From positions 1,736,001 through 1,800,000 of the forward strand of contig NZ_QYUN01000002.1 of NCBI RefSeq assembly GCF_003590875.1: a stretch of 64,000 nucleotides of DNA. The letters are read 5' to 3'. Numbering within the stretch: the first letter of the stretch is position 1; each line of letters starts with the position of its first letter. A program made the translations under genes and the position numbers. This document shows positions 1-64,000 of the stretch, piece after piece. Under the pieces are notes generated by a model. It made no database searches. It was not told the DNA's origin and worked only from the letters and a program-made list of their open reading frames with translations. This DNA comes from Noviherbaspirillum cavernae (lineage in GTDB: Bacteria; Pseudomonadota; Gammaproteobacteria; Burkholderiales; Burkholderiaceae_D).

Positions 1-333
1 GCGGCGGACTGGGCGATTAAGTATGTGCGGCATTACGACTTGCAGGTGATTGAATCTGTACAGGTAGAACGCTCAGAAACGATCATTGAAGCGCAAATCA
101 AGAAGTTGGTTGGGTTCATTGGTCGCGCGCGCAATCTTGAAGATAAGGAAAGTGATAGGCGTGTGCTGCAAAAGGGAGGCATGCCCCGTTCCAAGCTGAT
201 GCGGGCGATGAAAATGGACAAGCGCACGTTCGATAACGTCGTCGACACGGCGATCGAGCAAGGATTAATCTCCAAGACCGAAGGTATTCCGGCATTGGAC
301 TATGCAGGAGTGGTGTATTGGCTGCGGGCGTGA
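1..333 (+). CDS. C-terminal end of a DUF3987-like protein (partial)
   Basis: The reading frame is open from the first base of the window, so only the last 110 residues are visible; the GTG at 25 is internal. The fragment has a helical stretch followed by a winged-helix-like tail (roughly residues 50-110, with PRSKLMRAMKMDKRTFDNVV resembling a recognition helix). This looks like the C-terminus of DUF3987-type primase/helicase-like proteins that are common in integrative elements; that assignment comes from general similarity and is only moderately sure. Its place at the left of an island cargo region fits. A plain helix-turn-helix protein tail is the alternative. Confidence 0.55.
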   Translation, partial: AADWAIKYVRHYDLQVIESVQVERSETIIEAQIKKLVGFIGRARNLEDKESDRRVLQKGGMPRSKLMRAMKMDKRTFDNVVDTAIEQGLISKTEGIPALDYAGVVYWLRA

Positions 334-478
334 ACTCCAATGCCGCTCTGGAGTATGGGGCGGCCCTTCCGCACGCCCCACCGTTCTCCATCGAAGGTGT
401 GCATGGACATGGGGCTAATTTCCTATCAATCGGACGATTCCTGCGCCGGCATCATCCAATCCGTGAAGAGGGGTTTAA

Positions 479-889
479 ATGCAAAACGAAATCGATTCTG
501 TTTTTTGGCTGCCGCCAGGCGACGCGGTAATCACCCGCCTGGGTATTGTTGAAGTAACGCCGGGAGAAATCCTGACACCGAACGACCATGAGGAAAAGCT
601 GGGTTATCGGATGCAGATCTTGGTGGACAACGCGAAGATGAGTTTGAGGAGTCTCGATAGTTTGTTCTACAAGAAATTGACGGAACGTGGGATCGATGTG
701 GCATATCGCGCATTGGAATGCGCAGGAGTGGACCTGGTTGCGGATCTGGCGAGTCGCCTTCGTGCTGCCGGCGCCCTCATTTCCGAGCCAGTGCAGATTC
801 CGATGGAATCGCGGCCGGGTGTGCAAGCATGGCACGACGAAACGACACTCGTAGCATGGATTCAAAGGGCATCGATGTGGTTGCGGTAG
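479..889 (+). CDS. Unknown 136-aa protein, paralog of the gene at 2631-3029
   Basis: I do not recognise the family. The ATG follows a GAAGAGGGG ribosome-binding site. The protein is soluble, without signal peptide or membrane segment. It aligns along its whole length with the product of the opposite-strand gene at 2631-3029: shared blocks are F/LW-P-G-VTRLG-VEV (near residue 9), a central DHE-L-G-R segment, the L-SAG-D-VA-L-LRA-GAL block around residues 80-100, and a final E/D-TL-W-RASM ending. Two diverged copies within 2.2 kb suggest a lineage-specific family carried by the island. Function is unknown. Confidence 0.7.
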   Translation: MQNEIDSVFWLPPGDAVITRLGIVEVTPGEILTPNDHEEKLGYRMQILVDNAKMSLRSLDSLFYKKLTERGIDVAYRALECAGVDLVADLASRLRAAGALISEPVQIPMESRPGVQAWHDETTLVAWIQRASMWLR

Positions 890-1409
890 TCAGGCTGTTG
901 GCAGGGGCATGCGCGCCGGCGGCGATAATGTAGATGGCGTGATGGTTCACATGTGCGTGTTCTGTTCTTTGGCATGGCGGCGGCAACTTACAACTTGCCG
1001 TCGTCGCTTTGAATCCGTGTCCGCGCACAATCCTTCGCGCCTTCGCACTCTCTCCCTTTAAGTCCCACGCCAAGTTAGAAAACGGCGGGAGTAACAGGGT
1101 GTGCGAAGGTGCGAAGGAAAGTGAAAAACAAATGAAATAATCAATATGAGTAATAGCGCAAGTTAGAAGCAACGTGCCATTCAGGATCGTTAGATCGAAT
1201 ATTTATTGTGTGTGCCTTCGCAACCAATATGCGAACGACGGATAAAGAAGCGAATGCGCGTAAATGCGAATTATTCACGTTTTAAGAGGGAAGTCACGAT
1301 ATCCGCCCCACAACCATTATCGTACGCGCGCGGCGTTCGGTCGGTATAGCGTCGAATAGCTGCGCCGAGCGCAGCATGATGCAACGACAAAGCTGATTGT
1401 CATACATTC
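890..1409. other. 520-bp intergenic region with clustered GCGAA pentamers
   Basis: No convincing gene is present. The pentamer GCGAA, or its complement TTCGC, occurs eight times between about 1034 and 1270, in both orientations, within an A+T-rich background. The 10-mer CAAGTTAGAA is repeated at 1071 and 1159. The layout resembles an iteron or multi-operator region, possibly an origin or control region of the integrative element, but nothing here proves that. The end of the region should hold the promoter of the small winged-helix gene at 1410. Confidence 0.45.
1032..1117. repeat. 17-bp inverted repeat made of CCTTCGC units
   Basis: CCTTCGCGCCTTCGCAC at 1032-1048 is matched by GTGCGAAGGTGCGAAGG at 1101-1117, pairing 16 of 17 bases with a 52-bp spacer. 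Each arm is itself a tandem pair of an 8-bp CCTTCGC-type unit. Four binding-site half-repeats arranged this way suggest a protein-binding array rather than a terminator, because the loop is long and no T run follows. Confidence 0.6.
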
Positions 1410-1697
1410 ATGGCTGCTACTCGCCTTCGCCAGACCTATCGACAAGGTATCGTGAATTATCTGAACAGCACGGATAGATACAGCTCGGCGCGCGACATTG
1501 CCACGGCCCTCGATATTCCGTACAAAGCCACCATTGATGCCCTCAACATGTTGCGTAGCATGGGGCGTGTGGCGCGGATTGGACGCAAGTACTCGGCCAC
1601 CTGGGGATCGGTTCGGCTGGCGCATCAGGAACAGGGAGCGAACGGCTGGCCAATGCTGGCGGCTGCGTGGTTTGGTCCGACGGTGCGGTTTCGATGA
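1410..1697 (+). CDS. Small winged-helix DNA-binding protein
   Basis: A 95-residue protein whose first ~65 residues read as a winged helix: helix 1 (RQTYRQGIVNYLN), helix 2 (SARDIATALD), recognition helix (KATIDALNMLRSMG), then a short wing (VARIGRKYSATW). The tail is less ordered. Related small regulators are common in integrative elements and phages. No strong Shine-Dalgarno sequence precedes the ATG, and an antisense reading frame covers the same bases, so the call rests on the protein pattern. It may act on the repeat-rich region just upstream; that is a guess from position. Confidence 0.55.
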   Translation: MAATRLRQTYRQGIVNYLNSTDRYSSARDIATALDIPYKATIDALNMLRSMGRVARIGRKYSATWGSVRLAHQEQGANGWPMLAAAWFGPTVRFR

Positions 1698-1842
1698 CGG
1701 GGGGAGGGCAGAAACGGGGGAGTAGGGGCCCCGTACCTCTTTCATATTCGGGCCGTCAAAATTTTTTCGCGGCAGTCCGGCGCTTTCACTTTTCTTGCCG
1801 GAACAATAGTGGTCGAATTTTCGACGTGCCCTTTTTCTACTG

Positions 1843-2472
1843 TTACAGTCGATCCAACAAGTCCTTTTTTTTTCGCTCGAACTCATCATCGGTTATAACG
1901 CCGCGGTCGCGCATCACCTTCAATCGTTCGATCTTCCCAAACGCATCTTCCTTGGCTGCTGTTGTACTTGCAGGGTAAGAGTTGCTTGCTCCTATCTGTC
2001 CCTGTTTCCACGCTATCCCGCTGTAAGCGACGGTTGCCACTTCAAAGACTGCAATTCCTTTGCCTGTGGCCTTGGCCGCTGTCGCAACTCGATCAAATAA
2101 TTCAGCGTTCTTTGCCGCCCCTTGAACGATCGACGAGCCACGGCCTGAAACGTCAAAATAATAGCCATTAACGGGGCGGCCATTGGCATCCTTCCCGGCC
2201 GCCGGGATGACCATTACTTGTTGTGTGTACGTGTCCAGCAAAAATCGGAACAACGCGCTATACCCTTTAACAGGACCGTCGATATCCGTTATCTCGTATC
2301 CGGGCAGAGTATTTGCCAATGAGGAAAAAGCAATTTGAAACGCTTGTTCTTCCGGGATGGCATAAATCATCTGGCCCGTGCTGCCTTCGGTCTTCAGCGT
2401 TGAATAGTGGCTCCCGCAGGCTGGCAAAACAGCCGCGAGAATCGCGGTAAAGAAGAGTCTTCGTATGAGCAT
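1843..2472 (-). CDS. Lipoprotein with C-terminal SHOCT domain
   Basis: The ATG at 2472 gives a 209-residue protein starting with a lipoprotein signal peptide: a short basic start, a hydrophobic core, and lipobox LPAC with Cys19 as the lipid-modified residue. The middle (about residues 30-160) is a soluble domain I do not recognise. The last ~35 residues (KIERLKVMRDRGVITDDEFERKK, read as two pieces) match the SHOCT pattern, a short helical tail often found on bacterial membrane-associated proteins. The open frame extends further upstream, but that part is antisense to the gene at 2631-3029. It is expected in the periplasm, anchored to a membrane. Confidence 0.75.
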   Translation of the reverse strand: MLIRRLFFTAILAAVLPACGSHYSTLKTEGSTGQMIYAIPEEQAFQIAFSSLANTLPGYEITDIDGPVKGYSALFRFLLDTYTQQVMVIPAAGKDANGRPVNGYYFDVSGRGSSIVQGAAKNAELFDRVATAAKATGKGIAVFEVATVAYSGIAWKQGQIGASNSYPASTTAAKEDAFGKIERLKVMRDRGVITDDEFERKKKDLLDRL

Positions 2473-2630
2473 ACATGTCCCATTTTGTGTTGGATTGATG
2501 GCACAACCGGCAGGTGCAGGTCTTTCAATTTGAATTGCGAAGATTGACTGATCGTTTGGGGAAAATTGTTTTGTGTCTAATGGTTGGAGCGCCTGGAATC
2601 CAAACAGGTCTATCTGCTTGCGTTCGACCC

Positions 2631-3029
2631 TTACAGCGGCGGCATCGACGCCCGGTTCAGCCAGCTTTCCAGCGTCATTTCCTCGAACAGTTCCCGCAGG
2701 TCCGGGTCGTCCTCCAGCGGCACCGTCACCCCTTCCAGGGTCAGCGCGCCGTCCGCCCGCAGCTTGCCCGCGATCCCCGCCACGATGTCCATCCCCGCCG
2801 ACTCCAGGCTGCTGATGCTGACCGTCCAGCCCTCCGCGATCAGGGTGTCCCGCACCATCTGTTCCAGTCCGCGTTTCGTCACCTGCTCCTGTTCGATCAG
2901 TTCCTGGAGCCGCCACCCCACCAGTGCCTCGTGGTCCCACAGCGTCACTTCCCGTCCCGGCTTCACTTCCACCAGTCCCAGCCTCGTCACGCTCGGATTG
3001 CCCTCCGGCATCCACAGAATGGTTGTCAT
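2631..3029 (-). CDS. Unknown 132-aa protein, paralog of the gene at 479-889
   Basis: A soluble 132-residue protein homologous end to end with the product of 479-889, on the opposite strand. It starts with LWMPEGNPSVTRLGLVEVKP and has the same ESAGMDIVAGIAGKLRADGA block and the same E-TLESWLNRASM ending. No family name or catalytic motif is evident to me. It is divergent from hsdM, 245 bp away, and 158 bp upstream of the SHOCT lipoprotein on the same strand. The pair probably arose by duplication or separate acquisition within the island. Confidence 0.7.
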   Translation of the reverse strand: MTTILWMPEGNPSVTRLGLVEVKPGREVTLWDHEALVGWRLQELIEQEQVTKRGLEQMVRDTLIAEGWTVSISSLESAGMDIVAGIAGKLRADGALTLEGVTVPLEDDPDLRELFEEMTLESWLNRASMPPL

Positions 3030-3274
3030 GTCATTTTCAGTTGGTTAAAAAGCGTCCGTATTGATGCATGCGTACGATTGCGTAGAGGAATCTTGCATCT
3101 TTGCTATTAGAAAATGGCCTGCATCATCATGTGTTGAGCATGATCAACGCTATACCGCAATGGCGCGATATGCATGCCAAAGCGACGCCGCCTACGTAAA
3201 TGAATTTCGTTTAGGCAATGAGAAGCGATGCGCTAAGATTGCTGCTTTCCAGTCAATATGCCGCACCGCTCTCG

Positions 3275-4831
3275 ATGATCGACGACATCAAAAAAACCCT
3301 GTGGGCCACGGCCGACAAAATGCGCGCCAACATGGACGCCGCCGAATACAAGCACATCGTCCTCGGCCTCATCTTCCTCAAGTACATTTCCGATACCTTC
3401 CAGACGCGCCAAAACGAACTGCAAGCGCGTTTTGCCGACTCGGATGACGACTACCACCTGGACGGTGCAGACGCGGCTGCAATCGCTGCCGAACTCGAAG
3501 ACCGCGACTACTACAAGGAAGCGAACGTATTCTGGGTGCCGGAAGCGGCGCGGTGGGAATCGCTGCGCGCGCAAGCCAAGCAGGCCGACATCGGCAAGCG
3601 CATCGACGACGCGCTGGCGCTGATCGAAGGCGAGAACCCGAAACTGAAGGGCATCCTCGACAAACGCTATGCGCGGGCGCAGCTCCCCGACGGCAAGCTC
3701 GGCGAGCTGGTCGATCTGATCTCGACCATCGGCTTTGGCGAGGGCGGCCAGAGCGCACGCGACTTGCTCGGGCAAGTGTACGAATACTTCCTCGGCCAGT
3801 TCGCCAGCGCAGAAGGCAAGAAGGGCGGCCAGTTCTACACGCCGGCCTCGATCGTCAAAACCCTGGTCGCGATCCTCGCGCCGCACCACGGCAAGGTCTA
3901 TGACCCCTGCTGCGGTTCGGGCGGCATGTTCGTGCAGTCGGAAAAGTTCATCGAAGCGCACGGCGGCAAGCTCGGCGACGTCTCGATCTACGGGCAGGAA
4001 TCCAACCCCACCACCTGGCGGCTGGCGGCGATGAACCTCGCGATTCGCGGCATCGATTTCAACCTCGGCAAGGAACCGGCCGATACCTTCATCCGCAACC
4101 AGCACCCCGACCTGCGCGCCGACTTCGTGCTGGCCAATCCGCCGTTCAACGTGTCCGACTGGTGGCACGGCAGCCTGGAAGGCGACCCGCGCTGGGTGTA
4201 CGGCACGCCGCCGCAGGGCAACGCCAACTATGCGTGGTTGCAGCACATGCTGCACCACCTGAAGCCGAGCGGGCGCGCCGGCATCGTGCTGGCCAACGGC
4301 TCGATGTCCTCCAGCCAGAACAGTGAAGGCGACATCCGCCGCGCGATGGTGGACGCCGACAAGGTCGAGGTGATGGTGGCGCTGCCGGGGCAACTGTTCT
4401 TCAATACGCAGATTCCGGCCTGCCTGTGGTTCCTGGCGAAGCAGAAAACCACGCGGCAAGGCGAAGTGCTGTTCGTCGATGCGCGCAAGCTCGGCAAGGC
4501 GATCAGCCGGGTGCAGGTGGAACTGACGGACGACGACATCCAGAAGATCGCCGATACCGTGCATGCGTGGCGCGGCGATGGCGAAACCGACGCCGTCTAT
4601 GCTGACGTGCCGGGCTTCTGTCGTAGCGTTGCGCTGGCCGAAATCGCCGAGCATGGGCATGTGCTGACACCCGGTCGGTATGTCGGCGCGGAAGAGGTCG
4701 AGGATGACGACGAAGCGTTTGCCGAGAAGATGCAGAAGCTTACCGAACTGCTGGGCGAACAGATGGTGAAGGGGGCGGAACTAGATGCGTCGATTCGGCA
4801 GAAGTTAGGAGGGCTGGGGTATGAGTTCTGA
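3275..4831 (+). CDS. hsdM: Type I restriction-modification DNA methyltransferase subunit HsdM
   Basis: HsdM forms the M2S methylase and, with HsdR, the restriction complex; it methylates adenine at the N6 position using S-adenosylmethionine. The 518-aa product has the N-terminal helical domain ([24 protein letters not shown]), then the catalytic domain with SAM-binding motif DPCCGSGGM (about residue 210) and catalytic NPPF followed by NVSDWW (about residue 288). I chose the ATG at 3275 because the protein then starts like its family ([10 protein letters not shown]); an in-frame ATG at 3218 would add 19 residues. It overlaps hsdS by 11 bp, so the two are translationally coupled. Confidence 0.95.
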
Positions 4832-6140
4832 TCCAACGTGGGAAAAAATGACGCTCAATGAAGCGGGGGTCACCCTTATCGATTGTGACCATCGTACTCC
4901 TCCAGCTACAGAAGTCGGCTACCCCTACATTGCCATACCGCAGCTTAAGGATGGCCATATTAGCCTTGAAGGGGTGCGTAGGATTTCACAGGAACACTAC
5001 CAAGAATGGACGCGAAAGCTGAAGCCACAGGCGAATGACGTTATTGTTGTTCGACGCTGCAATTCAGGCCTAAGTGCAGTTGTTCCACCGAACTTCGACT
5101 GTGCTATCGGACAGAACTTGATCATCCTTAGGTCGGATAGTAAAAAGGTCGCGCCGGAATTTCTCAGGTGGCTTGTTCGAGGCCCGGAATGGTGGGAACA
5201 GGTCGGAAAATTTATTAATGTCGGCGCTGTGTTCGACAGTCTAAGGTGTCGCGATATTCCCAATTTCGAGTTGTCGATTCCACCAATTGAATCGCAGCGA
5301 GAAATTTCGCTTCTTCTCGGCGCTCTGGATGATCGCATTGCCCTCCTGCGCGATACCAACGCCACCCTCGAAGCTATCGTCCAAACCCTGTTCAAGTCCT
5401 GGTTCGTGGACTTCGACCCGGTGCGCGCCAAACAGGAAGGCCGCGCACCGGAAGGCATGGATGAAGAGACGGCTGCGTTGTTCCCGGATGAGTTCGAACT
5501 ATCTACGCGTGGATCGATCCCGAGGGGGTGGCGTGTCGGTCCAATACTCGATGGTGCCCGCCTTCTTAGTGGAGGGACTCCAAAAACCGATCGCTCGGAA
5601 TATTGGGAAGGAGAAATTCCTTGGGCTAGCGCGAAGGATGTGTCGCAGTCTGCTGACTCCATACTGATTGAAACTGAACGCACTATCACGAAGCGTGGCC
5701 TTGAAGAAAGTTCGACCAAGATGATTCCCGCATTTGCGTCTGTCGTCGTTGCGCGAGGTGCAACGACGGGGCGCATGGTTCTATTTGGCGAATCAATGGC
5801 AATGAATCAAACTTGCTACGCATTGGACTCAAAAACCGGCACTCCCATTGCGCTGTACTGTCAACTTCGACGCGAAGTAATAGGTTTGGTCAACGCTGCG
5901 CATGGGTCGGTATTTGACACGATTACCACTAGCACCTTTGCCCAATCGGCCGTAGTGCATCCTCCCGAGTCACCGTTAAAGGCATTTGAGGAAGTCACTG
6001 CCCCTCTGTATCAAAAAATCTTGGCCGGAACGAAAACACTACGTTTTCTCAGCAGCCTTCGCGACACGTTGCTACCTCGCTTGATCTCGGGTCAGCTACG
6101 TCTGCCGGACGCCGAAGCCTTGATCGACGAGGCCGCCTGA
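4821..6140 (+). CDS. hsdS: Type I restriction-modification specificity subunit HsdS
   Basis: HsdS recognises the bipartite DNA target. The 439-aa product shows two variable target-recognition domains (about residues 1-175 and 235-390), each followed by a conserved helical spacer: the first contains [20 protein letters not shown] and [12 protein letters not shown], the last contains [14 protein letters not shown]. An AGGAGGG Shine-Dalgarno site seven bases before the ATG fixes the start inside the end of hsdM. G+C is visibly lower in the recognition-domain segments than in hsdM, as expected for parts exchanged between strains. The TGA shares one base with the fic start. Confidence 0.93.
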
Positions 6141-7216
6141 TGCCCTTCAACCGCACTCAACCCCACAACGATTTGCCGCTGCTGCCGCCTGCGGCCGAGC
6201 TGGAGAGCAAGGCCATTCTGAAACAGGCGATCGCCGCCAACCGGGCGCTGGCCAATCTGCGCGGTCTGGCGGGGCAGATTCCGAACCAAGGCATGCTCAT
6301 CAACAGCATCACCTTGCAGGAAGCGCGGCTGTCGTCCGAAATCGAGAATATCGTCACGACCAATGACGAGCTGTATCGCGCAGATGCCGATGCCGACGGC
6401 AAGACGGACCCGCATACGAAGGAAGTGCTGCGCTACCGGCAAGCGCTGCATCATGGCTTTGCGGCGCTCAGGGAGCGGCCGCTGACGACCAATCTGTTCA
6501 TCGAGATCGCGCAGTTGATCAAGCAGACCGGCATCGGCATTCGCGCGATTCCCGGCACGGCACTGAAGAACGAGCGCGGCGAGGTGGTGTATACCCCGCC
6601 CGTTGGCGAGGCCGTGATCCGCGACAAGCTGTCCAATCTGGAGCAGTTCATCCATGCGGAGGACGACATCGACCCGCTCATCAAGATGGCGGTGCTGCAT
6701 TACCAGTTCGAGGCCATCCATCCCTTCCCGGACGGGAATGGCCGGACTGGCCGCATCCTGAACCTGCTGTATCTGGTGCAGCAGGGGCTGATGGATATTC
6801 CGGTGCTGTTCCTGTCGCGCTACATCATCGCCCACAAACGCGATTACTACCTCGGCTTGCAGAAAGTGACCGAGGAGCAGGATTGGGAAGGCTGGGTGCT
6901 GTTCATGCTGCGCGCGGTGGAAAGCACGTCGCAGCAGACCTTCGATCAGGTACAGCGGATTCTGGCGCTCATGGAAGAGGTGCGCTCGCGGGTGCAGGCC
7001 GAGGCAGCGACTATTTACAGCAAGGATTTGGTCGAGGTGATTTTTCGTCATCCGTACACGAAAATCCAGTTCTTGGTCGATGCTAATATTGCCAAACGGC
7101 AAACTGCTTCGACGTATCTGCAAACGCTCGCAGGGATCGGGGTATTGCGTGAATACAAGGCCGGGCGCGAAAAATACTATATCAACGATGCTTTGCTGCA
7201 AGAACTGACACGGTAG
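6140..7216 (+). CDS. fic: Fic-family AMP-transferase (class II, N-terminal inhibitory helix)
   Basis: Fic enzymes transfer AMP (sometimes other groups) to hydroxyl side chains of target proteins. The 358-aa product contains the complete active-site motif HPFPDGNGRTGR with catalytic His194. Residues 65-70 (SSEIEN) fit the class II inhibitory pattern S/T-x3-E-G/N, with Glu69 placed to block ATP, so the enzyme should be autoinhibited by its own N-terminal helix. A C-terminal winged-helix-like segment (about 295-358) is typical. The start codon overlaps the hsdS stop by one base, placing fic inside the hsd operon. Its target is not evident. Confidence 0.92.
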   Translation: MPFNRTQPHNDLPLLPPAAELESKAILKQAIAANRALANLRGLAGQIPNQGMLINSITLQEARLSSEIENIVTTNDELYRADADADGKTDPHTKEVLRYRQALHHGFAALRERPLTTNLFIEIAQLIKQTGIGIRAIPGTALKNERGEVVYTPPVGEAVIRDKLSNLEQFIHAEDDIDPLIKMAVLHYQFEAIHPFPDGNGRTGRILNLLYLVQQGLMDIPVLFLSRYIIAHKRDYYLGLQKVTEEQDWEGWVLFMLRAVESTSQQTFDQVQRILALMEEVRSRVQAEAATIYSKDLVEVIFRHPYTKIQFLVDANIAKRQTASTYLQTLAGIGVLREYKAGREKYYINDALLQELTR

Positions 7217-7256
7217 TGACAGCTTGATAATAGGTTGATGCGTTCGACGCATTCGC

Positions 7257-7325
7257 AAAACGTGTCGATTTTTTCGCATTTTTTAAACATATTGTTTAAA
7301 AACGTCGATGGAATCGACATGTTTT
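7257..7325. promoter_or_regulatory. 69-bp nested palindrome between fic and hsdR
   Basis: Two inverted repeats share one centre at 7291. The inner arms TTTTTAAAC (7280-7288) and GTTTAAAAA (7294-7302) are perfect. The outer arms AAAACGTGTCGATT (7257-7270) and AATCGACATGTTTT (7312-7325) match at 13 of 14 positions. The right outer arm ends 18 bp before the chosen hsdR ATG at 7344. It could be an operator for a dimeric regulator, a hairpin that uncouples HsdR from the methylase, or both. A T run is absent after the structure, so it is not a classical terminator. Confidence 0.7.
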
Positions 7326-7343
7326 ATTTTGGGCGACAGAATC

Positions 7344-10300
7344 ATGACAGAAGATCAACTCGAACAAGAAACTCTCGTCTGGCTGGCCGATGTTGGCTAC
7401 CGCACTCTTTACGGCCCGGATATCGCACCCGATGGCGATGCGCCGGAGCGCGCTGACTACCGGCAGGTCGTGCTGGTTGATCGTCTGCGTGATGCGGTTG
7501 CCCGCCTGAATCCGACTATCCCGCTGGCCGCACGCGAGGATGCGGTGCGGCGCGTGCTGAATCTGGACGTGCCGGTGCTGCTGTCGGCCAACCGCGCCTT
7601 CCATCAATGGCTGGTCAACGGCGTGCCGGTCGAATACCAGAAGGACGGCGAGACGCGCGGCGACTTCGTGCGGCTGATCGACTTCGCCAACATCACGGCG
7701 AACGAATGGCTGGCAGTCAACCAGTTTTCGATCAAGGGGCCGCAGCATACGCGCCGCCCCGACATCATCCTGTTCGTCAACGGCTTGCCGCTGGTGCTGC
7801 TGGAACTGAAGAACCCCGCCGACGAAGACGCCGACATCTGGAAAGCCTACGACCAGATTCAGACCTACAAGGAACAGATTCCCGACGTGTTCCAGTACAA
7901 CGAGGTGCTGGTCATCTCGGATGGCACCGAAGCCCGCCTGGGATCGTTGTCGGCCAATGCCGAACGCTTCCTCGCGTGGCGCACGATCGATGGCGTGACG
8001 CTCGACCCGCTCGGTCAGTTCAACGAGCTGGAAACACTGGTGCGTGGTGTGCTGGCTCCGGCCTACCTGCTCGACTATCTGCGTTTTTTCGTGCTGTTCG
8101 AGGATGACGGCACGCTGGTCAAGAAGATCGCCGGCTATCACCAGTTCCACGCGGTGCGCGCCGCCATCGCGCAGGTGGTCGCGGCGTCACGCCCCGGAGG
8201 CAGTCAGAAGGGCGGCGTGGTCTGGCATACGCAAGGGTCGGGCAAGAGCATCACCATGACCTGCTTTGCCGCGCGCGTGATGCGCGAAGCGGCGATGGAA
8301 AATCCGACCATCGTCGTCATCACCGATCGCAACGACCTCGACGGCCAATTGTTCGGCGTCTTTTCGCTGTCGCAGGATTTGCTGCGCGAACAGCCGGTGC
8401 AAGGGCAAACGCGGCAGGATTTGCGCGCCATCCTCGGGAATCGGCCGTCCGGCGGCATCGTGTTCGCGACGATCCAGAAGTTCATGCCGGGCGAGGATGA
8501 GGACACGTTCCCGGTGCTGTCCGAGCGCCACAACATCGTCGTCATTGCCGACGAGGCACATCGCACGCAATACGGCTTCGAGGCCAGGTTCAAGGGCGAC
8601 GCCAAGGGCTACCAGGTCGGCTATGCGCAGCACCTGCGCGACGCGCTGCCGAATGCGACCTTCGTCGCCTTCACCGGCACGCCGGTGTCCAGCGAAGACC
8701 GCGACACCCGCGCCGTGTTCGGCGATTACATCCATGTCTATGACATGCAGCAGGCGCGTGACGACGGCGCGACGGTGGCGATCTACTATGAATCGCGGCT
8801 GGCCAGGCTCGGCTTGAAGGCCGAAGACCTGCCGGCGATCGATGCCGAAGTGGACGAGCTGGCGGAAGACGAGGAAGGCGACGAACAGGCCAAGCTGAAA
8901 AGCCGCTGGGCGGCACTGGAAAAGGTGGTCGGCGCGGAACCACGCATCAAACAAGTCGCCGCCGACCTGGTCGCGCATTTCGAGGAACGCAGCCAGGCGC
9001 AGTCCGGCAAGGCGATGGTGGTCGCGATGAGTCGGGACATCTGCGTCCACCTGTACGATGCCATCGTGGCCCTGCGGCCCGACTGGCACGACCCCGACCC
9101 GGAAAAGGGCGCGCTCAAGATCGTGATGACCGGCTCCGCCAGCGACAAGGCGCTGCTGCGGCCGCATATCTACGCCAGGCAGGTCAAGAAACGGCTGGAG
9201 AAGCGCTTCAAGGATCCCGCCGACCCGTTGCGGCTGGTGATCGTGCGCGACATGTGGCTGACCGGCTTCGACGCGCCTTGCGTGCATACGCTGTACGTGG
9301 ACAAGCCGATGAAGGGCCACAACCTGATGCAGGCCATTGCGCGCGTGAACCGCGTGTTCCGCGACAAGCAGGGCGGGCTGGTGGTGGACTACATCGGCAT
9401 CGCCAACGACCTGAAGCAGGCGCTGAAGGAGTACACGGCCAGCAACGGGCGCGGCCGGCCGACGGTCGATGCGCATGAAGCGTATGCGGTGCTGGAAGAA
9501 AAGCTCGACGTGCTGCGCGCGATGCTGCACGGCTTTGACTACAGCGGCTTCATCACCGGCGGACACAAACTGCTGGCACAGACGGCGAACCATGTGCTGG
9601 GCATCAAGGAGGGCAAGAAACGCTTTGCCGATGTCGCGCTGGCGATGTCCAAGGCGTTCACGCTGTGCTGCACGCTGGAGGAAGCCAAGGCGGTGCGGGA
9701 GGAAGTCGCCTTCTTCCAGGCGGTCAAGGTACTGCTGACCAAGAAGGACATCACCGCGAAAAAGAAGACCGACGAAGAACGGGAGCTGGCGATCCGGCAG
9801 ATCATCGGCTCGGCGGTGGTATCCAATGACGTGGTTGATATATTCGGCGCGGCGGGCCTGGACAAGCCGAACATCGGCATCCTCGACGACGAGTTCCTGG
9901 CCGAGGTGCGCAACCTGCCGGAGCGCAATCTGGCGGTGGAATTGCTGGAGCGCCTGCTGGAAGGCGAGATCAAGAGCCGCTTCGCCGGCAACGTCATCCA
10001 GAACCAGAAATTTTCCGAACTACTGACCAACGTCATCAAACGCTACCAGAACCGCTCGATCGAAACCGCGCAGGTGATCGAGGAATTGATCGAGATGGCG
10101 AAGAAGTTCAAGGAAGCGGCTGACCGGGGCGCGGAGCTTGGCTTGAACGCCGACGAGCTGGCGTTCTATGACGCGCTGGCGAACAACGAGGAATCGGTGC
10201 GCGAGCTGGGCGATGAAACGCTGAGGAAGATCGCGCATGAACTGGCGGAAAACCTGCGGCAGAACGTCAGTGTCGACTGGTCCGTGCGGGAGAGTGTGCG

Positions 10301-10424
10301 GGCGAAGTTGCGGCTGATGGTCAAGCGAATTTTGCGCAAGTACAAGTATCCGCCGGTCAAGCAGGAAGAGGCGGTGCAACTGGTGCTGGCGCAAGCAGAG
10401 ACCTTGAGTGCCGATTGGGCGTAA
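7344..10424 (+). CDS. hsdR: Type I restriction enzyme endonuclease/translocase subunit HsdR
   Basis: HsdR is the motor and nuclease of the restriction complex: it translocates DNA with ATP and cuts at a distance from the site. The 1026-aa product has the PD-(D/E)XK nuclease core near residues 138-155 (RPDI ... LLELKNP), Walker A (TQGSGKS, near 297), DEAH box ([12 protein letters not shown], near 402), the AFTGTP motif III, and a helicase C-lobe ([15 protein letters not shown]). I chose ATG 7344 ([10 protein letters not shown]) because that is where the family usually starts; an ATG at 7308 lies within the palindrome. It is the last gene of the hsd operon, 127 bp after fic. Confidence 0.95.
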
Positions 10425-11151
10425 ATCGACTAAATCCGCTGGCGATGTACGGTCGTACGGCGGCCATGACTGCTATCAGTAGCCCGAATGGTGATTTGTA
10501 ATGTTATGCCGCACGGGGCTGCGTGACGACGGTCGCCCCAGCATTAACCAGTAAATCCAGGCGTGCACCCAACAAGAGCCATGCTTGGCACTGCTCTTCT
10601 TTCAATTCTTGTCGTTGATAAATACGAATCAGCTTTTTTTGTTCGACATGATTCAGGCATTTTTCAATGATATCTGGCCGTACTCCAAGCGATCCCATCA
10701 TAGTAGCGCCTGTTCGCCGTAGGTCATGCGGGCTCCATTTTCCACTCGTCATCATTAGCGTTCCCACCGCCTTGCTACGATTTTTCATGGGCTGCTGTCG
10801 TTGACGGTCGCCCACTTGCTTCGAGATGCTCTTTTTGTCAATCGGCATATCCTTTTTGTTCTCTGCAGGATAGCACCAGCGATTTTCTCCACTAATTTCA
10901 AGCAACGCTTCAAATTGCTTAATTGCAAAAGGAGATAAAAAAACCGTATGCGCCTTTTTATTTTTGGCGTTGGCAACAGGAATGTGCCATCTTCCTTCTT
11001 TGAGATCGATATCGCACCATTCCGCTTGCAGTAACTCGCCAACACGGCAACAGGTGGCTAACAAGATCCACAATGCCAGCTCGGTCGATTTTTGAAGTTT
11101 CGCGGCAGGCAGCTTGTTCAACAGTTCGCCAATTTCAACTTCACTTAGAGC

Positions 11152-11622
11152 CTATCCCGGTAGGCCTATGCTTCGCCAGGTGATAATGCCGCAGGCGAGA
11201 TGAAGGAACGCGAGATGGTTCTTCGCCTTCTTGGCCCAACGAATCAGCAAGCCACGAAACCGGTTCAGCCAGCTATGCGTACGCTCCACCACCCAGCGGC
11301 GGGCTCTCGTTCCCGTCTGCCGCTGCTGCGCTTCCTCCCCGCGTGACCGGATGTGCGCCCGGTAGCCCAATTCAAGCGCCAACTGCTGGATCTGCGGATA
11401 GTCATAGCCCTTGTCCAGGCACAGTCCTTGTGGCCACACCGCAAGCAATGACGGTCGCCCCACTTCCAGCGACTCCAGTGTCGGTCGCGCCAGCTTCATG
11501 TCATGGCGGTTCGCACCATCAATGACGATGGCCAGGGGAATGCCGTGTGCGTCCGTCAGCAGGCTGCGCTTGACGCCGCCTTTGCCGCGATCCGTTGGAT
11601 TGGGGCCGATTTTTTTCCCCAC
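11152..11622 (-). CDS. IS5-family transposase, C-terminal catalytic frame (OrfB)
   Basis: A 156-aa frame starting with GKKIGPNPTDRGKGGVKRSL and containing the second Asp (LDKGYD) and the catalytic Glu region (RRWVVERTHSWLNRFR) of the DDE transposase core. It overlaps OrfA by 104 bp and lies one base forward of it at the poly-A tract near 11611-11617. The frame opens with GTG, but production as a fusion with OrfA through frameshifting is the likely route. The stop lies within the left inverted repeat. Confidence 0.88.
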   Translation of the reverse strand: MGKKIGPNPTDRGKGGVKRSLLTDAHGIPLAIVIDGANRHDMKLARPTLESLEVGRPSLLAVWPQGLCLDKGYDYPQIQQLALELGYRAHIRSRGEEAQQRQTGTRARRWVVERTHSWLNRFRGLLIRWAKKAKNHLAFLHLACGIITWRSIGLPG

Positions 11623-11977
11623 CCAGAGGAGCCTTGGTCATCGCGCCGTCGAGTGACAGCCAGGACCAGTCGATTTCCCGCAACGCCGCTGCCGACAACA
11701 GCCCATGCATCCAGAACTCCTCGAACACGCCGGCATCAACCCATTCCTGAAAGCGCCGATGCGCCGAACTGCTGGAACAAATGCCGGTACCGTTCAATGC
11801 ATTCCACTGGCAACCGGTACGCAACACGAACAAGATCGCATCCATGGCTGCCCGGTCGCAGACACGCGGGTTATGGCAGCCCAGCGGATGTGGCTTGCGT
11901 GGCGGTAAAAGCGGCTCCATTTGCGCCCAGAGTCTGTCTGGCAAACGCCAGCCGTCGTCCTGCTTGACCATGCCCAT
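11519..11977 (-). CDS. IS5-family transposase, N-terminal frame (OrfA)
   Basis: A 152-aa frame with the DUF4096-type N-terminal domain of IS5/IS427 transposases (LPDRLWAQMEPLLPP, AMDAILFVLRTGCQWNAL, HRRFQEWVDAGVF) followed by the first catalytic aspartate region (WSWLSLDGAMTKAPLGG). After that point the frame leaves the family and continues as an arginine-rich tail. The family sequence continues in OrfB from a run of seven A residues, so a full transposase needs a frame change there. Confidence 0.88.
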   Translation of the reverse strand: MGMVKQDDGWRLPDRLWAQMEPLLPPRKPHPLGCHNPRVCDRAAMDAILFVLRTGCQWNALNGTGICSSSSAHRRFQEWVDAGVFEEFWMHGLLSAAALREIDWSWLSLDGAMTKAPLGGEKNRPQSNGSRQRRRQAQPADGRTRHSPGHRH

Positions 11978-12768
11978 GTCGAACCTCCTTCGCCAACATG
12001 CGCTTGGACCACCATTTACCTCGCAATTTCCCTTGCCGACGGCCTACCGGGATAGGCTCTTAATACTCGGTCGCGTTCTACCTTTTTGCCGAAATTGTTC
12101 CGTTTCAGAAAAGAAGTGGGGTCATGCGGAAGTATTTCTCGCGTGATCCCATAACCGAACATCTGGCGCAGGTCGCCAAGTAGATTGCGTGCAATGATAG
12201 GCGCGCCGCGTTCAACAGCTCCGTCCAAAATACCCGTAATCATTGCGCGGGTTACGTCTTCGGCAGCAACATCACCGATCTTGGGGAAAACATCCTTTTC
12301 AAAACTGCGGTGCACTTCAGCACCGCCATCCTTGCGCCGACCTAATTCACGGCGCTTCCATTGATCGAACAAGGTTTTTACCGTCAGTCGGGCGGCCGCC
12401 TTTGCTTGCTCCTGCCGTGCGGCTTTTTCTGCGGCCTGCTTGGCTACTTCCTGTTGCGCTTTTTGTTGGACAGGATCAATGCCTTGCTTGCGCATAAGCT
12501 TCATGTTCAATGCCGATGCGCGGGCATGGGAAAGCGATATCCTGGGGTAGGGGCCGATATCGACCCAGTTGGCCTTATTGCCTACCTTATAGCGATACAG
12601 CCATGTCTTTGCGTTCGTATTCATGAACACACGCAGAGGCCTCCGCCATCATTTAAAAATGCATCCTTGCGGTCCATCGCCTTGGCATGTTTGACATCGT
12701 AGTCAGTCAGGATTGCCATGAAACCTCCCATGTAAGTGGCATCGCCGTTCCCGCTGTTTCGGCTTAGT

Positions 12769-12821
12769 CCGTGACACTTTCCGTGACACCTTTATGCACG
12801 CAACAATCTGGAATCTGTTGC
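12769..12821. repeat. Direct and inverted repeats between integrase and attachment site
   Basis: TCCGTGACAC occurs twice in tandem (12768-12777 and 12780-12789) with a 12-bp period. Just beyond, GCAACA (12800-12805) and TGTTGC (12816-12821) form an inverted repeat. These lie upstream of the integrase start and inside the element end. They are candidate arm-type integrase or excisionase sites, or an operator for the integrase promoter. Confidence 0.4.
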
Positions 12822-12832
12822 AACCTTCTGGG

Positions 12833-12838
12833 ATTATA
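12833..12838 (-). promoter_or_regulatory. Candidate integrase -10 box
   Basis: On the minus strand TATAAT occurs at 12838-12833 in a strongly A+T-rich stretch about 115 bp upstream of the integrase ATG. A good -35 box is not obvious. This is the only consensus -10 hexamer noted in the gap between the gene and the tRNA fragment. Confidence 0.35.
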
Positions 12839-12930
12839 TAATATTTAAGCTATTGAATATAAAGAGAAAAAATTCTAATTTTGTCTAAGAATACTTTAGC
12901 GTTTTTTGCGAAATAGTGCTTTTTACCTAA

Positions 12931-12975
12931 CTACGAACCAAGGGGTCGTGGGTTCGATTCCTGCCAGCCGCACCA
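12931..12975 (+). other. attR: 45-bp 3' segment of tRNA-Arg(ACG)
   Basis: The segment begins in the anticodon loop (CTACGAACC, anticodon ACG), continues through the variable loop, the T arm (GTGGG-TTCGATT-CCTGC, which pairs) and the 3' acceptor strand CAGCCGC-A-CCA. No 5' half (expected to begin GCGGCTG) precedes it; the sequence to the left is A+T-rich element DNA. It is therefore not a functional tRNA gene but the duplicated 3' end left at the island boundary. The identity call as Arg(ACG) comes from the anticodon and the stem sequences. Confidence 0.82.
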
Positions 12976-12982
12976 AATATGA

Positions 12983-13013
12983 GGGGTTAGATCGCAAGAT
13001 CTAACCCCTTTTT
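12983..13013 (+). terminator. Rho-independent terminator after the tRNA 3' segment
   Basis: A perfect 11-bp stem, GGGGTTAGATC (12983-12993) and GATCTAACCCC (12998-13008), with loop GCAA, is followed by TTTTT. It was probably the terminator of the tRNA-Arg gene, now separated from the intact gene by the island. Confidence 0.92.
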
Positions 13014-13244
13014 GGTTTATGGCCTGCGCATAGCTGCAAGTTCGTTTGCGCACAGGCACTTCATTTTTCTTCCTTTTCAGTCACGGCCTTCAGGCCAGTC
13101 ATTCGCCCGTTGCCTGTGGGCGCATCGTCTCGGATTTTGAGTTTCAGACTCTGCTACGCATGTCCGGAGCAGGTCAGGGTGTTTGCATGAGAACGGCGCA
13201 GGAGGCGATGCGATGCTTCGCAGTCGGATAAATGGAACGTCCGA

Positions 13245-13907
13245 TCAGAGCACTTCGATATCGACGCAGAAGCTGTAGCCTTGGCCGTGTTCGGTGCGGA
13301 GGGGGAGCTTTTCCCCGGTGCGGTTTTGCCAGCGGCGACGCAGCCTGCTGACCAGTTGGTCGAGATGGCGGTCGTCGTAATCCAGCCAATCGGTGCCGAA
13401 TGCCCTGGCAATGTCGGGTCTGGATACCACTTTGCCTGCATTGCGCGCCAGCAGTTCCAGCAGTGTCATTTCCAGGGCGCTCATGGTTTCCTCATGGCCG
13501 CCCGGTGCGCACAGGCTGCGTTCAAGCATGTTGAGGCGCCATGTGTCGCTGACGATGCGCCGTGCGATGGCTGACACGTACGCCGACAGTTCGTTGAGCC
13601 GGATCGGCTTGATCAGATAGTGATCGGCACCTTTCCTGAGTCCATTGATCTTGTCGTTGATGCTGCCGCGTGCGGTGAGCATGATCGCGCCGATGTGTGG
13701 ATGTGTTTTGCTCAGGCTTTCCGCGACTGCGAAGCCGTCGCCGTCGGGCAGGCCGACATCGATGATGGCGATTTCGGCGTGGTCGATCAAGGGAGTGAAT
13801 TCCGCAACGCTGCCTGCTTCCTGCACTTGATGCCCTTCGCTGCGAAGAAAATCCGCAACCTCTTCGCGAAGAGCCACTTCATCTTCCAGCAGCAATACCT
13901 TGGCCAT
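13245..13907 (-). CDS. OmpR-family response regulator
   Basis: A 220-aa two-component regulator. The receiver (residues 1-115) has the acidic pair Glu8/Asp9, phospho-acceptor Asp50 (IIDVGLPDGDG), Thr78 and Lys100 (LIKPIRL). The C-terminal half (about 125-218) is a winged helix with LEMTLLELLARNAGKVVSR and a recognition segment DDRHLDQLVSRLRRR. It is divergent from the giant surface-protein gene, whose operon leads to a sensor kinase at 26350-28410, the natural partner. Three CTGAC-type repeats at 13961-13990 lie just upstream of its own promoter, consistent with autoregulation. It is first of a candidate regulon that also includes pgaABCD. Confidence 0.9.
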   Translation of the reverse strand: MAKVLLLEDEVALREEVADFLRSEGHQVQEAGSVAEFTPLIDHAEIAIIDVGLPDGDGFAVAESLSKTHPHIGAIMLTARGSINDKINGLRKGADHYLIKPIRLNELSAYVSAIARRIVSDTWRLNMLERSLCAPGGHEETMSALEMTLLELLARNAGKVVSRPDIARAFGTDWLDYDDRHLDQLVSRLRRRWQNRTGEKLPLRTEHGQGYSFCVDIEVL

Positions 13908-13940
13908 ATCGATTTGATTTCAATAATTTCCTGCGGGAAA

Positions 13941-13990
13941 ATTGTAGCACCTGTTTCATATCTGGCAGAACTGTCAGAAGTTGTCAGGAA
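13941..13990 (-). promoter_or_regulatory. Tandem CTGAC repeats and -10 box upstream of the regulator gene
   Basis: Read on the minus strand, CTGACA, CTGACA and CTGCCA follow one another at 10- and 9-bp steps (13990 down to 13961), each after a TT/TC pair. TACAAT, close to a consensus -10, follows at 13946-13941, placed so that the repeats cover the -35 region. Direct repeats at one helical turn are the usual site form for OmpR/PhoB-type regulators. The same array occurs at 56636-56664 before pgaABCD. Binding is inferred. Confidence 0.55.
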
Positions 13991-14125
13991 TGGCTCGGAT
14001 ATTTCCTACAAAATGCGACCGCTTGTAAAAAGTGCATTCAAGCAAGAACGGCCGCCATGCTCTGATTGATTCTCTCCATAGGACGGGATCGGCGGTCGAT
14101 TTGTTAAAAATCCATCCATTCCGCC

Positions 14126-17100
14126 ATGCGTCGCTTCTCTCTCTTGCGCCGGATTTTTCGCGTCGCTTCTGATCGTCGGTCTTTCCGTTCCCTGCTGCTC
14201 GTTTTTGCTGCAATGGCTTGTTCCGGCCAGGCGCTCGCCGCGCTCGATGTGTCGATGAGTGTCACGCCGGGCTACGCGAATCCGATCTATCCCGGCGACA
14301 TCACTTCGTTTCGGATCAGCCTGAGCAATAGCAACGCGGTATCGGCGGTCACCGGCGTCGGCTTCACCAACTCCATGCCGGCACAGATCACGGTTGCCGG
14401 TGTTGGTGTCAAGTCTTATTCCTGCGTGGACGGCGACGGGACGAGCGCTGCAACGAGCGGCACTGTGACTGCCAGCGGCAGCACGATCAGTCTGTCCGGT
14501 GGTTCGGTGCCGAAAGCGAAGGCGGGCGGGGCCAGCGGCAAGTGCGATATCGACGTCGAAGTGACGTCGCTGGTGCGCAACAACGCTTTCATCAATACGA
14601 TAGCGGCGGGCGCCGTCACAGGTACCGACAACACCGGTGCGGTCGCCAACGGCACGCAGGCGCAGCAATCTATCAACGTCAATAATTTCGCGCTGCCCAC
14701 CATCAGCAAGAGTTTTTCCTCCTCCATCATCGTCAAGGGCGACGAGACGGTTCGCCTGAGCATGGTGATCAGCAACGCCAGCGGCGCGACCACGCTGCCG
14801 CTGAACGGCGCAAGCGATTCTCCGGCATTTGCGTTGCGCGACACATTGCCGGCAGGTTTGCAGGTGGCGACGACGCCGAATGCGACGGCAACGTGTAGCG
14901 GGGCGGGCGTTGCTCCCGCATTTTCTCCTGCGGCGGGAAATACGGTTCTCACCGCAGTCGGCGGAACTGTGGCGGCAGGCGGCACTTGCACGCTGGCGGT
15001 CGATCTGGTGGGCACGACCACCGGTGGCGCTTACAACAAGGATGTCGTCAACACGATCAGCCGCACCGCCGATTTCGGCAACAAGCGCGGCCTGGTGCCG
15101 GCCAGCGATGCGACTGCCAGCCTGTCGATCCATTCCCTGCTGCGGGTTGCGAAGCAATTCACTCTCGGCACGATCAGTGCGGGACAGCAGTCGACGCTGG
15201 TGATCACGCTGAACAACGATAGCCCGGTCAGCCCGATCACGCTGACTACCTTTGCCGATAGTCCGATCGACGGCATCGGCAATCCGTCATACGGTCTGAA
15301 GGTGTCGGGCACACCGACCACCACCTGCGGCGGCACGGCCACTGCGACAGGCGGCAATATCGGCATCACGATGACAGGCGGTGCCATTCCGGCCAAGGGC
15401 AGTTGCACCATCACCGTTCCCTATAAAGGTACCCTGCAGGCCGCCGGCACGCCGCAAGCCTTCACCAACACGATTGCCGAAGGCGCGGTCGGCACGTCCG
15501 ATCCCGACATCGTCAGCAAGTCCGCGACCCATAGCGTCACGGTGGTGGATCAACTGCTGATCAACAAGAGCTCGAATCCGGCGAAGATCGCTGCCGGCAA
15601 TCCGATCCAGTACACGATCACGATCAACAATTATTCGTCTTCACCATTGAGCAATGTGGTGTTGACCGATCCCTTGCCCTCAGGTGTGCTGGCGCTCCCC
15701 GCCATGCCGGCAGCACCGTCCTTGTCGGGCACCGGATGTTCGGGCTTGTCGCACAACATCCCGTCTTTGCCGGCATCGATGGCGACACCGCGATTCACGA
15801 TCGGCACGGTGCCCGCCGGCACAGGCGCTGCGCCGGGCGCCTGTTCCGTGACGTTCTGGGCCATGGCGCCCAAGAGTTCGGGCGTCAGCACCGTTTTGAC
15901 GAACACCATCCCCGCCGGCAATGTCGGGGTGGGCGGAATCTACAACACGAACGTCTCCAGCGCGGCTGCGACTGTCGATTCCACCATCACGATCAGCAAG
16001 GTATTCAATCCGAGCAGCACGTCGGAAGGGACCGTGTCGCTGCTGACGCTGACGCTGACCAACATCTCGTCCCAGGCGGTAACGAATGCCGGCTTCACCG
16101 ACAATCTGCCACTCGGCTCGACCGGCCTGCAACTGGTCGTCGCCAATCCGGCCAGCGCCTCGACGACATGCGGCGGCGCGCTCACCGCTGTCCCGGGCAG
16201 CAACAGCATTTCGCTGAGCGGCGCGAACATACCGGCGCGCGCCAACAACGGCACCGGTGCGTTCGGCACCTGCCAGGTGCAGGTCAAGGTGATCGGCCCC
16301 GCGGGCACGTACGTCAACACGCTGCCGGCGGGCGCGCTGACCGGAACGCAGCTGTATGCCGACGGTACCACCGACACCATCAGCAGTCCCGGTCCGGTGT
16401 CGGCCAGCCTGACCTATACCTCTGCATTGGCGGCATCGAAAGTCTTCTCGCCGGCCACGGTCAGTTCCGGCGGCAAGGCGACGGTGCGCATCAATCTGAC
16501 GAACAAGGACACCGGTACGCTGAATAACGTCAGCGTCATCGACCCGCTGCCCGCCGGCATGACGATCGCGTCGCCATCGAATGCCTACAGCACCTGCGGC
16601 GGCAGTCCGGTGATTACCGCAACGCCAGGCGCGGCCTCGGCATCGGTGAGCGGTGTCGTGCTGCCGCCGAACGGCAAGTGCGATTTCTTGTTTGATGTTA
16701 TCGCCACTGGTGCGTCGAACTGGGTCAATACCATCCCGGTTGGCAATGTGACGGCAACGGGCGGAGTGCAGAACGTGTTGCCGGTGACGGCCACCCTGCA
16801 AAACAGCACTGCCGGGGCGGTGATTGTCACCAACAACACCAATCCCAACAGCTTGTCGGCACCGGGCGCATCGAGCGTGCTGACCGTAAACATCAGCAAT
16901 ACCGGATCGGTGGCGCTGAGCGGCCTCGGCCTGGTCAACCACTTCACCGTCAATGGCTTGGCCAACGGCACGCCGACCGGCATGCGCGTCGCTTCCACGG
17001 CGAACCTCGGCACGACCTGCCCGGGCGGCATCGTCAGCACCAGCGCCGACGGCACCAGCGTGACGCTGTCGAATGCGACGCTGGCAGCAGGTGCTTCGTG

Positions 17101-20100
17101 CACGATCACGGCCAATGTCACGCTGAACACGACCGGCACGGTGCAGGACACGATTCCGGTCGGCGCGATCACCAGCAGCCAGGGCATCAGCAATACCTTG
17201 CTGACCGTGACCAGTTTGTCCGCAGGGGCGAACATTGGCGTCATCAAGCAATTCACACCGGCGGTCATCAAGCCGGGCGATCGTTCCCGGCTGCGCCTGA
17301 CATTCATCAATCCGGTCACGCTTGCGCTGAACGATTTGACTGCGGTCGACAACCTGCCGGCCGGCCTCGTCGTTCCCGCGGGAGCGAACCCGATGACGAC
17401 CTGTTCTGGCGCGACTGTTTCGGCGCCGACTGCAAACCAGGTAAAGGTCACGGGCGGATCGCTGCCTGCGGCAACTACCGGCACATCCACGACCTGTTAC
17501 GCGGAAATCGACGTGCAGGCCGCGAGCGTCGGTTCCTACACGAACATCATCGTGGTCGGTGATGTCACCGGCACGATCGGAGGCGGCTCGGCCAGCAATC
17601 CGTCGCCGGGCACATCCACTCTGGAAGTACGCAATCCGGTCACCATCGGCAAGGCGATCGCGCCTGCGTCGGTCACGCCGGGCACGCCCGCGACTGTCAC
17701 CCTCACGCTGACCAACAGCAACGCTATCGCGCTGACCAATGCGGTGCTGACCGACAATCTGCCGGCCAACGTGGTTGTCGCACAGGCTCCGAATGCATCG
17801 ACCACTTGCGCAGGTGGCGTGATATCCGCACCGATCTCGGCGACCTCGGTCGCCCTGACCGGCGCGACATTGCCGGCCAACGGTTCCTGCACGGTGAAGT
17901 TCGACGTCGTCAGCAATATCGCCGGCGTGTACGTCAACACCATCCCGGCCGGCAACCTGGTCACGGCGCAAGGCGTCACGAATGAAACGCCGGCCAGCGC
18001 GACACTGAGCCTGCTCGATCCACCGACCGTCAACAAGCAGTTCAGCCCGATTGCGATTTCCGCAAACGGAAAATCGACGCTCACCATCGTGCTGGGCAAT
18101 ACCAACAGCACGGACGCGACCCTGAGCGCGGCGCTGGTCGATACCTTGCCGACTTTGCCGGGCAATATCGTCGTCGCCACGCCCAACAACCTGAGCGGCA
18201 CCTGCACGCTGGCTAGCGTCAGCGCACCGGCCGGCGGCGCGACGGTGACTTACGCGAGCGGGGCGAAGATTCCTGCTGGCGGCTGCACGATCAGTGTCGA
18301 TGTCACCGGCACGGTCGAAGGCACGTACAACAACTTCATTCCTGCTGGCGCGCTGGTCACGAACATTGGCAAAAATGTGCAGCCTGCCAGCGCCAATCTG
18401 GAAATCAGCCCGCTCGGCTTCGTTTCCGGCAAGGTGTTCAAGGACAACAACGTGGTGCCGAACGGGACGTTCGAGCTCGGCACCGATGTCGCCATCGCGA
18501 ATGTGGCGCTCACGCTGACCGGCACCAGCTACGGCCCTGATGGCGTCGCCGGCGGTGGCGACGATACGGCGGTGAGCCTGAACACGGTCACCGACGCATT
18601 GGGCAACTATGCATTCACCGGCCTCAATCCCGGCAGCTATTCGGTAACGGAAACGGTACAGCCGGCCGGCACGATGAACGGCATCACGACTGCCGGCACG
18701 ATCGCAGGCGCGGGCGGCGGCATTGCCGGCACTGCGACCGGCATCGCCGTCACGCCGAGCCGCATCTCGAATATCGTCCTGAACAAGGATGGCAGCGGCA
18801 AGGTCTCCGTATCGGCGAACAACAATTTTGCCGAAGTGGTGCCGTCGTCCATTGGCGGCAAGGTCTTTCTCGATCAGAACAACAACGGCGTGCAGGATCT
18901 CGCCGATACGGCGCTGCCCGGTGTGACGGTCGAGCTGCTGAACGCATCGTCCGTCGTGGTTGCGACGACGGTGACGGACGCCAACGGCGCATACAGCTTC
19001 AACAATCTCGTGCCCGGCAAGTACTCGGTGCGCGAGCCGACCCAACCGGAGAATACCGTCAACGGCAAGACCGTTGCCGGCACGGTCGGCAATGGCGGCA
19101 CCGCAGGCACGCCGACGGCGAACACCGTGCTGCCGAGCGTGATTGCCAATATCACGCTGCCGCCGGGAACCGCAACCACTGGCAATAATTTCGCGGAAGC
19201 GCCAAGTGGACGCCAGATTTCCGGCCGCGTGTTCACCGACCCGAACAATGACGGCGTGTTCAACGCGGGCGATATCGGCCTCGCGGGCGTGACCATCAAT
19301 CTGAGCGGAACCGACGTCAATGGCACGGCGGTCACGCGGACCACGACTACCGGCCCCGACGGACGCTACACCTTCATCGGCCTGGCGGAAGGGACGTATA
19401 CCGTCACCGAACCAACGCAGCCGCTGCGCACCGACAACGGCATTACTACTGCCGGTTCGACCGGTGGCACGGCAACCGTCGTGGCGGTGAAGCCGTCCGC
19501 GATTTCGGCGATCAATCTGACCGGCACCAATTCGATTTCGGTCGATAACAATTTCGCCGAAATTCCGATTCTGGTCGGCGTTGTGTCGGGCAAGGTGTAT
19601 GCCGATGCCAACGACAATGGCGTGGCTGAAGCGGGTGAGAAGGGCATTGGTGGCGTCAAGCTGAGCCTGACCGGCACCGATGTCAACGGCAGTACCGTGA
19701 ACCTGAGCACGACCACGGCGGCCGACGGCAGTTACAGCTTCAACAACCTGCCGCCGAGCAATGCCGCCGGTTACACGATTACAGAGCTTCAGCCGGCGCT
19801 GTACAAGGATGGCAAGACCACCGTCGCTGCCGGCAATCCCGGCACGGCGGCATCCAGCAAGCCGGTTCTGTCGAACAACAGCGATGTCATCCGCAATGTG
19901 AGCGTGATCGCGGGCGATGTCCTGACCGGCTACAACTTCGGCGAGATCGGCGGATTGTCGCTGAAGCCGCCGATCGTCAATGGTTACGTGTATCTGGATC
20001 GCGACCATACCCGCGTGCGTCCGACCGATGGCAGCGCCGCAGGTCTGGAAGGATGGACCGCGCAACTGACGCAGAACGGCACGGCGGTCTGCACCACCAC

Positions 20101-21778
20101 GACCGATGTCAATGGCTTCTACCAGTTCGACAACCTGCATTGCCCCGGCTATGAGGCTTCCGGGCTGCCGGTCGGCACCGGTTTTGAAATCGGCTTCAAC
20201 AAGGATGGCAACAAGTATCCGGCATTGCCGACCTCGGGCGACAATCGCGGTTCAACGACAGCAGCCGGCGGTAGTGTCATTACCAATATCACGCTGCTGG
20301 CGAGCGACGAAGTCGTCGAACAGAATCTGCCGCTCGATCCGTCCGGCGTCGTGTACGACTCCGTTACGCGCAATCCGATTGCCGGCGCGGTCGTCCGTAT
20401 CGATGGTCCGGCGGGCTTCAATCCGACGACGCATCTGGTCGGCGGCAACGCGGCGCAATCGCAGACGGTCGGCAGCGATGGTTACTACCAGTACCTGCTG
20501 CAAAACGGCTTCCCGAGCGGCACCTACACCTTGTCGGTCACTGCGCCGGGCGGCTATCTGCCGGCGCCATCGAGCAACCTGCCCGCATGTAACGGCGCGG
20601 CGGTGGTAGGGGCCTTGCCGAATCCGGCGCTGGTCCAGGCCAGCGATACCGCGCCGGGATTGTCGGTGACGCAGCAAACCGATCCGAGCGCCTGCGTCGG
20701 CATGGTGCCGGGTGGCGCGACGACGACGCAGTACTACTTCAGCTTCGTGATCACGAACGGTGTATCCGCGCCGATTCTGAACAACCACATCCCGCTCGAT
20801 CCGGTGCAAGTCGGTTCGATCCTGGTCACCAAGACCACGCCGCTGGTGAATGTGGCGCGCGGCGATCTGGTGCCGTACACGATCACGGCATCGAATACGC
20901 TGACGACGCCGATTCCCGGCGTGAACGTGGTCGATCAGATTCCGCCCGGCTTCAAGTATCGCCTGGGCAGCGCAACGCTCAACGGCGTGGCGGTGGAGCC
21001 GGTCGTCAAGGGGCGCGTGCTGACCTGGCCGAACCAGAGGTTCGTGGCGAAAGAGAAGAAGACGTATCGCCTGATCCTGACGGTGGGCGCGGGCGTCGGC
21101 GACGGCAACTATGTCAACCAGGCATGGGCCGCCAACAACGCGACCAATCTGATGCTGTCGAACCTCGCGACCGCCACCGTGCGCATCGTGCCCGATCCGA
21201 CCTTCGATTGCCCGGACATCATCGGCAAGGTCTTCGACGACCGCAATGCCAACGGCTATCAGGATCAGGACGAACCGGGCATTCCTGCGGTGCGTGTCGT
21301 CACGCCGCGCGGCTTGCTGGTCAATTCCGATAGCGAAGGCCGCTTTCACGTGCCGTGCGCGGATATCCCGAACGCGGATCGCGGTTCCAACTTCGTGATG
21401 AAGCTGGACGAACGTTCGCTGCCGAGCGGTTATCGCGTCACGACCGAAAACCCGCGCGATGTCCGCATCACCCGCGGCAAGGTGGTCAAGCTGAACTTCG
21501 GCGCCACCATCCATCGCGTGATTCGCATTGAACTCAGCGATGCGGCCTTCGTCTCCGGCGAGGTGAGCTTGCTGCCGCAATGGCAGAAGCAGTTCGACGC
21601 CGTGCCGTCGCAGTTGAAGCAGAGGCCGTCCGTGGTGCGACTTGCCTATCAGCCCGGCAAGGATGACGCCGCGCTGGTGCAGAAACGTGTGGATGCAATC
21701 CGAATGCAGATACGGGAACGCTGGAAAGCGCAGAAAGGGGAGTACACGCTCAACATCGAAACCGAGGACGCACAATGA
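14126..21778 (+). CDS. Giant secreted DUF11/SdrD-B-like repeat protein (2550 aa)
   Basis: A signal peptide (basic start, hydrophobic core, ALA cleavage near residue 38) leads into about ten DUF11-like Ig-fold repeats (residues ~39-1425), each starting like I-K-F-P---G. Most carry two cysteines, one in a TTC block and one in GSC/GTC. Then come SdrD-B-like repeats (~1430-1980) with DxNNNGxxD calcium-type loops (VFLDQNNNGVQD, VFTDPNNDGVFN, VYADANDNGV), a CarboxypepD-like unit (~2071), another DUF11 unit (~2230) and a last SdrD-B unit (~2361, IIGKVFDDRNANGYQDQDE). No LPXTG, passenger barrel or RTX signal is seen. Its stop overlaps the next start by 4 bp, so it is coupled to the OmpA/barrel gene. 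A surface or matrix structural role is inferred. Confidence 0.88.
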   Translation: MRRFSLLRRIFRVASDRRSFRSLLLVFAAMACSGQALAALDVSMSVTPGYANPIYPGDITSFRISLSNSNAVSAVTGVGFTNSMPAQITVAGVGVKSYSCVDGDGTSAATSGTVTASGSTISLSGGSVPKAKAGGASGKCDIDVEVTSLVRNNAFINTIAAGAVTGTDNTGAVANGTQAQQSINVNNFALPTISKSFSSSIIVKGDETVRLSMVISNASGATTLPLNGASDSPAFALRDTLPAGLQVATTPNATATCSGAGVAPAFSPAAGNTVLTAVGGTVAAGGTCTLAVDLVGTTTGGAYNKDVVNTISRTADFGNKRGLVPASDATASLSIHSLLRVAKQFTLGTISAGQQSTLVITLNNDSPVSPITLTTFADSPIDGIGNPSYGLKVSGTPTTTCGGTATATGGNIGITMTGGAIPAKGSCTITVPYKGTLQAAGTPQAFTNTIAEGAVGTSDPDIVSKSATHSVTVVDQLLINKSSNPAKIAAGNPIQYTITINNYSSSPLSNVVLTDPLPSGVLALPAMPAAPSLSGTGCSGLSHNIPSLPASMATPRFTIGTVPAGTGAAPGACSVTFWAMAPKSSGVSTVLTNTIPAGNVGVGGIYNTNVSSAAATVDSTITISKVFNPSSTSEGTVSLLTLTLTNISSQAVTNAGFTDNLPLGSTGLQLVVANPASASTTCGGALTAVPGSNSISLSGANIPARANNGTGAFGTCQVQVKVIGPAGTYVNTLPAGALTGTQLYADGTTDTISSPGPVSASLTYTSALAASKVFSPATVSSGGKATVRINLTNKDTGTLNNVSVIDPLPAGMTIASPSNAYSTCGGSPVITATPGAASASVSGVVLPPNGKCDFLFDVIATGASNWVNTIPVGNVTATGGVQNVLPVTATLQNSTAGAVIVTNNTNPNSLSAPGASSVLTVNISNTGSVALSGLGLVNHFTVNGLANGTPTGMRVASTANLGTTCPGGIVSTSADGTSVTLSNATLAAGASCTITANVTLNTTGTVQDTIPVGAITSSQGISNTLLTVTSLSAGANIGVIKQFTPAVIKPGDRSRLRLTFINPVTLALNDLTAVDNLPAGLVVPAGANPMTTCSGATVSAPTANQVKVTGGSLPAATTGTSTTCYAEIDVQAASVGSYTNIIVVGDVTGTIGGGSASNPSPGTSTLEVRNPVTIGKAIAPASVTPGTPATVTLTLTNSNAIALTNAVLTDNLPANVVVAQAPNASTTCAGGVISAPISATSVALTGATLPANGSCTVKFDVVSNIAGVYVNTIPAGNLVTAQGVTNETPASATLSLLDPPTVNKQFSPIAISANGKSTLTIVLGNTNSTDATLSAALVDTLPTLPGNIVVATPNNLSGTCTLASVSAPAGGATVTYASGAKIPAGGCTISVDVTGTVEGTYNNFIPAGALVTNIGKNVQPASANLEISPLGFVSGKVFKDNNVVPNGTFELGTDVAIANVALTLTGTSYGPDGVAGGGDDTAVSLNTVTDALGNYAFTGLNPGSYSVTETVQPAGTMNGITTAGTIAGAGGGIAGTATGIAVTPSRISNIVLNKDGSGKVSVSANNNFAEVVPSSIGGKVFLDQNNNGVQDLADTALPGVTVELLNASSVVVATTVTDANGAYSFNNLVPGKYSVREPTQPENTVNGKTVAGTVGNGGTAGTPTANTVLPSVIANITLPPGTATTGNNFAEAPSGRQISGRVFTDPNNDGVFNAGDIGLAGVTINLSGTDVNGTAVTRTTTTGPDGRYTFIGLAEGTYTVTEPTQPLRTDNGITTAGSTGGTATVVAVKPSAISAINLTGTNSISVDNNFAEIPILVGVVSGKVYADANDNGVAEAGEKGIGGVKLSLTGTDVNGSTVNLSTTTAADGSYSFNNLPPSNAAGYTITELQPALYKDGKTTVAAGNPGTAASSKPVLSNNSDVIRNVSVIAGDVLTGYNFGEIGGLSLKPPIVNGYVYLDRDHTRVRPTDGSAAGLEGWTAQLTQNGTAVCTTTTDVNGFYQFDNLHCPGYEASGLPVGTGFEIGFNKDGNKYPALPTSGDNRGSTTAAGGSVITNITLLASDEVVEQNLPLDPSGVVYDSVTRNPIAGAVVRIDGPAGFNPTTHLVGGNAAQSQTVGSDGYYQYLLQNGFPSGTYTLSVTAPGGYLPAPSSNLPACNGAAVVGALPNPALVQASDTAPGLSVTQQTDPSACVGMVPGGATTTQYYFSFVITNGVSAPILNNHIPLDPVQVGSILVTKTTPLVNVARGDLVPYTITASNTLTTPIPGVNVVDQIPPGFKYRLGSATLNGVAVEPVVKGRVLTWPNQRFVAKEKKTYRLILTVGAGVGDGNYVNQAWAANNATNLMLSNLATATVRIVPDPTFDCPDIIGKVFDDRNANGYQDQDEPGIPAVRVVTPRGLLVNSDSEGRFHVPCADIPNADRGSNFVMKLDERSLPSGYRVTTENPRDVRITRGKVVKLNFGATIHRVIRIELSDAAFVSGEVSLLPQWQKQFDAVPSQLKQRPSVVRLAYQPGKDDAALVQKRVDAIRMQIRERWKAQKGEYTLNIETEDAQ

Positions 21779-23379
21779 ACGCAACACGTCATATGAATAT
21801 CCGTGCGCGGATTCGTGGGAATTTCCAGGCCAAGAGATTGGCAGTTCTGCTGAGTGCAGTGGGAATGACATGCCTGCCCCTCAGGGCGCAGGAAACCGGT
21901 AACACGCATGAGGATGCCGTCAACCTGCGCGGCAAGATGGTGGACCGCAGCCGCGTCGATGACGCGCATGTGTCGCCGAACAGCGAAAGGCAAGCGACCG
22001 AGTTTGCCAAGCTGACGCCGTCGGCGTTGACGCTCGCCGAACGCAAGACCATGCTGGAAGCGGTCGCGCCGGAAGGTGCCGCGCAACGCAGCGTCGTCAT
22101 CGAGGATGAAATCAAGGGCAGTCATTTCGAGTCGGGCAAGGCAGTGCTGCTGCCGCGCACGATGGAAGTGCTGAACGGCTTGCTGAACAATCTGAAGGGC
22201 AAGCGCGATATCCGCATCCAGATCGTCGGTCATACCGACAGCCAGCGCATCGCGGCGAGCTTGCGTCCTGTCTATCCTGACAATCAGGCCTTGTCCGAGG
22301 CACGGGCACTGGCGGTCGCGGCGTTTCTGAAGCAGGGCTTGCAGATTCCGGCGGACGCCTTTTCCGTGAGCGGCAAGGGCGAGACGCAGCCGGTAGCCAG
22401 CAACGCGAATCCGGAGGGAATGGCAAAGAACCGGCGCGTCGAAATCCGTGTCTGGTTCAGCGAGGCGCCGGCCCAAGTCACGGTCACACGAGAAAAAGTC
22501 ATCGACAACAATGCCTGCGTGACGAACCCGTCGGCAGCCGAGTTGCCGTTCTCCATCAGCATCGACGGCCAGCCGGTGCAACTCGATGCCAAGGCGCAGG
22601 AAGCCGACTTCCAGCGTTGCGTCGATGTCGCGCTGGAAAAGGCCGACATCCAGATCAAGTTCGATCCGTTGAATGTATCGCCGGCGTTGAACGTGTGGGT
22701 GGTGCCGAGCACCGCCGTGCGCGGCAAGCAAACCTATTTCGGTACTTATACCAATTACGCCTGGTGGCTGCGTCGCGCCGAGCTGCGCGTCTTTGCCAAG
22801 GGACAGAATGCACAGGAAACACCGTTCGCCGTCGTGCCGCTCGCGCCGGGCGCAGCGCTGCAATGGCAGGTGCCGGACGATGCGCCGACCGAACTGGTTT
22901 ACCTGTTGCGTGTCTATGACGCCGATGGCCGTTTCGACGAGACGTTGCAGAAGCCGATGCGCTTGCTGGAACGCGCCGATGTACTGGTCGATGCGCAACG
23001 CGTGCAACGCGAAAAATTGTCCGGTTGGGGCGAATCCAGTCTGCACCTGAGGAACATTCCGGCACGCGGCGGTTCGGTCAGCATCAGCGGCGAAAAGATT
23101 CAACCGGGCCAGACCGTGACGGCGATGGGCATTGCAGTGCCGGTCGATGACAAGGGCAAGTTTGCCTTGCGCCAGATTCTTCCGCCGGGGCCGCATCAAG
23201 TGGATGTCGCGGTCAAGGATGCCAACGGCAAGGGCGCGAGCTTCCGCCGCAATCTGTCGATTGCCGATCAGGACTGGTTCTACGTCGCCGTCGCCGATCT
23301 GACGGTTGGCCGCGACAGCACGACCGGGCCGGCCCAACTGGTGACCAACGATACGCAGCACTACGACAACAAGACCTAG
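21775..23379 (+). CDS. OmpA-domain protein, N-terminal part of an amber-interrupted gene
   Basis: The product has a signal peptide (cleavage near Ala38), an OmpA C-terminal-type peptidoglycan-binding domain at about residues 105-225 (FESGKAVLLPRTMEVLN, VGHTDSQ, LSEARALAVAAFL, NRRVEIRVW), then periplasmic Ig-like units (to ~530). It ends at TAG 23377-23379 (codon 535). The same frame continues without a break to 26262 as a long outer-membrane barrel, so this is very probably the first third of a 1495-codon gene. The cause may be a real nonsense mutation, suppression, or a sequence error. It overlaps the giant repeat gene by 4 bp (ATGA). Confidence 0.85.
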   Translation: MNATRHMNIRARIRGNFQAKRLAVLLSAVGMTCLPLRAQETGNTHEDAVNLRGKMVDRSRVDDAHVSPNSERQATEFAKLTPSALTLAERKTMLEAVAPEGAAQRSVVIEDEIKGSHFESGKAVLLPRTMEVLNGLLNNLKGKRDIRIQIVGHTDSQRIAASLRPVYPDNQALSEARALAVAAFLKQGLQIPADAFSVSGKGETQPVASNANPEGMAKNRRVEIRVWFSEAPAQVTVTREKVIDNNACVTNPSAAELPFSISIDGQPVQLDAKAQEADFQRCVDVALEKADIQIKFDPLNVSPALNVWVVPSTAVRGKQTYFGTYTNYAWWLRRAELRVFAKGQNAQETPFAVVPLAPGAALQWQVPDDAPTELVYLLRVYDADGRFDETLQKPMRLLERADVLVDAQRVQREKLSGWGESSLHLRNIPARGGSVSISGEKIQPGQTVTAMGIAVPVDDKGKFALRQILPPGPHQVDVAVKDANGKGASFRRNLSIADQDWFYVAVADLTVGRDSTTGPAQLVTNDTQHYDNKT

Positions 23380-23475
23380 ATCGATGGTCGGGGTGCGTTT
23401 TATCTCAAGGGAAAGATCAAGGGCGACGTCCTGCTGACCGCCAGCGCGGACACGCGCGAGCAGCCGTTCAAGGAC

Positions 23476-26262
23476 TTGTTCAGCAACTTCAGCAGCAAGG
23501 ACCCGAACTATCTGCTGCGGCGCATTGACCCGGACCGCTATTACCCCGTGTATGGCGACGACAGCACCATCGTCGATGACGCGCCGACGCAGGGCAAGTT
23601 CTACGTCAAGCTGGAAAAAGATAATTCCTACGTCATGTGGGGGAATTTCCAGACCGCATGGACCGGCACCGAACTGACGCAATACAGTCGCGGCCTGTAT
23701 GGTGCCAACGTGCTGTGGAATGGCAAGGACGCGACGCGCTACGGCGAGAAGAGCAGCACCGTCAATGTGTTCGCGGCAGATCCGGGCACCTTGCAGTCGC
23801 GCGAGGAATTCCGCGGCACCGGCGGTTCGCTGTATTACCTGCATCACATGGACGTGACGGAAGGCTCCGAGCGCCTGTGGGTGGAAATCCGCGACAAGGA
23901 TTCCGGCCTGGTGATTCAGCGCACACCGCTGACGCCGGCGCAGGATTACGACATCAATTATCTGCAAGGACGCGTGACCTTGCGCGCGCCGCTGCCTTCG
24001 GTGGCGGACGGCAGCACGCTGGTGCAGACGTCGAGCGCCAACGGCAATCCTGTCTACCTGATCACGACCTATGAATACGTGCCGGGTCTGACCGAAATCA
24101 GCGGGAACGCCATCGGTCTGCGCGCCAGCCACTGGTTCAACGACAACCTGCGTGTCGGCCTGAGCCTGTACCGGCAGGGAGAGAACGGACAGGACCAGAA
24201 CCTGAAGGGCATCGACACCACCTTGCGCTACAAGCCGGGCACCTGGCTGAAAGCGGAAGTGGCGCGCTCCAGTGGCATTGGCACCACGACCTTGACCTCG
24301 CTCACCGGCGGCTACGATTTCACGCAGAGCCTGTTGAGCAACCAGACCGCCAATGCCAAGCGCGTCGATGCGACGGTCGATCTGGCCGATGTCAGCGACA
24401 TGAAGGGCCGCATGTCTGCCTACTGGCAGCAGCGCGACGCAGGATTCTCGGGGCCGGGACTGGCATTGCCGAACGGCGAGGCGATGGAGCAAAAGGGATT
24501 GGCAGCGACTGTTCCGGTCAATGACAAGACCGATGTCACCGCCAAGCTCGATTATCGTGACGCCACCAGCCAGAGTGCGAACGCGGTGGAAGCGGCAGTA
24601 CGCCGCAAGATCGATGCCGAATGGGGTGCATCAGTCGGTGTCCGGCGCGATGACCGTTCCAATGCGAATGTCAATGCGGCGGCCGGCGTGATCACCAATG
24701 CCAGCCCGATCCTGAGTCAGAACGGCACACGCAGCGATGTCATTGTCCGCGTCGATTATCGTCCGCTGGAAGAAGGCGAGGCCGAGAAGCTGGCGGCGAT
24801 GCAAAAGACTGAGGGGGGCGAACCGGCTGCCGCTGCCGCCACCGCTTCGGTTGCAGCCGGCTTGCCAGGTAACGGACAGAACAATCCGACGTCCTCCTTG
24901 CTGCCATCGGCGAACTCGACCGACAGTATCGCGTCGCGCACCGTCAGCGATGCCACCTCGGCCGCTGGCGTCGCGGCGGCGCGCGTGCCCGGTTTGCAAT
25001 ACAAGTCCTGGGACACTTACGGCTTCGTGCAGGCAACCGTCGCGCGCTCCGGCGATCGCGGCGAAAACGACCGCGCCGGGGTCGGCGGAAGCTGGCAAGC
25101 CACCGAGCGCCTGCGTTTCGGCGCGGAAGGATCGGGCGGCAGCGGCGGCGTCGGCGGCCGCTTGAGTGGAAACTATCGGGTGGACGATCGCAGCACGGTC
25201 TATCTGACCTATGCGATGGAAACCGAAAGCCAGGACAGCAACTATGCCGGTCGCCAGGCCACTCTGGCCTCGGGGACGCATTATCGCTACAGCGATCAGA
25301 TCGGCATGTTCGGCGAAACGCGCTGGTCCAACGGCGCCGGGCCCAAGAGCCTGACGCACGCATTCGGCGTCGATCTGGCGCCGGACAAGAACTGGACCTA
25401 TGGCGTGAAGTATGAGACGGGCACCTTGTCCGATCCGGTCTCCGGCGACTTGAAGCGCGATGCGATCGGCCTGACCGCCGCATACCGCGACAAGGATTTC
25501 AAATACACGAGCGCGCTGGAGTTCCGCAATGACCGGACCAGTACGCTGGGCAATGTGGCCGGTACTTGCGTCACTTCGGACATCAACGGCAATTGCGCAG
25601 GTGTCGCCAGCGACAACAATCGCCGCACATGGCTGCTGAAGAATTCCGCGCAATACCAGCTTGACCCCGCATGGCGTTTGCTCGGCAAACTGAATCTTTC
25701 GCGCAGCAGCAACAGCCAGGGGGCGTTCTACGACGGCGACTATACGGAAACCGTGCTCGGCGCGGCCTATCGCCCGGTGAACAACGACCGCTGGAATACG
25801 CTGTTCAAATACACGTATTTCTACAACCTGCCGTCGCCCGGCCAGGTGGACAGCGTCACTGGCGGTGCGCTCGACTTCACGCAGAAGAGCCATGTGTTCA
25901 ATATCGACACGACCTACGATGTCGTGCCGTGGCTGTCGGTGGGCGTCAAGTACGGTCTGCGCATGGGGCAGTTGCGCATGTCCAAGACCGAGGGTGAATG
26001 GTTCTCCAGCCGCGCAGACCTGTGGATCCTGCGCGCCGACCTGCACCTGGTGAAGGAGTGGGATGCCCTGATCGAAGCACGTCGACTGCGTGCGCAGGAA
26101 GCGAGCGATGTGCGTTCCGGCTATCTGGCCGGGATTTACCGGCACGTCAACAAGAACGTTAAAATCGGCGTCGGTTACAACTTCACCGATTTCTCCGACG
26201 ACTTGACAGATTTGTCCTATCGCAGCCGAGGCTGGTTCCTCAATGCGCTGGCGACTTTCTGA
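23476..26262 (+). CDS. Outer-membrane beta-barrel part of the amber-interrupted gene
   Basis: This is in the same frame as the OmpA-domain gene; coding continues straight from 23380 and the TTG at 23476 is only the first possible start after the amber codon. The sequence has alternating strands with aromatic girdles and ends in ...GWFLNALATF, a C-terminal Phe typical of outer-membrane barrels. An early section (LWVEIRDKDSGLVI, then DYDINYLQGRVTL) resembles plug or hairpin modules in very large barrels such as SprA; I am not sure of that. Alone it has no signal peptide, so it would not be exported unless read through from upstream. Probable role: surface display or export of the giant repeat protein. 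Confidence 0.75.
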   Translation: MFSNFSSKDPNYLLRRIDPDRYYPVYGDDSTIVDDAPTQGKFYVKLEKDNSYVMWGNFQTAWTGTELTQYSRGLYGANVLWNGKDATRYGEKSSTVNVFAADPGTLQSREEFRGTGGSLYYLHHMDVTEGSERLWVEIRDKDSGLVIQRTPLTPAQDYDINYLQGRVTLRAPLPSVADGSTLVQTSSANGNPVYLITTYEYVPGLTEISGNAIGLRASHWFNDNLRVGLSLYRQGENGQDQNLKGIDTTLRYKPGTWLKAEVARSSGIGTTTLTSLTGGYDFTQSLLSNQTANAKRVDATVDLADVSDMKGRMSAYWQQRDAGFSGPGLALPNGEAMEQKGLAATVPVNDKTDVTAKLDYRDATSQSANAVEAAVRRKIDAEWGASVGVRRDDRSNANVNAAAGVITNASPILSQNGTRSDVIVRVDYRPLEEGEAEKLAAMQKTEGGEPAAAAATASVAAGLPGNGQNNPTSSLLPSANSTDSIASRTVSDATSAAGVAAARVPGLQYKSWDTYGFVQATVARSGDRGENDRAGVGGSWQATERLRFGAEGSGGSGGVGGRLSGNYRVDDRSTVYLTYAMETESQDSNYAGRQATLASGTHYRYSDQIGMFGETRWSNGAGPKSLTHAFGVDLAPDKNWTYGVKYETGTLSDPVSGDLKRDAIGLTAAYRDKDFKYTSALEFRNDRTSTLGNVAGTCVTSDINGNCAGVASDNNRRTWLLKNSAQYQLDPAWRLLGKLNLSRSSNSQGAFYDGDYTETVLGAAYRPVNNDRWNTLFKYTYFYNLPSPGQVDSVTGGALDFTQKSHVFNIDTTYDVVPWLSVGVKYGLRMGQLRMSKTEGEWFSSRADLWILRADLHLVKEWDALIEARRLRAQEASDVRSGYLAGIYRHVNKNVKIGVGYNFTDFSDDLTDLSYRSRGWFLNALATF

Positions 26263-26293
26263 CGTCATGCAGGAGCGGCCGGTTTGTGCCACG

Positions 26294-26320
26294 GGCGACG
26301 GGAATAAGGATCCCGTCGCC
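26294..26320 (+). terminator. Strong hairpin between barrel gene and sensor kinase
   Basis: GGCGACGGGA (26294-26303) and TCCCGTCGCC (26311-26320) form a perfect 10-bp stem with a 7-base loop. No T run follows, so it is either a weak terminator or a transcript-stability element that lowers kinase expression relative to the surface proteins. Confidence 0.5.
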
Positions 26321-26349
26321 ATCCCGGTTGATCTTCCAATACCATCGTC

Positions 26350-28410
26350 ATGAGCCTTGTTTCCCGTTATCTGTTGATGCTGTTGTTGTTCGTGTGCTGC
26401 GCCTGGGCGAGAGCGGAGCCGCTGGCATTGGATCATGAGAGGGAAGAATTGGCCGGGTACATGTCGGTGTTCATCGACAAGTCGGGCAAGATGGACTTCG
26501 AGGACGTCGCCGCTCCTTACAACAGCGAACGTTTTCGGCCCTTGAAGGGCGAGCTGAATGAAGGTATTACCGATGCCGCCATCTGGCTCAAATTCACCGT
26601 CCAACGGTCATCGCAGTATCCCGCCGAATGGTGGCTGGAAGTTCAGCCGGCACTGATCGAGCAGCTCAATCTGTATGTGCCGAATGCCGACGGCAGCTAC
26701 ACCATGCGACAGGCGGGCACGCACCTTCCATTCGCGAAGCGCGAAGTGGAATACCGGAACCCCGTTTTCAAGCTGCAGTTGCCGACCTCCGTCCCGCAAA
26801 CGTATTACCTTCGGATCAAGACGGTTGCCCGGAGCTCCATGCACCTGACCTTCTGGCAACCGGAGGCATTTCTGTCCAAACTTGGCAGCGAGCAGCTTGT
26901 GTTGGGACTGTTTCTCGGGGTGTACGCCATGCTGGCGCTGGCCAGTTTCTGGTTCGAGCGTGCCTCGCGCGACGGAGTGTATAAATTCCTCGGTTTGTAC
27001 GCACTCGGTTGTCTGTGGATGGTGCTGGCCGAAAGCGGCCTGATGTTTCAGTATTTGTTTCCCGGACATCCGCAATGGGCTCAACCGACATGGACTTTGT
27101 CGTTTCTTGTCGGCGGGCCGATGGCTATCGAATTTCTGTTCCGGTTCGTCGACATGCCGGAACGTTATCCTCGGCTGACCCGCTACTATTTGTGGGCAAT
27201 CCGGATCTACGTGCTCGGGCTGATAAGCATGATCGGATTGGGCTTCCATGCCGAGGCGGCGGCCCAACGATGGATAGTGGGTGCAACGGTGATCGCGCCG
27301 CTGACCTTTGCGATCCTGTTCGTGCCGATTCTGAAAAGCCGCAATGAGATACGTTACGCACTTTTCGCGAGTAGCGCCGCGCTTTTCGCCGAGGTCGCGA
27401 TTCGCGCCCTGTTGGAGATCGGTCATGTCGAGCGCAACATTCTCACCGAGAATGTCGGTTTTCTGGGCTCCATGACGTTCTGCCTGATCAGCTATTACGC
27501 GACCAGTCGCCGTTACTACACGATACGGCAAGCCAAGGAGCGGGCGCAAAGCGATTTGCTGGAGATGGCGCAGCGCACCGAGCAGGAGCTGGAACAGCAG
27601 GTGAGGGCAAGGACGGACGATCTGCTGGAGGCCATGAAAACAGTGGAGACGGCATTGTCGCGGGAACGCGCTGCGCATGAGGAGCAGCGCCAGTTCATCT
27701 CTACCGTGTCGCACGAGTTGCGCACGCCGCTGGCGGTGATTGATGCGACCACGCAGAACCTGACCCGCGATGCGCTGCAGGAAAACGGTCCGGCGAGGAT
27801 GCTCGGCCGGCTGGAGAAAATCCAGCAGGCGACCGAGCGCCTATCCTCCTTGTTCGACAATTATCTCAGCAGCAATCGTCTGGACATCATGTCGCAGGGT
27901 GTCCATCCGCGGCAAACGCCCTTGCTTCCCTTGCTGGAGGATGCGATTCGCTCCGCACGTCCGCTGGCGAACAGACATCTATTCCTGCTCAAGAAAAAGC
28001 ATTTGCCCGAAACAATCCATGCCGATCCGGATTTGATGCGCCTGGTCTTGCGCACGCTTGCCGACAACGCGGTCAAATATACGCCCGCAGGCTCGCTGAT
28101 CACGCTTGAGGCGAAGACGACGGAAGACGGATGGGAGATCGAGGTAAGGGATAACGGTCCTGGCATTGCGCCACAGGAGCGCGGCATGATTTTCGATCGC
28201 TATTTTCGCGGCCGCGCATCGTCGGGCCATACAGGTACGGGCCTTGGATTGCCGCTTGCAAGACGATTGATACGAATGCATGGCGGCTCGCTGACGCTGG
28301 TCGATACCAATGGGGCGGGGGCCGTCTTCAGAATCTGGCTGCCTCGGAATCCTGCCATGGCTGCCGAACCGGCAGGCAGTGGCAATGGTCTTGTCGAAGC
28401 GGGAAGCTGA
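26350..28410 (+). CDS. 7TMR-DISM sensor histidine kinase
   Basis: The 686-aa product has a signal peptide, a periplasmic 7TMR-DISM extracellular domain (residues ~25-175), seven membrane segments (~180-380), a coiled coil (~395-440), a HisKA domain with phospho-accepting His455 (VSHELRTPLAVID), and an HATPase domain with N box (LADNAVKYTP), G1 (DNGPGIAP) and G2 (GTGLGLPLARRLI). 7TMR-DISM kinases sense external ligands, often carbohydrates. It lies after the giant-protein/OmpA genes, and the nearest unpaired OmpR-type regulator is at 13245, across the same locus. The pair probably tunes surface-protein and matrix production. Confidence 0.9.
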   Translation: MSLVSRYLLMLLLFVCCAWARAEPLALDHEREELAGYMSVFIDKSGKMDFEDVAAPYNSERFRPLKGELNEGITDAAIWLKFTVQRSSQYPAEWWLEVQPALIEQLNLYVPNADGSYTMRQAGTHLPFAKREVEYRNPVFKLQLPTSVPQTYYLRIKTVARSSMHLTFWQPEAFLSKLGSEQLVLGLFLGVYAMLALASFWFERASRDGVYKFLGLYALGCLWMVLAESGLMFQYLFPGHPQWAQPTWTLSFLVGGPMAIEFLFRFVDMPERYPRLTRYYLWAIRIYVLGLISMIGLGFHAEAAAQRWIVGATVIAPLTFAILFVPILKSRNEIRYALFASSAALFAEVAIRALLEIGHVERNILTENVGFLGSMTFCLISYYATSRRYYTIRQAKERAQSDLLEMAQRTEQELEQQVRARTDDLLEAMKTVETALSRERAAHEEQRQFISTVSHELRTPLAVIDATTQNLTRDALQENGPARMLGRLEKIQQATERLSSLFDNYLSSNRLDIMSQGVHPRQTPLLPLLEDAIRSARPLANRHLFLLKKKHLPETIHADPDLMRLVLRTLADNAVKYTPAGSLITLEAKTTEDGWEIEVRDNGPGIAPQERGMIFDRYFRGRASSGHTGTGLGLPLARRLIRMHGGSLTLVDTNGAGAVFRIWLPRNPAMAAEPAGSGNGLVEAGS

Positions 28411-28474
28411 TTCTCCTGCATGGATGTGAAATCCGGGAAGTCGCTTGCAGCATCATCACAGCCGGCGAGACAGA

Positions 28475-29221
28475 TCATGTACCGAATTTTTCGGGAGTGG
28501 ACATGACAGCAGCCTGGCTGCTATCGATGTTCTTCGTGATCATCAAAAAGAAATGGGCCTTGATTCCCCAGACGCGCTTGTGCCCGACATCATGCTGCGG
28601 CGCTCCAGGCAGTCTTGCGGCAAGGCGGTAAAGCTCGCCGGAGCCGAGCAGTCTTGGCATGCGTCTGACTAGCCAGCGGTTCTGCCATGCATGTGGCAGC
28701 CAATGGATGAGGGGCAACCCGGTGTGGAATTCCAGCGGGTGCCAGCGATTGGGCGTGGTGACGAATACGCCTTTGCGTGCGACGCGATGCAAGTCCTTGA
28801 GCAATGCATATTGCTGCGCTGCATTCTCCATCTTCTCGATGCTCCCATCGCAGCGAACCCAATCAAAGGTGTCGTCCGCAAAGGGCAGACGACCATCTGC
28901 GCTCAACTCCGCTGCACGAATGATGGGTGTGTCGAAAACGGAAGCGTGCATGTTATTGACGTCGAGAACGGTGTCCGACGCGACTTCGCCCTTGAAGGCG
29001 GCGAAGGCTGCCAGCAGCTTCTCGCGCTGTGCACTTGACAGGCGCTGACGAAACTCTTTGGTAACGGATGCGCGGGAATTGCCGGAATCGGTGTTTACGG
29101 TGTTTTTCACGGCATTGTTCCCATCGATGTTGACGTACGGCGAATCTTCCGCCTGAATGCACCAGCACATTTTGTCGAAAGACAAATCGCGATAGCGTTG
29201 TCTGCCATCACAAATGACCAT
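28475..29221 (-). CDS. SAM-dependent methyltransferase-like protein
   Basis: The ATG at 29221, eight bases after GAGG, gives 248 residues. The section VLDVNN ... LPFADDTFDWVRCDGSIEKM (about residues 85-130) followed by LLKDLHRVARKGVFVTTPNR matches the later half of class I (type 11) methyltransferases. The usual glycine-rich SAM loop is replaced by DVNNMHASV, so activity is uncertain. Such proteins are often found in surface polysaccharide clusters; the divergent neighbour is a sugar nucleotidyltransferase. The longer open frame to 29500 is antisense to that neighbour. Confidence 0.7.
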   Translation of the reverse strand: MVICDGRQRYRDLSFDKMCWCIQAEDSPYVNIDGNNAVKNTVNTDSGNSRASVTKEFRQRLSSAQREKLLAAFAAFKGEVASDTVLDVNNMHASVFDTPIIRAAELSADGRLPFADDTFDWVRCDGSIEKMENAAQQYALLKDLHRVARKGVFVTTPNRWHPLEFHTGLPLIHWLPHAWQNRWLVRRMPRLLGSGELYRLAARLPGAPQHDVGHKRVWGIKAHFFLMITKNIDSSQAAVMSTPEKFGT

Positions 29222-29329
29222 GTTGCCGCACCTCAAACCGATTGAGCTTGCGCAATGAAGATCCTCCTGTATCGGCCTATTCTTGATTGCCAGCCGCCCC
29301 GGCCAATTTTCATAGGGAAATCGAAACAC

Positions 29330-30472
29330 ATGAAGGCAATGATTCTTGCAGCAGGCAAGGGCACGCGGGTTCGACCGCTCACGTATGATCTGCCCAAGCC
29401 CATGATCCCCATCCTCGGCAAGCCTGTGATGGCATATATCGTCGAGCACCTTGCGAAACACGGCGTGCGCGACATCATGGTCAATGTCAGTTACCTGCAC
29501 GAGCGGATCGAGGACTATTTCGGAGAGGGCAGCCGGTTCGGCGTCAATATCGGTTACTCATTCGAAGGACATGTCGATGACGATGGCGAAGTGGTGCCAG
29601 AGGCGCTCGGTTCCGCCGGAGGCATGAAACGGATACAGGAATTCGGCAATTTCTTTGACGAGACGACCATCGTAGTGTGCGGCGATGCGCTGATCGATCT
29701 CGATCTCGATGCCGCTCTGCGGGAGCACAAGCGCAAGGGCGCATTGGCAAGCGTCGTCACGAAGGAGGTGCCGTGGGACAAGGTGTCCGATTACGGCGTC
29801 GTGGTGATGGGCGATGACGGTCGCGTACAACGCTTTCAGGAAAAACCGAGGCAAGAGGATGCCAAATCGAATTTCGCCAGCACCGGCATCTATATCTTCG
29901 AGCCGGCGGCAATCGATCTGATCCCCTCAGGACGGATATTCGACATCGGTTCGGAGCTGTTTCCGCTGATGGCCGAAAGAGGCTTGCCCTTCTATGCGCA
30001 AACGCGCCCCTTCAACTGGCTCGATATCGGTAGTGTGACCGACTACTGGAGCGTGTTGCAGAACATGCTGATGGGCGAAGTCGCGCAAATGGAAGTGCCG
30101 GGAACGCAGGCAAAGGAGGGTGTATGGGTCGGGCTGAACACGCGCATCGACTGGGAGGGAACGACGATCGAGGGGCCGGTGTACATCGGATCCGGCAGCC
30201 ACATCGAGGCCGGCAGCAAAATCGTCGGACCCGCCTGGATCGGTCATGGCAGCCATATCTGTGCGGGAGCGGAGATAACGCGAAGCATCCTCTTCGAGTA
30301 CACGCGCGTGCTGCGCAATGCCCGGCTCGATGAAACGATCGTCTGCAAGAATTATTTCGTGAATCGAGCGGGCGAAATGCGCCGTCTTGCCGAGGCTGAC
30401 GATGCCGGGCTCATCGACGCGCGTGATCGGCGACATGAACGACGCGACAAGGAGGGCCGCCAGACGGCATAG
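29330..30472 (+). CDS. Sugar-phosphate nucleotidyltransferase with left-handed beta-helix
   Basis: The 380-aa product begins MKAMILAAGKGTRVRPLT followed by PKPMIP, the nucleotide-binding signature of NDP-sugar pyrophosphorylases. CGDALIDLDLD at about residue 120 is the metal-binding aspartate region. The C-terminal part (~265-350) has hexapeptide repeats (IEGPVYIGSGSHIEAGSKIV). It makes an activated sugar, resembling mannose-1-phosphate guanylyltransferase or glucose-1-phosphate thymidylyltransferase; the sugar cannot be fixed from sequence alone. I chose ATG 29330 over 29255 because the family starts there. It is divergent from the methyltransferase gene by 108 bp. Confidence 0.85.
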   Translation: MKAMILAAGKGTRVRPLTYDLPKPMIPILGKPVMAYIVEHLAKHGVRDIMVNVSYLHERIEDYFGEGSRFGVNIGYSFEGHVDDDGEVVPEALGSAGGMKRIQEFGNFFDETTIVVCGDALIDLDLDAALREHKRKGALASVVTKEVPWDKVSDYGVVVMGDDGRVQRFQEKPRQEDAKSNFASTGIYIFEPAAIDLIPSGRIFDIGSELFPLMAERGLPFYAQTRPFNWLDIGSVTDYWSVLQNMLMGEVAQMEVPGTQAKEGVWVGLNTRIDWEGTTIEGPVYIGSGSHIEAGSKIVGPAWIGHGSHICAGAEITRSILFEYTRVLRNARLDETIVCKNYFVNRAGEMRRLAEADDAGLIDARDRRHERRDKEGRQTA

Positions 30473-30527
30473 GCGGTTTGCGCGAGAGCGTCATGTCGGC
30501 GCTCCCGGCTTCCGGTTATGCGTCGGG

Positions 30528-31853
30528 TCAGTTGGCTTGCTCTTTTCCCGTCGCTTCGGCATCGGATTCCGCACGATGAATCAGCAGGCGGTCGATCCGG
30601 TTCCGATCCATATCGACGACTTCGATGCGATAGCCTTCCCATTCAAAATATTCGGCGACGACGGGAATATGACCCAATGTCGCCATCACGAATCCGGCGA
30701 GCGTGTGGTAGCTGCCGGTGGCTTCCTCGGGAAAGCGTACATTGGTGTCAAGCAATTCACGGAAGCGGTCGAGGGAAATGCCGGCGTCGATCAGCCACGA
30801 TCCGTCTTCGCGTTGTACCGCATCTTCTTCATGATGCTCGTCGATGACGGCGACATCGCCCACCAGCGCGCCGAGGACATCGCTCAGGGTGACGATGCCT
30901 TCAATCTCGCCGTACTCATCGATGATGAGGGCCAGTTCGGCGCGGTTTTTCTTCAGTGTTTCCAGCAATTGCATGGCGCTGATTGTTTCCGGCACAAACA
31001 GCGGCGGCCTGATGGCACTGGCGATATTGACCTGCTGGCCGCGAATCATCTGTTCGAACAGGCTGCCGGCATGAACCACGCCGATAACATGCGATACATC
31101 ACCGGCATAGACCGGGAAACGGTTATAGGAGCTGTCCGCGATCTTCAGCAGGTTGACGTCCAGCGGATCGTCCAGGTTGATGAAGTGCACGTCCATGCGC
31201 GGCGTCATCAACGCCACAACCGGCTGATCATCCAGGCGCAGGGCGCGTGACACGATGTCATGCTCGGTCTTTTCGAACAGGCCCGCATCCGTTCCTTCTC
31301 GCAGCAGGCCGGTAATGTCGTCTTCGGTGACGGTGTCTTCCTTCTTGCTTTCGAGGCCGAGCAACTTGAGCACGAAGTCGGTGGCGTAAGTCAGGATCCT
31401 GACGAAGGGGCCCATCATGCGCGACAGCCATTGCATCGGCGCGGCAATCAGGGACGCGATCGATTCGGGATACTGCATCGCGATGCGCTTGGGGACCAGT
31501 TCACCGAATATCAGGGAAGCGAAGGTGATGCCGAGCACGACCACAGCCAGCGCGACTTCGCGCGCGTAGTCACCGATCACGGGCAGGGTTTCCATTTGCG
31601 GGGCCAGCTTGGCGACCAGCGATGCCTCACCGAATGCACCGTTGAAAATGCCGATGACTGTGATGCCGACCTGGATTGTGGAGAGAAATCGGCTCGGGCT
31701 TTCTGCAAGCTCGATTGCGGCCTTGGCGCCGCGGCTGCCGTTTTCGGATAACTTTTGCAGCCGAATCCGTTTGGCTGAAACGACAGCGATTTCGGACATG
31801 GCAAAAATGCCATTAATGAGAATCAACCCGAGAATTATTAATATGTCTACCAT
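30528..31853 (-). CDS. CNNM/CorC-type membrane protein with CBS domains (hemolysin-family)
   Basis: A 441-aa protein with an N-terminal DUF21 domain of about four membrane segments (residues 1-190), a CBS pair (~210-335, LMTPRMDVHFIN and the IDEYGEIEGIVTLSDVL block), and a C-terminal CorC_HlyC transporter-associated domain (~350-435). The family is annotated hemolysin or magnesium/cobalt efflux; most members probably take part in divalent cation homeostasis. Length and domain order are normal. It is transcribed alone, convergent with the nucleotidyltransferase gene. Confidence 0.87.
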   Translation of the reverse strand: MVDILIILGLILINGIFAMSEIAVVSAKRIRLQKLSENGSRGAKAAIELAESPSRFLSTIQVGITVIGIFNGAFGEASLVAKLAPQMETLPVIGDYAREVALAVVVLGITFASLIFGELVPKRIAMQYPESIASLIAAPMQWLSRMMGPFVRILTYATDFVLKLLGLESKKEDTVTEDDITGLLREGTDAGLFEKTEHDIVSRALRLDDQPVVALMTPRMDVHFINLDDPLDVNLLKIADSSYNRFPVYAGDVSHVIGVVHAGSLFEQMIRGQQVNIASAIRPPLFVPETISAMQLLETLKKNRAELALIIDEYGEIEGIVTLSDVLGALVGDVAVIDEHHEEDAVQREDGSWLIDAGISLDRFRELLDTNVRFPEEATGSYHTLAGFVMATLGHIPVVAEYFEWEGYRIEVVDMDRNRIDRLLIHRAESDAEATGKEQAN

Positions 31854-32110
31854 TGCAGAACCGTGCGATTGCCCGCCGATCCCAGTTGTTGAGGAAACAG
31901 CATTGTACGCGCAACAGAGCGGCGTTCAGAAGATCGCGCTTGCATCGATATCGAGACCGACTTCGTCGCGGCATCCATGGACTTATTGCTGTGCCAACAA
32001 GGGCAAGCTGCACCGCCACACATTGGGGACGCATCCATGATTGACCTCAATGATCGTGTGGATGCGCGTGGTAGGATTTTTTCGGACACTTGCCTTCTGG
32101 AGTGGTAAAA

Positions 32111-32224
32111 ATGACACCAGCTTTCGCCCACAAGGCCCCGGACCCCGCGCCGGACGACCGGCCGCCGCCGGTTCCGAATCCCGAGCCGGAGGATGAGCCT
32201 GTGCCGGATCGCGATCCGGTATAA
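32111..32224 (+). CDS. 37-aa proline-rich acidic peptide
   Basis: ATG 32111 follows GGAG by about nine bases. The peptide is 12 Pro out of 37 with many Asp/Glu (PDDRPPPVPNPEPEDEP), with no hydrophobic stretch. It lies 51 bp before the next gene start, on the same strand. I know no family for it. Low complexity limits certainty; it could be a chance frame in G+C-rich DNA. Confidence 0.4.
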   Translation: MTPAFAHKAPDPAPDDRPPPVPNPEPEDEPVPDRDPV

Positions 32225-32275
32225 ATCGATCTGCGGCAGTTGTCATTTTGCATGTCGGACCGATTGGAGGCCGTG

Positions 32276-32542
32276 ATGCGATCCGAATACATCGGCGAAT
32301 ACGAAATTGAATATGCCGGTATCCAATTGCCGGAAAGCGAACATTGGGGCGCATTTGTGGCGATCTACGGACCGTCGCCCAATCCGATGCACAGAAACAG
32401 CGTCTTCCCGGAACAGCGAGTCAACGTCGATGTCGTGTTTTCGTCGGAGGTAGAAGCCGAAGCCGAGGCGCACAGGATCGCGATTTCCATGGTGGAGCAA
32501 AGCCACTACCATCCGGACGGAGGGTTGGGGACACACGGCTAA
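32276..32542 (+). CDS. Unknown small soluble protein (88 aa)
   Basis: The ATG at 32276 stands five bases after GGAGG, which decides it over ATGs at 32240 and 32252. The protein is mixed alpha/beta, with EYEIEYAGIQLPESEHWGAF, a central strand-rich part and a helical EVEAEAEAHRIAISMVEQ segment. I do not recognise the family. Its 3' end overlaps the convergent EF-G-like gene by 4 bp. Confidence 0.6.
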   Translation: MRSEYIGEYEIEYAGIQLPESEHWGAFVAIYGPSPNPMHRNSVFPEQRVNVDVVFSSEVEAEAEAHRIAISMVEQSHYHPDGGLGTHG

Positions 32543-34587
32543 TCGTCCGGCGCAACCTTGTGTTGGCTGACCATGCGCTGCTGCACAGCGGGCGGTACCA
32601 GATCGTAGTGACTGAATTCCAGCGTGTAACTTCCCCGGCCGCCGGTGGCCGAATGCAGGCGCGATTGATAGCCGTTCAATTCCGATAGCGGCACCTGGCC
32701 GGCGATGACGACGTTGGCGTCCTGCACCGTGTTCATGCCGCTGACCTGGCCGCGCTTGCCGGACAGATCACCGATGATGTCCCCCATGCTTTCTTCCGGC
32801 GTCACAACCTCGATGTTGACGATCGGCTCCAGCACGATCGGGCGCGCCTTCATGATGGCGTCGATGAAGGCCTTGCGACCTGCGGTCGAGAACGCAATTT
32901 CCTTGGAATCGACCGGATGGCTCTTGCCGTCGTAGACGGTGACGCGCACGTCCTGCATCGGGAAGCCCGCCAGCGGTCCGGCTTCCAGCACCTGACGTAC
33001 GCCTTTTTCCACTGCAGGAATGAACTGGTAGGGGATTGCGCCGCCTTTCACTGCGTCGATGAATTCGAAGCCTTCACCGCGCGGCAATGCCTCGATGCGC
33101 AGGAACACTTCACCGAACTGGCCCGCGCCGCCGGTCTGCTTCTTGTGCCGATAGTGGCCTTCCGCCTTGCCCGCGATGGTTTCGCGATAGGCGATCTTCG
33201 GCGGATGGGTGCCGATATCCATCTTGTACATCTCGGTCATGCGCTCGATGGCGCAGCGCAGGTGCAATTCGCCGAGTCCGAGCAGGACGGTCTGGTTGGT
33301 GTCGATCAGATGCTCGACCTTGAGGCAGGGATCTTCGGCAGTCAGCTTTTGCAGGATTTCCCACATGCGCTGTTCGTCGCCGCGCCGTTTGGCTTCGATC
33401 GCGAGACCGTAGATCGGCGCGGGGAAGGGCAGCGGCTTCAGATGGATATGGTCGTCCTCGGCCGCATCATGCAGCACCGCATCGAATTCGATATCTTCCA
33501 CTTTTGCCACCGCGCAGATGTCGCCCGGACCGGCTTGCTGGATTTCAACCTGTTCCTTGCCTTGCAGCAGAAAGAGATGCGCGACCTTGAATGGTTTTCG
33601 GCCATCGCCGATGTACAGCAGGCTGTCACGCATGACCGTGCCTTGATGAATGCGGAATACACCCAGTTTCCCGACATATGGGTCCACCGTCACCTTGAAC
33701 ACGTGCGCCAATACGTGCTTCGCCGGATCGGGCAGCGCGCGGATTTCGGCGTGGCCGTCTGGAGCATTAGCGTCATCGCGGTAGAACATAGGCGGATTGC
33801 CTTCCGTCGGATTCGGCATCAGCTTGACGAACACATCGAGCAATTCCTGGATGCCGATGCCATTGCGAGCCGATACAAAGCAGATCGGCACCAAATGGTT
33901 TTCGCGCAAGGCTTGTTCAAACGGTGCGTGCAACTGCTCCGGCGCGATTTCTCCCTGTTCCAAATACAGCGCCATTAGTTCGGGATCCACTTCCACCACC
34001 TGATCGACCAGTGCGCGATGTGCCGCCTCGACCGAGGAAAAATCCGATTCTCCGCCCGGATTGAAAAAGCAATCGACGACCTTCGTGCCGCCTGCCGCCG
34101 GCAGGTTGATCGGCAGGCATTCCTTGCCGAAGGCTTCCTGAATGCGTGCGACAAGTCCCGGCAGGTCGATGTTGTCCGCATCGATCTTGTTCACGATGAT
34201 CATGCGGCACAACTGACGTTGCTGTGCAAGCTGCATCATGCGCGTGGTGATCATCTCGATGCCGGTCTGCGCATTGATCACGATGGCCGCGCTCTCCACG
34301 GCTGGCAAGGCACCGATCGCCTGGCCCATGAAGTCGGGATAGCCGGGCGTGTCGATCAGGTGAACCCGCGTGTCGCGGTGGTCGAGATGGAGGACGGCGG
34401 AGTAGAGAGAGTGCTGATATTTTCGTTCCAGCGGATCGTAGTCGGAAACGGTCGAGCCGCGTTCGAGACTGCCGGAGTTGCCAATCATTCCCGCGCCATG
34501 CAGGAGCGCCTCGGCAAGCGCCGTCTTGCCGCTGTTGGTATGTCCCAGCATGGCAATGGTACGGATGGCTTCGGTACTGTAGGACAT
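32539..34587 (-). CDS. Elongation factor G-like GTPase
   Basis: A 682-aa translational GTPase with G1 (GHTNSGKT), G3 (DTPGYPD), G4 (NKID) and the later EF-G domains II-V (PRGEGFEF, ESMGDIIGDLSGKRGQVSGM). GGAGGAG seven bases upstream fixes the ATG at 34587. It differs from the main EF-G at G1 and G4, as in the EF-G-like (EF-G2) branch, and is far from any rps/tuf operon, so it is unlikely to be the housekeeping factor. The role of this branch is not well settled; it may assist ribosomes in stress or be a slower translocase. Confidence 0.82.
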   Translation of the reverse strand: MSYSTEAIRTIAMLGHTNSGKTALAEALLHGAGMIGNSGSLERGSTVSDYDPLERKYQHSLYSAVLHLDHRDTRVHLIDTPGYPDFMGQAIGALPAVESAAIVINAQTGIEMITTRMMQLAQQRQLCRMIIVNKIDADNIDLPGLVARIQEAFGKECLPINLPAAGGTKVVDCFFNPGGESDFSSVEAAHRALVDQVVEVDPELMALYLEQGEIAPEQLHAPFEQALRENHLVPICFVSARNGIGIQELLDVFVKLMPNPTEGNPPMFYRDDANAPDGHAEIRALPDPAKHVLAHVFKVTVDPYVGKLGVFRIHQGTVMRDSLLYIGDGRKPFKVAHLFLLQGKEQVEIQQAGPGDICAVAKVEDIEFDAVLHDAAEDDHIHLKPLPFPAPIYGLAIEAKRRGDEQRMWEILQKLTAEDPCLKVEHLIDTNQTVLLGLGELHLRCAIERMTEMYKMDIGTHPPKIAYRETIAGKAEGHYRHKKQTGGAGQFGEVFLRIEALPRGEGFEFIDAVKGGAIPYQFIPAVEKGVRQVLEAGPLAGFPMQDVRVTVYDGKSHPVDSKEIAFSTAGRKAFIDAIMKARPIVLEPIVNIEVVTPEESMGDIIGDLSGKRGQVSGMNTVQDANVVIAGQVPLSELNGYQSRLHSATGGRGSYTLEFSHYDLVPPAVQQRMVSQHKVAPDD

Positions 34588-34841
34588 CGGCCGCTCCTCC
34601 CGATAGCGATTGCATCGCATTCAATCGTCTGACTGATTATCGTACAGCGATGGCGCGCTTACAAACTGACATGAAACAAAATTGCGGATCGGATGCCCTA
34701 ATACTCTGCAGACATCAGAATGCATTGCAGACAGGCTGTCGGATCGCGGCACTGTTGACTGCTTTCAACTGATGGGGCGCATTGACTTGATGCAATATTG
34801 CGTCGTCGCCAATGCCTCGGAACTGTTTCAAGGAGGGAAGT

Positions 34842-35504
34842 GTGGGTTTCATGAGTACCTTGTTAGGCAGACGCAAAGCCGTCGTCGAGCACCGGACCGT
34901 CGATGGAGGCCATCCGGCGCCTTATCCCGATATGACCGACGAACAGCTGTACAACTATGAAATGACATTCAACGTTCCAAAGCGGACGTTCGATCAACCG
35001 CCCGTTTCCGCGCATCATGCTCGCGAGGAGCCGACTTGGCAGGCCGAATTCGATGCGAACCTGGAGTCTTTCGACATCGCGTCAATCACCGCGCAGGCGG
35101 GAAGGAAGCGGACGATGCAGCGACAACCCGAAGTGCGGCCTGTCGAACGAGAAGCGAGCGGCACGCCGCTCGATCTGACAAAACCTGTGCGCACGATCAC
35201 CACCAGGCATCCGGTCGATATCATCACGACGCGCGCTCGGCATCCGATATACAAGGTCCACGGCTACATCGGCGACGACGATGTGGTAACCGTGTTTACG
35301 CTGGATGGACGGCTGTCGGAAAACAGCGAAGTGTTTCTGGAAAACGTGCCCGAGCCGCTTCAGCTGCATCTGAACATCTATCCCAATCGGGATCCGCATC
35401 AGGCGCAGCGGTACGTGCTGACCCAGCACGATACGCGCGAGGAAGCCGATGCCAGCGCGACGCCGGGGCGCATCGCCTGCGTCTGTGTGCAACTGGACGC
35501 ATGA
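34842..35504 (+). CDS. Unknown protein, 220 aa
   Basis: AGGAGG at 34831-34836 is best spaced for GTG 34842; ATG 34851 in the same frame is possible. The N-terminal half is polar and probably flexible. The C-terminal half (from about residue 125) looks like a small folded domain: ITTRHPVDIITTRARHPIYK, then strand-rich VVTVFTLDGRLSENSEVFLE. No signal peptide, membrane segment or catalytic motif is seen. I do not recognise the family. It is monocistronic and convergent with the osmolyte transporter gene. Confidence 0.6.
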   Translation: MGFMSTLLGRRKAVVEHRTVDGGHPAPYPDMTDEQLYNYEMTFNVPKRTFDQPPVSAHHAREEPTWQAEFDANLESFDIASITAQAGRKRTMQRQPEVRPVEREASGTPLDLTKPVRTITTRHPVDIITTRARHPIYKVHGYIGDDDVVTVFTLDGRLSENSEVFLENVPEPLQLHLNIYPNRDPHQAQRYVLTQHDTREEADASATPGRIACVCVQLDA

Positions 35505-35542
35505 CGCGAGATTCTGGCGGCAGCCTGGATGGATCCGGCAAG

Positions 35543-37060
35543 TCATCGCGTGCGGCGGCGCAGGTAAATGCGCTCGCCGAGCTCAAACACGAATTGCGTT
35601 GCGAGCGCCAGTGCGGCGGCGGGAATCGCACCGGCCAGCAGCATGTCGTTGTCGTTCAGCGCCAGCCCTATGGCGATGCGTTCGCCATAGCCGCCGGCAC
35701 CGATGAAGGCGGCGATGGTGGCGGTGCCGACGCTCATCACGGCGGCGGTCTTTACGCCCGCCAGGATGACAGGCAATGCCAATGGAAGGTCGATATGCAG
35801 CAGCCGGTCTTTCCGCTCGAGCCCGAGTGCCAGCGCGGCCAGTCGCAATCCCTGCGGCACCTGCTCAAGTCCGGTGCAGGTATTGCGCACCACCGGCAGC
35901 AAGGCGTATAGAAACAGTGCAAGCATCGCGGGAACCGTGCCGATCATTCCGAGAACGGGGATCAGCATCGCCAGTAGCGCGAGCGAAGGAACGGTCTGCA
36001 GCACGCCGACAACCGCCATCACGATATGCCTTGCCTTCGGCGCAAATGCAGCGACGATTCCCATCGGGACGCCGGCCAGCACGGCTAGCGATACCGACAG
36101 CAGCACGAGCCAGACGTGCTGCCGCGTCAATCTCCACATATCGCCGTCATGCAGCTTGTCACGCAGTCCGGATCGTTTCGCTGCCCTCGATTCGCCGCGC
36201 GTCAGGAATGCATGCGCAATTGCAGTAAAGCTCTGGCCATCAAGCTCCGCAGCGGCGTTCATTGCAATCATGTCGTTTGCCGAGATGCGTCCCTGCAATT
36301 GCTGCAATGCCTGCCATGCCTGCGGAAAGCGGGTCTCGACATCGAGGCGATACAGAAGCACGGCATCGTAGCGAGGGAAATAATTCAAATCGTCCGTCAG
36401 CACACGCAAACCGAGTTTGTTGATCTTCGCGTCCGTTGAATAGATGTCGATGATGTCCACCTGGCCGCTGGTCAGTGCCTCGTAGGCAAGACCATGATCC
36501 AATGCGAGCGGCTTCTGTGCGAGCGCATAGCGCTGCGCCAGTCCCGGCCAGCCGTCGAGGCGACCGATGAATTCGTGCGACAGACCGAGTCGCAGCGAAG
36601 GATGATGTGCAAGGTCGCCGAGCGTGCGGATCGATTGCCGCTCGCCATCGGCGGCGCGCATGGCGAGCGCGTAGGTGTTATTGAAGCCGAGCGGCACGGC
36701 AACGCCGAGCCCGATACCGGCCAGTTTCCGCTTGAGATCGTCGATTGACAGCGGTTCGGAGTGCTTCAGTATTTCGCGCGCGATTGTTCCCGTGTATTCG
36801 GGATACACATCGATGCTGCCGGCCTTGAGCGCTTCGAAGACGATGGCGGTATTGCCCAAACCCTGCTTGTGCACTGCGTTCGCATGCGGCGTTGCTGCCT
36901 GTGCCACGATCTCGCCCAGGATATAGGACTCCGTGAAGCGCTTCGACCCTACCCGCAAGGTATCGGCTGCCTGTGCGCTGCCGAAATCCGGCATGACGAT
37001 CAATGCCAGGAGCGCACAGCCCAGTGAGGTGATGAAGAGCGGAATCCGGTTGAGTGTCAT
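35543..37060 (-). CDS. Glycine betaine/choline-type ABC transporter, binding protein-permease fusion
   Basis: One 505-aa polypeptide joins an OpuAC-type binding domain to a permease. Residues 1-35 are a signal sequence; the binding domain (LRVGSKRFTESYILGEI, DVYPEYTGTI) spans ~36-300. Six membrane segments follow (~315-495), with an EAA-type loop (LRLAALALGL ... HIDLPLALP) that contacts an ATPase. The expected substrate is glycine betaine, choline or a related quaternary amine. No ATP-binding subunit is within the window, so it must be encoded elsewhere. I chose ATG 37060; 37093 is an alternative. Confidence 0.85.
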   Translation of the reverse strand: MTLNRIPLFITSLGCALLALIVMPDFGSAQAADTLRVGSKRFTESYILGEIVAQAATPHANAVHKQGLGNTAIVFEALKAGSIDVYPEYTGTIAREILKHSEPLSIDDLKRKLAGIGLGVAVPLGFNNTYALAMRAADGERQSIRTLGDLAHHPSLRLGLSHEFIGRLDGWPGLAQRYALAQKPLALDHGLAYEALTSGQVDIIDIYSTDAKINKLGLRVLTDDLNYFPRYDAVLLYRLDVETRFPQAWQALQQLQGRISANDMIAMNAAAELDGQSFTAIAHAFLTRGESRAAKRSGLRDKLHDGDMWRLTRQHVWLVLLSVSLAVLAGVPMGIVAAFAPKARHIVMAVVGVLQTVPSLALLAMLIPVLGMIGTVPAMLALFLYALLPVVRNTCTGLEQVPQGLRLAALALGLERKDRLLHIDLPLALPVILAGVKTAAVMSVGTATIAAFIGAGGYGERIAIGLALNDNDMLLAGAIPAAALALATQFVFELGERIYLRRRTR

Positions 37061-37323
37061 GTCAGGAATCCGGCAACGCGCCGTGGAATGCAATTGTCAT
37101 TTACTCATCGTACATCCGATGCAACGGGATTCGAAAGCGGCTGCAAGCGGGTGCACTTTTGCCGATTTCCCTATGTTAAGATTTTCAGCGTGTTTTTCTC
37201 TCGCCTGCAATAAACAGAACATACGATCATGCGCAGGCGTCGGCATTGCCGACTTTCCGGCAATCAAGAAATGAGAAAGTCGCGCAATATCCGGCTCCAC
37301 AACAGAGAAACACTTCATCGCAA

Positions 37324-40002
37324 ATGCAGAATTCCGGCTTTCATCGTGCCAATCTCCGCGTGATACTTGCGTGGACGATGCTCAGTGTTTTTCTCGCAGG
37401 CGTGCTGTGGGCCTTGACACTCTCCAAATTGAGCCGCGACAGAGCGGCCCTGACAGACAATGCAATCCGGCAAGCATCGTCATTGTCAAAAACCTATGCC
37501 GAACAGTTGACGAGATCGCTCGAGCAAATCGATCAGGTCACGCTTCATCTCAAGCACTATTGGAGAGTCACGCACGGGTTGGTGAATCTCGAGAAGCAGA
37601 TGCAGGAGGGACTGTTCCCTGTCAGCGCGCATCTTTATGTAACGATTGTCGATCGCAATGGCTGGGTAGCGACAAGTACACTCGACAGCAGCGGCAGCCA
37701 GAATATTTCCGGGCGCGATTATTTCCAGTTCCACAAATCCGGACTTGCCGGCGGTTTGCTGATCAGTGAGCCTGCTCTCGGCCGCCGATACGGCAAGACG
37801 GTAATTCGCTTCTCGCGCCGCCTCGATACCGCCGACGGATCGTTCGATGGCATTGTTCTGGTGGCGGTCGAACCAATCTACCTGGCCTCGTTCACTGATG
37901 AGTCAGGCCTTGGGAAAAGCGATTTTCTTTCGGTTGGAAGGAGCGACGGCTCCTTTCTTGCATCCAAGATGGGCGCGGGCATCCGCTCCATGGAAAACGT
38001 GTTTCGCACGCCTCCCGTGTTCGGCAGCGACAAGGATGTCGTCGCGATGAAGAGGGAGAACTTCATCGATGATCAAGCCCGTATCGTCGCTTGGCAGAAA
38101 CTGAAAAACTACCCGCTCGTGTCTACCGTAGGAATATCCGAGGAGGGCATTCAGGCTTCCTACAAGGAAAGAGCGAAATACTATTGGAGCCTTGCCATCG
38201 CAGGCAGTGTGCTGCTTCTCCTGCTGGCTGCGAGCGGTATCGTGGTGACGACCCGGCTGGCATGGCGAAAGCGCCAGACCGAAAAAATCGAACGTACATA
38301 CCGCCTTGCCACCGACGGCGCGCGTGAAGGTTTCTATATTGTGCGGACGCTCTACGATGAGGAAGAACGTGTAGTCGATTTCCTTGTGGAAGATTGCAAT
38401 GAGCGCGGCGCGACGTATTACGGCATGCTCAGGACGCAGCTCATCGGGAAGAAATTCTCGGAGATGCCGTTCGGTTCCTACCTGTCCGAAGTCGTGAGAA
38501 TTTTTTCCGGTGCAATGCAAACCGGCTTTTATGAAGACGAGTTGAAGGTGCCGGCCGAGAGTCCTCTGCAGGTCGCCTGGGTCCACCGCCGCCTGGTGCG
38601 TTCCGGCGACGGCCTTGCTGTCACGCTGCGTGACATTTCCGACATGAAGGCACATGAGGAAGCCTTGTCGCGTCTGGCAAACATGGACGCCGTCACCGCG
38701 CTGCCCAATCGTCACTGGCTGATGAACCACCTTCCGACCGCCGTCATGCGTGCACGCGAAAGCGGTGCAACGCTGGCAATGCTTTTCGTGGACCTCGACG
38801 ACTTCAAGAACATCAACGACACGATGGGCCATGCGGCCGGCGACGAGTTGCTGCGCGCAGCGGCAGCGCGCCTGCGCTCCGTGATCCGTCCGCAGGACAA
38901 CGTGGTGCGTCTCGGCGGGGACGAGTTCACTGTCATCCTGGAACGCGTGGAGAGCAGCAGCGACGCGGCGCGCGTGGCCGAGCGCATCATCTCGTCGCTG
39001 GATACGCCGTTCGTGCTGGCGGATGCCAGCCTGCACGCCGTGAAGGCATCGATAGGCATCAGCATGTTTCCGCATGACGGCGGCGACGGTGAAACATTGC
39101 TCAAGCATGCCGACATCGCGATGTATGCGGCAAAAGCGAACGGCAAGGGGCAATACGAGTTCTACCGCCCGCAGCTCTCCGAGCGACTCGTGGTCCGGCT
39201 GGACAGGGAGCAGGCGCTGCGCAAGGCGATCGAACTCGACGAATTCGTGCTGTTTTATCAGCCGCGTGTCGATACCTTTACCGGCGAGTTGCGCAGCCTT
39301 GAAGCGTTGGTGCGCTGGATGCATCCGGAGCGCGGACTGGTGCCGCCGCAGGAGTTCATCCCGATGGCGGAAGAGACCGGGCTGATTGTGCAGCTCGGCG
39401 AACTGGTCATCAGAAAGGCCTGCGCGCAATTGGCACAATGGCGCAGGCAGCATCTGCCGGTGGTTCCGGTGTCGATCAATGTGTCGCCGAGGCAGTTCAA
39501 TGAAGGCAACCTGAGCGCATTGTTCTCCGCCTGCATGAGCGAGCAGGATATCGCGCCGTCGCTGATCGAAATCGAGATCACCGAATCGTGCATGATCGGG
39601 GAGGGCAATGCCGTCAACGAGGAACTTTCAGCGATCGAGGCGCTTGGCATCAAACTGCTGGTCGACGATTTCGGCACCGGTTATTCTTCGCTCTCGCATC
39701 TGCAACGGCTCGACTTTGACATCCTGAAGGTCGATCGCGCCTTCACCGCGCAGCTGTGCAACGGCAAGGAAGGCGAGGCGTTCTTCATGGCGATCCTGTC
39801 GATGGCGCACGTGCTCGGCATGGGGGTGGTCGCCGAAGGCGTGGAAACGGCGGAGCAACTGCACGTGCTGCAAGCGTTGTCGTGCAATGAAGTGCAGGGC
39901 TATTTCATTTCGCGTCCGGTGCCGGCAAGCGAAGTACCGGACTTCTTTGCCAGACGCTATCTGTTCCATGCCGAGCATCGCTCGCCGCTGCATGCCGTTT
40001 GA
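37324..40002 (+). CDS. Cache-PAS-GGDEF-EAL c-di-GMP enzyme
   Basis: The 892-aa protein has a membrane segment (~15-35), a periplasmic dCache-like sensor (~40-285), a second membrane segment (~290-315), a PAS-like region (~330-450), a GGDEF domain with intact GGDEF near residue 531, and an EAL domain with EAL near 660, DDFGTGYSSL and EGVET. All catalytic motifs look complete, so both synthesis and breakdown of c-di-GMP are possible; many such hybrids act mainly as phosphodiesterases. c-di-GMP activates PgaC/PgaD in other bacteria, giving a possible link to the pga operon in this window. The start is uncertain, since no clear ribosome-binding site precedes it. Confidence 0.88.
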   Translation: MQNSGFHRANLRVILAWTMLSVFLAGVLWALTLSKLSRDRAALTDNAIRQASSLSKTYAEQLTRSLEQIDQVTLHLKHYWRVTHGLVNLEKQMQEGLFPVSAHLYVTIVDRNGWVATSTLDSSGSQNISGRDYFQFHKSGLAGGLLISEPALGRRYGKTVIRFSRRLDTADGSFDGIVLVAVEPIYLASFTDESGLGKSDFLSVGRSDGSFLASKMGAGIRSMENVFRTPPVFGSDKDVVAMKRENFIDDQARIVAWQKLKNYPLVSTVGISEEGIQASYKERAKYYWSLAIAGSVLLLLLAASGIVVTTRLAWRKRQTEKIERTYRLATDGAREGFYIVRTLYDEEERVVDFLVEDCNERGATYYGMLRTQLIGKKFSEMPFGSYLSEVVRIFSGAMQTGFYEDELKVPAESPLQVAWVHRRLVRSGDGLAVTLRDISDMKAHEEALSRLANMDAVTALPNRHWLMNHLPTAVMRARESGATLAMLFVDLDDFKNINDTMGHAAGDELLRAAAARLRSVIRPQDNVVRLGGDEFTVILERVESSSDAARVAERIISSLDTPFVLADASLHAVKASIGISMFPHDGGDGETLLKHADIAMYAAKANGKGQYEFYRPQLSERLVVRLDREQALRKAIELDEFVLFYQPRVDTFTGELRSLEALVRWMHPERGLVPPQEFIPMAEETGLIVQLGELVIRKACAQLAQWRRQHLPVVPVSINVSPRQFNEGNLSALFSACMSEQDIAPSLIEIEITESCMIGEGNAVNEELSAIEALGIKLLVDDFGTGYSSLSHLQRLDFDILKVDRAFTAQLCNGKEGEAFFMAILSMAHVLGMGVVAEGVETAEQLHVLQALSCNEVQGYFISRPVPASEVPDFFARRYLFHAEHRSPLHAV

Positions 40003-40043
40003 CGCCCATGGCGGATGCGATCCGGTTTGATGAACGGAGCGCG

Positions 40044-42230
40044 TCAGTCGAGATGAAACAGGGTTGCCTGGTCCCCATCACATCTTTCGGATTCGTCGTG
40101 CTCCGACTGCGGTAAAGGGATGAGGATGGACAGCGTCGTGCCGCGCCCTGGCGCGCTGTCGATCGAGAATTCCCCGTCCAGGGCGAGCACGCGCTCCTCG
40201 ATGCCTACCAATCCGAAAGCATTTGCCGCCCTTGGCGACTTGCGGCGCATGCCTATGCCGTTGTCTTCGATGCGCATCACGAGCCGGTCGCACTCCCTGC
40301 GCAGCTCGATGGCAACACGCGTGGCGTTGGCGTGCCGGATGACGTTGGTGAGCGACTCCTGCAGGATGCGGAAAAGGGTGGTGGCGATCGCATTGTCCAC
40401 GTTGAAATCACCATGGTCCATCGTCAGGCTGCATGCGATGCCGGTACGGCGGCCGAAATCCGCCACCTGCCACTCGATCGCTGCGGCAAGTCCGAGATCC
40501 AGCACGGCAGGACGCAGATTGTTGATGATGGTCCGGATGGTCTTGACCGTGGCATCGATGTGCAGCAGTGCCTCGCGCACCCTGGTGTTGAGCCTGGGAT
40601 GCGACTTCCCGGTACGGGCGTCGAGCATGGAGACATCGATGCGCAGCGCCAGCAGGGTTTGCCCGAGTTCGTCGTGGATTTCACGCGCGATGCGCTTGCG
40701 CTCGTCCTCCTTGATCCTGTCCTGATAGGAGGTCAAGTCGCGAAGAAGTTCGTGCGAGCGCTTCAGTTCCTCGACCATGTGCTTGTGCTCGGTGATGTCC
40801 ATGATCGTGCCGCGCAGCAGTGTGGTGTGATCGTCATGACCGGCTCGGCAAATCGTTCGCACCCAGCGCAGCGTGCCGTCGCGTTGCACAATCCGATGTT
40901 CGGCGCTGAATTCATCCGCAGTGGCAATTGCATTCTCCATCCCCCGTTGAATGCGCTGCCTGTCGTTGTCATGGATACGGTAAAGGAAGTTTGCATACTC
41001 CGGGCCTGCGCTCACATTCAGACCGAAGATATGGTACGTCTCGACCGACCAGTTCATTCTTCCGGATCCGGGCTCCAGAATCCAGCTGCCCAAGTGCGCC
41101 ATGTGCTGCGCCTCCGCAAGCCTTGCCTCGCTGGCGCGCAAGCCTTTCGTCATTTCATTGGCGAGCTCGTTGGCGCGCCGGTGCGTGGCCATGAAAAAGT
41201 AATAGATCGAGTACAGCAGAAGCGATGACAGCAGGCAGCCGATCAGCACGAGCCACGGAACGTATGAGTTGAAGCCATTCAGCAAGGCCGCCTTGCGGGT
41301 GACGAATTCGATCTCCCAGAATCGGGGACCGAACGTCATCGAAATTCGCTTCGTGAACACCGCTTCGGATGTCTCCTCGGCCGGTTCGGTATCGCTGTCG
41401 AATAACAAGCGGTCGGGGTCTGTTGTTCCCGATGCGCGTCGGTTGCCGACGTCGCCGATGTCATAAATTCTCAGCCGCATTTGCCCAAGCGCGTCCTTGT
41501 CAATGGCGCCCAGCATCAGGCTGGGAATGTCGATTCTCGCGCCGACCGTTCCGTAATATGCCGCTCGTCTTTCTTCCGTCGCGTCGAGCGACATTCCGCG
41601 TCGGTAGAGCGGCATTCGAATCGATACTCCGATATGTTCTCCGGGCCCCGGAATTGTCGTCAACCTGCCGGAAAAAGACATTTGCCCGCTGTCACGCGAA
41701 ACGGCGAGCGCATTGGCTGCCAAAGTGTTCGATCCAATGTTGAAACCCAGAAAGACGCGATTGCCGTCGAACGGTTCAATAAATGTCAGTACATGATAGT
41801 CGGGCCGCACATCGCCCGGATGGATCGCGAATTCGGGATGGCCGGCAGGTGCAATGCCGGTATCCGCTTGTACGGCGGCTTCAAATGTCTTTTTCTCGCT
41901 CGCCGTGACATGAGTCGCGAAGTTCAGGTTTCTGATTCCCGGGAAGCTCTGCGCGAGGTCGAGCTTGCTGACATAGGCGTGAAACTGGGCGCGTGAAATG
42001 CTGTCGCTGGTGTCGAAGAGGGCCGATGTCCCGCGCAAGACATCGATATAAGCCTGCACGCGAGACTGGATGGTGGTTTGAATGTTCCGGCTGCGGTAGT
42101 CGAACTCCGCTTCGGTCATTTCACTGACCGTCTCGGCCGCAATCAGATAAAGAATGATGGATGTCGCAACGCCCGCCCACCATCCGGCCGAGGTAAGCAG
42201 GGATTTGACAAATCTACTTGAAATCCGCAT
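40044..42230 (-). CDS. CHASE-PAS sensor histidine kinase (NarL/DegS type)
   Basis: A 728-aa kinase: one membrane segment, a periplasmic CHASE domain (~45-290), a second membrane segment (~310-340), a PAS domain (~365-485), a HisKA_3 dimerisation domain with His519 (IAREIHDELGQT), and an HATPase (ESLTNVIRHANA, EDNGIGM, FGLVGIEERV). CHASE domains bind small extracellular ligands such as cytokinin- or peptide-like molecules. No cognate NarL-type regulator is adjacent. It is convergent with the GGDEF-EAL gene, 41 bp apart. Confidence 0.88.
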   Translation of the reverse strand: MRISSRFVKSLLTSAGWWAGVATSIILYLIAAETVSEMTEAEFDYRSRNIQTTIQSRVQAYIDVLRGTSALFDTSDSISRAQFHAYVSKLDLAQSFPGIRNLNFATHVTASEKKTFEAAVQADTGIAPAGHPEFAIHPGDVRPDYHVLTFIEPFDGNRVFLGFNIGSNTLAANALAVSRDSGQMSFSGRLTTIPGPGEHIGVSIRMPLYRRGMSLDATEERRAAYYGTVGARIDIPSLMLGAIDKDALGQMRLRIYDIGDVGNRRASGTTDPDRLLFDSDTEPAEETSEAVFTKRISMTFGPRFWEIEFVTRKAALLNGFNSYVPWLVLIGCLLSSLLLYSIYYFFMATHRRANELANEMTKGLRASEARLAEAQHMAHLGSWILEPGSGRMNWSVETYHIFGLNVSAGPEYANFLYRIHDNDRQRIQRGMENAIATADEFSAEHRIVQRDGTLRWVRTICRAGHDDHTTLLRGTIMDITEHKHMVEELKRSHELLRDLTSYQDRIKEDERKRIAREIHDELGQTLLALRIDVSMLDARTGKSHPRLNTRVREALLHIDATVKTIRTIINNLRPAVLDLGLAAAIEWQVADFGRRTGIACSLTMDHGDFNVDNAIATTLFRILQESLTNVIRHANATRVAIELRRECDRLVMRIEDNGIGMRRKSPRAANAFGLVGIEERVLALDGEFSIDSAPGRGTTLSILIPLPQSEHDESERCDGDQATLFHLD

Positions 42231-42567
42231 GTGGCCGCCACCATCAACAATGTTTGTTGTTTTTGGCGATGCCGCCGTCGAACATTGCGGCAGGCCAAAT
42301 CGGGATTTGAATCAGGCAAGTCTTGCGGCCATTGTATTGCTTACTTGGAACGATTAGTAAGGGGAGTCAATGAATATCTGTCGGACGCCACGGCATGGCG
42401 GTGTTTTATTTATAAAAAGATAATGCCGATCGCCGGGATGGCACGCGAAGGGGCGTTGCCAACTACATGGCTGCTGCCTTTGCGGGCATGCCGGCTGGTA
42501 TTGAACGCTGTGAAAACGATGCAGCAAAAGACTGCTTGCTGGCAGTCATTGCTGCATTTGCCCGGAT
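42231..42567. other. 337-bp intergenic gap
   Basis: I see no gene here. It should contain the kinase promoter (minus strand) and the 3' untranslated part of the lipoprotein gene. Only small symmetric elements occur, such as GCAAG-T-CTTGC near 42317 and CTTACT ... AGTAAG near 42340-42360, too short to name. Confidence 0.4.
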
Positions 42568-42903
42568 TTACTTCGGTGCATCAGGAGATGTGCTTCCGCT
42601 TGCGCCACCAGCCGGACCGCTCATGCTGCCGGATGTGCCGCCGGCGGCACCAGGCGTGGTTTCAGACGTACCCGGTGCAGCGCTGCTCGGGCTTGCGGGA
42701 GCGGGAGGTGTTGGCGTAGCACTTTCAGTACCGGCACTTCCTGTGCTGCCAGGAGCCGACATGCTGCCGCCCGTCGTGCCTGATGGTGCAGAGGGGGCCG
42801 TTGTGCCGGAGGGAGCGGAGGTGGGCGCTTCAGCATCCTTCTTGCCACATGCACTCAATGCAAGAGAGGCGACCAATGCCGCAAGCAATATCGAATATTT
42901 CAT
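42568..42903 (-). CDS. Small low-complexity lipoprotein
   Basis: A 111-aa protein with a lipoprotein signal peptide (MKYSILLAALVASLALSAC, Cys19), then an almost pure Gly/Ser/Thr/Ala/Pro tail (residues 25-111). The tail has no folded domain and probably forms a flexible extension from the membrane. Related low-complexity lipoproteins occur in this order of bacteria without assigned function. The skewed composition makes antisense open frames here. Confidence 0.65.
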   Translation of the reverse strand: MKYSILLAALVASLALSACGKKDAEAPTSAPSGTTAPSAPSGTTGGSMSAPGSTGSAGTESATPTPPAPASPSSAAPGTSETTPGAAGGTSGSMSGPAGGASGSTSPDAPK

Positions 42904-43365
42904 GTCGATTTCCTTTCAAGCAAATCAAAACTACGTGTTCTGCCGATAAACCAGAATCACTCGCGCAAACCTTCAATTCGGTTGGCGATGCACATCGCGC
43001 TCATGAATCGGAAATTTGATTCGGCTTGTATGCATCGCCGGAGACTTGAAGCTTTGTCGCAGCCATGCCGTGTTGCTGCAGAACACGGTTGTCACCCGGA
43101 GTTACTTGTTTTTCGCAGTCAGGAAAACGAGCAGTAGGGACAAGAATTAGAAAGAAGGCATCAATGAGAAGTTTCCGAGAACGGGCGAAATAATATTGCA
43201 ACCGGAAAAATCATGATCGCCAAAAGGCCGTGACGCGATGTTCTTTGCACTATTGCCATGTGCAGAATGCATGTTTTCCCAATGCAGAAGGGAAAGATTC
43301 ATCAAATATCGGAAAAATCAATCAGAAAAAGGGATCAAATTCCACTTGCCGACAGTCTTATGAAG
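42904..43365. other. 462-bp intergenic gap before the cold-shock gene
   Basis: No gene is supported; a 66-aa minus-strand frame at 43001-43201 lacks family features. A perfect GCGATG-CA-CATCGC palindrome occurs at 42985-42998. The right end leads into the cold-shock promoter, and the left end should hold the lipoprotein promoter. Confidence 0.4.
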
Positions 43366-43481
43366 TATAATTTGCGACCGTTGAAGTTTTAGCTAGCAGG
43401 TGCAGTATTTGTCTGTCATTCCTATCTTGCTTCAAGGGATCCACCGGGCAACGTCCCAATTTAACTGAAATAGGAAATGCA
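43366..43481 (+). promoter_or_regulatory. Promoter and ~104-nt leader of the cold-shock gene
   Basis: TATAAT at 43366-43371 is a perfect -10 box; CACTTG 17 bp upstream is a weak -35. Transcription should begin near 43378, leaving a leader of about 104 nt. Long structured leaders are typical of cold-induced csp genes, where the RNA refolds at low temperature. The structure was not computed. Confidence 0.5.
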
Positions 43482-43685
43482 ATGGCAACAGGTACCGTAA
43501 AGTGGTTTAACGATTCCAAGGGTTTTGGTTTTATTACTCCGGATGAAGGCGGCGAAGATTTGTTCGCACACTTCTCCGCAATCCAAAGCAGCGGCTTCAA
43601 GACCTTGAAGGAAAATCAGCGCGTTACTTTCGAAGTGACGACTGGCCCGAAAGGCAAGCAGGCTTCCAACATTCAGCCCGCGTAA
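43482..43685 (+). CDS. CspA-family cold-shock protein
   Basis: A 67-aa single cold-shock domain with the nucleic-acid-binding motifs KGFGFI (RNP1) and DLFAHF (RNP2). It binds single-stranded RNA/DNA and acts as an RNA chaperone. Length and sequence are standard for the family. I cannot say which csp paralog it is. It has its own long leader upstream and terminator downstream. Confidence 0.95.
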
Positions 43686-43701
43686 GCTGAATCGTTGAAT
43701 T

Positions 43702-43732
43702 AAAAATCCTCGGTGCGCCGAGGATTTTTTTT
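43702..43732 (+). terminator. Terminator of the cold-shock gene
   Basis: ATCCTCGG and CCGAGGAT pair around loop TGCG (43706-43725), followed by a run of eight T. The leading A run extends pairing with the T run, so it may also work for the convergent LysR gene. Confidence 0.93.
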
Positions 43733-43764
43733 GCCTGTCGTCTGACGCAGTGACCTCGATAGCG

Positions 43765-44670
43765 TCACGTCCTGCGCCAGTATTCTGGCTGCGCATAAGC
43801 GTGCCGCAGAAAATCAACGAATGCCCGGATGCGCAGTGGCAGATGGCGGCGCTGGGCAAACACCGCGTACACATCATTGCCGGGGGCGGCGAATTCATCC
43901 AGCACCGTTACCAGTGCGCCGGACTCGATCGCATTCCCGACTTCCCACATCGAGCGCCATGCCAGTCCCTTGCCCGCGAGCGACCAGTCGTGCAGCACCG
44001 CACCGTCATTGCAGACCATGTTGCCGGTCACCTTCAATGTGACATTTCTGCCGCTCTGCCTGAAGGTCCAGCCGCGCTGGCTGCCTTCACTGCTGATGGC
44101 AAGGCAGTTGTGCTTTGCAAGTTCGTCCAGTGAAACCGGCGCGCCATACCGTTTGATGTAAGCGGGCGAGGCGACCACCACGCGCTTGTTATCCGCCAGC
44201 TTCACGCCAATCAGATTCGAGTCCGACAGGGCCGCGATGCGGATCGCGACGTCGATCCCCTCGCCGATCAAATCCACCACGCGGTCATTGAGGTTGAGCG
44301 TAACCGTGACATCGCGATGTTCGGCCAGGAAGGAGGGCAGCAGGGGGGCAACGTGTTGCCGTCCGAACCCGGCGGGTGCCGAAATCAGCAAATGCCCGCT
44401 GGCTTTTGCGCTGCGTTCCGACACCGCCGCCTCGGCATTCTCAAGGTCCGTCAGGATGCGCTGACAGTCCTCCAGGAACGCCACGCCTTCCGTGGTCAGT
44501 GCGACCTTTCGGGTCGTCCGCTGCAACAGTTTCACACCCAGGCGTTCTTCCAGCGCATCCAGCCGGCGGCCGATCATGGCCGGTGCGATGCCTTCCGCGC
44601 GAGCTGCCGCAGACAGGCTGCCCTTGGCTGCGACGTCAACGAATGTGGAGATTTGCTTGAAATGATCCAT
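43765..44670 (-). CDS. LysR-family transcriptional regulator
   Basis: The 301-aa product has the N-terminal winged HTH (residues 1-60, FVDVAAKGSLSAAARAEG, DALEERLGVKLLQRTTRKV) and the substrate-binding domain (~90-300) typical of LysR regulators. Its close relatives include the CrgA/AaeR-like group. It is divergent from the dehalogenase remnant and the TSUP/glcB genes, which it may have regulated. Confidence 0.9.
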   Translation of the reverse strand: MDHFKQISTFVDVAAKGSLSAAARAEGIAPAMIGRRLDALEERLGVKLLQRTTRKVALTTEGVAFLEDCQRILTDLENAEAAVSERSAKASGHLLISAPAGFGRQHVAPLLPSFLAEHRDVTVTLNLNDRVVDLIGEGIDVAIRIAALSDSNLIGVKLADNKRVVVASPAYIKRYGAPVSLDELAKHNCLAISSEGSQRGWTFRQSGRNVTLKVTGNMVCNDGAVLHDWSLAGKGLAWRSMWEVGNAIESGALVTVLDEFAAPGNDVYAVFAQRRHLPLRIRAFVDFLRHAYAQPEYWRRT

Positions 44671-44814
44671 CGCAAAACACTATTTCACATGATACTAAAA
44701 CGCAAGAATAAAGTGATAATTCATTTTGCTTGTGCGTATTTATATTTAATATACTTTGCTCAGCATTATGAGCAGCACGACACTTCCATTCATCTACAGG
44801 ACTGCACGCGCTCC

Positions 44815-44943
44815 ATGACCATTCAAGCCATTGTCTTCGACGCTTACGGGACACTGTTCGACATGTACTCGATCGGTGTGCTGGCAGAAAAGCTGTTTCC
44901 AGGGCATGGTACGGCGCTGGCCGAAGTGTGGCGCGCGACATGA
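44815..44943 (+). pseudogene. Truncated haloacid-dehalogenase (HAD) remnant
   Basis: The 42-aa frame starts MTIQAIVFDAYGTLFDMYS, the HAD motif I with nucleophile Asp10 (DAYGT), and continues as type II haloacid dehalogenases do to about AEVWR. It then ends (AT, stop). Full-length enzymes are about 230 aa, and no continuation is found in other frames before the next gene at 44987. This is a decayed gene whose 3' end was deleted. A LysR gene divergent from a dehalogenase and followed by glcB is a common order in this group. Confidence 0.75.
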
Positions 44944-44986
44944 CGGCATTATTGAACTATCTTCAAGAAAACAGGAAAGAAAAAGC

Positions 44987-45748
44987 ATGATGAGCAGCTG
45001 GCAAATTGTCTTGGTTGGTTTCGCCGCGTTTTGCGCCGGCGCGATGAATTCCGTCGCCGGCGGCGGCACATTCTTTTCCTTCCCCGCCTTGCTGGCGGCC
45101 GGCGTGCCGCCGATCACGGCCAACGCCAGCAATTCGGTGGCGCTATGGCCGGCAAGCCTGTCCGGGGCATGGGCGTATCGCAAGGAACTGGCGCGTTACA
45201 AGAGGTATCTCATTCCGATGGGGATCGTGTCCCTGATCGGCGGCGTCGGCGGCGGCTTGCTGCTGCTGGCGACACAGGACGCAACCTTTTCGAAACTGAT
45301 CCCGTGGCTGTTGCTGTTCGCGACGGTGCTGTTCGCCTTCTCCGGCAAGATTTCGACATGGCTGCGTGGTGCAGCGCCCGGTGCTCCCAGTAGTGGCCCG
45401 ACGGCCCTTGCGGGGCAGGCTGTTGTTTCGGTGTATGGCGGATTTTTCGGCGCGGGCATGGGCATCATGATGCTCGCGAGCCTGGCGATGGCAGGTCACG
45501 ATGATGTCCACGAAATCAACGCCATCAAGAATCTCTTGTCGGCCATCATCTACAGCGTGACGGTCACGACATTCATCATTGCCGGCGCGGTCGATTGGCC
45601 GTACACGATAATCATGCTCGCCACGGCGACCCTGGGCGGCTATTGGGGAGCAAGCATTGCGCGCAAGATCCCTGCGCTCTGGCTGCGCCGATTCATCATC
45701 GCGGTAGGCCTTGTGCTGACCGTGTTTTATTTCTATAAAACCGTATAA
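44987..45748 (+). CDS. TSUP-family (TauE/SafE) membrane permease
   Basis: A 253-aa membrane protein with about eight hydrophobic segments in two halves, starting [20 protein letters not shown] followed by NSVAGGG, the family signature. TSUP proteins move sulfur-containing or other organic anions such as sulfite or sulfoacetate. AGGAAAG precedes the ATG at 44987. It precedes glcB by 31 bp and may be co-transcribed. The substrate is unknown. Confidence 0.85.
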
Positions 45749-45779
45749 AAACACACTCACACTCCAAGGATCTCTCTCC

Positions 45780-48002
45780 ATGACCACACGCACCACTTGC
45801 CACGGACTCCAAGTCGCGACGAACCTGTACCGCTTCATCGAGGACAAGGTACTGCCGGGTACCGGCATTGACAGCGCCAGCTTCTGGAAAAATTTCGATG
45901 CCATCGCTCATGACCTCGCACCGAAAAATGCGGCCTTGCTGGCAGAACGCGACCGCCTGCAGACGGAATTGGACAAGTGGCATCGCGCTAACCCGGGCCC
46001 GATCGGCGACGTCGTCACTTACCGTGAATTCCTGCAGTCCATCGGCTACCTGGCACCGCGCCCGGACGACGTGAAAGTCACTACCACCAATGTCGATGCC
46101 GAACTCGCATTGCAGGCCGGCCCGCAACTGGTCGTGCCTATCCTGAACGCACGCTACGCGCTGAACGCGGCGAATGCCCGTTGGGGGTCGCTGTACGATG
46201 CACTGTACGGCACCGATGCGATTCCTGAAACCGACGGCGCCACGAAGACCGGCGCCAATGGTGAAGGCTACAACCCGGTACGCGGCGCGAAGGTCATCGC
46301 TTTCGCTCGCAATTTCCTCGACCAGGCGACGCCGCTGGCGAAAGGTTCGCATCGCGACGCGACCGCCTACCGCGTGGCGGGCGGCAAACTGGCCGTGACT
46401 CTGCAAGACGGCAGCACCACCACCCTGGCGGAGGAAACCAAATTCGTCGGTTACCAAGGGAAGGCGGAAGCGCCATCGTCGGTGCTGTTGAAGAATAACG
46501 GCCTGCATATCGACATCCAGATCGACCGCAGCACGTCCATCGGCAAGAGCGATGCAGCCGGCGTCGCTGATGTGGTGGTTGAATCCGCGCTATCGACCAT
46601 CCTCGACCTGGAGGACTCGGTCGCCGTGGTCGATGCGGATGACAAGGTCGTTGCGTACAGCAACTGGCTCGGCATCCTGCAAGGCACGCTGTCTGAAAGC
46701 CTGACCAAGGGTGGCAAGACCTTCACCCGCACCCTGAACAAGGACCGCAAGTACATCGCCGGTATCGGCGCGACGGATGCGAACGGCGGTGAGGTCACGC
46801 TGCATGGCCGTTCGCTGCTGTTCGTGCGCAACGTCGGCCACCTGATGACCAATCCCGCGATCCTTCTGAAGGACGGCAAGGAAATTCCCGAAGGTATTCT
46901 CGATGCGGTCGTCACCGTGGCGATTTCCTTGCATGACCTCAAGCGCAGCAAGGATCAGGAAATCGGCAACTCGCGTACCGGCTCGGTCTACATCGTCAAG
47001 CCGAAGATGCACGGCCCGGCCGAAGTTGCTTTTGCCAATGAATTGTTCAGCCGTATCGAAGCTGCCTACGGATTGGCGGCCAATACGGTCAAGCTCGGCA
47101 TCATGGACGAGGAGCGCCGCACCAGCGTCAACCTCAAGGCTTGCCTGAAGGAGGCTCCCGCGCGCGTGGCCTTCATCAACACCGGCTTCCTCGATCGCAC
47201 CGGCGATGAAATGCACACCGCAATGCATGCCGGCCCGATGATGCGCAAGGGCGACATGAAGACCAGCACATGGCTGACTTCCTACGAGCGCAGCAACGTG
47301 CTGGTTGGCCTGTCGTCCGGCCTGCGCGGACGCGCACAGATCGGCAAGGGCATGTGGGCGATGCCCGACCTGATGGCTGCGATGATGGAACAGAAAATCG
47401 GACACCCGAAGGCCGGCGCCAACACCGCCTGGGTGCCGTCGCCGACCGCCGCGACCCTGCACGCATTGCACTACCATCAGGTGAGCGTGGTGGACGTTCA
47501 GAAAGAGCTGGAAAAGATCGACGCGAAGACCGAAATCGAACGCCTGCTCGACGGCTTGCTGCAAATTCCGGTGGCTGCGGAAGCGAAATGGTCTGCCGCC
47601 GAGATCCAGCAGGAACTCGACAACAATGCGCAGGGCATCCTCGGCTATGTCGTGCGCTGGGTCGACCAGGGAGTCGGCTGCTCCAAGGTGCCGGACATCC
47701 ATAACGTCGGGCTGATGGAAGACCGCGCCACGCTGCGTATCTCCAGCCAGCACATCGCCAACTGGCTGTTGCACGGCATCGTGACCGAAGCGCAAGTCAC
47801 CGAAACCCTGCAGCGCATGGCCAAGGTGGTCGATGGCCAGAACGCCGGCGATCCGCTCTACAAGCCGATGGCTCCGGACTTCGAAGCCTCGTATGCATTC
47901 CGCGCGGCGCGCGACTTGGTGATGAAGGGATTGGAGCAGCCGAGCGGCTACACCGAGCCCTTGCTGCACGCTTGGCGTTTGAAGGTGAAGGTGCAGGCCT
48001 GA
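45780..48002 (+). CDS. glcB: Malate synthase G
   Basis: The 740-aa product catalyses acetyl-CoA plus glyoxylate to malate, the second glyoxylate-shunt step, and also consumes glyoxylate from glycolate. Motifs include the catalytic [15 protein letters not shown] region, the [16 protein letters not shown] block and RIGKGMW-type segments ([13 protein letters not shown]), with length close to GlcB (723 aa in E. coli). AAGGA precedes the ATG. Isocitrate lyase is not in the window. Confidence 0.96.
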
Positions 48003-48109
48003 GCCGTTCCGATGCGGGAAGGATGCGCGTCAGCCATTCGCGCATCAACGGCAAATCCAGTTGGGGACGGGTTCTTCGCCCCGATGTGCTGGCAATGTCA
48101 TTCATAACA

Positions 48110-48152
48110 GCAAGAAGAAACCTGCTTCGGCCGGTTTTTTCTTGCTTTGCTT
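48110..48152 (+). terminator. Terminator downstream of glcB
   Basis: GCAAGAAGAAACC (48110-48122) pairs with GGTTTTTTCTTGC (48133-48145) around a GC-rich loop with one mismatch, followed by a T-rich stretch (TTTGCTTTTTT). Confidence 0.85.
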
Positions 48153-48200
48153 TTTTCACGCATTCAGTAACATGAGATGATCGAAATGCGGGAGGCGGGC

Positions 48201-48425
48201 ATGCATGTACTCAAATTGACAAGAATCGGTGATTCCCTCGGCATCATCATCCCGCCCGAAACACTGGCCCGGCTCGGGCTGGAATCCGGCGAAACCTTGT
48301 TTCTGGACGACACGCCGGATGGCTTGCTGCTGAGTCCCTACGACGCGGACACGCGGGAACAGATCAATGTGGGGCGCGAGCTGCTGCGGGAACACGGCGC
48401 AACCTTGCGGGCCTTGAGCAAATGA
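48201..48425 (+). CDS. AbrB/MazE-type antitoxin
   Basis: The ATG at 48201 is five bases after GGAGG and gives 74 residues. The SpoVT/AbrB-like fold is seen in MHVLKLTRIGDSLGIIIPPE and LESGETLFL. Such antitoxins bind DNA with the N-terminal swapped-hairpin barrel and neutralise the toxin with the C-terminal tail. It overlaps doc by 4 bp (ATGA), the usual antitoxin-first arrangement. Autorepression of the operon is expected. Confidence 0.85.
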   Translation: MHVLKLTRIGDSLGIIIPPETLARLGLESGETLFLDDTPDGLLLSPYDADTREQINVGRELLREHGATLRALSK

Positions 48426-48796
48426 ATCTCCAATCCATCGATCGGGAAGCCTTGCTGGCGCTCCATCGCGAATGCGTCATCGAATATGGCGGCAATGAGG
48501 GCGAACATCGTCCGGCCGCACTCGACGCAGCGCTGGCTTATCCAATGGAGCGGGCGCTGTCGGGCGAAGCCGATATCGCGAGCCTGGCGGCGGCGCATGC
48601 ATTTGGTGTGCTGAACCATCGTCCGTTTGCCGACGGCAACACGCGGGCAGCCTTTCTTGCGCTTGGATTGTTTTTATACGTCAACGGCTGGCGCTTGTCC
48701 GCGTCGCAAACGGATGCGGCGAACATCATGCTGAAGGTCGTAACGGGGGAGATTGATGAATCGATGCTGACGGACTGGATACGCGCACGGTTGTAA
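48422..48796 (+). CDS. doc: Doc-type (death-on-curing) toxin
   Basis: The 124-aa product has the Doc motif HRPFADGNTR with the Fic-like His (about residue 66). In phage P1 Doc phosphorylates EF-Tu and stops translation; this protein has the same fold and probable activity. The N-terminal segment (ALLALHRECVIEYGG) is normal for the family. Its start overlaps the stop of the AbrB antitoxin gene by 4 bp. Confidence 0.88.
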   Translation: MNLQSIDREALLALHRECVIEYGGNEGEHRPAALDAALAYPMERALSGEADIASLAAAHAFGVLNHRPFADGNTRAAFLALGLFLYVNGWRLSASQTDAANIMLKVVTGEIDESMLTDWIRARL

Positions 48797-48863
48797 TCGG
48801 GGCAATGACTTCATCCAATTTCTCTGAAGTGTTGCGCTGGATTTTCAGGGTAAGCGATTGATT

Positions 48864-49289
48864 TTAATCGGCTTCCTTGAGTCGGATCTGGAGATTGCAT
48901 TCCGTTTGCCAGCGCCGGCGCTCGGCGTTGGCGACGGACTCTGCCTGAATCTCGTCATCACTTTTTTCTGTCTGAGCTTGAACCAGACGATCAGCCAATT
49001 GAAGGTCCGGCAACACAGTGCCGAAGAAGCTCACTTTGTCGTGTCGCTGGATCAGCAGGGTCGGAAAATTATCGACATCGACGTCGCCCACCACATCGGC
49101 CTGATCCTCGATATCGATCCACACAAAACGCTTGTCCGGATGACGCAAGGCGAGCGCATCGAAGCTGTTGCGATACTGCTTGCAGGTATCGCACCACGCT
49201 GCGCACAGGCAAGCAACGACCCAAGCGTCGCTGCCCAGCCAATCGCTGACCTGGGCGCGGTTGTGAGATTCAAGGGTGATGCTGGACAT
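48864..49289 (-). CDS. Thioredoxin-like protein
   Basis: A 141-aa cytoplasmic protein with CxxC (Cys33-Asp-Thr-Cys36 in AAWCDTCKQY), then the VDVDNFPTLLI section with cis-Pro. Extra cysteines at 27 and 29 lie before the active site. The C-terminal ~30 residues are charged. It probably acts as a disulfide reductase. A TTG at 49310 could be an alternative start. Confidence 0.8.
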   Translation of the reverse strand: MSSITLESHNRAQVSDWLGSDAWVVACLCAAWCDTCKQYRNSFDALALRHPDKRFVWIDIEDQADVVGDVDVDNFPTLLIQRHDKVSFFGTVLPDLQLADRLVQAQTEKSDDEIQAESVANAERRRWQTECNLQIRLKEAD

Positions 49290-49354
49290 GGGTGATGTAG
49301 GCGGTCGCAAGTCATGAACACTGCCGGCGGGAGTGCGACGCTATTGTAAGTCAA

Positions 49355-49382
49355 GGCATGCCCGACTTGCCTGGGGCATGCC
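49355..49382. terminator. Hairpin beyond the YjfB-like gene
   Basis: GGCATGCCC (49355-49363) and GGGCATGCC (49374-49382) form a 9-bp stem with a 10-base loop. It lies just downstream of the minus-strand YjfB-like gene. No T run follows on that strand, so termination is possible but unproven. Confidence 0.45.
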
Positions 49383-49391
49383 AAACCTGCA

Positions 49392-49586
49392 TCAAGCCTT
49401 GGTGTTGATATTCTGTCCCAGGTGGGGAGGCAGATTGGACTGCACTGGCGGAAGTGCCTGAATCAATGCCGCGGCACTCGCTGCCTCCGCATGCAGCGCT
49501 TTTTTCAGCACGGCAATGCCGATCTCCTGTTCTGTGCGCGTTGTCTTCATCGTTGTTGCCAGGTTGGCAATGCTGCTGATTTCCAT
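49392..49586 (-). CDS. YjfB-like putative motility protein
   Basis: A 64-aa protein matching the short YjfB family: MEISSIANLATTM, then IGIAVLKKALH, ending NLPPHLGQNINTKA. The role of the family is unclear; it is linked to motility mainly by name and regulation. The length is standard. It is divergent from tsaB. Confidence 0.75.
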   Translation of the reverse strand: MEISSIANLATTMKTTRTEQEIGIAVLKKALHAEAASAAALIQALPPVQSNLPPHLGQNINTKA

Positions 49587-49723
49587 GCTTATTCCGATTC
49601 TGTTGATGTGCTACCGCTGTTATCGGCGGGTGCGTGAATATCTTGAGGGTTCCCGTCCGCGCAGTGTTGTGAATGTCGGAAGCGAACGAGTGCGGGCATG
49701 AAGGTGCGCGGTAAAATACGCGC

Positions 49724-50416
49724 ATGTCTACCATCCTTGCCATAGAAACTTCTACTGAAACCGCATCTGCATCCCTGCTGCATGACGACATCATCATCGC
49801 CGGGGAAACCACAGGGGTGCATACCCATTCGCAAACCATCCTGCCGATGGTGCAGGATCTGCTGAAGCAAGCCGGCATGACACTTGAACAATGCGATGCG
49901 ATCGCTTTCGGCTCCGGACCCGGTTCCTTCACGGGCGTACGTACGGCCTGCGGCGTGGCGCAGGGCTTGGCCTTCGGCAGCGACCTGCCTGTCGTTCCCG
50001 TTGTCACCCTGCTGGCAATGGCACAGGCATGCCGGGAAGAATGCGGTGCAGACAACATACTGGTGATTCTCGATGCGAGGATGGGCGAGGTCTACTGGGC
50101 GCAGTATCGCCATGAGCATGGCTGGCATACCGTGCTCGAGCCGCGATTGTCGGCACCTTCCGCCGTGGCCGCGAAGGGCCGTGTCGTTGCCTGCGGCAAT
50201 GGCTTGGCGGCCTATCCGGGCAAATTCGAGAATCTTGCAGCGGAAGACGGAATGCAGCCTCACATCATGCCGCATGCGCGTCAGGTCGCGCGGCTGGCGC
50301 GCATCGCGTTTGAGAATGGTAATGCGGTGGCTGCGCGCGACGCGCAACCGCTGTATGTGCGCGACAAGGTGGCCATGACCACGGTCGAGCGGCTGGCAAC
50401 AAGGGCAGCTTCGTGA
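49724..50416 (+). CDS. tsaB: tRNA threonylcarbamoyladenosine biosynthesis protein TsaB
   Basis: A 230-aa ASKHA-fold protein with the family signatures ILAIETSTETASASLL near the start and GSGPGSFTGVRTACGVAQG near residue 62. TsaB works with TsaD and TsaE in forming t6A37 on tRNAs that read ANN codons. It is first in an operon in which tsaB, rimI, UDG and DUF1853 overlap by 4, 4 and 11 bp. Confidence 0.95.
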   Translation: MSTILAIETSTETASASLLHDDIIIAGETTGVHTHSQTILPMVQDLLKQAGMTLEQCDAIAFGSGPGSFTGVRTACGVAQGLAFGSDLPVVPVVTLLAMAQACREECGADNILVILDARMGEVYWAQYRHEHGWHTVLEPRLSAPSAVAAKGRVVACGNGLAAYPGKFENLAAEDGMQPHIMPHARQVARLARIAFENGNAVAARDAQPLYVRDKVAMTTVERLATRAAS

Positions 50417-50898
50417 GCGCAGTGCAGCAATCCGCGTCGGATGCACCTTCATCCCTGTATTTTGCACGGATGAAGCTGGACGATTTGCCGGGTGTGATGA
50501 CGATCGAGGCCGATGTTTATCCCCATCCATGGACGCGCGGGAATTTCCTCGACTCGCTCTACAGCGGCTACGAAACATGGACATTGCGCGATGCGTCGGG
50601 AGAGCTTGTCGGATATTTCCTCATGATGCTGGCGGTGGACGAGGTGCATCTGCTGAACATTACGGTCCGCCGCGGCTTGCATGGCAAGGGGTATGGGCGC
50701 ATGCAGCTCGACAAGGCCGCTCAACTCGCAAGGGAAAAGGACATGACGTCCATTCTGCTTGAAGTGCGTCCGTCCAACGAGAGGGCGCTCGCGGTGTATC
50801 AGCGATACGGTTATGTACAGATCGGTCGGCGCAAGGGCTACTATCCGGCCGCCGACAACACGCGGGAAGATGCAATCGTCATGAGATTTGCGTTATGA
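50413..50898 (+). CDS. rimI: Ribosomal protein S18-alanine N-acetyltransferase
   Basis: A 161-aa GNAT enzyme that acetylates the N-terminus of ribosomal protein S18. Acetyl-CoA-binding motif A is HLLNITVRRGLHGKGYGRMQ, and the later LEVRPSNERALAVYQRYGY matches RimI. The start is GTG, overlapping the tsaB stop by 4 bp. The tsaB-rimI order is common. Confidence 0.93.
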   Translation: MSAVQQSASDAPSSLYFARMKLDDLPGVMTIEADVYPHPWTRGNFLDSLYSGYETWTLRDASGELVGYFLMMLAVDEVHLLNITVRRGLHGKGYGRMQLDKAAQLAREKDMTSILLEVRPSNERALAVYQRYGYVQIGRRKGYYPAADNTREDAIVMRFAL

Positions 50899-51635
50899 CA
50901 TCGGCAGCACAGCGACGCGCCGTTTTTTTGAATGAGATCGGCGTCGGCCCATTGTGGACGCTGCGTGATCGTCCTGTGGATGCGCTTGTCTCTGCGGCTG
51001 CCGAACCGGCGGCGATGGATCTTGCTGCGGAGTTGCCGACAAACTTGGTTCCCGGTGCAATCGAGCGCATGGACTGGGTATCGCTCAAGGAGACCGTGGT
51101 CGGCTGCGCAAGTTGCAATCTCTGTCATGGGCGCACTCGAACCGTATTCGGCGTGGGCGACGAAAAGGCGAAATGGCTTTTCATCGGCGAAGGCCCCGGC
51201 TACAACGAGGATTTGCGCGGAGAGCCGTTTGTCGGCCAGGCCGGCAAGCTGCTGGACAACATGCTGCTCGCGATGGGCCTGAAGCGCGGTGAGAATGCCT
51301 ACATCGCCAACATCGTCAAATGCCGACCCACCGATGCCAACGGACACGATCGGCCGCCGACGGCGGAAGAGGTTGCGGCGTGCATGCCTTATCTGCAACG
51401 GCAAATTGCGCTGATCGAACCGTCCGTCATTGTCGCGCTGGGCAAAACGGCTGCGTTGTCGCTGCTGCAGCTGGACCCTGAAACGCCGGTGTCCAGGCTG
51501 CGGGGAACGGTGCATCGCTATGCGGATTTGCCGCTTGTCGTCACCTACCACCCGGCATACCTGCTGCGCAATCTCGCCGACAAGAAGAAAACCTGGGCCG
51601 ATCTCTGTCTGGCGATGAGCACCTATGCCGCCTGA
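50895..51635 (+). CDS. Uracil-DNA glycosylase, family 4-like (Fe-S)
   Basis: The 246-aa product has GEGPGYNEDLRGEPFVGQAG and four cysteines in the Fe-S pattern (CASC-type pair near residue 72, then VKCRPT and AACMPY), with a YHPAYLLR motif near the C-terminus. The enzyme removes uracil from DNA before base-excision repair. Its N-terminal ~70 residues form an extension often seen in proteobacteria. The start overlaps rimI by 4 bp. Confidence 0.9.
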   Translation: MTSAAQRRAVFLNEIGVGPLWTLRDRPVDALVSAAAEPAAMDLAAELPTNLVPGAIERMDWVSLKETVVGCASCNLCHGRTRTVFGVGDEKAKWLFIGEGPGYNEDLRGEPFVGQAGKLLDNMLLAMGLKRGENAYIANIVKCRPTDANGHDRPPTAEEVAACMPYLQRQIALIEPSVIVALGKTAALSLLQLDPETPVSRLRGTVHRYADLPLVVTYHPAYLLRNLADKKKTWADLCLAMSTYAA

Positions 51636-52587
51636 CCCGGCAAACTTTCAAGCCGAATTTCATCGTCGCTGGCTGCACCTCAATAACCCGCACGTGCGTT
51701 CGCTCGCATGGCTACTGGACGCACCGGACCTGCTCGATCCGAATGCGCCACAATGGCAGGGCAAGATCGCATCGCTCGGGCCGATCGAGCCGCAGACTGA
51801 AGATTGGCTGAATGCGCTGGACAAGTCCCCTGGCATGCTGCACACGTATCTCGGCATCCAGCCATTTACCCGGCTGGGGCGCTATGCGGAAAAGCTGATG
51901 GCATTCTATTTCGCGCATCAGGGAATGCTGGTCGCACATGGCTTGCAAGTGCAGGCAGGAAAAAACGAAACCATCGGCGAGTTCGATTTTCTGCTGCGTC
52001 AAGGCGGTGCCTTGGTGCATTGGGAATTCGCCAGCAAGTTTTATCTGCTCGAGTCATGCGGTGCGGCGCTGGCGGCAGATCATTTCGTCGGCCCCAATCT
52101 GGCCGATTCGCTCGGCGCAAAAGTGCGCAAGATCATGGATCGCCAGTTGACGCTGTCGCAGCATCCGGCCGCGCAACTGCACTTGCCGCAGCCGGTCACT
52201 CAGGCGCAGGCGTTGGTGAAGGGCTGGTTGTTCTACTACGGACAGACTCCTCAACCTGCGGTCATGACCGGATTGTCGAAGCCGCATTGCCGCGGCTTCT
52301 GGTGCCCGCTTGCGGAACTGGATGCGATTGCCGGACAGCGCTACATGATCCTGCCGCGATTGAGTTGGCTCGCGCCGGCAAAGGCGGGTGCGGGGCAATG
52401 CCTGCACAGACACCAGGTTCAGGAGAGCTTGAGCGAGCATTTCAGCAGCGACTCGATGCCGGTGTTGATTGCGATACTCGATCAGGTCGGCGATGACTTG
52501 ATCGAGATCGACAGGGGATTCATTGTCCCGGATGACTGGAAAGGCCGGGCAGGGGAGAAGGTCAGCCGGATGGTGCTTGCTGCCTGA
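51625..52587 (+). CDS. DUF1853 family protein
   Basis: The 320-aa product matches DUF1853 from the N-terminal HVRSLAWLLDAPDLL to the ENP-like region. GEFDFLL ... VHWEFASKFYL (about residues 113-137) has the spacing of a PD-(D/E)XK nuclease core (E, D, E-x3-K), so a DNA-processing role beside the glycosylase gene is possible. It overlaps UDG by 11 bp and ends the operon. Confidence 0.8.
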   Translation: MPPDPANFQAEFHRRWLHLNNPHVRSLAWLLDAPDLLDPNAPQWQGKIASLGPIEPQTEDWLNALDKSPGMLHTYLGIQPFTRLGRYAEKLMAFYFAHQGMLVAHGLQVQAGKNETIGEFDFLLRQGGALVHWEFASKFYLLESCGAALAADHFVGPNLADSLGAKVRKIMDRQLTLSQHPAAQLHLPQPVTQAQALVKGWLFYYGQTPQPAVMTGLSKPHCRGFWCPLAELDAIAGQRYMILPRLSWLAPAKAGAGQCLHRHQVQESLSEHFSSDSMPVLIAILDQVGDDLIEIDRGFIVPDDWKGRAGEKVSRMVLAA

Positions 52588-52621
52588 GAGCGCCCGTCAA
52601 GAACGCTCACTTGCGGGCAGC

Positions 52622-53884
52622 TCAGTGCTTGCGTTCGCCGATCAGCGCCAATGAATCATGTTCACGCTGATTGGCCGCATGTTTTTTCATCGTGAGCAGC
52701 ATCGTGCCGGCGACGAACAAGCCGAACAGAATGATGACAATATTGATGTCCATGTTCAGTTTCACCATCACCGCGTACAGCACCAGCATCGTCAGGACCG
52801 ACATGTTTTCGTTGAAATTCTGCACGGCGATCGAGTGACCTGCGCTCATCAGCACATGCCCGCGATGCTGCAGCAGGGCATTCATCGGCACCACGAAATA
52901 ACCCGACAGTGCACCCACGAGGACCAGCAACGGATAGGCGAGCCAGACGGTATGCACCATCGTCATCAGCATGACGATCAGGCCCATGGCAACCCCCAGT
53001 GGCAGGACGGTCAGTGATTTTTTTAGCGGAACAAAGCGCGCGGCGGCAGTGGCGCCGAAGGCCACGCCGAGAGCGAACACGCCTTGCAGCACGGCAGCCT
53101 TGTCCAAAGGCATGTTCAGGGACTTCTCGGCCCATTTCAATACGATGAATTGGAGCGTCGCACCGGCACCCCAGAACAGGGTGGTGACGGTCAGAGAAAT
53201 TTGCCCGAGCTTGTCCTTCCACAAGGTCGTGAAGCAACCCGAAAAGTCCGCAATGAGCTTCATCGGATTGCGCTCTTGATGCGGGTAGCGCGCGCCGGTA
53301 TCGGGAATCTTCAAATTGAATATCGCGGCAATCACATATGTTGTCATGATGACCGACAGTGCCGCCTCGGCGGTGGTGTCAATACCGAAAGCAAGGACGG
53401 GAAAATCGAATCGGAGAAGTGCCGCGGCAATGGCAGGATTGACGAGCGCACCGCCCACGACCGTGCCGAGGATGATCGATACCACGGTAAGTCCCTCGAT
53501 CCAGCCGTTCGCTGCAACGAGTTTCTCGGGCGGCAGCAGCTCGGTGAGAATGCCGTACTTTGCAGGGGAATATGCCGCCGCGCCGAAGCCGACGACGGCG
53601 TAGGCAATCAATGGATGCACATGAAAGAACATCATCGTGCAGCCGGCGATCTTGATCAGGTTGGTGATGAACATCACCCGTCCCTTGGGCAGCGAATCGG
53701 CAAATGCGCCGACAAATGCAGCCAGCAGCACGTAGGACAGCACGAAGAAGAGTTTGAGGAGCGGCGTCATCCACGCCGGAGAGTCCATCGATGCCAGTAA
53801 GGCAATTGCTGCAATAAGCAGTGCATTGTCGGCGAGCGACGAAAAAAACTGCGCCGCCATGATGGTATAAAAACCGCGATTCAT
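52622..53884 (-). CDS. lplT: Lysophospholipid transporter LplT
   Basis: A 420-aa MFS-type carrier with 12 hydrophobic segments; it imports lysophospholipids across the inner membrane for reacylation. It begins MNRGFYTIMAAQFFSSLADN, as LplT does; an ATG six bases earlier is possible. In many proteobacteria lplT is fused to or followed by aas; no aas is next to it here. The open frame further upstream is antisense to alr and was excluded. It is divergent from alr. Confidence 0.9.
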   Translation of the reverse strand: MNRGFYTIMAAQFFSSLADNALLIAAIALLASMDSPAWMTPLLKLFFVLSYVLLAAFVGAFADSLPKGRVMFITNLIKIAGCTMMFFHVHPLIAYAVVGFGAAAYSPAKYGILTELLPPEKLVAANGWIEGLTVVSIILGTVVGGALVNPAIAAALLRFDFPVLAFGIDTTAEAALSVIMTTYVIAAIFNLKIPDTGARYPHQERNPMKLIADFSGCFTTLWKDKLGQISLTVTTLFWGAGATLQFIVLKWAEKSLNMPLDKAAVLQGVFALGVAFGATAAARFVPLKKSLTVLPLGVAMGLIVMLMTMVHTVWLAYPLLVLVGALSGYFVVPMNALLQHRGHVLMSAGHSIAVQNFNENMSVLTMLVLYAVMVKLNMDINIVIILFGLFVAGTMLLTMKKHAANQREHDSLALIGERKH

Positions 53885-54034
53885 CCGCATATAGGTTGTA
53901 ACAACATGTCTCTGGCTTGCTTTATACCATGAAAAGTTGCGTCGACAGCGCATTTCGACGCTCGCTGGAAGGGGGCTCCGGTAGAATGGATGCTCATGCT
54001 TTTCCTTCATTGCTGATCCATCAAGAGTGCCTCC

Positions 54035-55126
54035 ATGCCACGTCCAATCACTGCCGCCATCGATCTTGCGGCCATGCGCCATAACCTTGCCGTCGCGAAG
54101 AACCGCGCCCCTGGTGCGCGGGTTTGGGCGGTGGTCAAGGCAAACGCATATGGTCACGGCCTCGAGCGCGGCATGCGCGGCTTTTCCGAGGCGGATGGTC
54201 TCGCGTTGATCGAAGTCGAGGGTGCGGTCAGCCTGCGCGAGATGGGCTGGAAGAAGCCGATCCTGTTGCTGGAAGGTTTTTTCGAGTTCGCTGACTTGAA
54301 CGTGGTTGCAGAGCATGATGTGCAGGTTGCGGTTCACTGCGATGAGCAGATCGCCATGATCGAGCGCGCCCGGCTTGCAATGCCGATCGATGTGCATTTG
54401 AAAATGAACAGCGGCATGAACCGGCTTGGCTTCAAGCCGGACGTCTATCGCGATGCATACGCGCGACTCAGGAATATCCCGGCGGTGCGCAGCCTCACGC
54501 TGATGACGCACTTCGCGAATGCCGACGACACAGATAATCCCGGCTTGCCGCTGGCAGAGCAAATCAGACGCTTCCAGGCTGGCGCGGCAGGGCTGACCGA
54601 CGAGCGCAGCCTGTTCAATTCCGCCGCAGACCTGATGCCGCCGGACGTGCATACCGATTGGGTGCGGCCAGGCATCATGCTCTATGGCGGCACGCCGGGG
54701 GGCAAGTCGGCAGAGGAATTCGGCTTGCGTCCCGCGATGACGCTGACCAGCGAAATCATCGGCGTGCAATCGGTCGAATCCGGTGATGCGCTCGGGTACG
54801 GCAGCCGTTTCATTGCCGGCAAACCGATGAAAATCGGCGTGGTCGCCTGCGGATACGCCGATGGCTATCCGCGTCATGCGCCGAACGGAACGCCGGTCAT
54901 TGTCGAAGGACGCAGGACGCAGATCGTCGGACGCGTTTCGATGGATATGATCACGGTCGATCTGAGCGACATTCCCGGCGCAGCAATCGGCAGCAAGGTC
55001 ATATTGTGGGGCGAGGGTTTGCCCATCGACGAAGTGGCGAATGCCGCCGGGACCATCGGCTACGAGCTCATGTGCGCGCTCGCGCCGCGTGTCAGGACCG
55101 TCGAACGGAATGACGCGCGACAGTAG
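54035..55126 (+). CDS. alr: Alanine racemase
   Basis: The 363-aa PLP enzyme interconverts L- and D-alanine for peptidoglycan. Lys35 (VVKANAYGHG) binds PLP and Tyr255 (GYGSRF) is the second catalytic base; the C-terminal VSMDMITVDLSDIP block is standard. It is followed by radA 55 bp downstream, probably in one transcript. Confidence 0.95.
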   Translation: MPRPITAAIDLAAMRHNLAVAKNRAPGARVWAVVKANAYGHGLERGMRGFSEADGLALIEVEGAVSLREMGWKKPILLLEGFFEFADLNVVAEHDVQVAVHCDEQIAMIERARLAMPIDVHLKMNSGMNRLGFKPDVYRDAYARLRNIPAVRSLTLMTHFANADDTDNPGLPLAEQIRRFQAGAAGLTDERSLFNSAADLMPPDVHTDWVRPGIMLYGGTPGGKSAEEFGLRPAMTLTSEIIGVQSVESGDALGYGSRFIAGKPMKIGVVACGYADGYPRHAPNGTPVIVEGRRTQIVGRVSMDMITVDLSDIPGAAIGSKVILWGEGLPIDEVANAAGTIGYELMCALAPRVRTVERNDARQ

Positions 55127-55181
55127 CGCGGTTCGCTGTCGGCGCGTCCGGCGGTCCGTGTCAATCATTTACTGAACTTTC

Positions 55182-56552
55182 ATGGCGAAACAGAAAACCA
55201 ACTACACCTGCACCGAATGCGGCGGTATCGCGAGCAAATGGGCGGGACAATGCCCGGCGTGCGGGCAGTGGAACACCCTGGTTGAAACCGTGGTCGAGGC
55301 ATCGGGCAATCGCTTTTCGGCGCAGCCCCAGGGCCTTGCGCAAACCGCCCCGGTAATGAGTCTTGCGGATATCGAGGCCATCGACGTGCCGCGTTTCGGC
55401 ACGGGCATCGAGGAGTTCGACCGTGTATTGGGCGGCGGACTGGTCGCCGGCGGCGTGGTCTTGATCGGCGGCGATCCCGGCATCGGCAAATCGACCCTGT
55501 TGCTGCAGGCCCTGGCCAACATGGCGCGCGTGAAGAAGGTGCTGTATGTCAGCGGCGAGGAATCGGGTTCGCAAATCGCGCTGCGCGCCAAGCGCCTCGC
55601 CGTCGACGCGAAAGAATTGAAGCTGCAGGCGGAAATTCAGCTCGAAAAGATTCTCAACACGCTGGCGGAGCACAAGCCGCAGGTCGCGGTGATCGACTCG
55701 ATCCAGACGATTTACTCGGATGCGTTGACTTCCGCGCCGGGTTCCGTCGCCCAGGTGCGCGAATGCGCAGCGCAATTGACGCGCGTCGCCAAGCAGTCCG
55801 ACATCACCATCATCATGGTCGGCCATGTCACCAAGGAGGGCGCGCTGGCCGGACCGCGCGTGCTCGAGCACATCGTCGATACTGTGCTGTATTTCGAGGG
55901 CGACACGCATTCGAGTTTCCGGCTGGTGCGGGCCTTCAAGAATCGCTTCGGCGCGGTCAACGAACTGGGCGTGTTTGCCATGACGGAAAAGGGTTTGAAG
56001 GGCGTCTCGAATCCGTCGGCGCTGTTTCTGTCGCAGCATGACAATCAGGTGCCCGGCTCCTGTGTGATGGTGACGCAGGAGGGAACGCGTCCATTGCTGG
56101 TCGAAATCCAGGCACTGGTCGATACCTCGCATGTGCCGAATGCACGGCGCCTGTCGGTTGGTCTCGAACAGAACCGTCTTGCCATGCTGCTGGCCGTGCT
56201 GCATCGGCATGCCTCGATTGCCGCCTTTGACCAGGACGTCTTCATCAACGCCGTGGGCGGCGTCAAGATCACCGAACCGGCTGCCGATCTCGCGGTGCTG
56301 CTCGCGATTCATTCTTCTATGCGCAACAAGCCGCTGCCGCGCGGGCTGGTGGTGTTCGGCGAAGTCGGGCTGGCCGGTGAAATCAGGCCGGCACCCCGTG
56401 GACAGGAGCGTTTGCGCGAAGCGGCCAAGCTCGGCTTCTCGATTGCACTCATCCCGAAGGCGAATGCGCCGAAACAGAAAATCGAAGGCTTGACCATCAT
56501 CGGCGTCGAACGCATCGATGAAGCACTGTCCCGCATGCGCGAACACGAGTAG
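55182..56552 (+). CDS. radA: DNA repair protein RadA
   Basis: The 456-aa RecA-like helicase promotes branch migration and recombination. It has the N-terminal zinc finger (CTECGGIASKWAGQCPACGQ), Walker A (GGDPGIGKST, about residue 98), the RadA KNRFG motif (about 250), and a C-terminal Lon-like domain. Length and order are standard. Confidence 0.96.
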   Translation: MAKQKTNYTCTECGGIASKWAGQCPACGQWNTLVETVVEASGNRFSAQPQGLAQTAPVMSLADIEAIDVPRFGTGIEEFDRVLGGGLVAGGVVLIGGDPGIGKSTLLLQALANMARVKKVLYVSGEESGSQIALRAKRLAVDAKELKLQAEIQLEKILNTLAEHKPQVAVIDSIQTIYSDALTSAPGSVAQVRECAAQLTRVAKQSDITIIMVGHVTKEGALAGPRVLEHIVDTVLYFEGDTHSSFRLVRAFKNRFGAVNELGVFAMTEKGLKGVSNPSALFLSQHDNQVPGSCVMVTQEGTRPLLVEIQALVDTSHVPNARRLSVGLEQNRLAMLLAVLHRHASIAAFDQDVFINAVGGVKITEPAADLAVLLAIHSSMRNKPLPRGLVVFGEVGLAGEIRPAPRGQERLREAAKLGFSIALIPKANAPKQKIEGLTIIGVERIDEALSRMREHE

Positions 56553-56635
56553 TTGTCATTCGTGCATTGGCGGGGCGCACACACGGGTTTCCCCGTCCAT
56601 GATCCGACCGCCGAATGTGTTTGTTTTCCTACACG

Positions 56636-56698
56636 AATCTGAGCGTTTCTGACATTTTCTGACCGTGCGTTGCCACGCGTTAATCCTGTCGCTAAGAT
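56636..56698 (+). promoter_or_regulatory. Tandem CTGA repeats and -10 box upstream of pgaABCD
   Basis: Three 10-bp units stand in tandem: AATCTGAGCG (56636), TTTCTGACAT (56646), TTTCTGACCG (56656). TAAGAT (56693-56698) is a fair -10 hexamer beyond them, about 100 bp before pgaA. The array has the same core and period as the one at 13961-13990 before the response regulator gene. It is the likely activator site for pga transcription. Confidence 0.55.
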
Positions 56699-56795
56699 GG
56701 CGGGGATATCTGCAATCCCATACTTCAAGAAACGGCCGCCGCGTCTGGCCTTGTCGTTTCCTTGTTTTTTTCCTATCGATTCCCCCTGAAGCTGC

Positions 56796-59252
56796 ATGCC
56801 CCTTTCAGAGTCGTTGTCCGTTGCGTTCGCACGTGTGTGCTTGTCAGGAATGCTCGTTTGCTCAGGCACGCAAGCCGCGGTGTCTTCGTCCGAGTATGAA
56901 GCGGCCATTCAGTCTGCGCATGCGGGCAACGAAACAGCCGCGATCGAGAAGTTGACGGCTTGGCTGCACGCCGATCCCGACAACCGGCGCATCATGCATG
57001 ACCTGGCTGCGGTTCTCGTCATGGTGGGGCGTGATGATGCTGCCTTGCAGTATTACGAGCGCATTGCGCGTGTCGATTCGCCTCCGTATGCCATCAAGTC
57101 GGTTGCGTTGGCGGCGCGGCGCGCCGGGCGCCTGGCGGATGCCGAAGCTGCATATCGCTTGCTGTTGAAAAAAACGCCGGAGGATGCGGAAGCGCACGCA
57201 GGCCTTGCCTACGTCTGGATGGCGCTGGGCCGGACCGATGATGCACTGGCCTATGTGAGCGGTCATCTGCCGCGCCCGCCAATTGCCTATACCCGCCGTG
57301 ATGTGGCGCTAGTCGTGGCATTGGCTGAATTGCACGAACATCACAAAGACTGGCTGCTCGCTGCGAGTGCGTATCAGGATGTGCTGACACTCGACCCCGG
57401 GTTCAGGTATGCCTTGCGAGGCAGAGTATTCGCCGTCAACAAGGCGGGCCTTCCGCATCTCGCGAAACGTCTGGCGGACAGGCAGCCGGATGCTTTCAGC
57501 GAGGATGAGCGTCGGCAGCTTGCGCACGATGCGGCAGGACGCACCGTCATCTTCGGCCAGGCGCAGCTGGAAGCGGATGCTCGAGCGGCGCGCTTTGCGA
57601 CGACCGATGTCGGGTTGCAGGCCAATCATGAGACAGGCGATCGTTTTGGCGAGCGGCCGGCGACACTGTTCGATCGGCTGGTGGCCTTGCGTGACCGGGT
57701 GCGCATGCGCGATGCCGTGGAGCTGTATCAGCACCTGTGCGCAGCTGGCGTGACCGTTCCCGCGTATGCCAAGGCCGCCGCGGCCGATGCCTACCTGTAT
57801 CTGGAACAGCCGGAAATCGCGCGCGACTTGTACCGCGAGGCGATAGACGAGGTTCGTCAGGGTGGTGGCGAAAACGTCAGGGCATGGCAAATCGCGCTCT
57901 TTTATGCGTATGGCGAAGCCGAGCAGCATGACGAGGCGCAAGCCGTCGCGGATGGACTGCATCGCGACACGTCACCGATGATGAACAAGGGGATGCGGGG
58001 CATTGAGGAGCCGAACCCCGCATATTCGCAGACGGCATTGCTGAGTGCGCAGGCGCGACTTTATGCCGGGCGCCTGGATCAGGCGGAACAGCGACTCGCG
58101 GAACTACGCGCGCTGGCTCCGCACAATTCGAGCATCCGCTCGTCGTGGGCCTCCCTGCAATCCTCGCGTGAAAAACCTCGCGCCGCCCTGGAGGAGTTCA
58201 CCTTGCTGCGGATCGATGATCCGAAATCGGTCGATGTGGCGGTAGGTCAGGGCGAATCCCTGCTCACCCTGAACCAGTTTGCAGAGGCGCGCGCGGTGCT
58301 TGCGCCATTGCTGGAGAGTTCCCCGGAGAGCAAGGCCGTACAGAATTTTGCCGACCGGGTCGATCGTCACGACCGTCTTTTACTGCAAATCGACACGACG
58401 TTGGGGCGGGGTGGCTCGGTAGCGGGAGCGGAGTCGGTGTTCGATAGCCGGCTGTATTCCGCTCCATTAAAGGATTCGCTGGGCGAGCCCTACCGTGTTT
58501 TTGCGCACGTGTCACGCTCGCAGGGGCATACCGATGGATCCTCGCTTGCGCGCACCCGTATTGGTGCAGGCATCGATTATCGGGCGCGCGACATTAGCGT
58601 CGAGGCCGAGGTCAATCAGGCAATCACGGCGCCCGATGCCAACGGAATTGCGCTGGCGCTGTCCTGGAGCCTGTCGGACGCATGGCGTACCAGCGTATTC
58701 GTCGATACCAATCTCAATGACCTGGCCGCAGCGGCGTTTCGCAATGGCGTGACGGGAAAGGCGATTGGGGCCAGCGTGACGTGGATCGACAACGAGTCGC
58801 GCAGCGCCGGCGCTTCCGTGTCGCGCACGCAGTTTTCCGACGAGAACGTGCGCGAAGGTGTGCGGATATGGTGGAACGAACGCTGGGTGTCCGGGCCGGT
58901 GTTCAAGCTGGACAGCAGCGTCGGCTTGTACACGTCGACCAACAGCCTGTCCGACCGGGTGTATTTCAGCCCGAAGCGAGACAAGGAAGCGAGCGTCGCT
59001 GTCACCGGTGAATGGCTCACCTGGCGGCGCTATCAACGCTCCTTCACCCAGCGGCTGACCTATACGTTCGGACGGTATTGGCAAGAAGGCTTTGAGAATG
59101 ACGCCGTCGGCGACCTGCGTTACGAACACGCCTGGCGCGACGATCACGGCATCGCGCTTCGATATGGCATGGGTTACGGCTTTCATCCGTACGACGGCAA
59201 TCGCGAAAATCGCCGTTATGGCTATCTGAATCTGGAATGGCAAATCAAATGA
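56796..59252 (+). CDS. pgaA: Poly-beta-1,6-N-acetylglucosamine export porin PgaA
   Basis: The 818-aa outer-membrane protein has a signal peptide, a periplasmic TPR region (~30-500, repeats such as DAALQYYERIARVD and AEAAYRLLLKKTPED), and a C-terminal barrel (~510-818) ending ...YLNLEWQIK. It holds the PgaB-modified polymer and exports it through the outer membrane. First gene of pgaABCD, with pgaB overlapping by 4 bp. Confidence 0.92.
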   Translation: MPLSESLSVAFARVCLSGMLVCSGTQAAVSSSEYEAAIQSAHAGNETAAIEKLTAWLHADPDNRRIMHDLAAVLVMVGRDDAALQYYERIARVDSPPYAIKSVALAARRAGRLADAEAAYRLLLKKTPEDAEAHAGLAYVWMALGRTDDALAYVSGHLPRPPIAYTRRDVALVVALAELHEHHKDWLLAASAYQDVLTLDPGFRYALRGRVFAVNKAGLPHLAKRLADRQPDAFSEDERRQLAHDAAGRTVIFGQAQLEADARAARFATTDVGLQANHETGDRFGERPATLFDRLVALRDRVRMRDAVELYQHLCAAGVTVPAYAKAAAADAYLYLEQPEIARDLYREAIDEVRQGGGENVRAWQIALFYAYGEAEQHDEAQAVADGLHRDTSPMMNKGMRGIEEPNPAYSQTALLSAQARLYAGRLDQAEQRLAELRALAPHNSSIRSSWASLQSSREKPRAALEEFTLLRIDDPKSVDVAVGQGESLLTLNQFAEARAVLAPLLESSPESKAVQNFADRVDRHDRLLLQIDTTLGRGGSVAGAESVFDSRLYSAPLKDSLGEPYRVFAHVSRSQGHTDGSSLARTRIGAGIDYRARDISVEAEVNQAITAPDANGIALALSWSLSDAWRTSVFVDTNLNDLAAAAFRNGVTGKAIGASVTWIDNESRSAGASVSRTQFSDENVREGVRIWWNERWVSGPVFKLDSSVGLYTSTNSLSDRVYFSPKRDKEASVAVTGEWLTWRRYQRSFTQRLTYTFGRYWQEGFENDAVGDLRYEHAWRDDHGIALRYGMGYGFHPYDGNRENRRYGYLNLEWQIK

Positions 59253-61339
59253 AGCGCGACATGAGACTTGGCCTGGCGCATCGTCTGCGCTCGATTCGGG
59301 CCCAGGATGCGTTCTGGCTGTTGCTCGCAGTGGCTTTGTGGTGCAGTGCACTGCTGTGGACAGGCAGGGCGTCGGCCCAATCCATGGGGCCACAGACACC
59401 GCTTCCATCCGCCATCGCCGTGCCGGACCCGGAGCAGAGTTTCCGCGTGTTGTGCTACCACGATATTCGCGACAACCTCCGTGAGTCCTTCCGTACCTGG
59501 CCGGAGCCTACCGCTGTCGACACCGACGAATTTATCCGGCAGCTGTCATGGCTGAATGAAAACGGCTACCACCCGGTCAGCCTGCAGCAGATCATCGATG
59601 CCAGGGCGGGGCGGGGCAAGCTGCCGGAGAAAGCGATCCTGCTCACTTTCGACGATGGCTACAAGAGCGCCTATACGAAGGTGTTCCCGTTGCTCAAGCA
59701 ATTCAATTTCCCGGCAGTGATCGCCATCGTTGGTGAGTGGATAGAGACGCCGGCCGGCACGCCGGTCAGATTTGGCGACAGTCAAGTGCCGCGCGCCGAG
59801 TTTCTCAGCTGGAACGAGATCCGTGAAATGACGGCATCCGGACTGATCGAGGTCGCATCCCATTCGCACGGCATGCACAAGGGGATTCTCGCCAACCCTC
59901 AAGGGAATTCGATCCCCGCTGCGGTGGCGCGCCATTTTCACGCCGACAAGGCCGCTTACGAATCCGATGACGACTATGCATCGCGCATCAAAGGCGATCT
60001 GATCCGCAACGCGGACCTGCTCCAGCGTGAGCTGGGCAGCCGTCCACGGGCCATGGTCTGGCCGTATGGCGCCTACAACATGGCTGCTGCGCGCTGGGCG
60101 GCCGAAGCGGGCATGCCGGTCACGATGAATCTCGAACCGGGGCCGAACACGCCGCAGGACACGCTGCTGCGGATGCGGCGCACGCTGATCTTGCACAATC
60201 ATCGGCTGGCCGACTTGATCGAGGCGCTGCAGGAACCGGCCAGCTACGGTGGTCGGCACGATCCGCTGGAGCGCGTCATTCATGTCGATCTCGACTATGT
60301 CTACGATGCCGATCCGCAAAGGCAGGAAGCGAATCTGTCTGCATTGCTCGACCGGATTGTGCGCTTGCGTCCCACGACGGTGTATCTGCAGGCCTATGCC
60401 GATCCCGACGGCGACGGGGTCGCGGATAAGCTGTATTTCCCGAACCGTCACTTGCCGATGCGTGCCGATCTGCTGTCACGCGTTGCCTGGCAACTCAAGA
60501 CACGGGCGGGCGTCAAGGTCTATGCATGGATGCCGGTCATGGCATTCAAGCTGCCGGCGGAGCATCCGGCAGCTACCCATGTGGTTACTGTCATGCCGGG
60601 CGCACCGCCTGCGGCAAGCCAGGGCCGCTATCACAGATTGTCCCTGTTCGATCCGCTGGCGCGAAAGACGATCAAGGAAATCTACGAGGACCTAGGCAAG
60701 CACGTGGTGTTTGCGGGCATCCTGTTTCACGACGATGCGACCTTGTCGGACTACGAGGATGCCAGTCCGATGGCGCTCGCGCACTACCGCGACAAGTGGC
60801 AGTTGCCGGCCTCGGTCGAGACGATCCGCGCTGATGCCGCGTTGCGGCGGCGCTGGACCGAGGGAAAGACCGCGTATATCAATGCGTTCACGGTCGAGTT
60901 GATCAAGACCCTGCGCGAATATCAGCCCGCGTTGCTGACGGCGCGCAACATCTACGCGCAGCCTGTGCTCGATCCGGCATCCGAGGAATGGTTTGCACAG
61001 ACGCTGCCGAGTTTTCTTGCGACCTACGATTTCACCGCGATCATGGCCATGCCCTACATGGAGGGGGCCGCCGATCCGGAGCAATGGCTCGGCCAGCTGC
61101 TGGCAAAGGTCAAGGCCCAGCCTGGCGCATTGCAGAAGACGATATTCGAGTTGCAAAGCCGGGACTGGCGCAACGACCAGCCGGTGCGTGCCGAAACGCT
61201 CGTTGCTCACTGGCGCCTGCTGCATCTGGGCGGCGCGCGGCATTGGGGGTATTACCCGGATGACTTCCACCAGAATCAGCCGGACGAAAACGTGATCAAG
61301 GCGGCAATTTCCGTCGAAACCTTTCCGATAAGGCGATAG
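59249..61339 (+). CDS. pgaB: Poly-beta-1,6-N-acetylglucosamine N-deacetylase PgaB
   Basis: The 696-aa periplasmic enzyme partly deacetylates PNAG so that it can be exported. The NodB deacetylase domain (~75-290) has LTFDDGYKSAYTK with the metal/catalytic Asp pair and SHSHGMH; the C-terminal part (~320-690) is the GH153-like PNAG-binding domain. ATG 59249 overlaps the pgaA stop (ATGA). The first ~45 residues are a signal peptide rather than a lipobox, unlike E. coli PgaB. Confidence 0.92.
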   Translation: MKRDMRLGLAHRLRSIRAQDAFWLLLAVALWCSALLWTGRASAQSMGPQTPLPSAIAVPDPEQSFRVLCYHDIRDNLRESFRTWPEPTAVDTDEFIRQLSWLNENGYHPVSLQQIIDARAGRGKLPEKAILLTFDDGYKSAYTKVFPLLKQFNFPAVIAIVGEWIETPAGTPVRFGDSQVPRAEFLSWNEIREMTASGLIEVASHSHGMHKGILANPQGNSIPAAVARHFHADKAAYESDDDYASRIKGDLIRNADLLQRELGSRPRAMVWPYGAYNMAAARWAAEAGMPVTMNLEPGPNTPQDTLLRMRRTLILHNHRLADLIEALQEPASYGGRHDPLERVIHVDLDYVYDADPQRQEANLSALLDRIVRLRPTTVYLQAYADPDGDGVADKLYFPNRHLPMRADLLSRVAWQLKTRAGVKVYAWMPVMAFKLPAEHPAATHVVTVMPGAPPAASQGRYHRLSLFDPLARKTIKEIYEDLGKHVVFAGILFHDDATLSDYEDASPMALAHYRDKWQLPASVETIRADAALRRRWTEGKTAYINAFTVELIKTLREYQPALLTARNIYAQPVLDPASEEWFAQTLPSFLATYDFTAIMAMPYMEGAADPEQWLGQLLAKVKAQPGALQKTIFELQSRDWRNDQPVRAETLVAHWRLLHLGGARHWGYYPDDFHQNQPDENVIKAAISVETFPIRR

Positions 61340-61341
61340 AG

Positions 61342-62706
61342 ATGGCGCTGGACATACTGCTATTCGACTTCACGTTCTACTATCCCTTGTTCATGTCGTA
61401 CCTGTGGATGACGGGCGCCATCGCCTATTACTTTCATTACGAGCGCGACAGCCTGAAGTGCAAGGATCCCTTGAGCCTGTTGCGCGACAAGCCGCTGGTG
61501 TCGATCATCGTCCCTTGCTACAACGAGGAAGACAACGTCCGTGAAGTCGTGGATGCCTTGTCGCGGATGAATTATCCCGACTACGAGATCATCTGCGTCA
61601 ACGACGGCAGCAAGGACAACACGGGCGCGATCCTGAACGAATTGCTGGATCAGTATCCCCGACTGCGCGTCATTCACCAGGAAAAGAACCAGGGCAAGGC
61701 AGTTGGCTTGAACACCGCCGCGCTGCTGGCGAAAGGCGAATACCTGCTGTGCATCGACGGCGATTCGATACTCGATCCCGACGCCATTCCCTGGATGTTG
61801 CGCCATTTCGAGTCGGGGCCGCGCGTCGGAGCGGTGACCGGCAACCCGCGCATCCGCACGCGTTCGACCTTGCTGGGTCGCTTGCAGGTCGGCGAGTTCT
61901 CGTCCATCGTCGGTATCATCAAGCGCGCCCAGCGTACCTACGGCCGTCTGTTCACGGTATCGGGCGTGGTCACGATGTTCCGCCGCCGCGCGGTGCTGCA
62001 GGCGGGCTTCTGGAGCCCGGACATGCTGACCGAGGATATCGACATCAGCTGGAAGCTGCAGGTCAATCACTGGGATGCACGCTTCGAACCGCATGCCTTG
62101 TGCTGGATATTGATGCCGGAAACCCTTGCCGGCTTGTGGAAGCAGCGATTGCGCTGGGCCATGGGCGGCAGCCAGGCGATACGCAAGTACGCCTTCATTT
62201 TCACGAAATGGCGCTTCCGCCGCATGTGGCCGATTTATCTGGAATATGTCGGATCCGTGTTCTGGGCCTATGCGATGGGGCTGGTCGTCGCGCTGTGGCT
62301 GCTCGGCTTGGTGATCAACATGCCGTTGCGTTGGCAGATCACGATTGTGCCGGGGTGGCATGGCGCGCTGATCGGTACGACCTGTCTCTTCCAGGTAATG
62401 CTTGCGATGTGGCTTGACCGCCGTTATGACCAGCGCGTGTTCCGCCACTTCTTCTGGATGATCTGGTACCCCCTGGCCTACTGGATGCTGAATATGTGCG
62501 TCACGATATGGTCGGTGCCAAAGGTCTTTGCCCGGCGCAAAGGCCGGCGGGCAGTCTGGATCAGCCCGGATCGCGGCGTGCGCATGCCAGTGCCGGAAAC
62601 GCAAGCGGCTCCGGCGTCCGCCACAGGCCTGGTTCGCACACAGTCCGGAACCCATCCGCCAGCAGCCGCACCGGCCACGGTGCGGGAAGCGGTTCTTGAC
62701 GAATGA
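61342..62706 (+). CDS. pgaC: Poly-beta-1,6-N-acetylglucosamine synthase PgaC
   Basis: The 454-aa inner-membrane GT2 enzyme polymerises UDP-GlcNAc into PNAG. Motifs: SIIVPCYNEEDN, NDGSKDN, IDGDSILD, TEDIDISW and QRLRWAMGG, with membrane segments before and after. Its C-terminal ~50 residues are a Pro/Ala-rich tail. In other bacteria PgaC and PgaD together are activated by c-di-GMP. It starts 2 bp after the pgaB stop. Confidence 0.95.
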   Translation: MALDILLFDFTFYYPLFMSYLWMTGAIAYYFHYERDSLKCKDPLSLLRDKPLVSIIVPCYNEEDNVREVVDALSRMNYPDYEIICVNDGSKDNTGAILNELLDQYPRLRVIHQEKNQGKAVGLNTAALLAKGEYLLCIDGDSILDPDAIPWMLRHFESGPRVGAVTGNPRIRTRSTLLGRLQVGEFSSIVGIIKRAQRTYGRLFTVSGVVTMFRRRAVLQAGFWSPDMLTEDIDISWKLQVNHWDARFEPHALCWILMPETLAGLWKQRLRWAMGGSQAIRKYAFIFTKWRFRRMWPIYLEYVGSVFWAYAMGLVVALWLLGLVINMPLRWQITIVPGWHGALIGTTCLFQVMLAMWLDRRYDQRVFRHFFWMIWYPLAYWMLNMCVTIWSVPKVFARRKGRRAVWISPDRGVRMPVPETQAAPASATGLVRTQSGTHPPAAAPATVREAVLDE

Positions 62707-62730
62707 GAAGAACATGATTGAGTGCAAAAC

Positions 62731-63171
62731 ATGTCATTGATTATTGATCAGCCATCGCTGACATCGATCCCGAAACGCATAGGGTGGGGCGGCGTCACCT
62801 TCCTGTTCTGGACGGTGTGGATCTATCTTTGGATGCCGTTTATCACGCTCGCCGCATGGATGTTCGGCTATTACCAGGCCTACAGTCAGTTTCGGTGGGA
62901 GCAGGAGGTGGAGGAACTGAAACGGCTGGTCATCCTGTACACCACCATCGTGGCATGGCTCGGCGGCTCATTGCTGTTATGGGCGCGGGTGGAATACATG
63001 CGATTCCGCAATGTGCATCGCCGCGCCTGGCCTGTCCCTGCGACGACGGAGGATCTTGCCCGGTACGCGGAATTGCCGGCTGCGGAGGTCAACGCATGGC
63101 AGCATGCGCGATGCGTCATCGCTCGTCACGATGAGCACGGCAAGCTGGTCGGCGCGGACGTCAGGGAGTGA
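62731..63171 (+). CDS. pgaD: Poly-beta-1,6-N-acetylglucosamine biosynthesis protein PgaD
   Basis: A 146-aa inner-membrane protein with two membrane segments (~15-45 and 70-90) and a polar C-terminal part. It partners PgaC and forms part of the c-di-GMP-sensing interface. I chose ATG 62731 over a GTG at 62722. Its 3' end overlaps the convergent hpnE gene by 11 bp. Assignment rests on size, topology and position after pgaC. Confidence 0.85.
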   Translation: MSLIIDQPSLTSIPKRIGWGGVTFLFWTVWIYLWMPFITLAAWMFGYYQAYSQFRWEQEVEELKRLVILYTTIVAWLGGSLLLWARVEYMRFRNVHRRAWPVPATTEDLARYAELPAAEVNAWQHARCVIARHDEHGKLVGADVRE

Positions 63172-64000
63172 GGCAGGCGGCTGCCTGCACGCCGCTTCTT
63201 ATCGCAGATTCCAGCGTTGCTGGATAGTCGCTGGCGGTGTAGTCGCCTGCAAGGATCAAGCCGTTCATGGCTGTGCGGTTGTCCGGCCGCTTGAGTCCCG
63301 GCGCGCACGAGAAGGTGGCGCGCTTTTCCGAGATGACTTTCGTCCATGCCGGATTGCGTAATTCCGGTCGCTGGAACGACGTCGCCAATTGCACGGCGAC
63401 GCCTTCTGCCAATGCCTGATGCCCCAGTTCGATCGCTTCGCTTGATGCACTGATGACGACCGCCAGCAGACCTTGCTGGTCCGCCGATATCTGTCCGCGA
63501 TCGAAAACGAACTGGCCGAATTCGCTGGCGGCTGCATCTTCGAGCAGTGCGAAAAAAGGCTGCTCCAGCCTGACTTCCGCTGCATACTGCAGATAGCAGG
63601 TAGTGATCGGCTCGTACCGGAATGACGACAGGTTGTCGGTTTCAGCCAATCCATTCAGCAGGATTGCTGCCTGTGCGGGTTGCGTGGCGATGATGACTGC
63701 ATCGAATCGGCCTTCGTCGTCCAGGGCAAACTCCTGAGCATTGACCTCGACTCGCCAGTGCCCATCCTGGCTGGAAACACGCTTGACGGTTGACGCACAT
63801 CGGACCGTGCCGCCATGACCTTGAATGAATGCCGCCGCTTGTTGCGGAAACAGTTCGCTTAGATCCACACGCGGGATCAGCATGTCCGAAGCGGCGCGGC
63901 GCGCTCCCAGGCTGTCGCGCAGCACGTTCAGGAATACCTGCGCAGAAGCACGCTCCGGTGGCGTATTCAGCGCGGCAATGCACAGCGGACGCCACATCAG
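63161..64000 (-). CDS. hpnE: Hydroxysqualene dehydroxylase HpnE, C-terminal part
   Basis: The frame is open to the end of the window, so the N-terminal FAD-binding part is missing. The visible C-terminal ~280 residues have the flavoprotein tail GLILAGDYTASDYPATLES, in which the FAD contacts lie, and a substrate domain. HpnE is part of the HpnCDE route to squalene for hopanoids. It overlaps pgaD at the 3' end. Confidence 0.88.
   Translation of the reverse strand: MMWRPLCIAALNTPPERASAQVFLNVLRDSLGARRAASDMLIPRVDLSELFPQQAAAFIQGHGGTVRCASTVKRVSSQDGHWRVEVNAQEFALDDEGRFDAVIIATQPAQAAILLNGLAETDNLSSFRYEPITTCYLQYAAEVRLEQPFFALLEDAAASEFGQFVFDRGQISADQQGLLAVVISASSEAIELGHQALAEGVAVQLATSFQRPELRNPAWTKVISEKRATFSCAPGLKRPDNRTAMNGLILAGDYTASDYPATLESAIRSGVQAAACLTP

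Follow-up and report, generated by a model that had tools for sequence, protein, structure and literature searches.

We put at roughly 0.7 the probability that a tandem CTGAC array in the window (the whole 64,000-nt stretch of Noviherbaspirillum cavernae DNA analysed here) is the address of a two-component system formed by the histidine kinase encoded at 26350–28410 and the response regulator encoded at 13245–13907, with pgaABCD and mgtC in the same regulon. For an uncharacterised giant surface-protein cluster that occurs in several genomes of this bacterial family, this would supply a regulator together with its probable kinase, and a promoter code spelled out well enough to be tested directly. 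The most detailed version of this reading, which we consider evenly balanced, is that one array is used in two directions, with a set distance of 21 nt to the −10 on one side and of 19 or 29 nt on the other, that its code was extended in this lineage to pgaABCD and mgtC, and that the giant, probably isopeptide-locked protein, PNAG and MgtC form one programme under a 7TMR-DISM kinase.

The divergent locus and its genes

The array occupies the intergenic region between the OmpR-type regulator gene on the minus strand and the divergent gene of a 2550-aa surface protein on the plus strand. Read directly on the minus strand, it spans 13964–13987 and consists of CTGAC (13987–13983), CTGAC (13977–13973) and CTGCC (13968–13964), at steps of 10 and 9 bp, followed by a −10-like TACAAT (13941–13946, from the spacing count and a consensus scan), as the sequence-only reading had described it. 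This hexamer lies 17 nt past the degenerate third unit and 26 nt past the last exact CTGAC. The consensus scan gives the promoter as CTGCCA-16-TACAAT with TG ahead of the second hexamer, the third unit serving also as a weak −35 ahead of an extended −10. On the plus strand, the same array reads GGCAG–GTCAG–GTCAG and faces the giant gene, whose −10-like CAAAAT (14009–14014) lies 21 nt past the last GTCAG. The earlier statement that the units are read in the regulator’s direction is therefore only half right: in the GTCAG reading the array points at the giant gene, and it is on this side that the spacing is kept more strictly.

The 220-aa regulator (13245–13907, minus strand) comprises a receiver (Pfam Response_reg) and a winged-helix Trans_reg_C domain, scoring 67.5 and 49.9 bits, respectively, both over the Pfam cut-offs; it falls short of the PhoB equivalog cut-off (98.2 versus 296.2 bits). 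Domain searches identified DUF7933 and SdrD_B stretches in the giant protein (14126–21778, plus strand). Its main repeat is DUF7933, which appears in the published excerpts of PMC12617251 among intramolecular isopeptide-bond domains. Downstream on the same strand follow a 534-aa OmpA-domain protein (21775–23379), a 928-aa protein (23476–26262) that is negative in Pfam and NCBIfam and kept in the cluster in relatives, and the 7TMR-DISM histidine kinase (26350–28410). The kinase carries DISMED2, 7TM, HisKA and HATPase domains (PF07696, PF07695, PF00512 and PF02518), and no receiver domain was detected on it at E up to 0.001.

Gene order in relatives bears on the pairing of kinase and regulator. 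In G148, G134 and G116 a kinase homolog lies downstream of the regulator and is co-oriented with it; in G275 the two are divergent. Because it adjoins the regulator in these four genomes, the kinase of the window is the likeliest partner of the regulator, and probably its actual one. In G222 and G320 the homolog stands 3′ of the 928-aa gene, in the same order as in the window; it was not seen in the stretches examined of G315, G310, G182, G181 and G191. The regulators of the window and of G222, G275, G315, G310, G320, G182, G248, G304 and G350 have in common a C-terminal-domain segment, LDQ(L/M)(V/I)SRLRRRW, which we take, by analogy with PhoB, to be the recognition helix. The G134 regulator carries the variant LDQI.

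Conservation, chance and promoter spacing

Within the window’s own genus the regulator is missing, the best match among 14 genus mates being 38%. Among 392 family genomes, orthologs were found in g50 (65–80%, six genomes) and g47 (52–63%, five genomes). CTGAC-type units at 10-bp steps stand at the same place before all six g50 orthologs, in G182 as a pair with one degenerate unit. No tandem array was found before four of the five g47 regulators, and G148 alone has a pair, in the other orientation. An order-wide search of 399 genomes returned three more regulators at 42–51%, with no array before their genes; a scan of named genomes gave one uninformative 29% match, in Herbidospora; and plasmid records gave at least 5000 matches, all below 60% identity among the matches listed. 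As a side observation, G320 has a second regulator copy (L184 8679–9332), 52% identical to that of the window, beside the ortholog, so the regulator family has probably duplicated locally.

Orthologs of the giant gene adjoin the regulator in G222, G315, G310 and G320 and are also present in G275, G248 and G304; the relative in G134 is distant (~33% across the aligned part). The array is kept before the giant gene where no regulator is divergently adjacent, clearly in G275, G248 and G134 and in degenerate form in G304.

Motif counts gave a different picture for the bare repeat. CTGACN5CTGAC with up to one mismatch has four matches in the window against 3.44 expected, and its exact form has ten in the whole genome against seven for the reversed-pattern control. 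Genome-wide counts were similarly close to control for TTCTGACANTTTCTGAC with up to three mismatches (20 versus 15) and for CTGACNNNNYCTGACNA with up to one (30 versus 31). The bare two-unit motif was therefore dropped as evidence for a regulon; with the pair at chance genome-wide, other evidence is needed, and conservation carries the case. The ten exact matches fall in nine places, including those at the regulator, pgaA and mgtC. The other six lie in stop-free frames of at least 231 codons, which is not proof of coding, and none of them has a hexamer matching at 4 of 6 positions at 19 or 29 nt. Random scatter, named in advance as the outcome that would speak against the proposal, thus applies to the bare pair and not to promoter-associated arrays: it is as a promoter element that the array exceeds chance, being kept in relatives, lying at a fixed distance from the −10 and having the top matrix scores.

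We derived a three-unit pattern from the regulator promoters, that of the window included; it had 27 matches in 22 chosen genomes against three for the control, overlapping matches being counted. Two fell in this genome, at the regulator and pgaA sites (control, none). In the regulator-bearing g50 genomes the pattern marks almost only the regulator and giant loci. We also trained a unit matrix on eight array stretches (27 units) from other genomes, leaving out G248, G304 and G350. In the scored DNA of this genome (672 kb with overlaps, comprising the window, a 400-kb sample, paralog stretches and motif-count loci), the top score, 29.5, fell at mgtC, followed by 25.6 at the regulator/giant locus and 18.8 at pgaA; the best remaining place scored 17.4. 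Order-4 random sequence, 160 Mb in all, never reached 25.6.

On the giant-gene strand, a NANAAT hexamer lies exactly 21 nt past the last GTCAG in nine of nine promoters (the window, G222, G275, G315, G310, G320, G248, G134 and G304), matching TATAAT at four or five of six positions. This spacing was first spotted by eye in seven promoters; G320 and G304 were counted later and agree. The count omits the G248 FecR slice, which is too short, the G350 giant upstream region, G182, where no giant gene adjoins the regulator in the stretch seen, and G181 and G191, whose giants are 36% identical and in which the matrix scores highest (16.8 and 17.5) ahead of the giant gene. Separately, G315 carries a CTGAC pair at L193 8686–8700, with GTCAG pointing toward the gene and 21 nt before TAAAAT, ahead of a gene for a FecR/LysM protein, with a CHASE2 kinase gene next in line.

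On the regulator strand, a hexamer matching at least four of six positions stands 19 or 29 nt past the last CTGAC in all six relatives, three of which (G315, G310 and G182) have regulator promoters that are close copies of each other. The 29-nt spacing is that of pgaA, mgtC and the G222 and G320 regulator promoters. Positions with such a hexamer make up 3.7% of these upstream regions versus 1.3% of the genome sample, and since the pgaA and mgtC spacings were noticed first, the relatives’ promoters provide an independent test. As a rule for regulator promoters, 19 or 29 nt fails at the window’s own, where the distance is 26 nt (17 nt from the degenerate third unit).

OmpR/PhoB-type regulators recognise direct repeats spaced by about one helical turn; repeats about 10 bp apart are present here and kept in relatives, and binding by the regulator is predicted. 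The earlier proposal of an OmpR/PhoB-type site stands up well for the giant gene and the regulator, for which conservation across genomes, fixed spacing and the common C-terminal segment all argue, and the predicted link from the regulator to the giant protein is strong.

Outside the regulator and giant loci, four CTGAC units occur in G304 (L188 8733–8767) and G350 (L189 379–413), scoring 35.0 and 37.6 with the matrix; a ShlB/FhaC-type transporter gene lies about 250 bp further on, and the G304 array adjoins a frame of more than 2000 codons. By eye, no obvious −10 lies at 19, 21 or 29 nt from these two arrays, which suggest that the same array code serves a two-partner secretion system elsewhere.

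Arrays before pgaABCD and mgtC

The CTGAC-type unit recurs before pgaA, as the sequence-only reading had noted. Read directly on the plus strand at 56639–56663, the array comprises CTGAG (56639), CTGAC (56649) and CTGAC (56659) at steps of 10 and 10 bp, and ends 6 nt upstream of the good −35 of a TTGCCA-17-TAAGAT promoter (56670–56698), whose −10 lies 29 nt past the last CTGAC. The operon downstream (56796–63171, plus strand; genes at 56796–59252, 59237–61339, 61342–62706 and 62722–63171) is complete in its four-gene content, encoding the PgaA barrel, PgaB with deacetylase and GHL13 domains, the PgaC glycosyltransferase and PgaD.

A further array, out of reach of the sequence-only reading, lies outside the window, on contig C3 at 294423–294447; the gene that follows after 59 nt has a Pfam MgtC domain. 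The site (C3:294413–294457; L009 1491–1535) contains three exact CTGAC units flanked by degenerate units on both sides, and no good −35 is visible. It is the highest-scoring array in the scored DNA of this genome; given its score of 29.5 and the failure of random sequence ever to reach 25.6, the predicted site is statistically firm. The resulting candidate link between mgtC and the regulator system is new and strong at the level of sequence.

Neither association recurs in the other genomes examined. The array is absent upstream of pgaA in 16 of 16 other cases (best matrix score 12.1), five of which come from genomes with a regulator homolog of at least 52%; in G275 the regulator is 73% identical, the pgaA gene, which has no array, only 31%. 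Similarly, none of 34 other mgtC loci, including 13 close orthologs in genus mates, has an array. The best of these 34, a look-alike at L215 scoring 14.9, was rejected, its site overlapping the start codon. Both links, to pgaA and to mgtC, therefore belong to this genome in particular, which looks as though it holds a recently assembled regulon, with the address placed before pgaABCD and mgtC genes whose relatives elsewhere lack it.

These absences also fit a narrower and rather unlikely explanation, that the array serves the regulator/giant locus only, the pgaA array being a chance look-alike and the mgtC array either real or belonging to another system. A score of 18.8 is expected by chance 1.75 times per genome on both strands, so that sites as good as that of pgaA are not rare, and the near-confinement of the three-unit pattern to regulator and giant loci in g50 favours the same explanation. 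Against it, the pgaA array is correctly oriented directly ahead of a well-formed promoter, and its 29-nt spacing equals that at mgtC, G222 and G320. In addition, pgaA was not found in any of the 14 genus mates at E up to 1e-40, so a lineage-specific link would be expected to show only here. Array control of pgaABCD, specific to this genome, remains the likely reading, on the basis of matrix score, promoter position and spacing in one genome. The earlier claim that one system controls both the giant protein and PNAG accordingly fares better in its first part than in its second, which depends on this genome.

That a different OmpR-type regulator reads the pgaA and mgtC arrays is improbable. Three further regulators, 36–42% identical to that encoded at 13245–13907, are available in this genome for such a role, but all three lack the C-terminal segment common to the regulators of array-bearing genomes, and the best-matching paralog has no convincing array (L246, best score 8.0).

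Proposed control and known systems

Under the two-component reading, the kinase encoded at 26350–28410 would phosphorylate the regulator encoded at 13245–13907, and phosphorylated monomers would line up head to tail on the 10-bp units, overlapping the −35 or close to it, in a PhoB-like manner. Bound regulator would recruit RNA polymerase at two back-to-back promoters: that of the giant gene, where the array is read as GTCAG with 21 nt to the −10, and the regulator’s own, where it is read as CTGAC and the −10 follows after 26 nt, against 19 or 29 nt in relatives. Before pgaABCD and mgtC the address would act in the orientation that it has toward the regulator gene, at 29 nt from the −10, and the giant protein, the PNAG matrix and an MgtC membrane protein would probably be switched on together by one sensor.

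We infer activation rather than repression. The third unit as a weak −35, the pgaA array upstream of the −35 and mgtC without a −35 suit activation but do not prove it. The opposite possibility for the regulator gene, negative feedback of array-bound regulator on its own promoter with activation of the giant gene only, appears doubtful. The last unit is 17–19 nt from the −10 and covers the −35 in the window, G315, G310, G182 and G275, which favours repression; in G222, pgaA and mgtC, however, 29 nt separate the last exact unit from the −10, which leaves the −35 free, and the lack of a good −35 at mgtC again suits activation.

The E. coli pho box has an 11-bp step. The array analysed here has steps of 10 and 9 bp and so departs from CTGTCAT at 11-bp steps; kinase and targets also differ from those of PhoB, and the array is used in both orientations. 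The likeness lies in an OmpR-family regulator and direct repeats, which PhoB binds head to tail, overlapping the −35, according to excerpts of two reports (PMC3348028, PMC4415409), and in the giant-strand unit TGTCAG, which resembles the E. coli CTGTCAT motif (PMC4415409, excerpts).

The closest published parallel in the excerpts seen, again an OmpR-family two-component system linked to the PNAG operon, is CpxR of Actinobacillus pleuropneumoniae, which raises pgaABCD expression through rpoE and whose site is the direct repeat GTAAA-N4-8-GTAAA (PMC5890194). In contrast to CpxR, the array here lies directly before pgaA and is built of another unit, and the system would also serve a giant surface protein. 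In the open-access literature we found neither a report on this pgaABCD/response-regulator system nor one tying a 7TMR-DISM kinase and response regulator to direct repeats, which does not prove absence in print in either case.

RetS/LadS-type proteins are hybrid kinases with receiver domains. The kinase of the window likewise has a DISMED2 and 7TM sensor region and a kinase core, but it has no receiver, and its partner would be an OmpR-type DNA-binding regulator of the same cluster. In excerpts of PMC7695008, RetS and LadS of Pseudomonas are described as 7TMR-DISMED2 periplasmic sensor kinases that bear on biofilm and work via the Gac/Rsm pathway, LadS binding calcium.

Around the locus, Rfam gave no match at 12500–14500. 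The segment 12950–12975 looks like a tRNA gene's 3′ end, with T arm, acceptor end and CCA, while ARAGORN reported no tRNA in the window; an integration site next to the regulator cluster may have left this remnant. A 156-aa frame with a transposase DDE domain at 11152–11622 is perhaps an insertion-sequence fragment.
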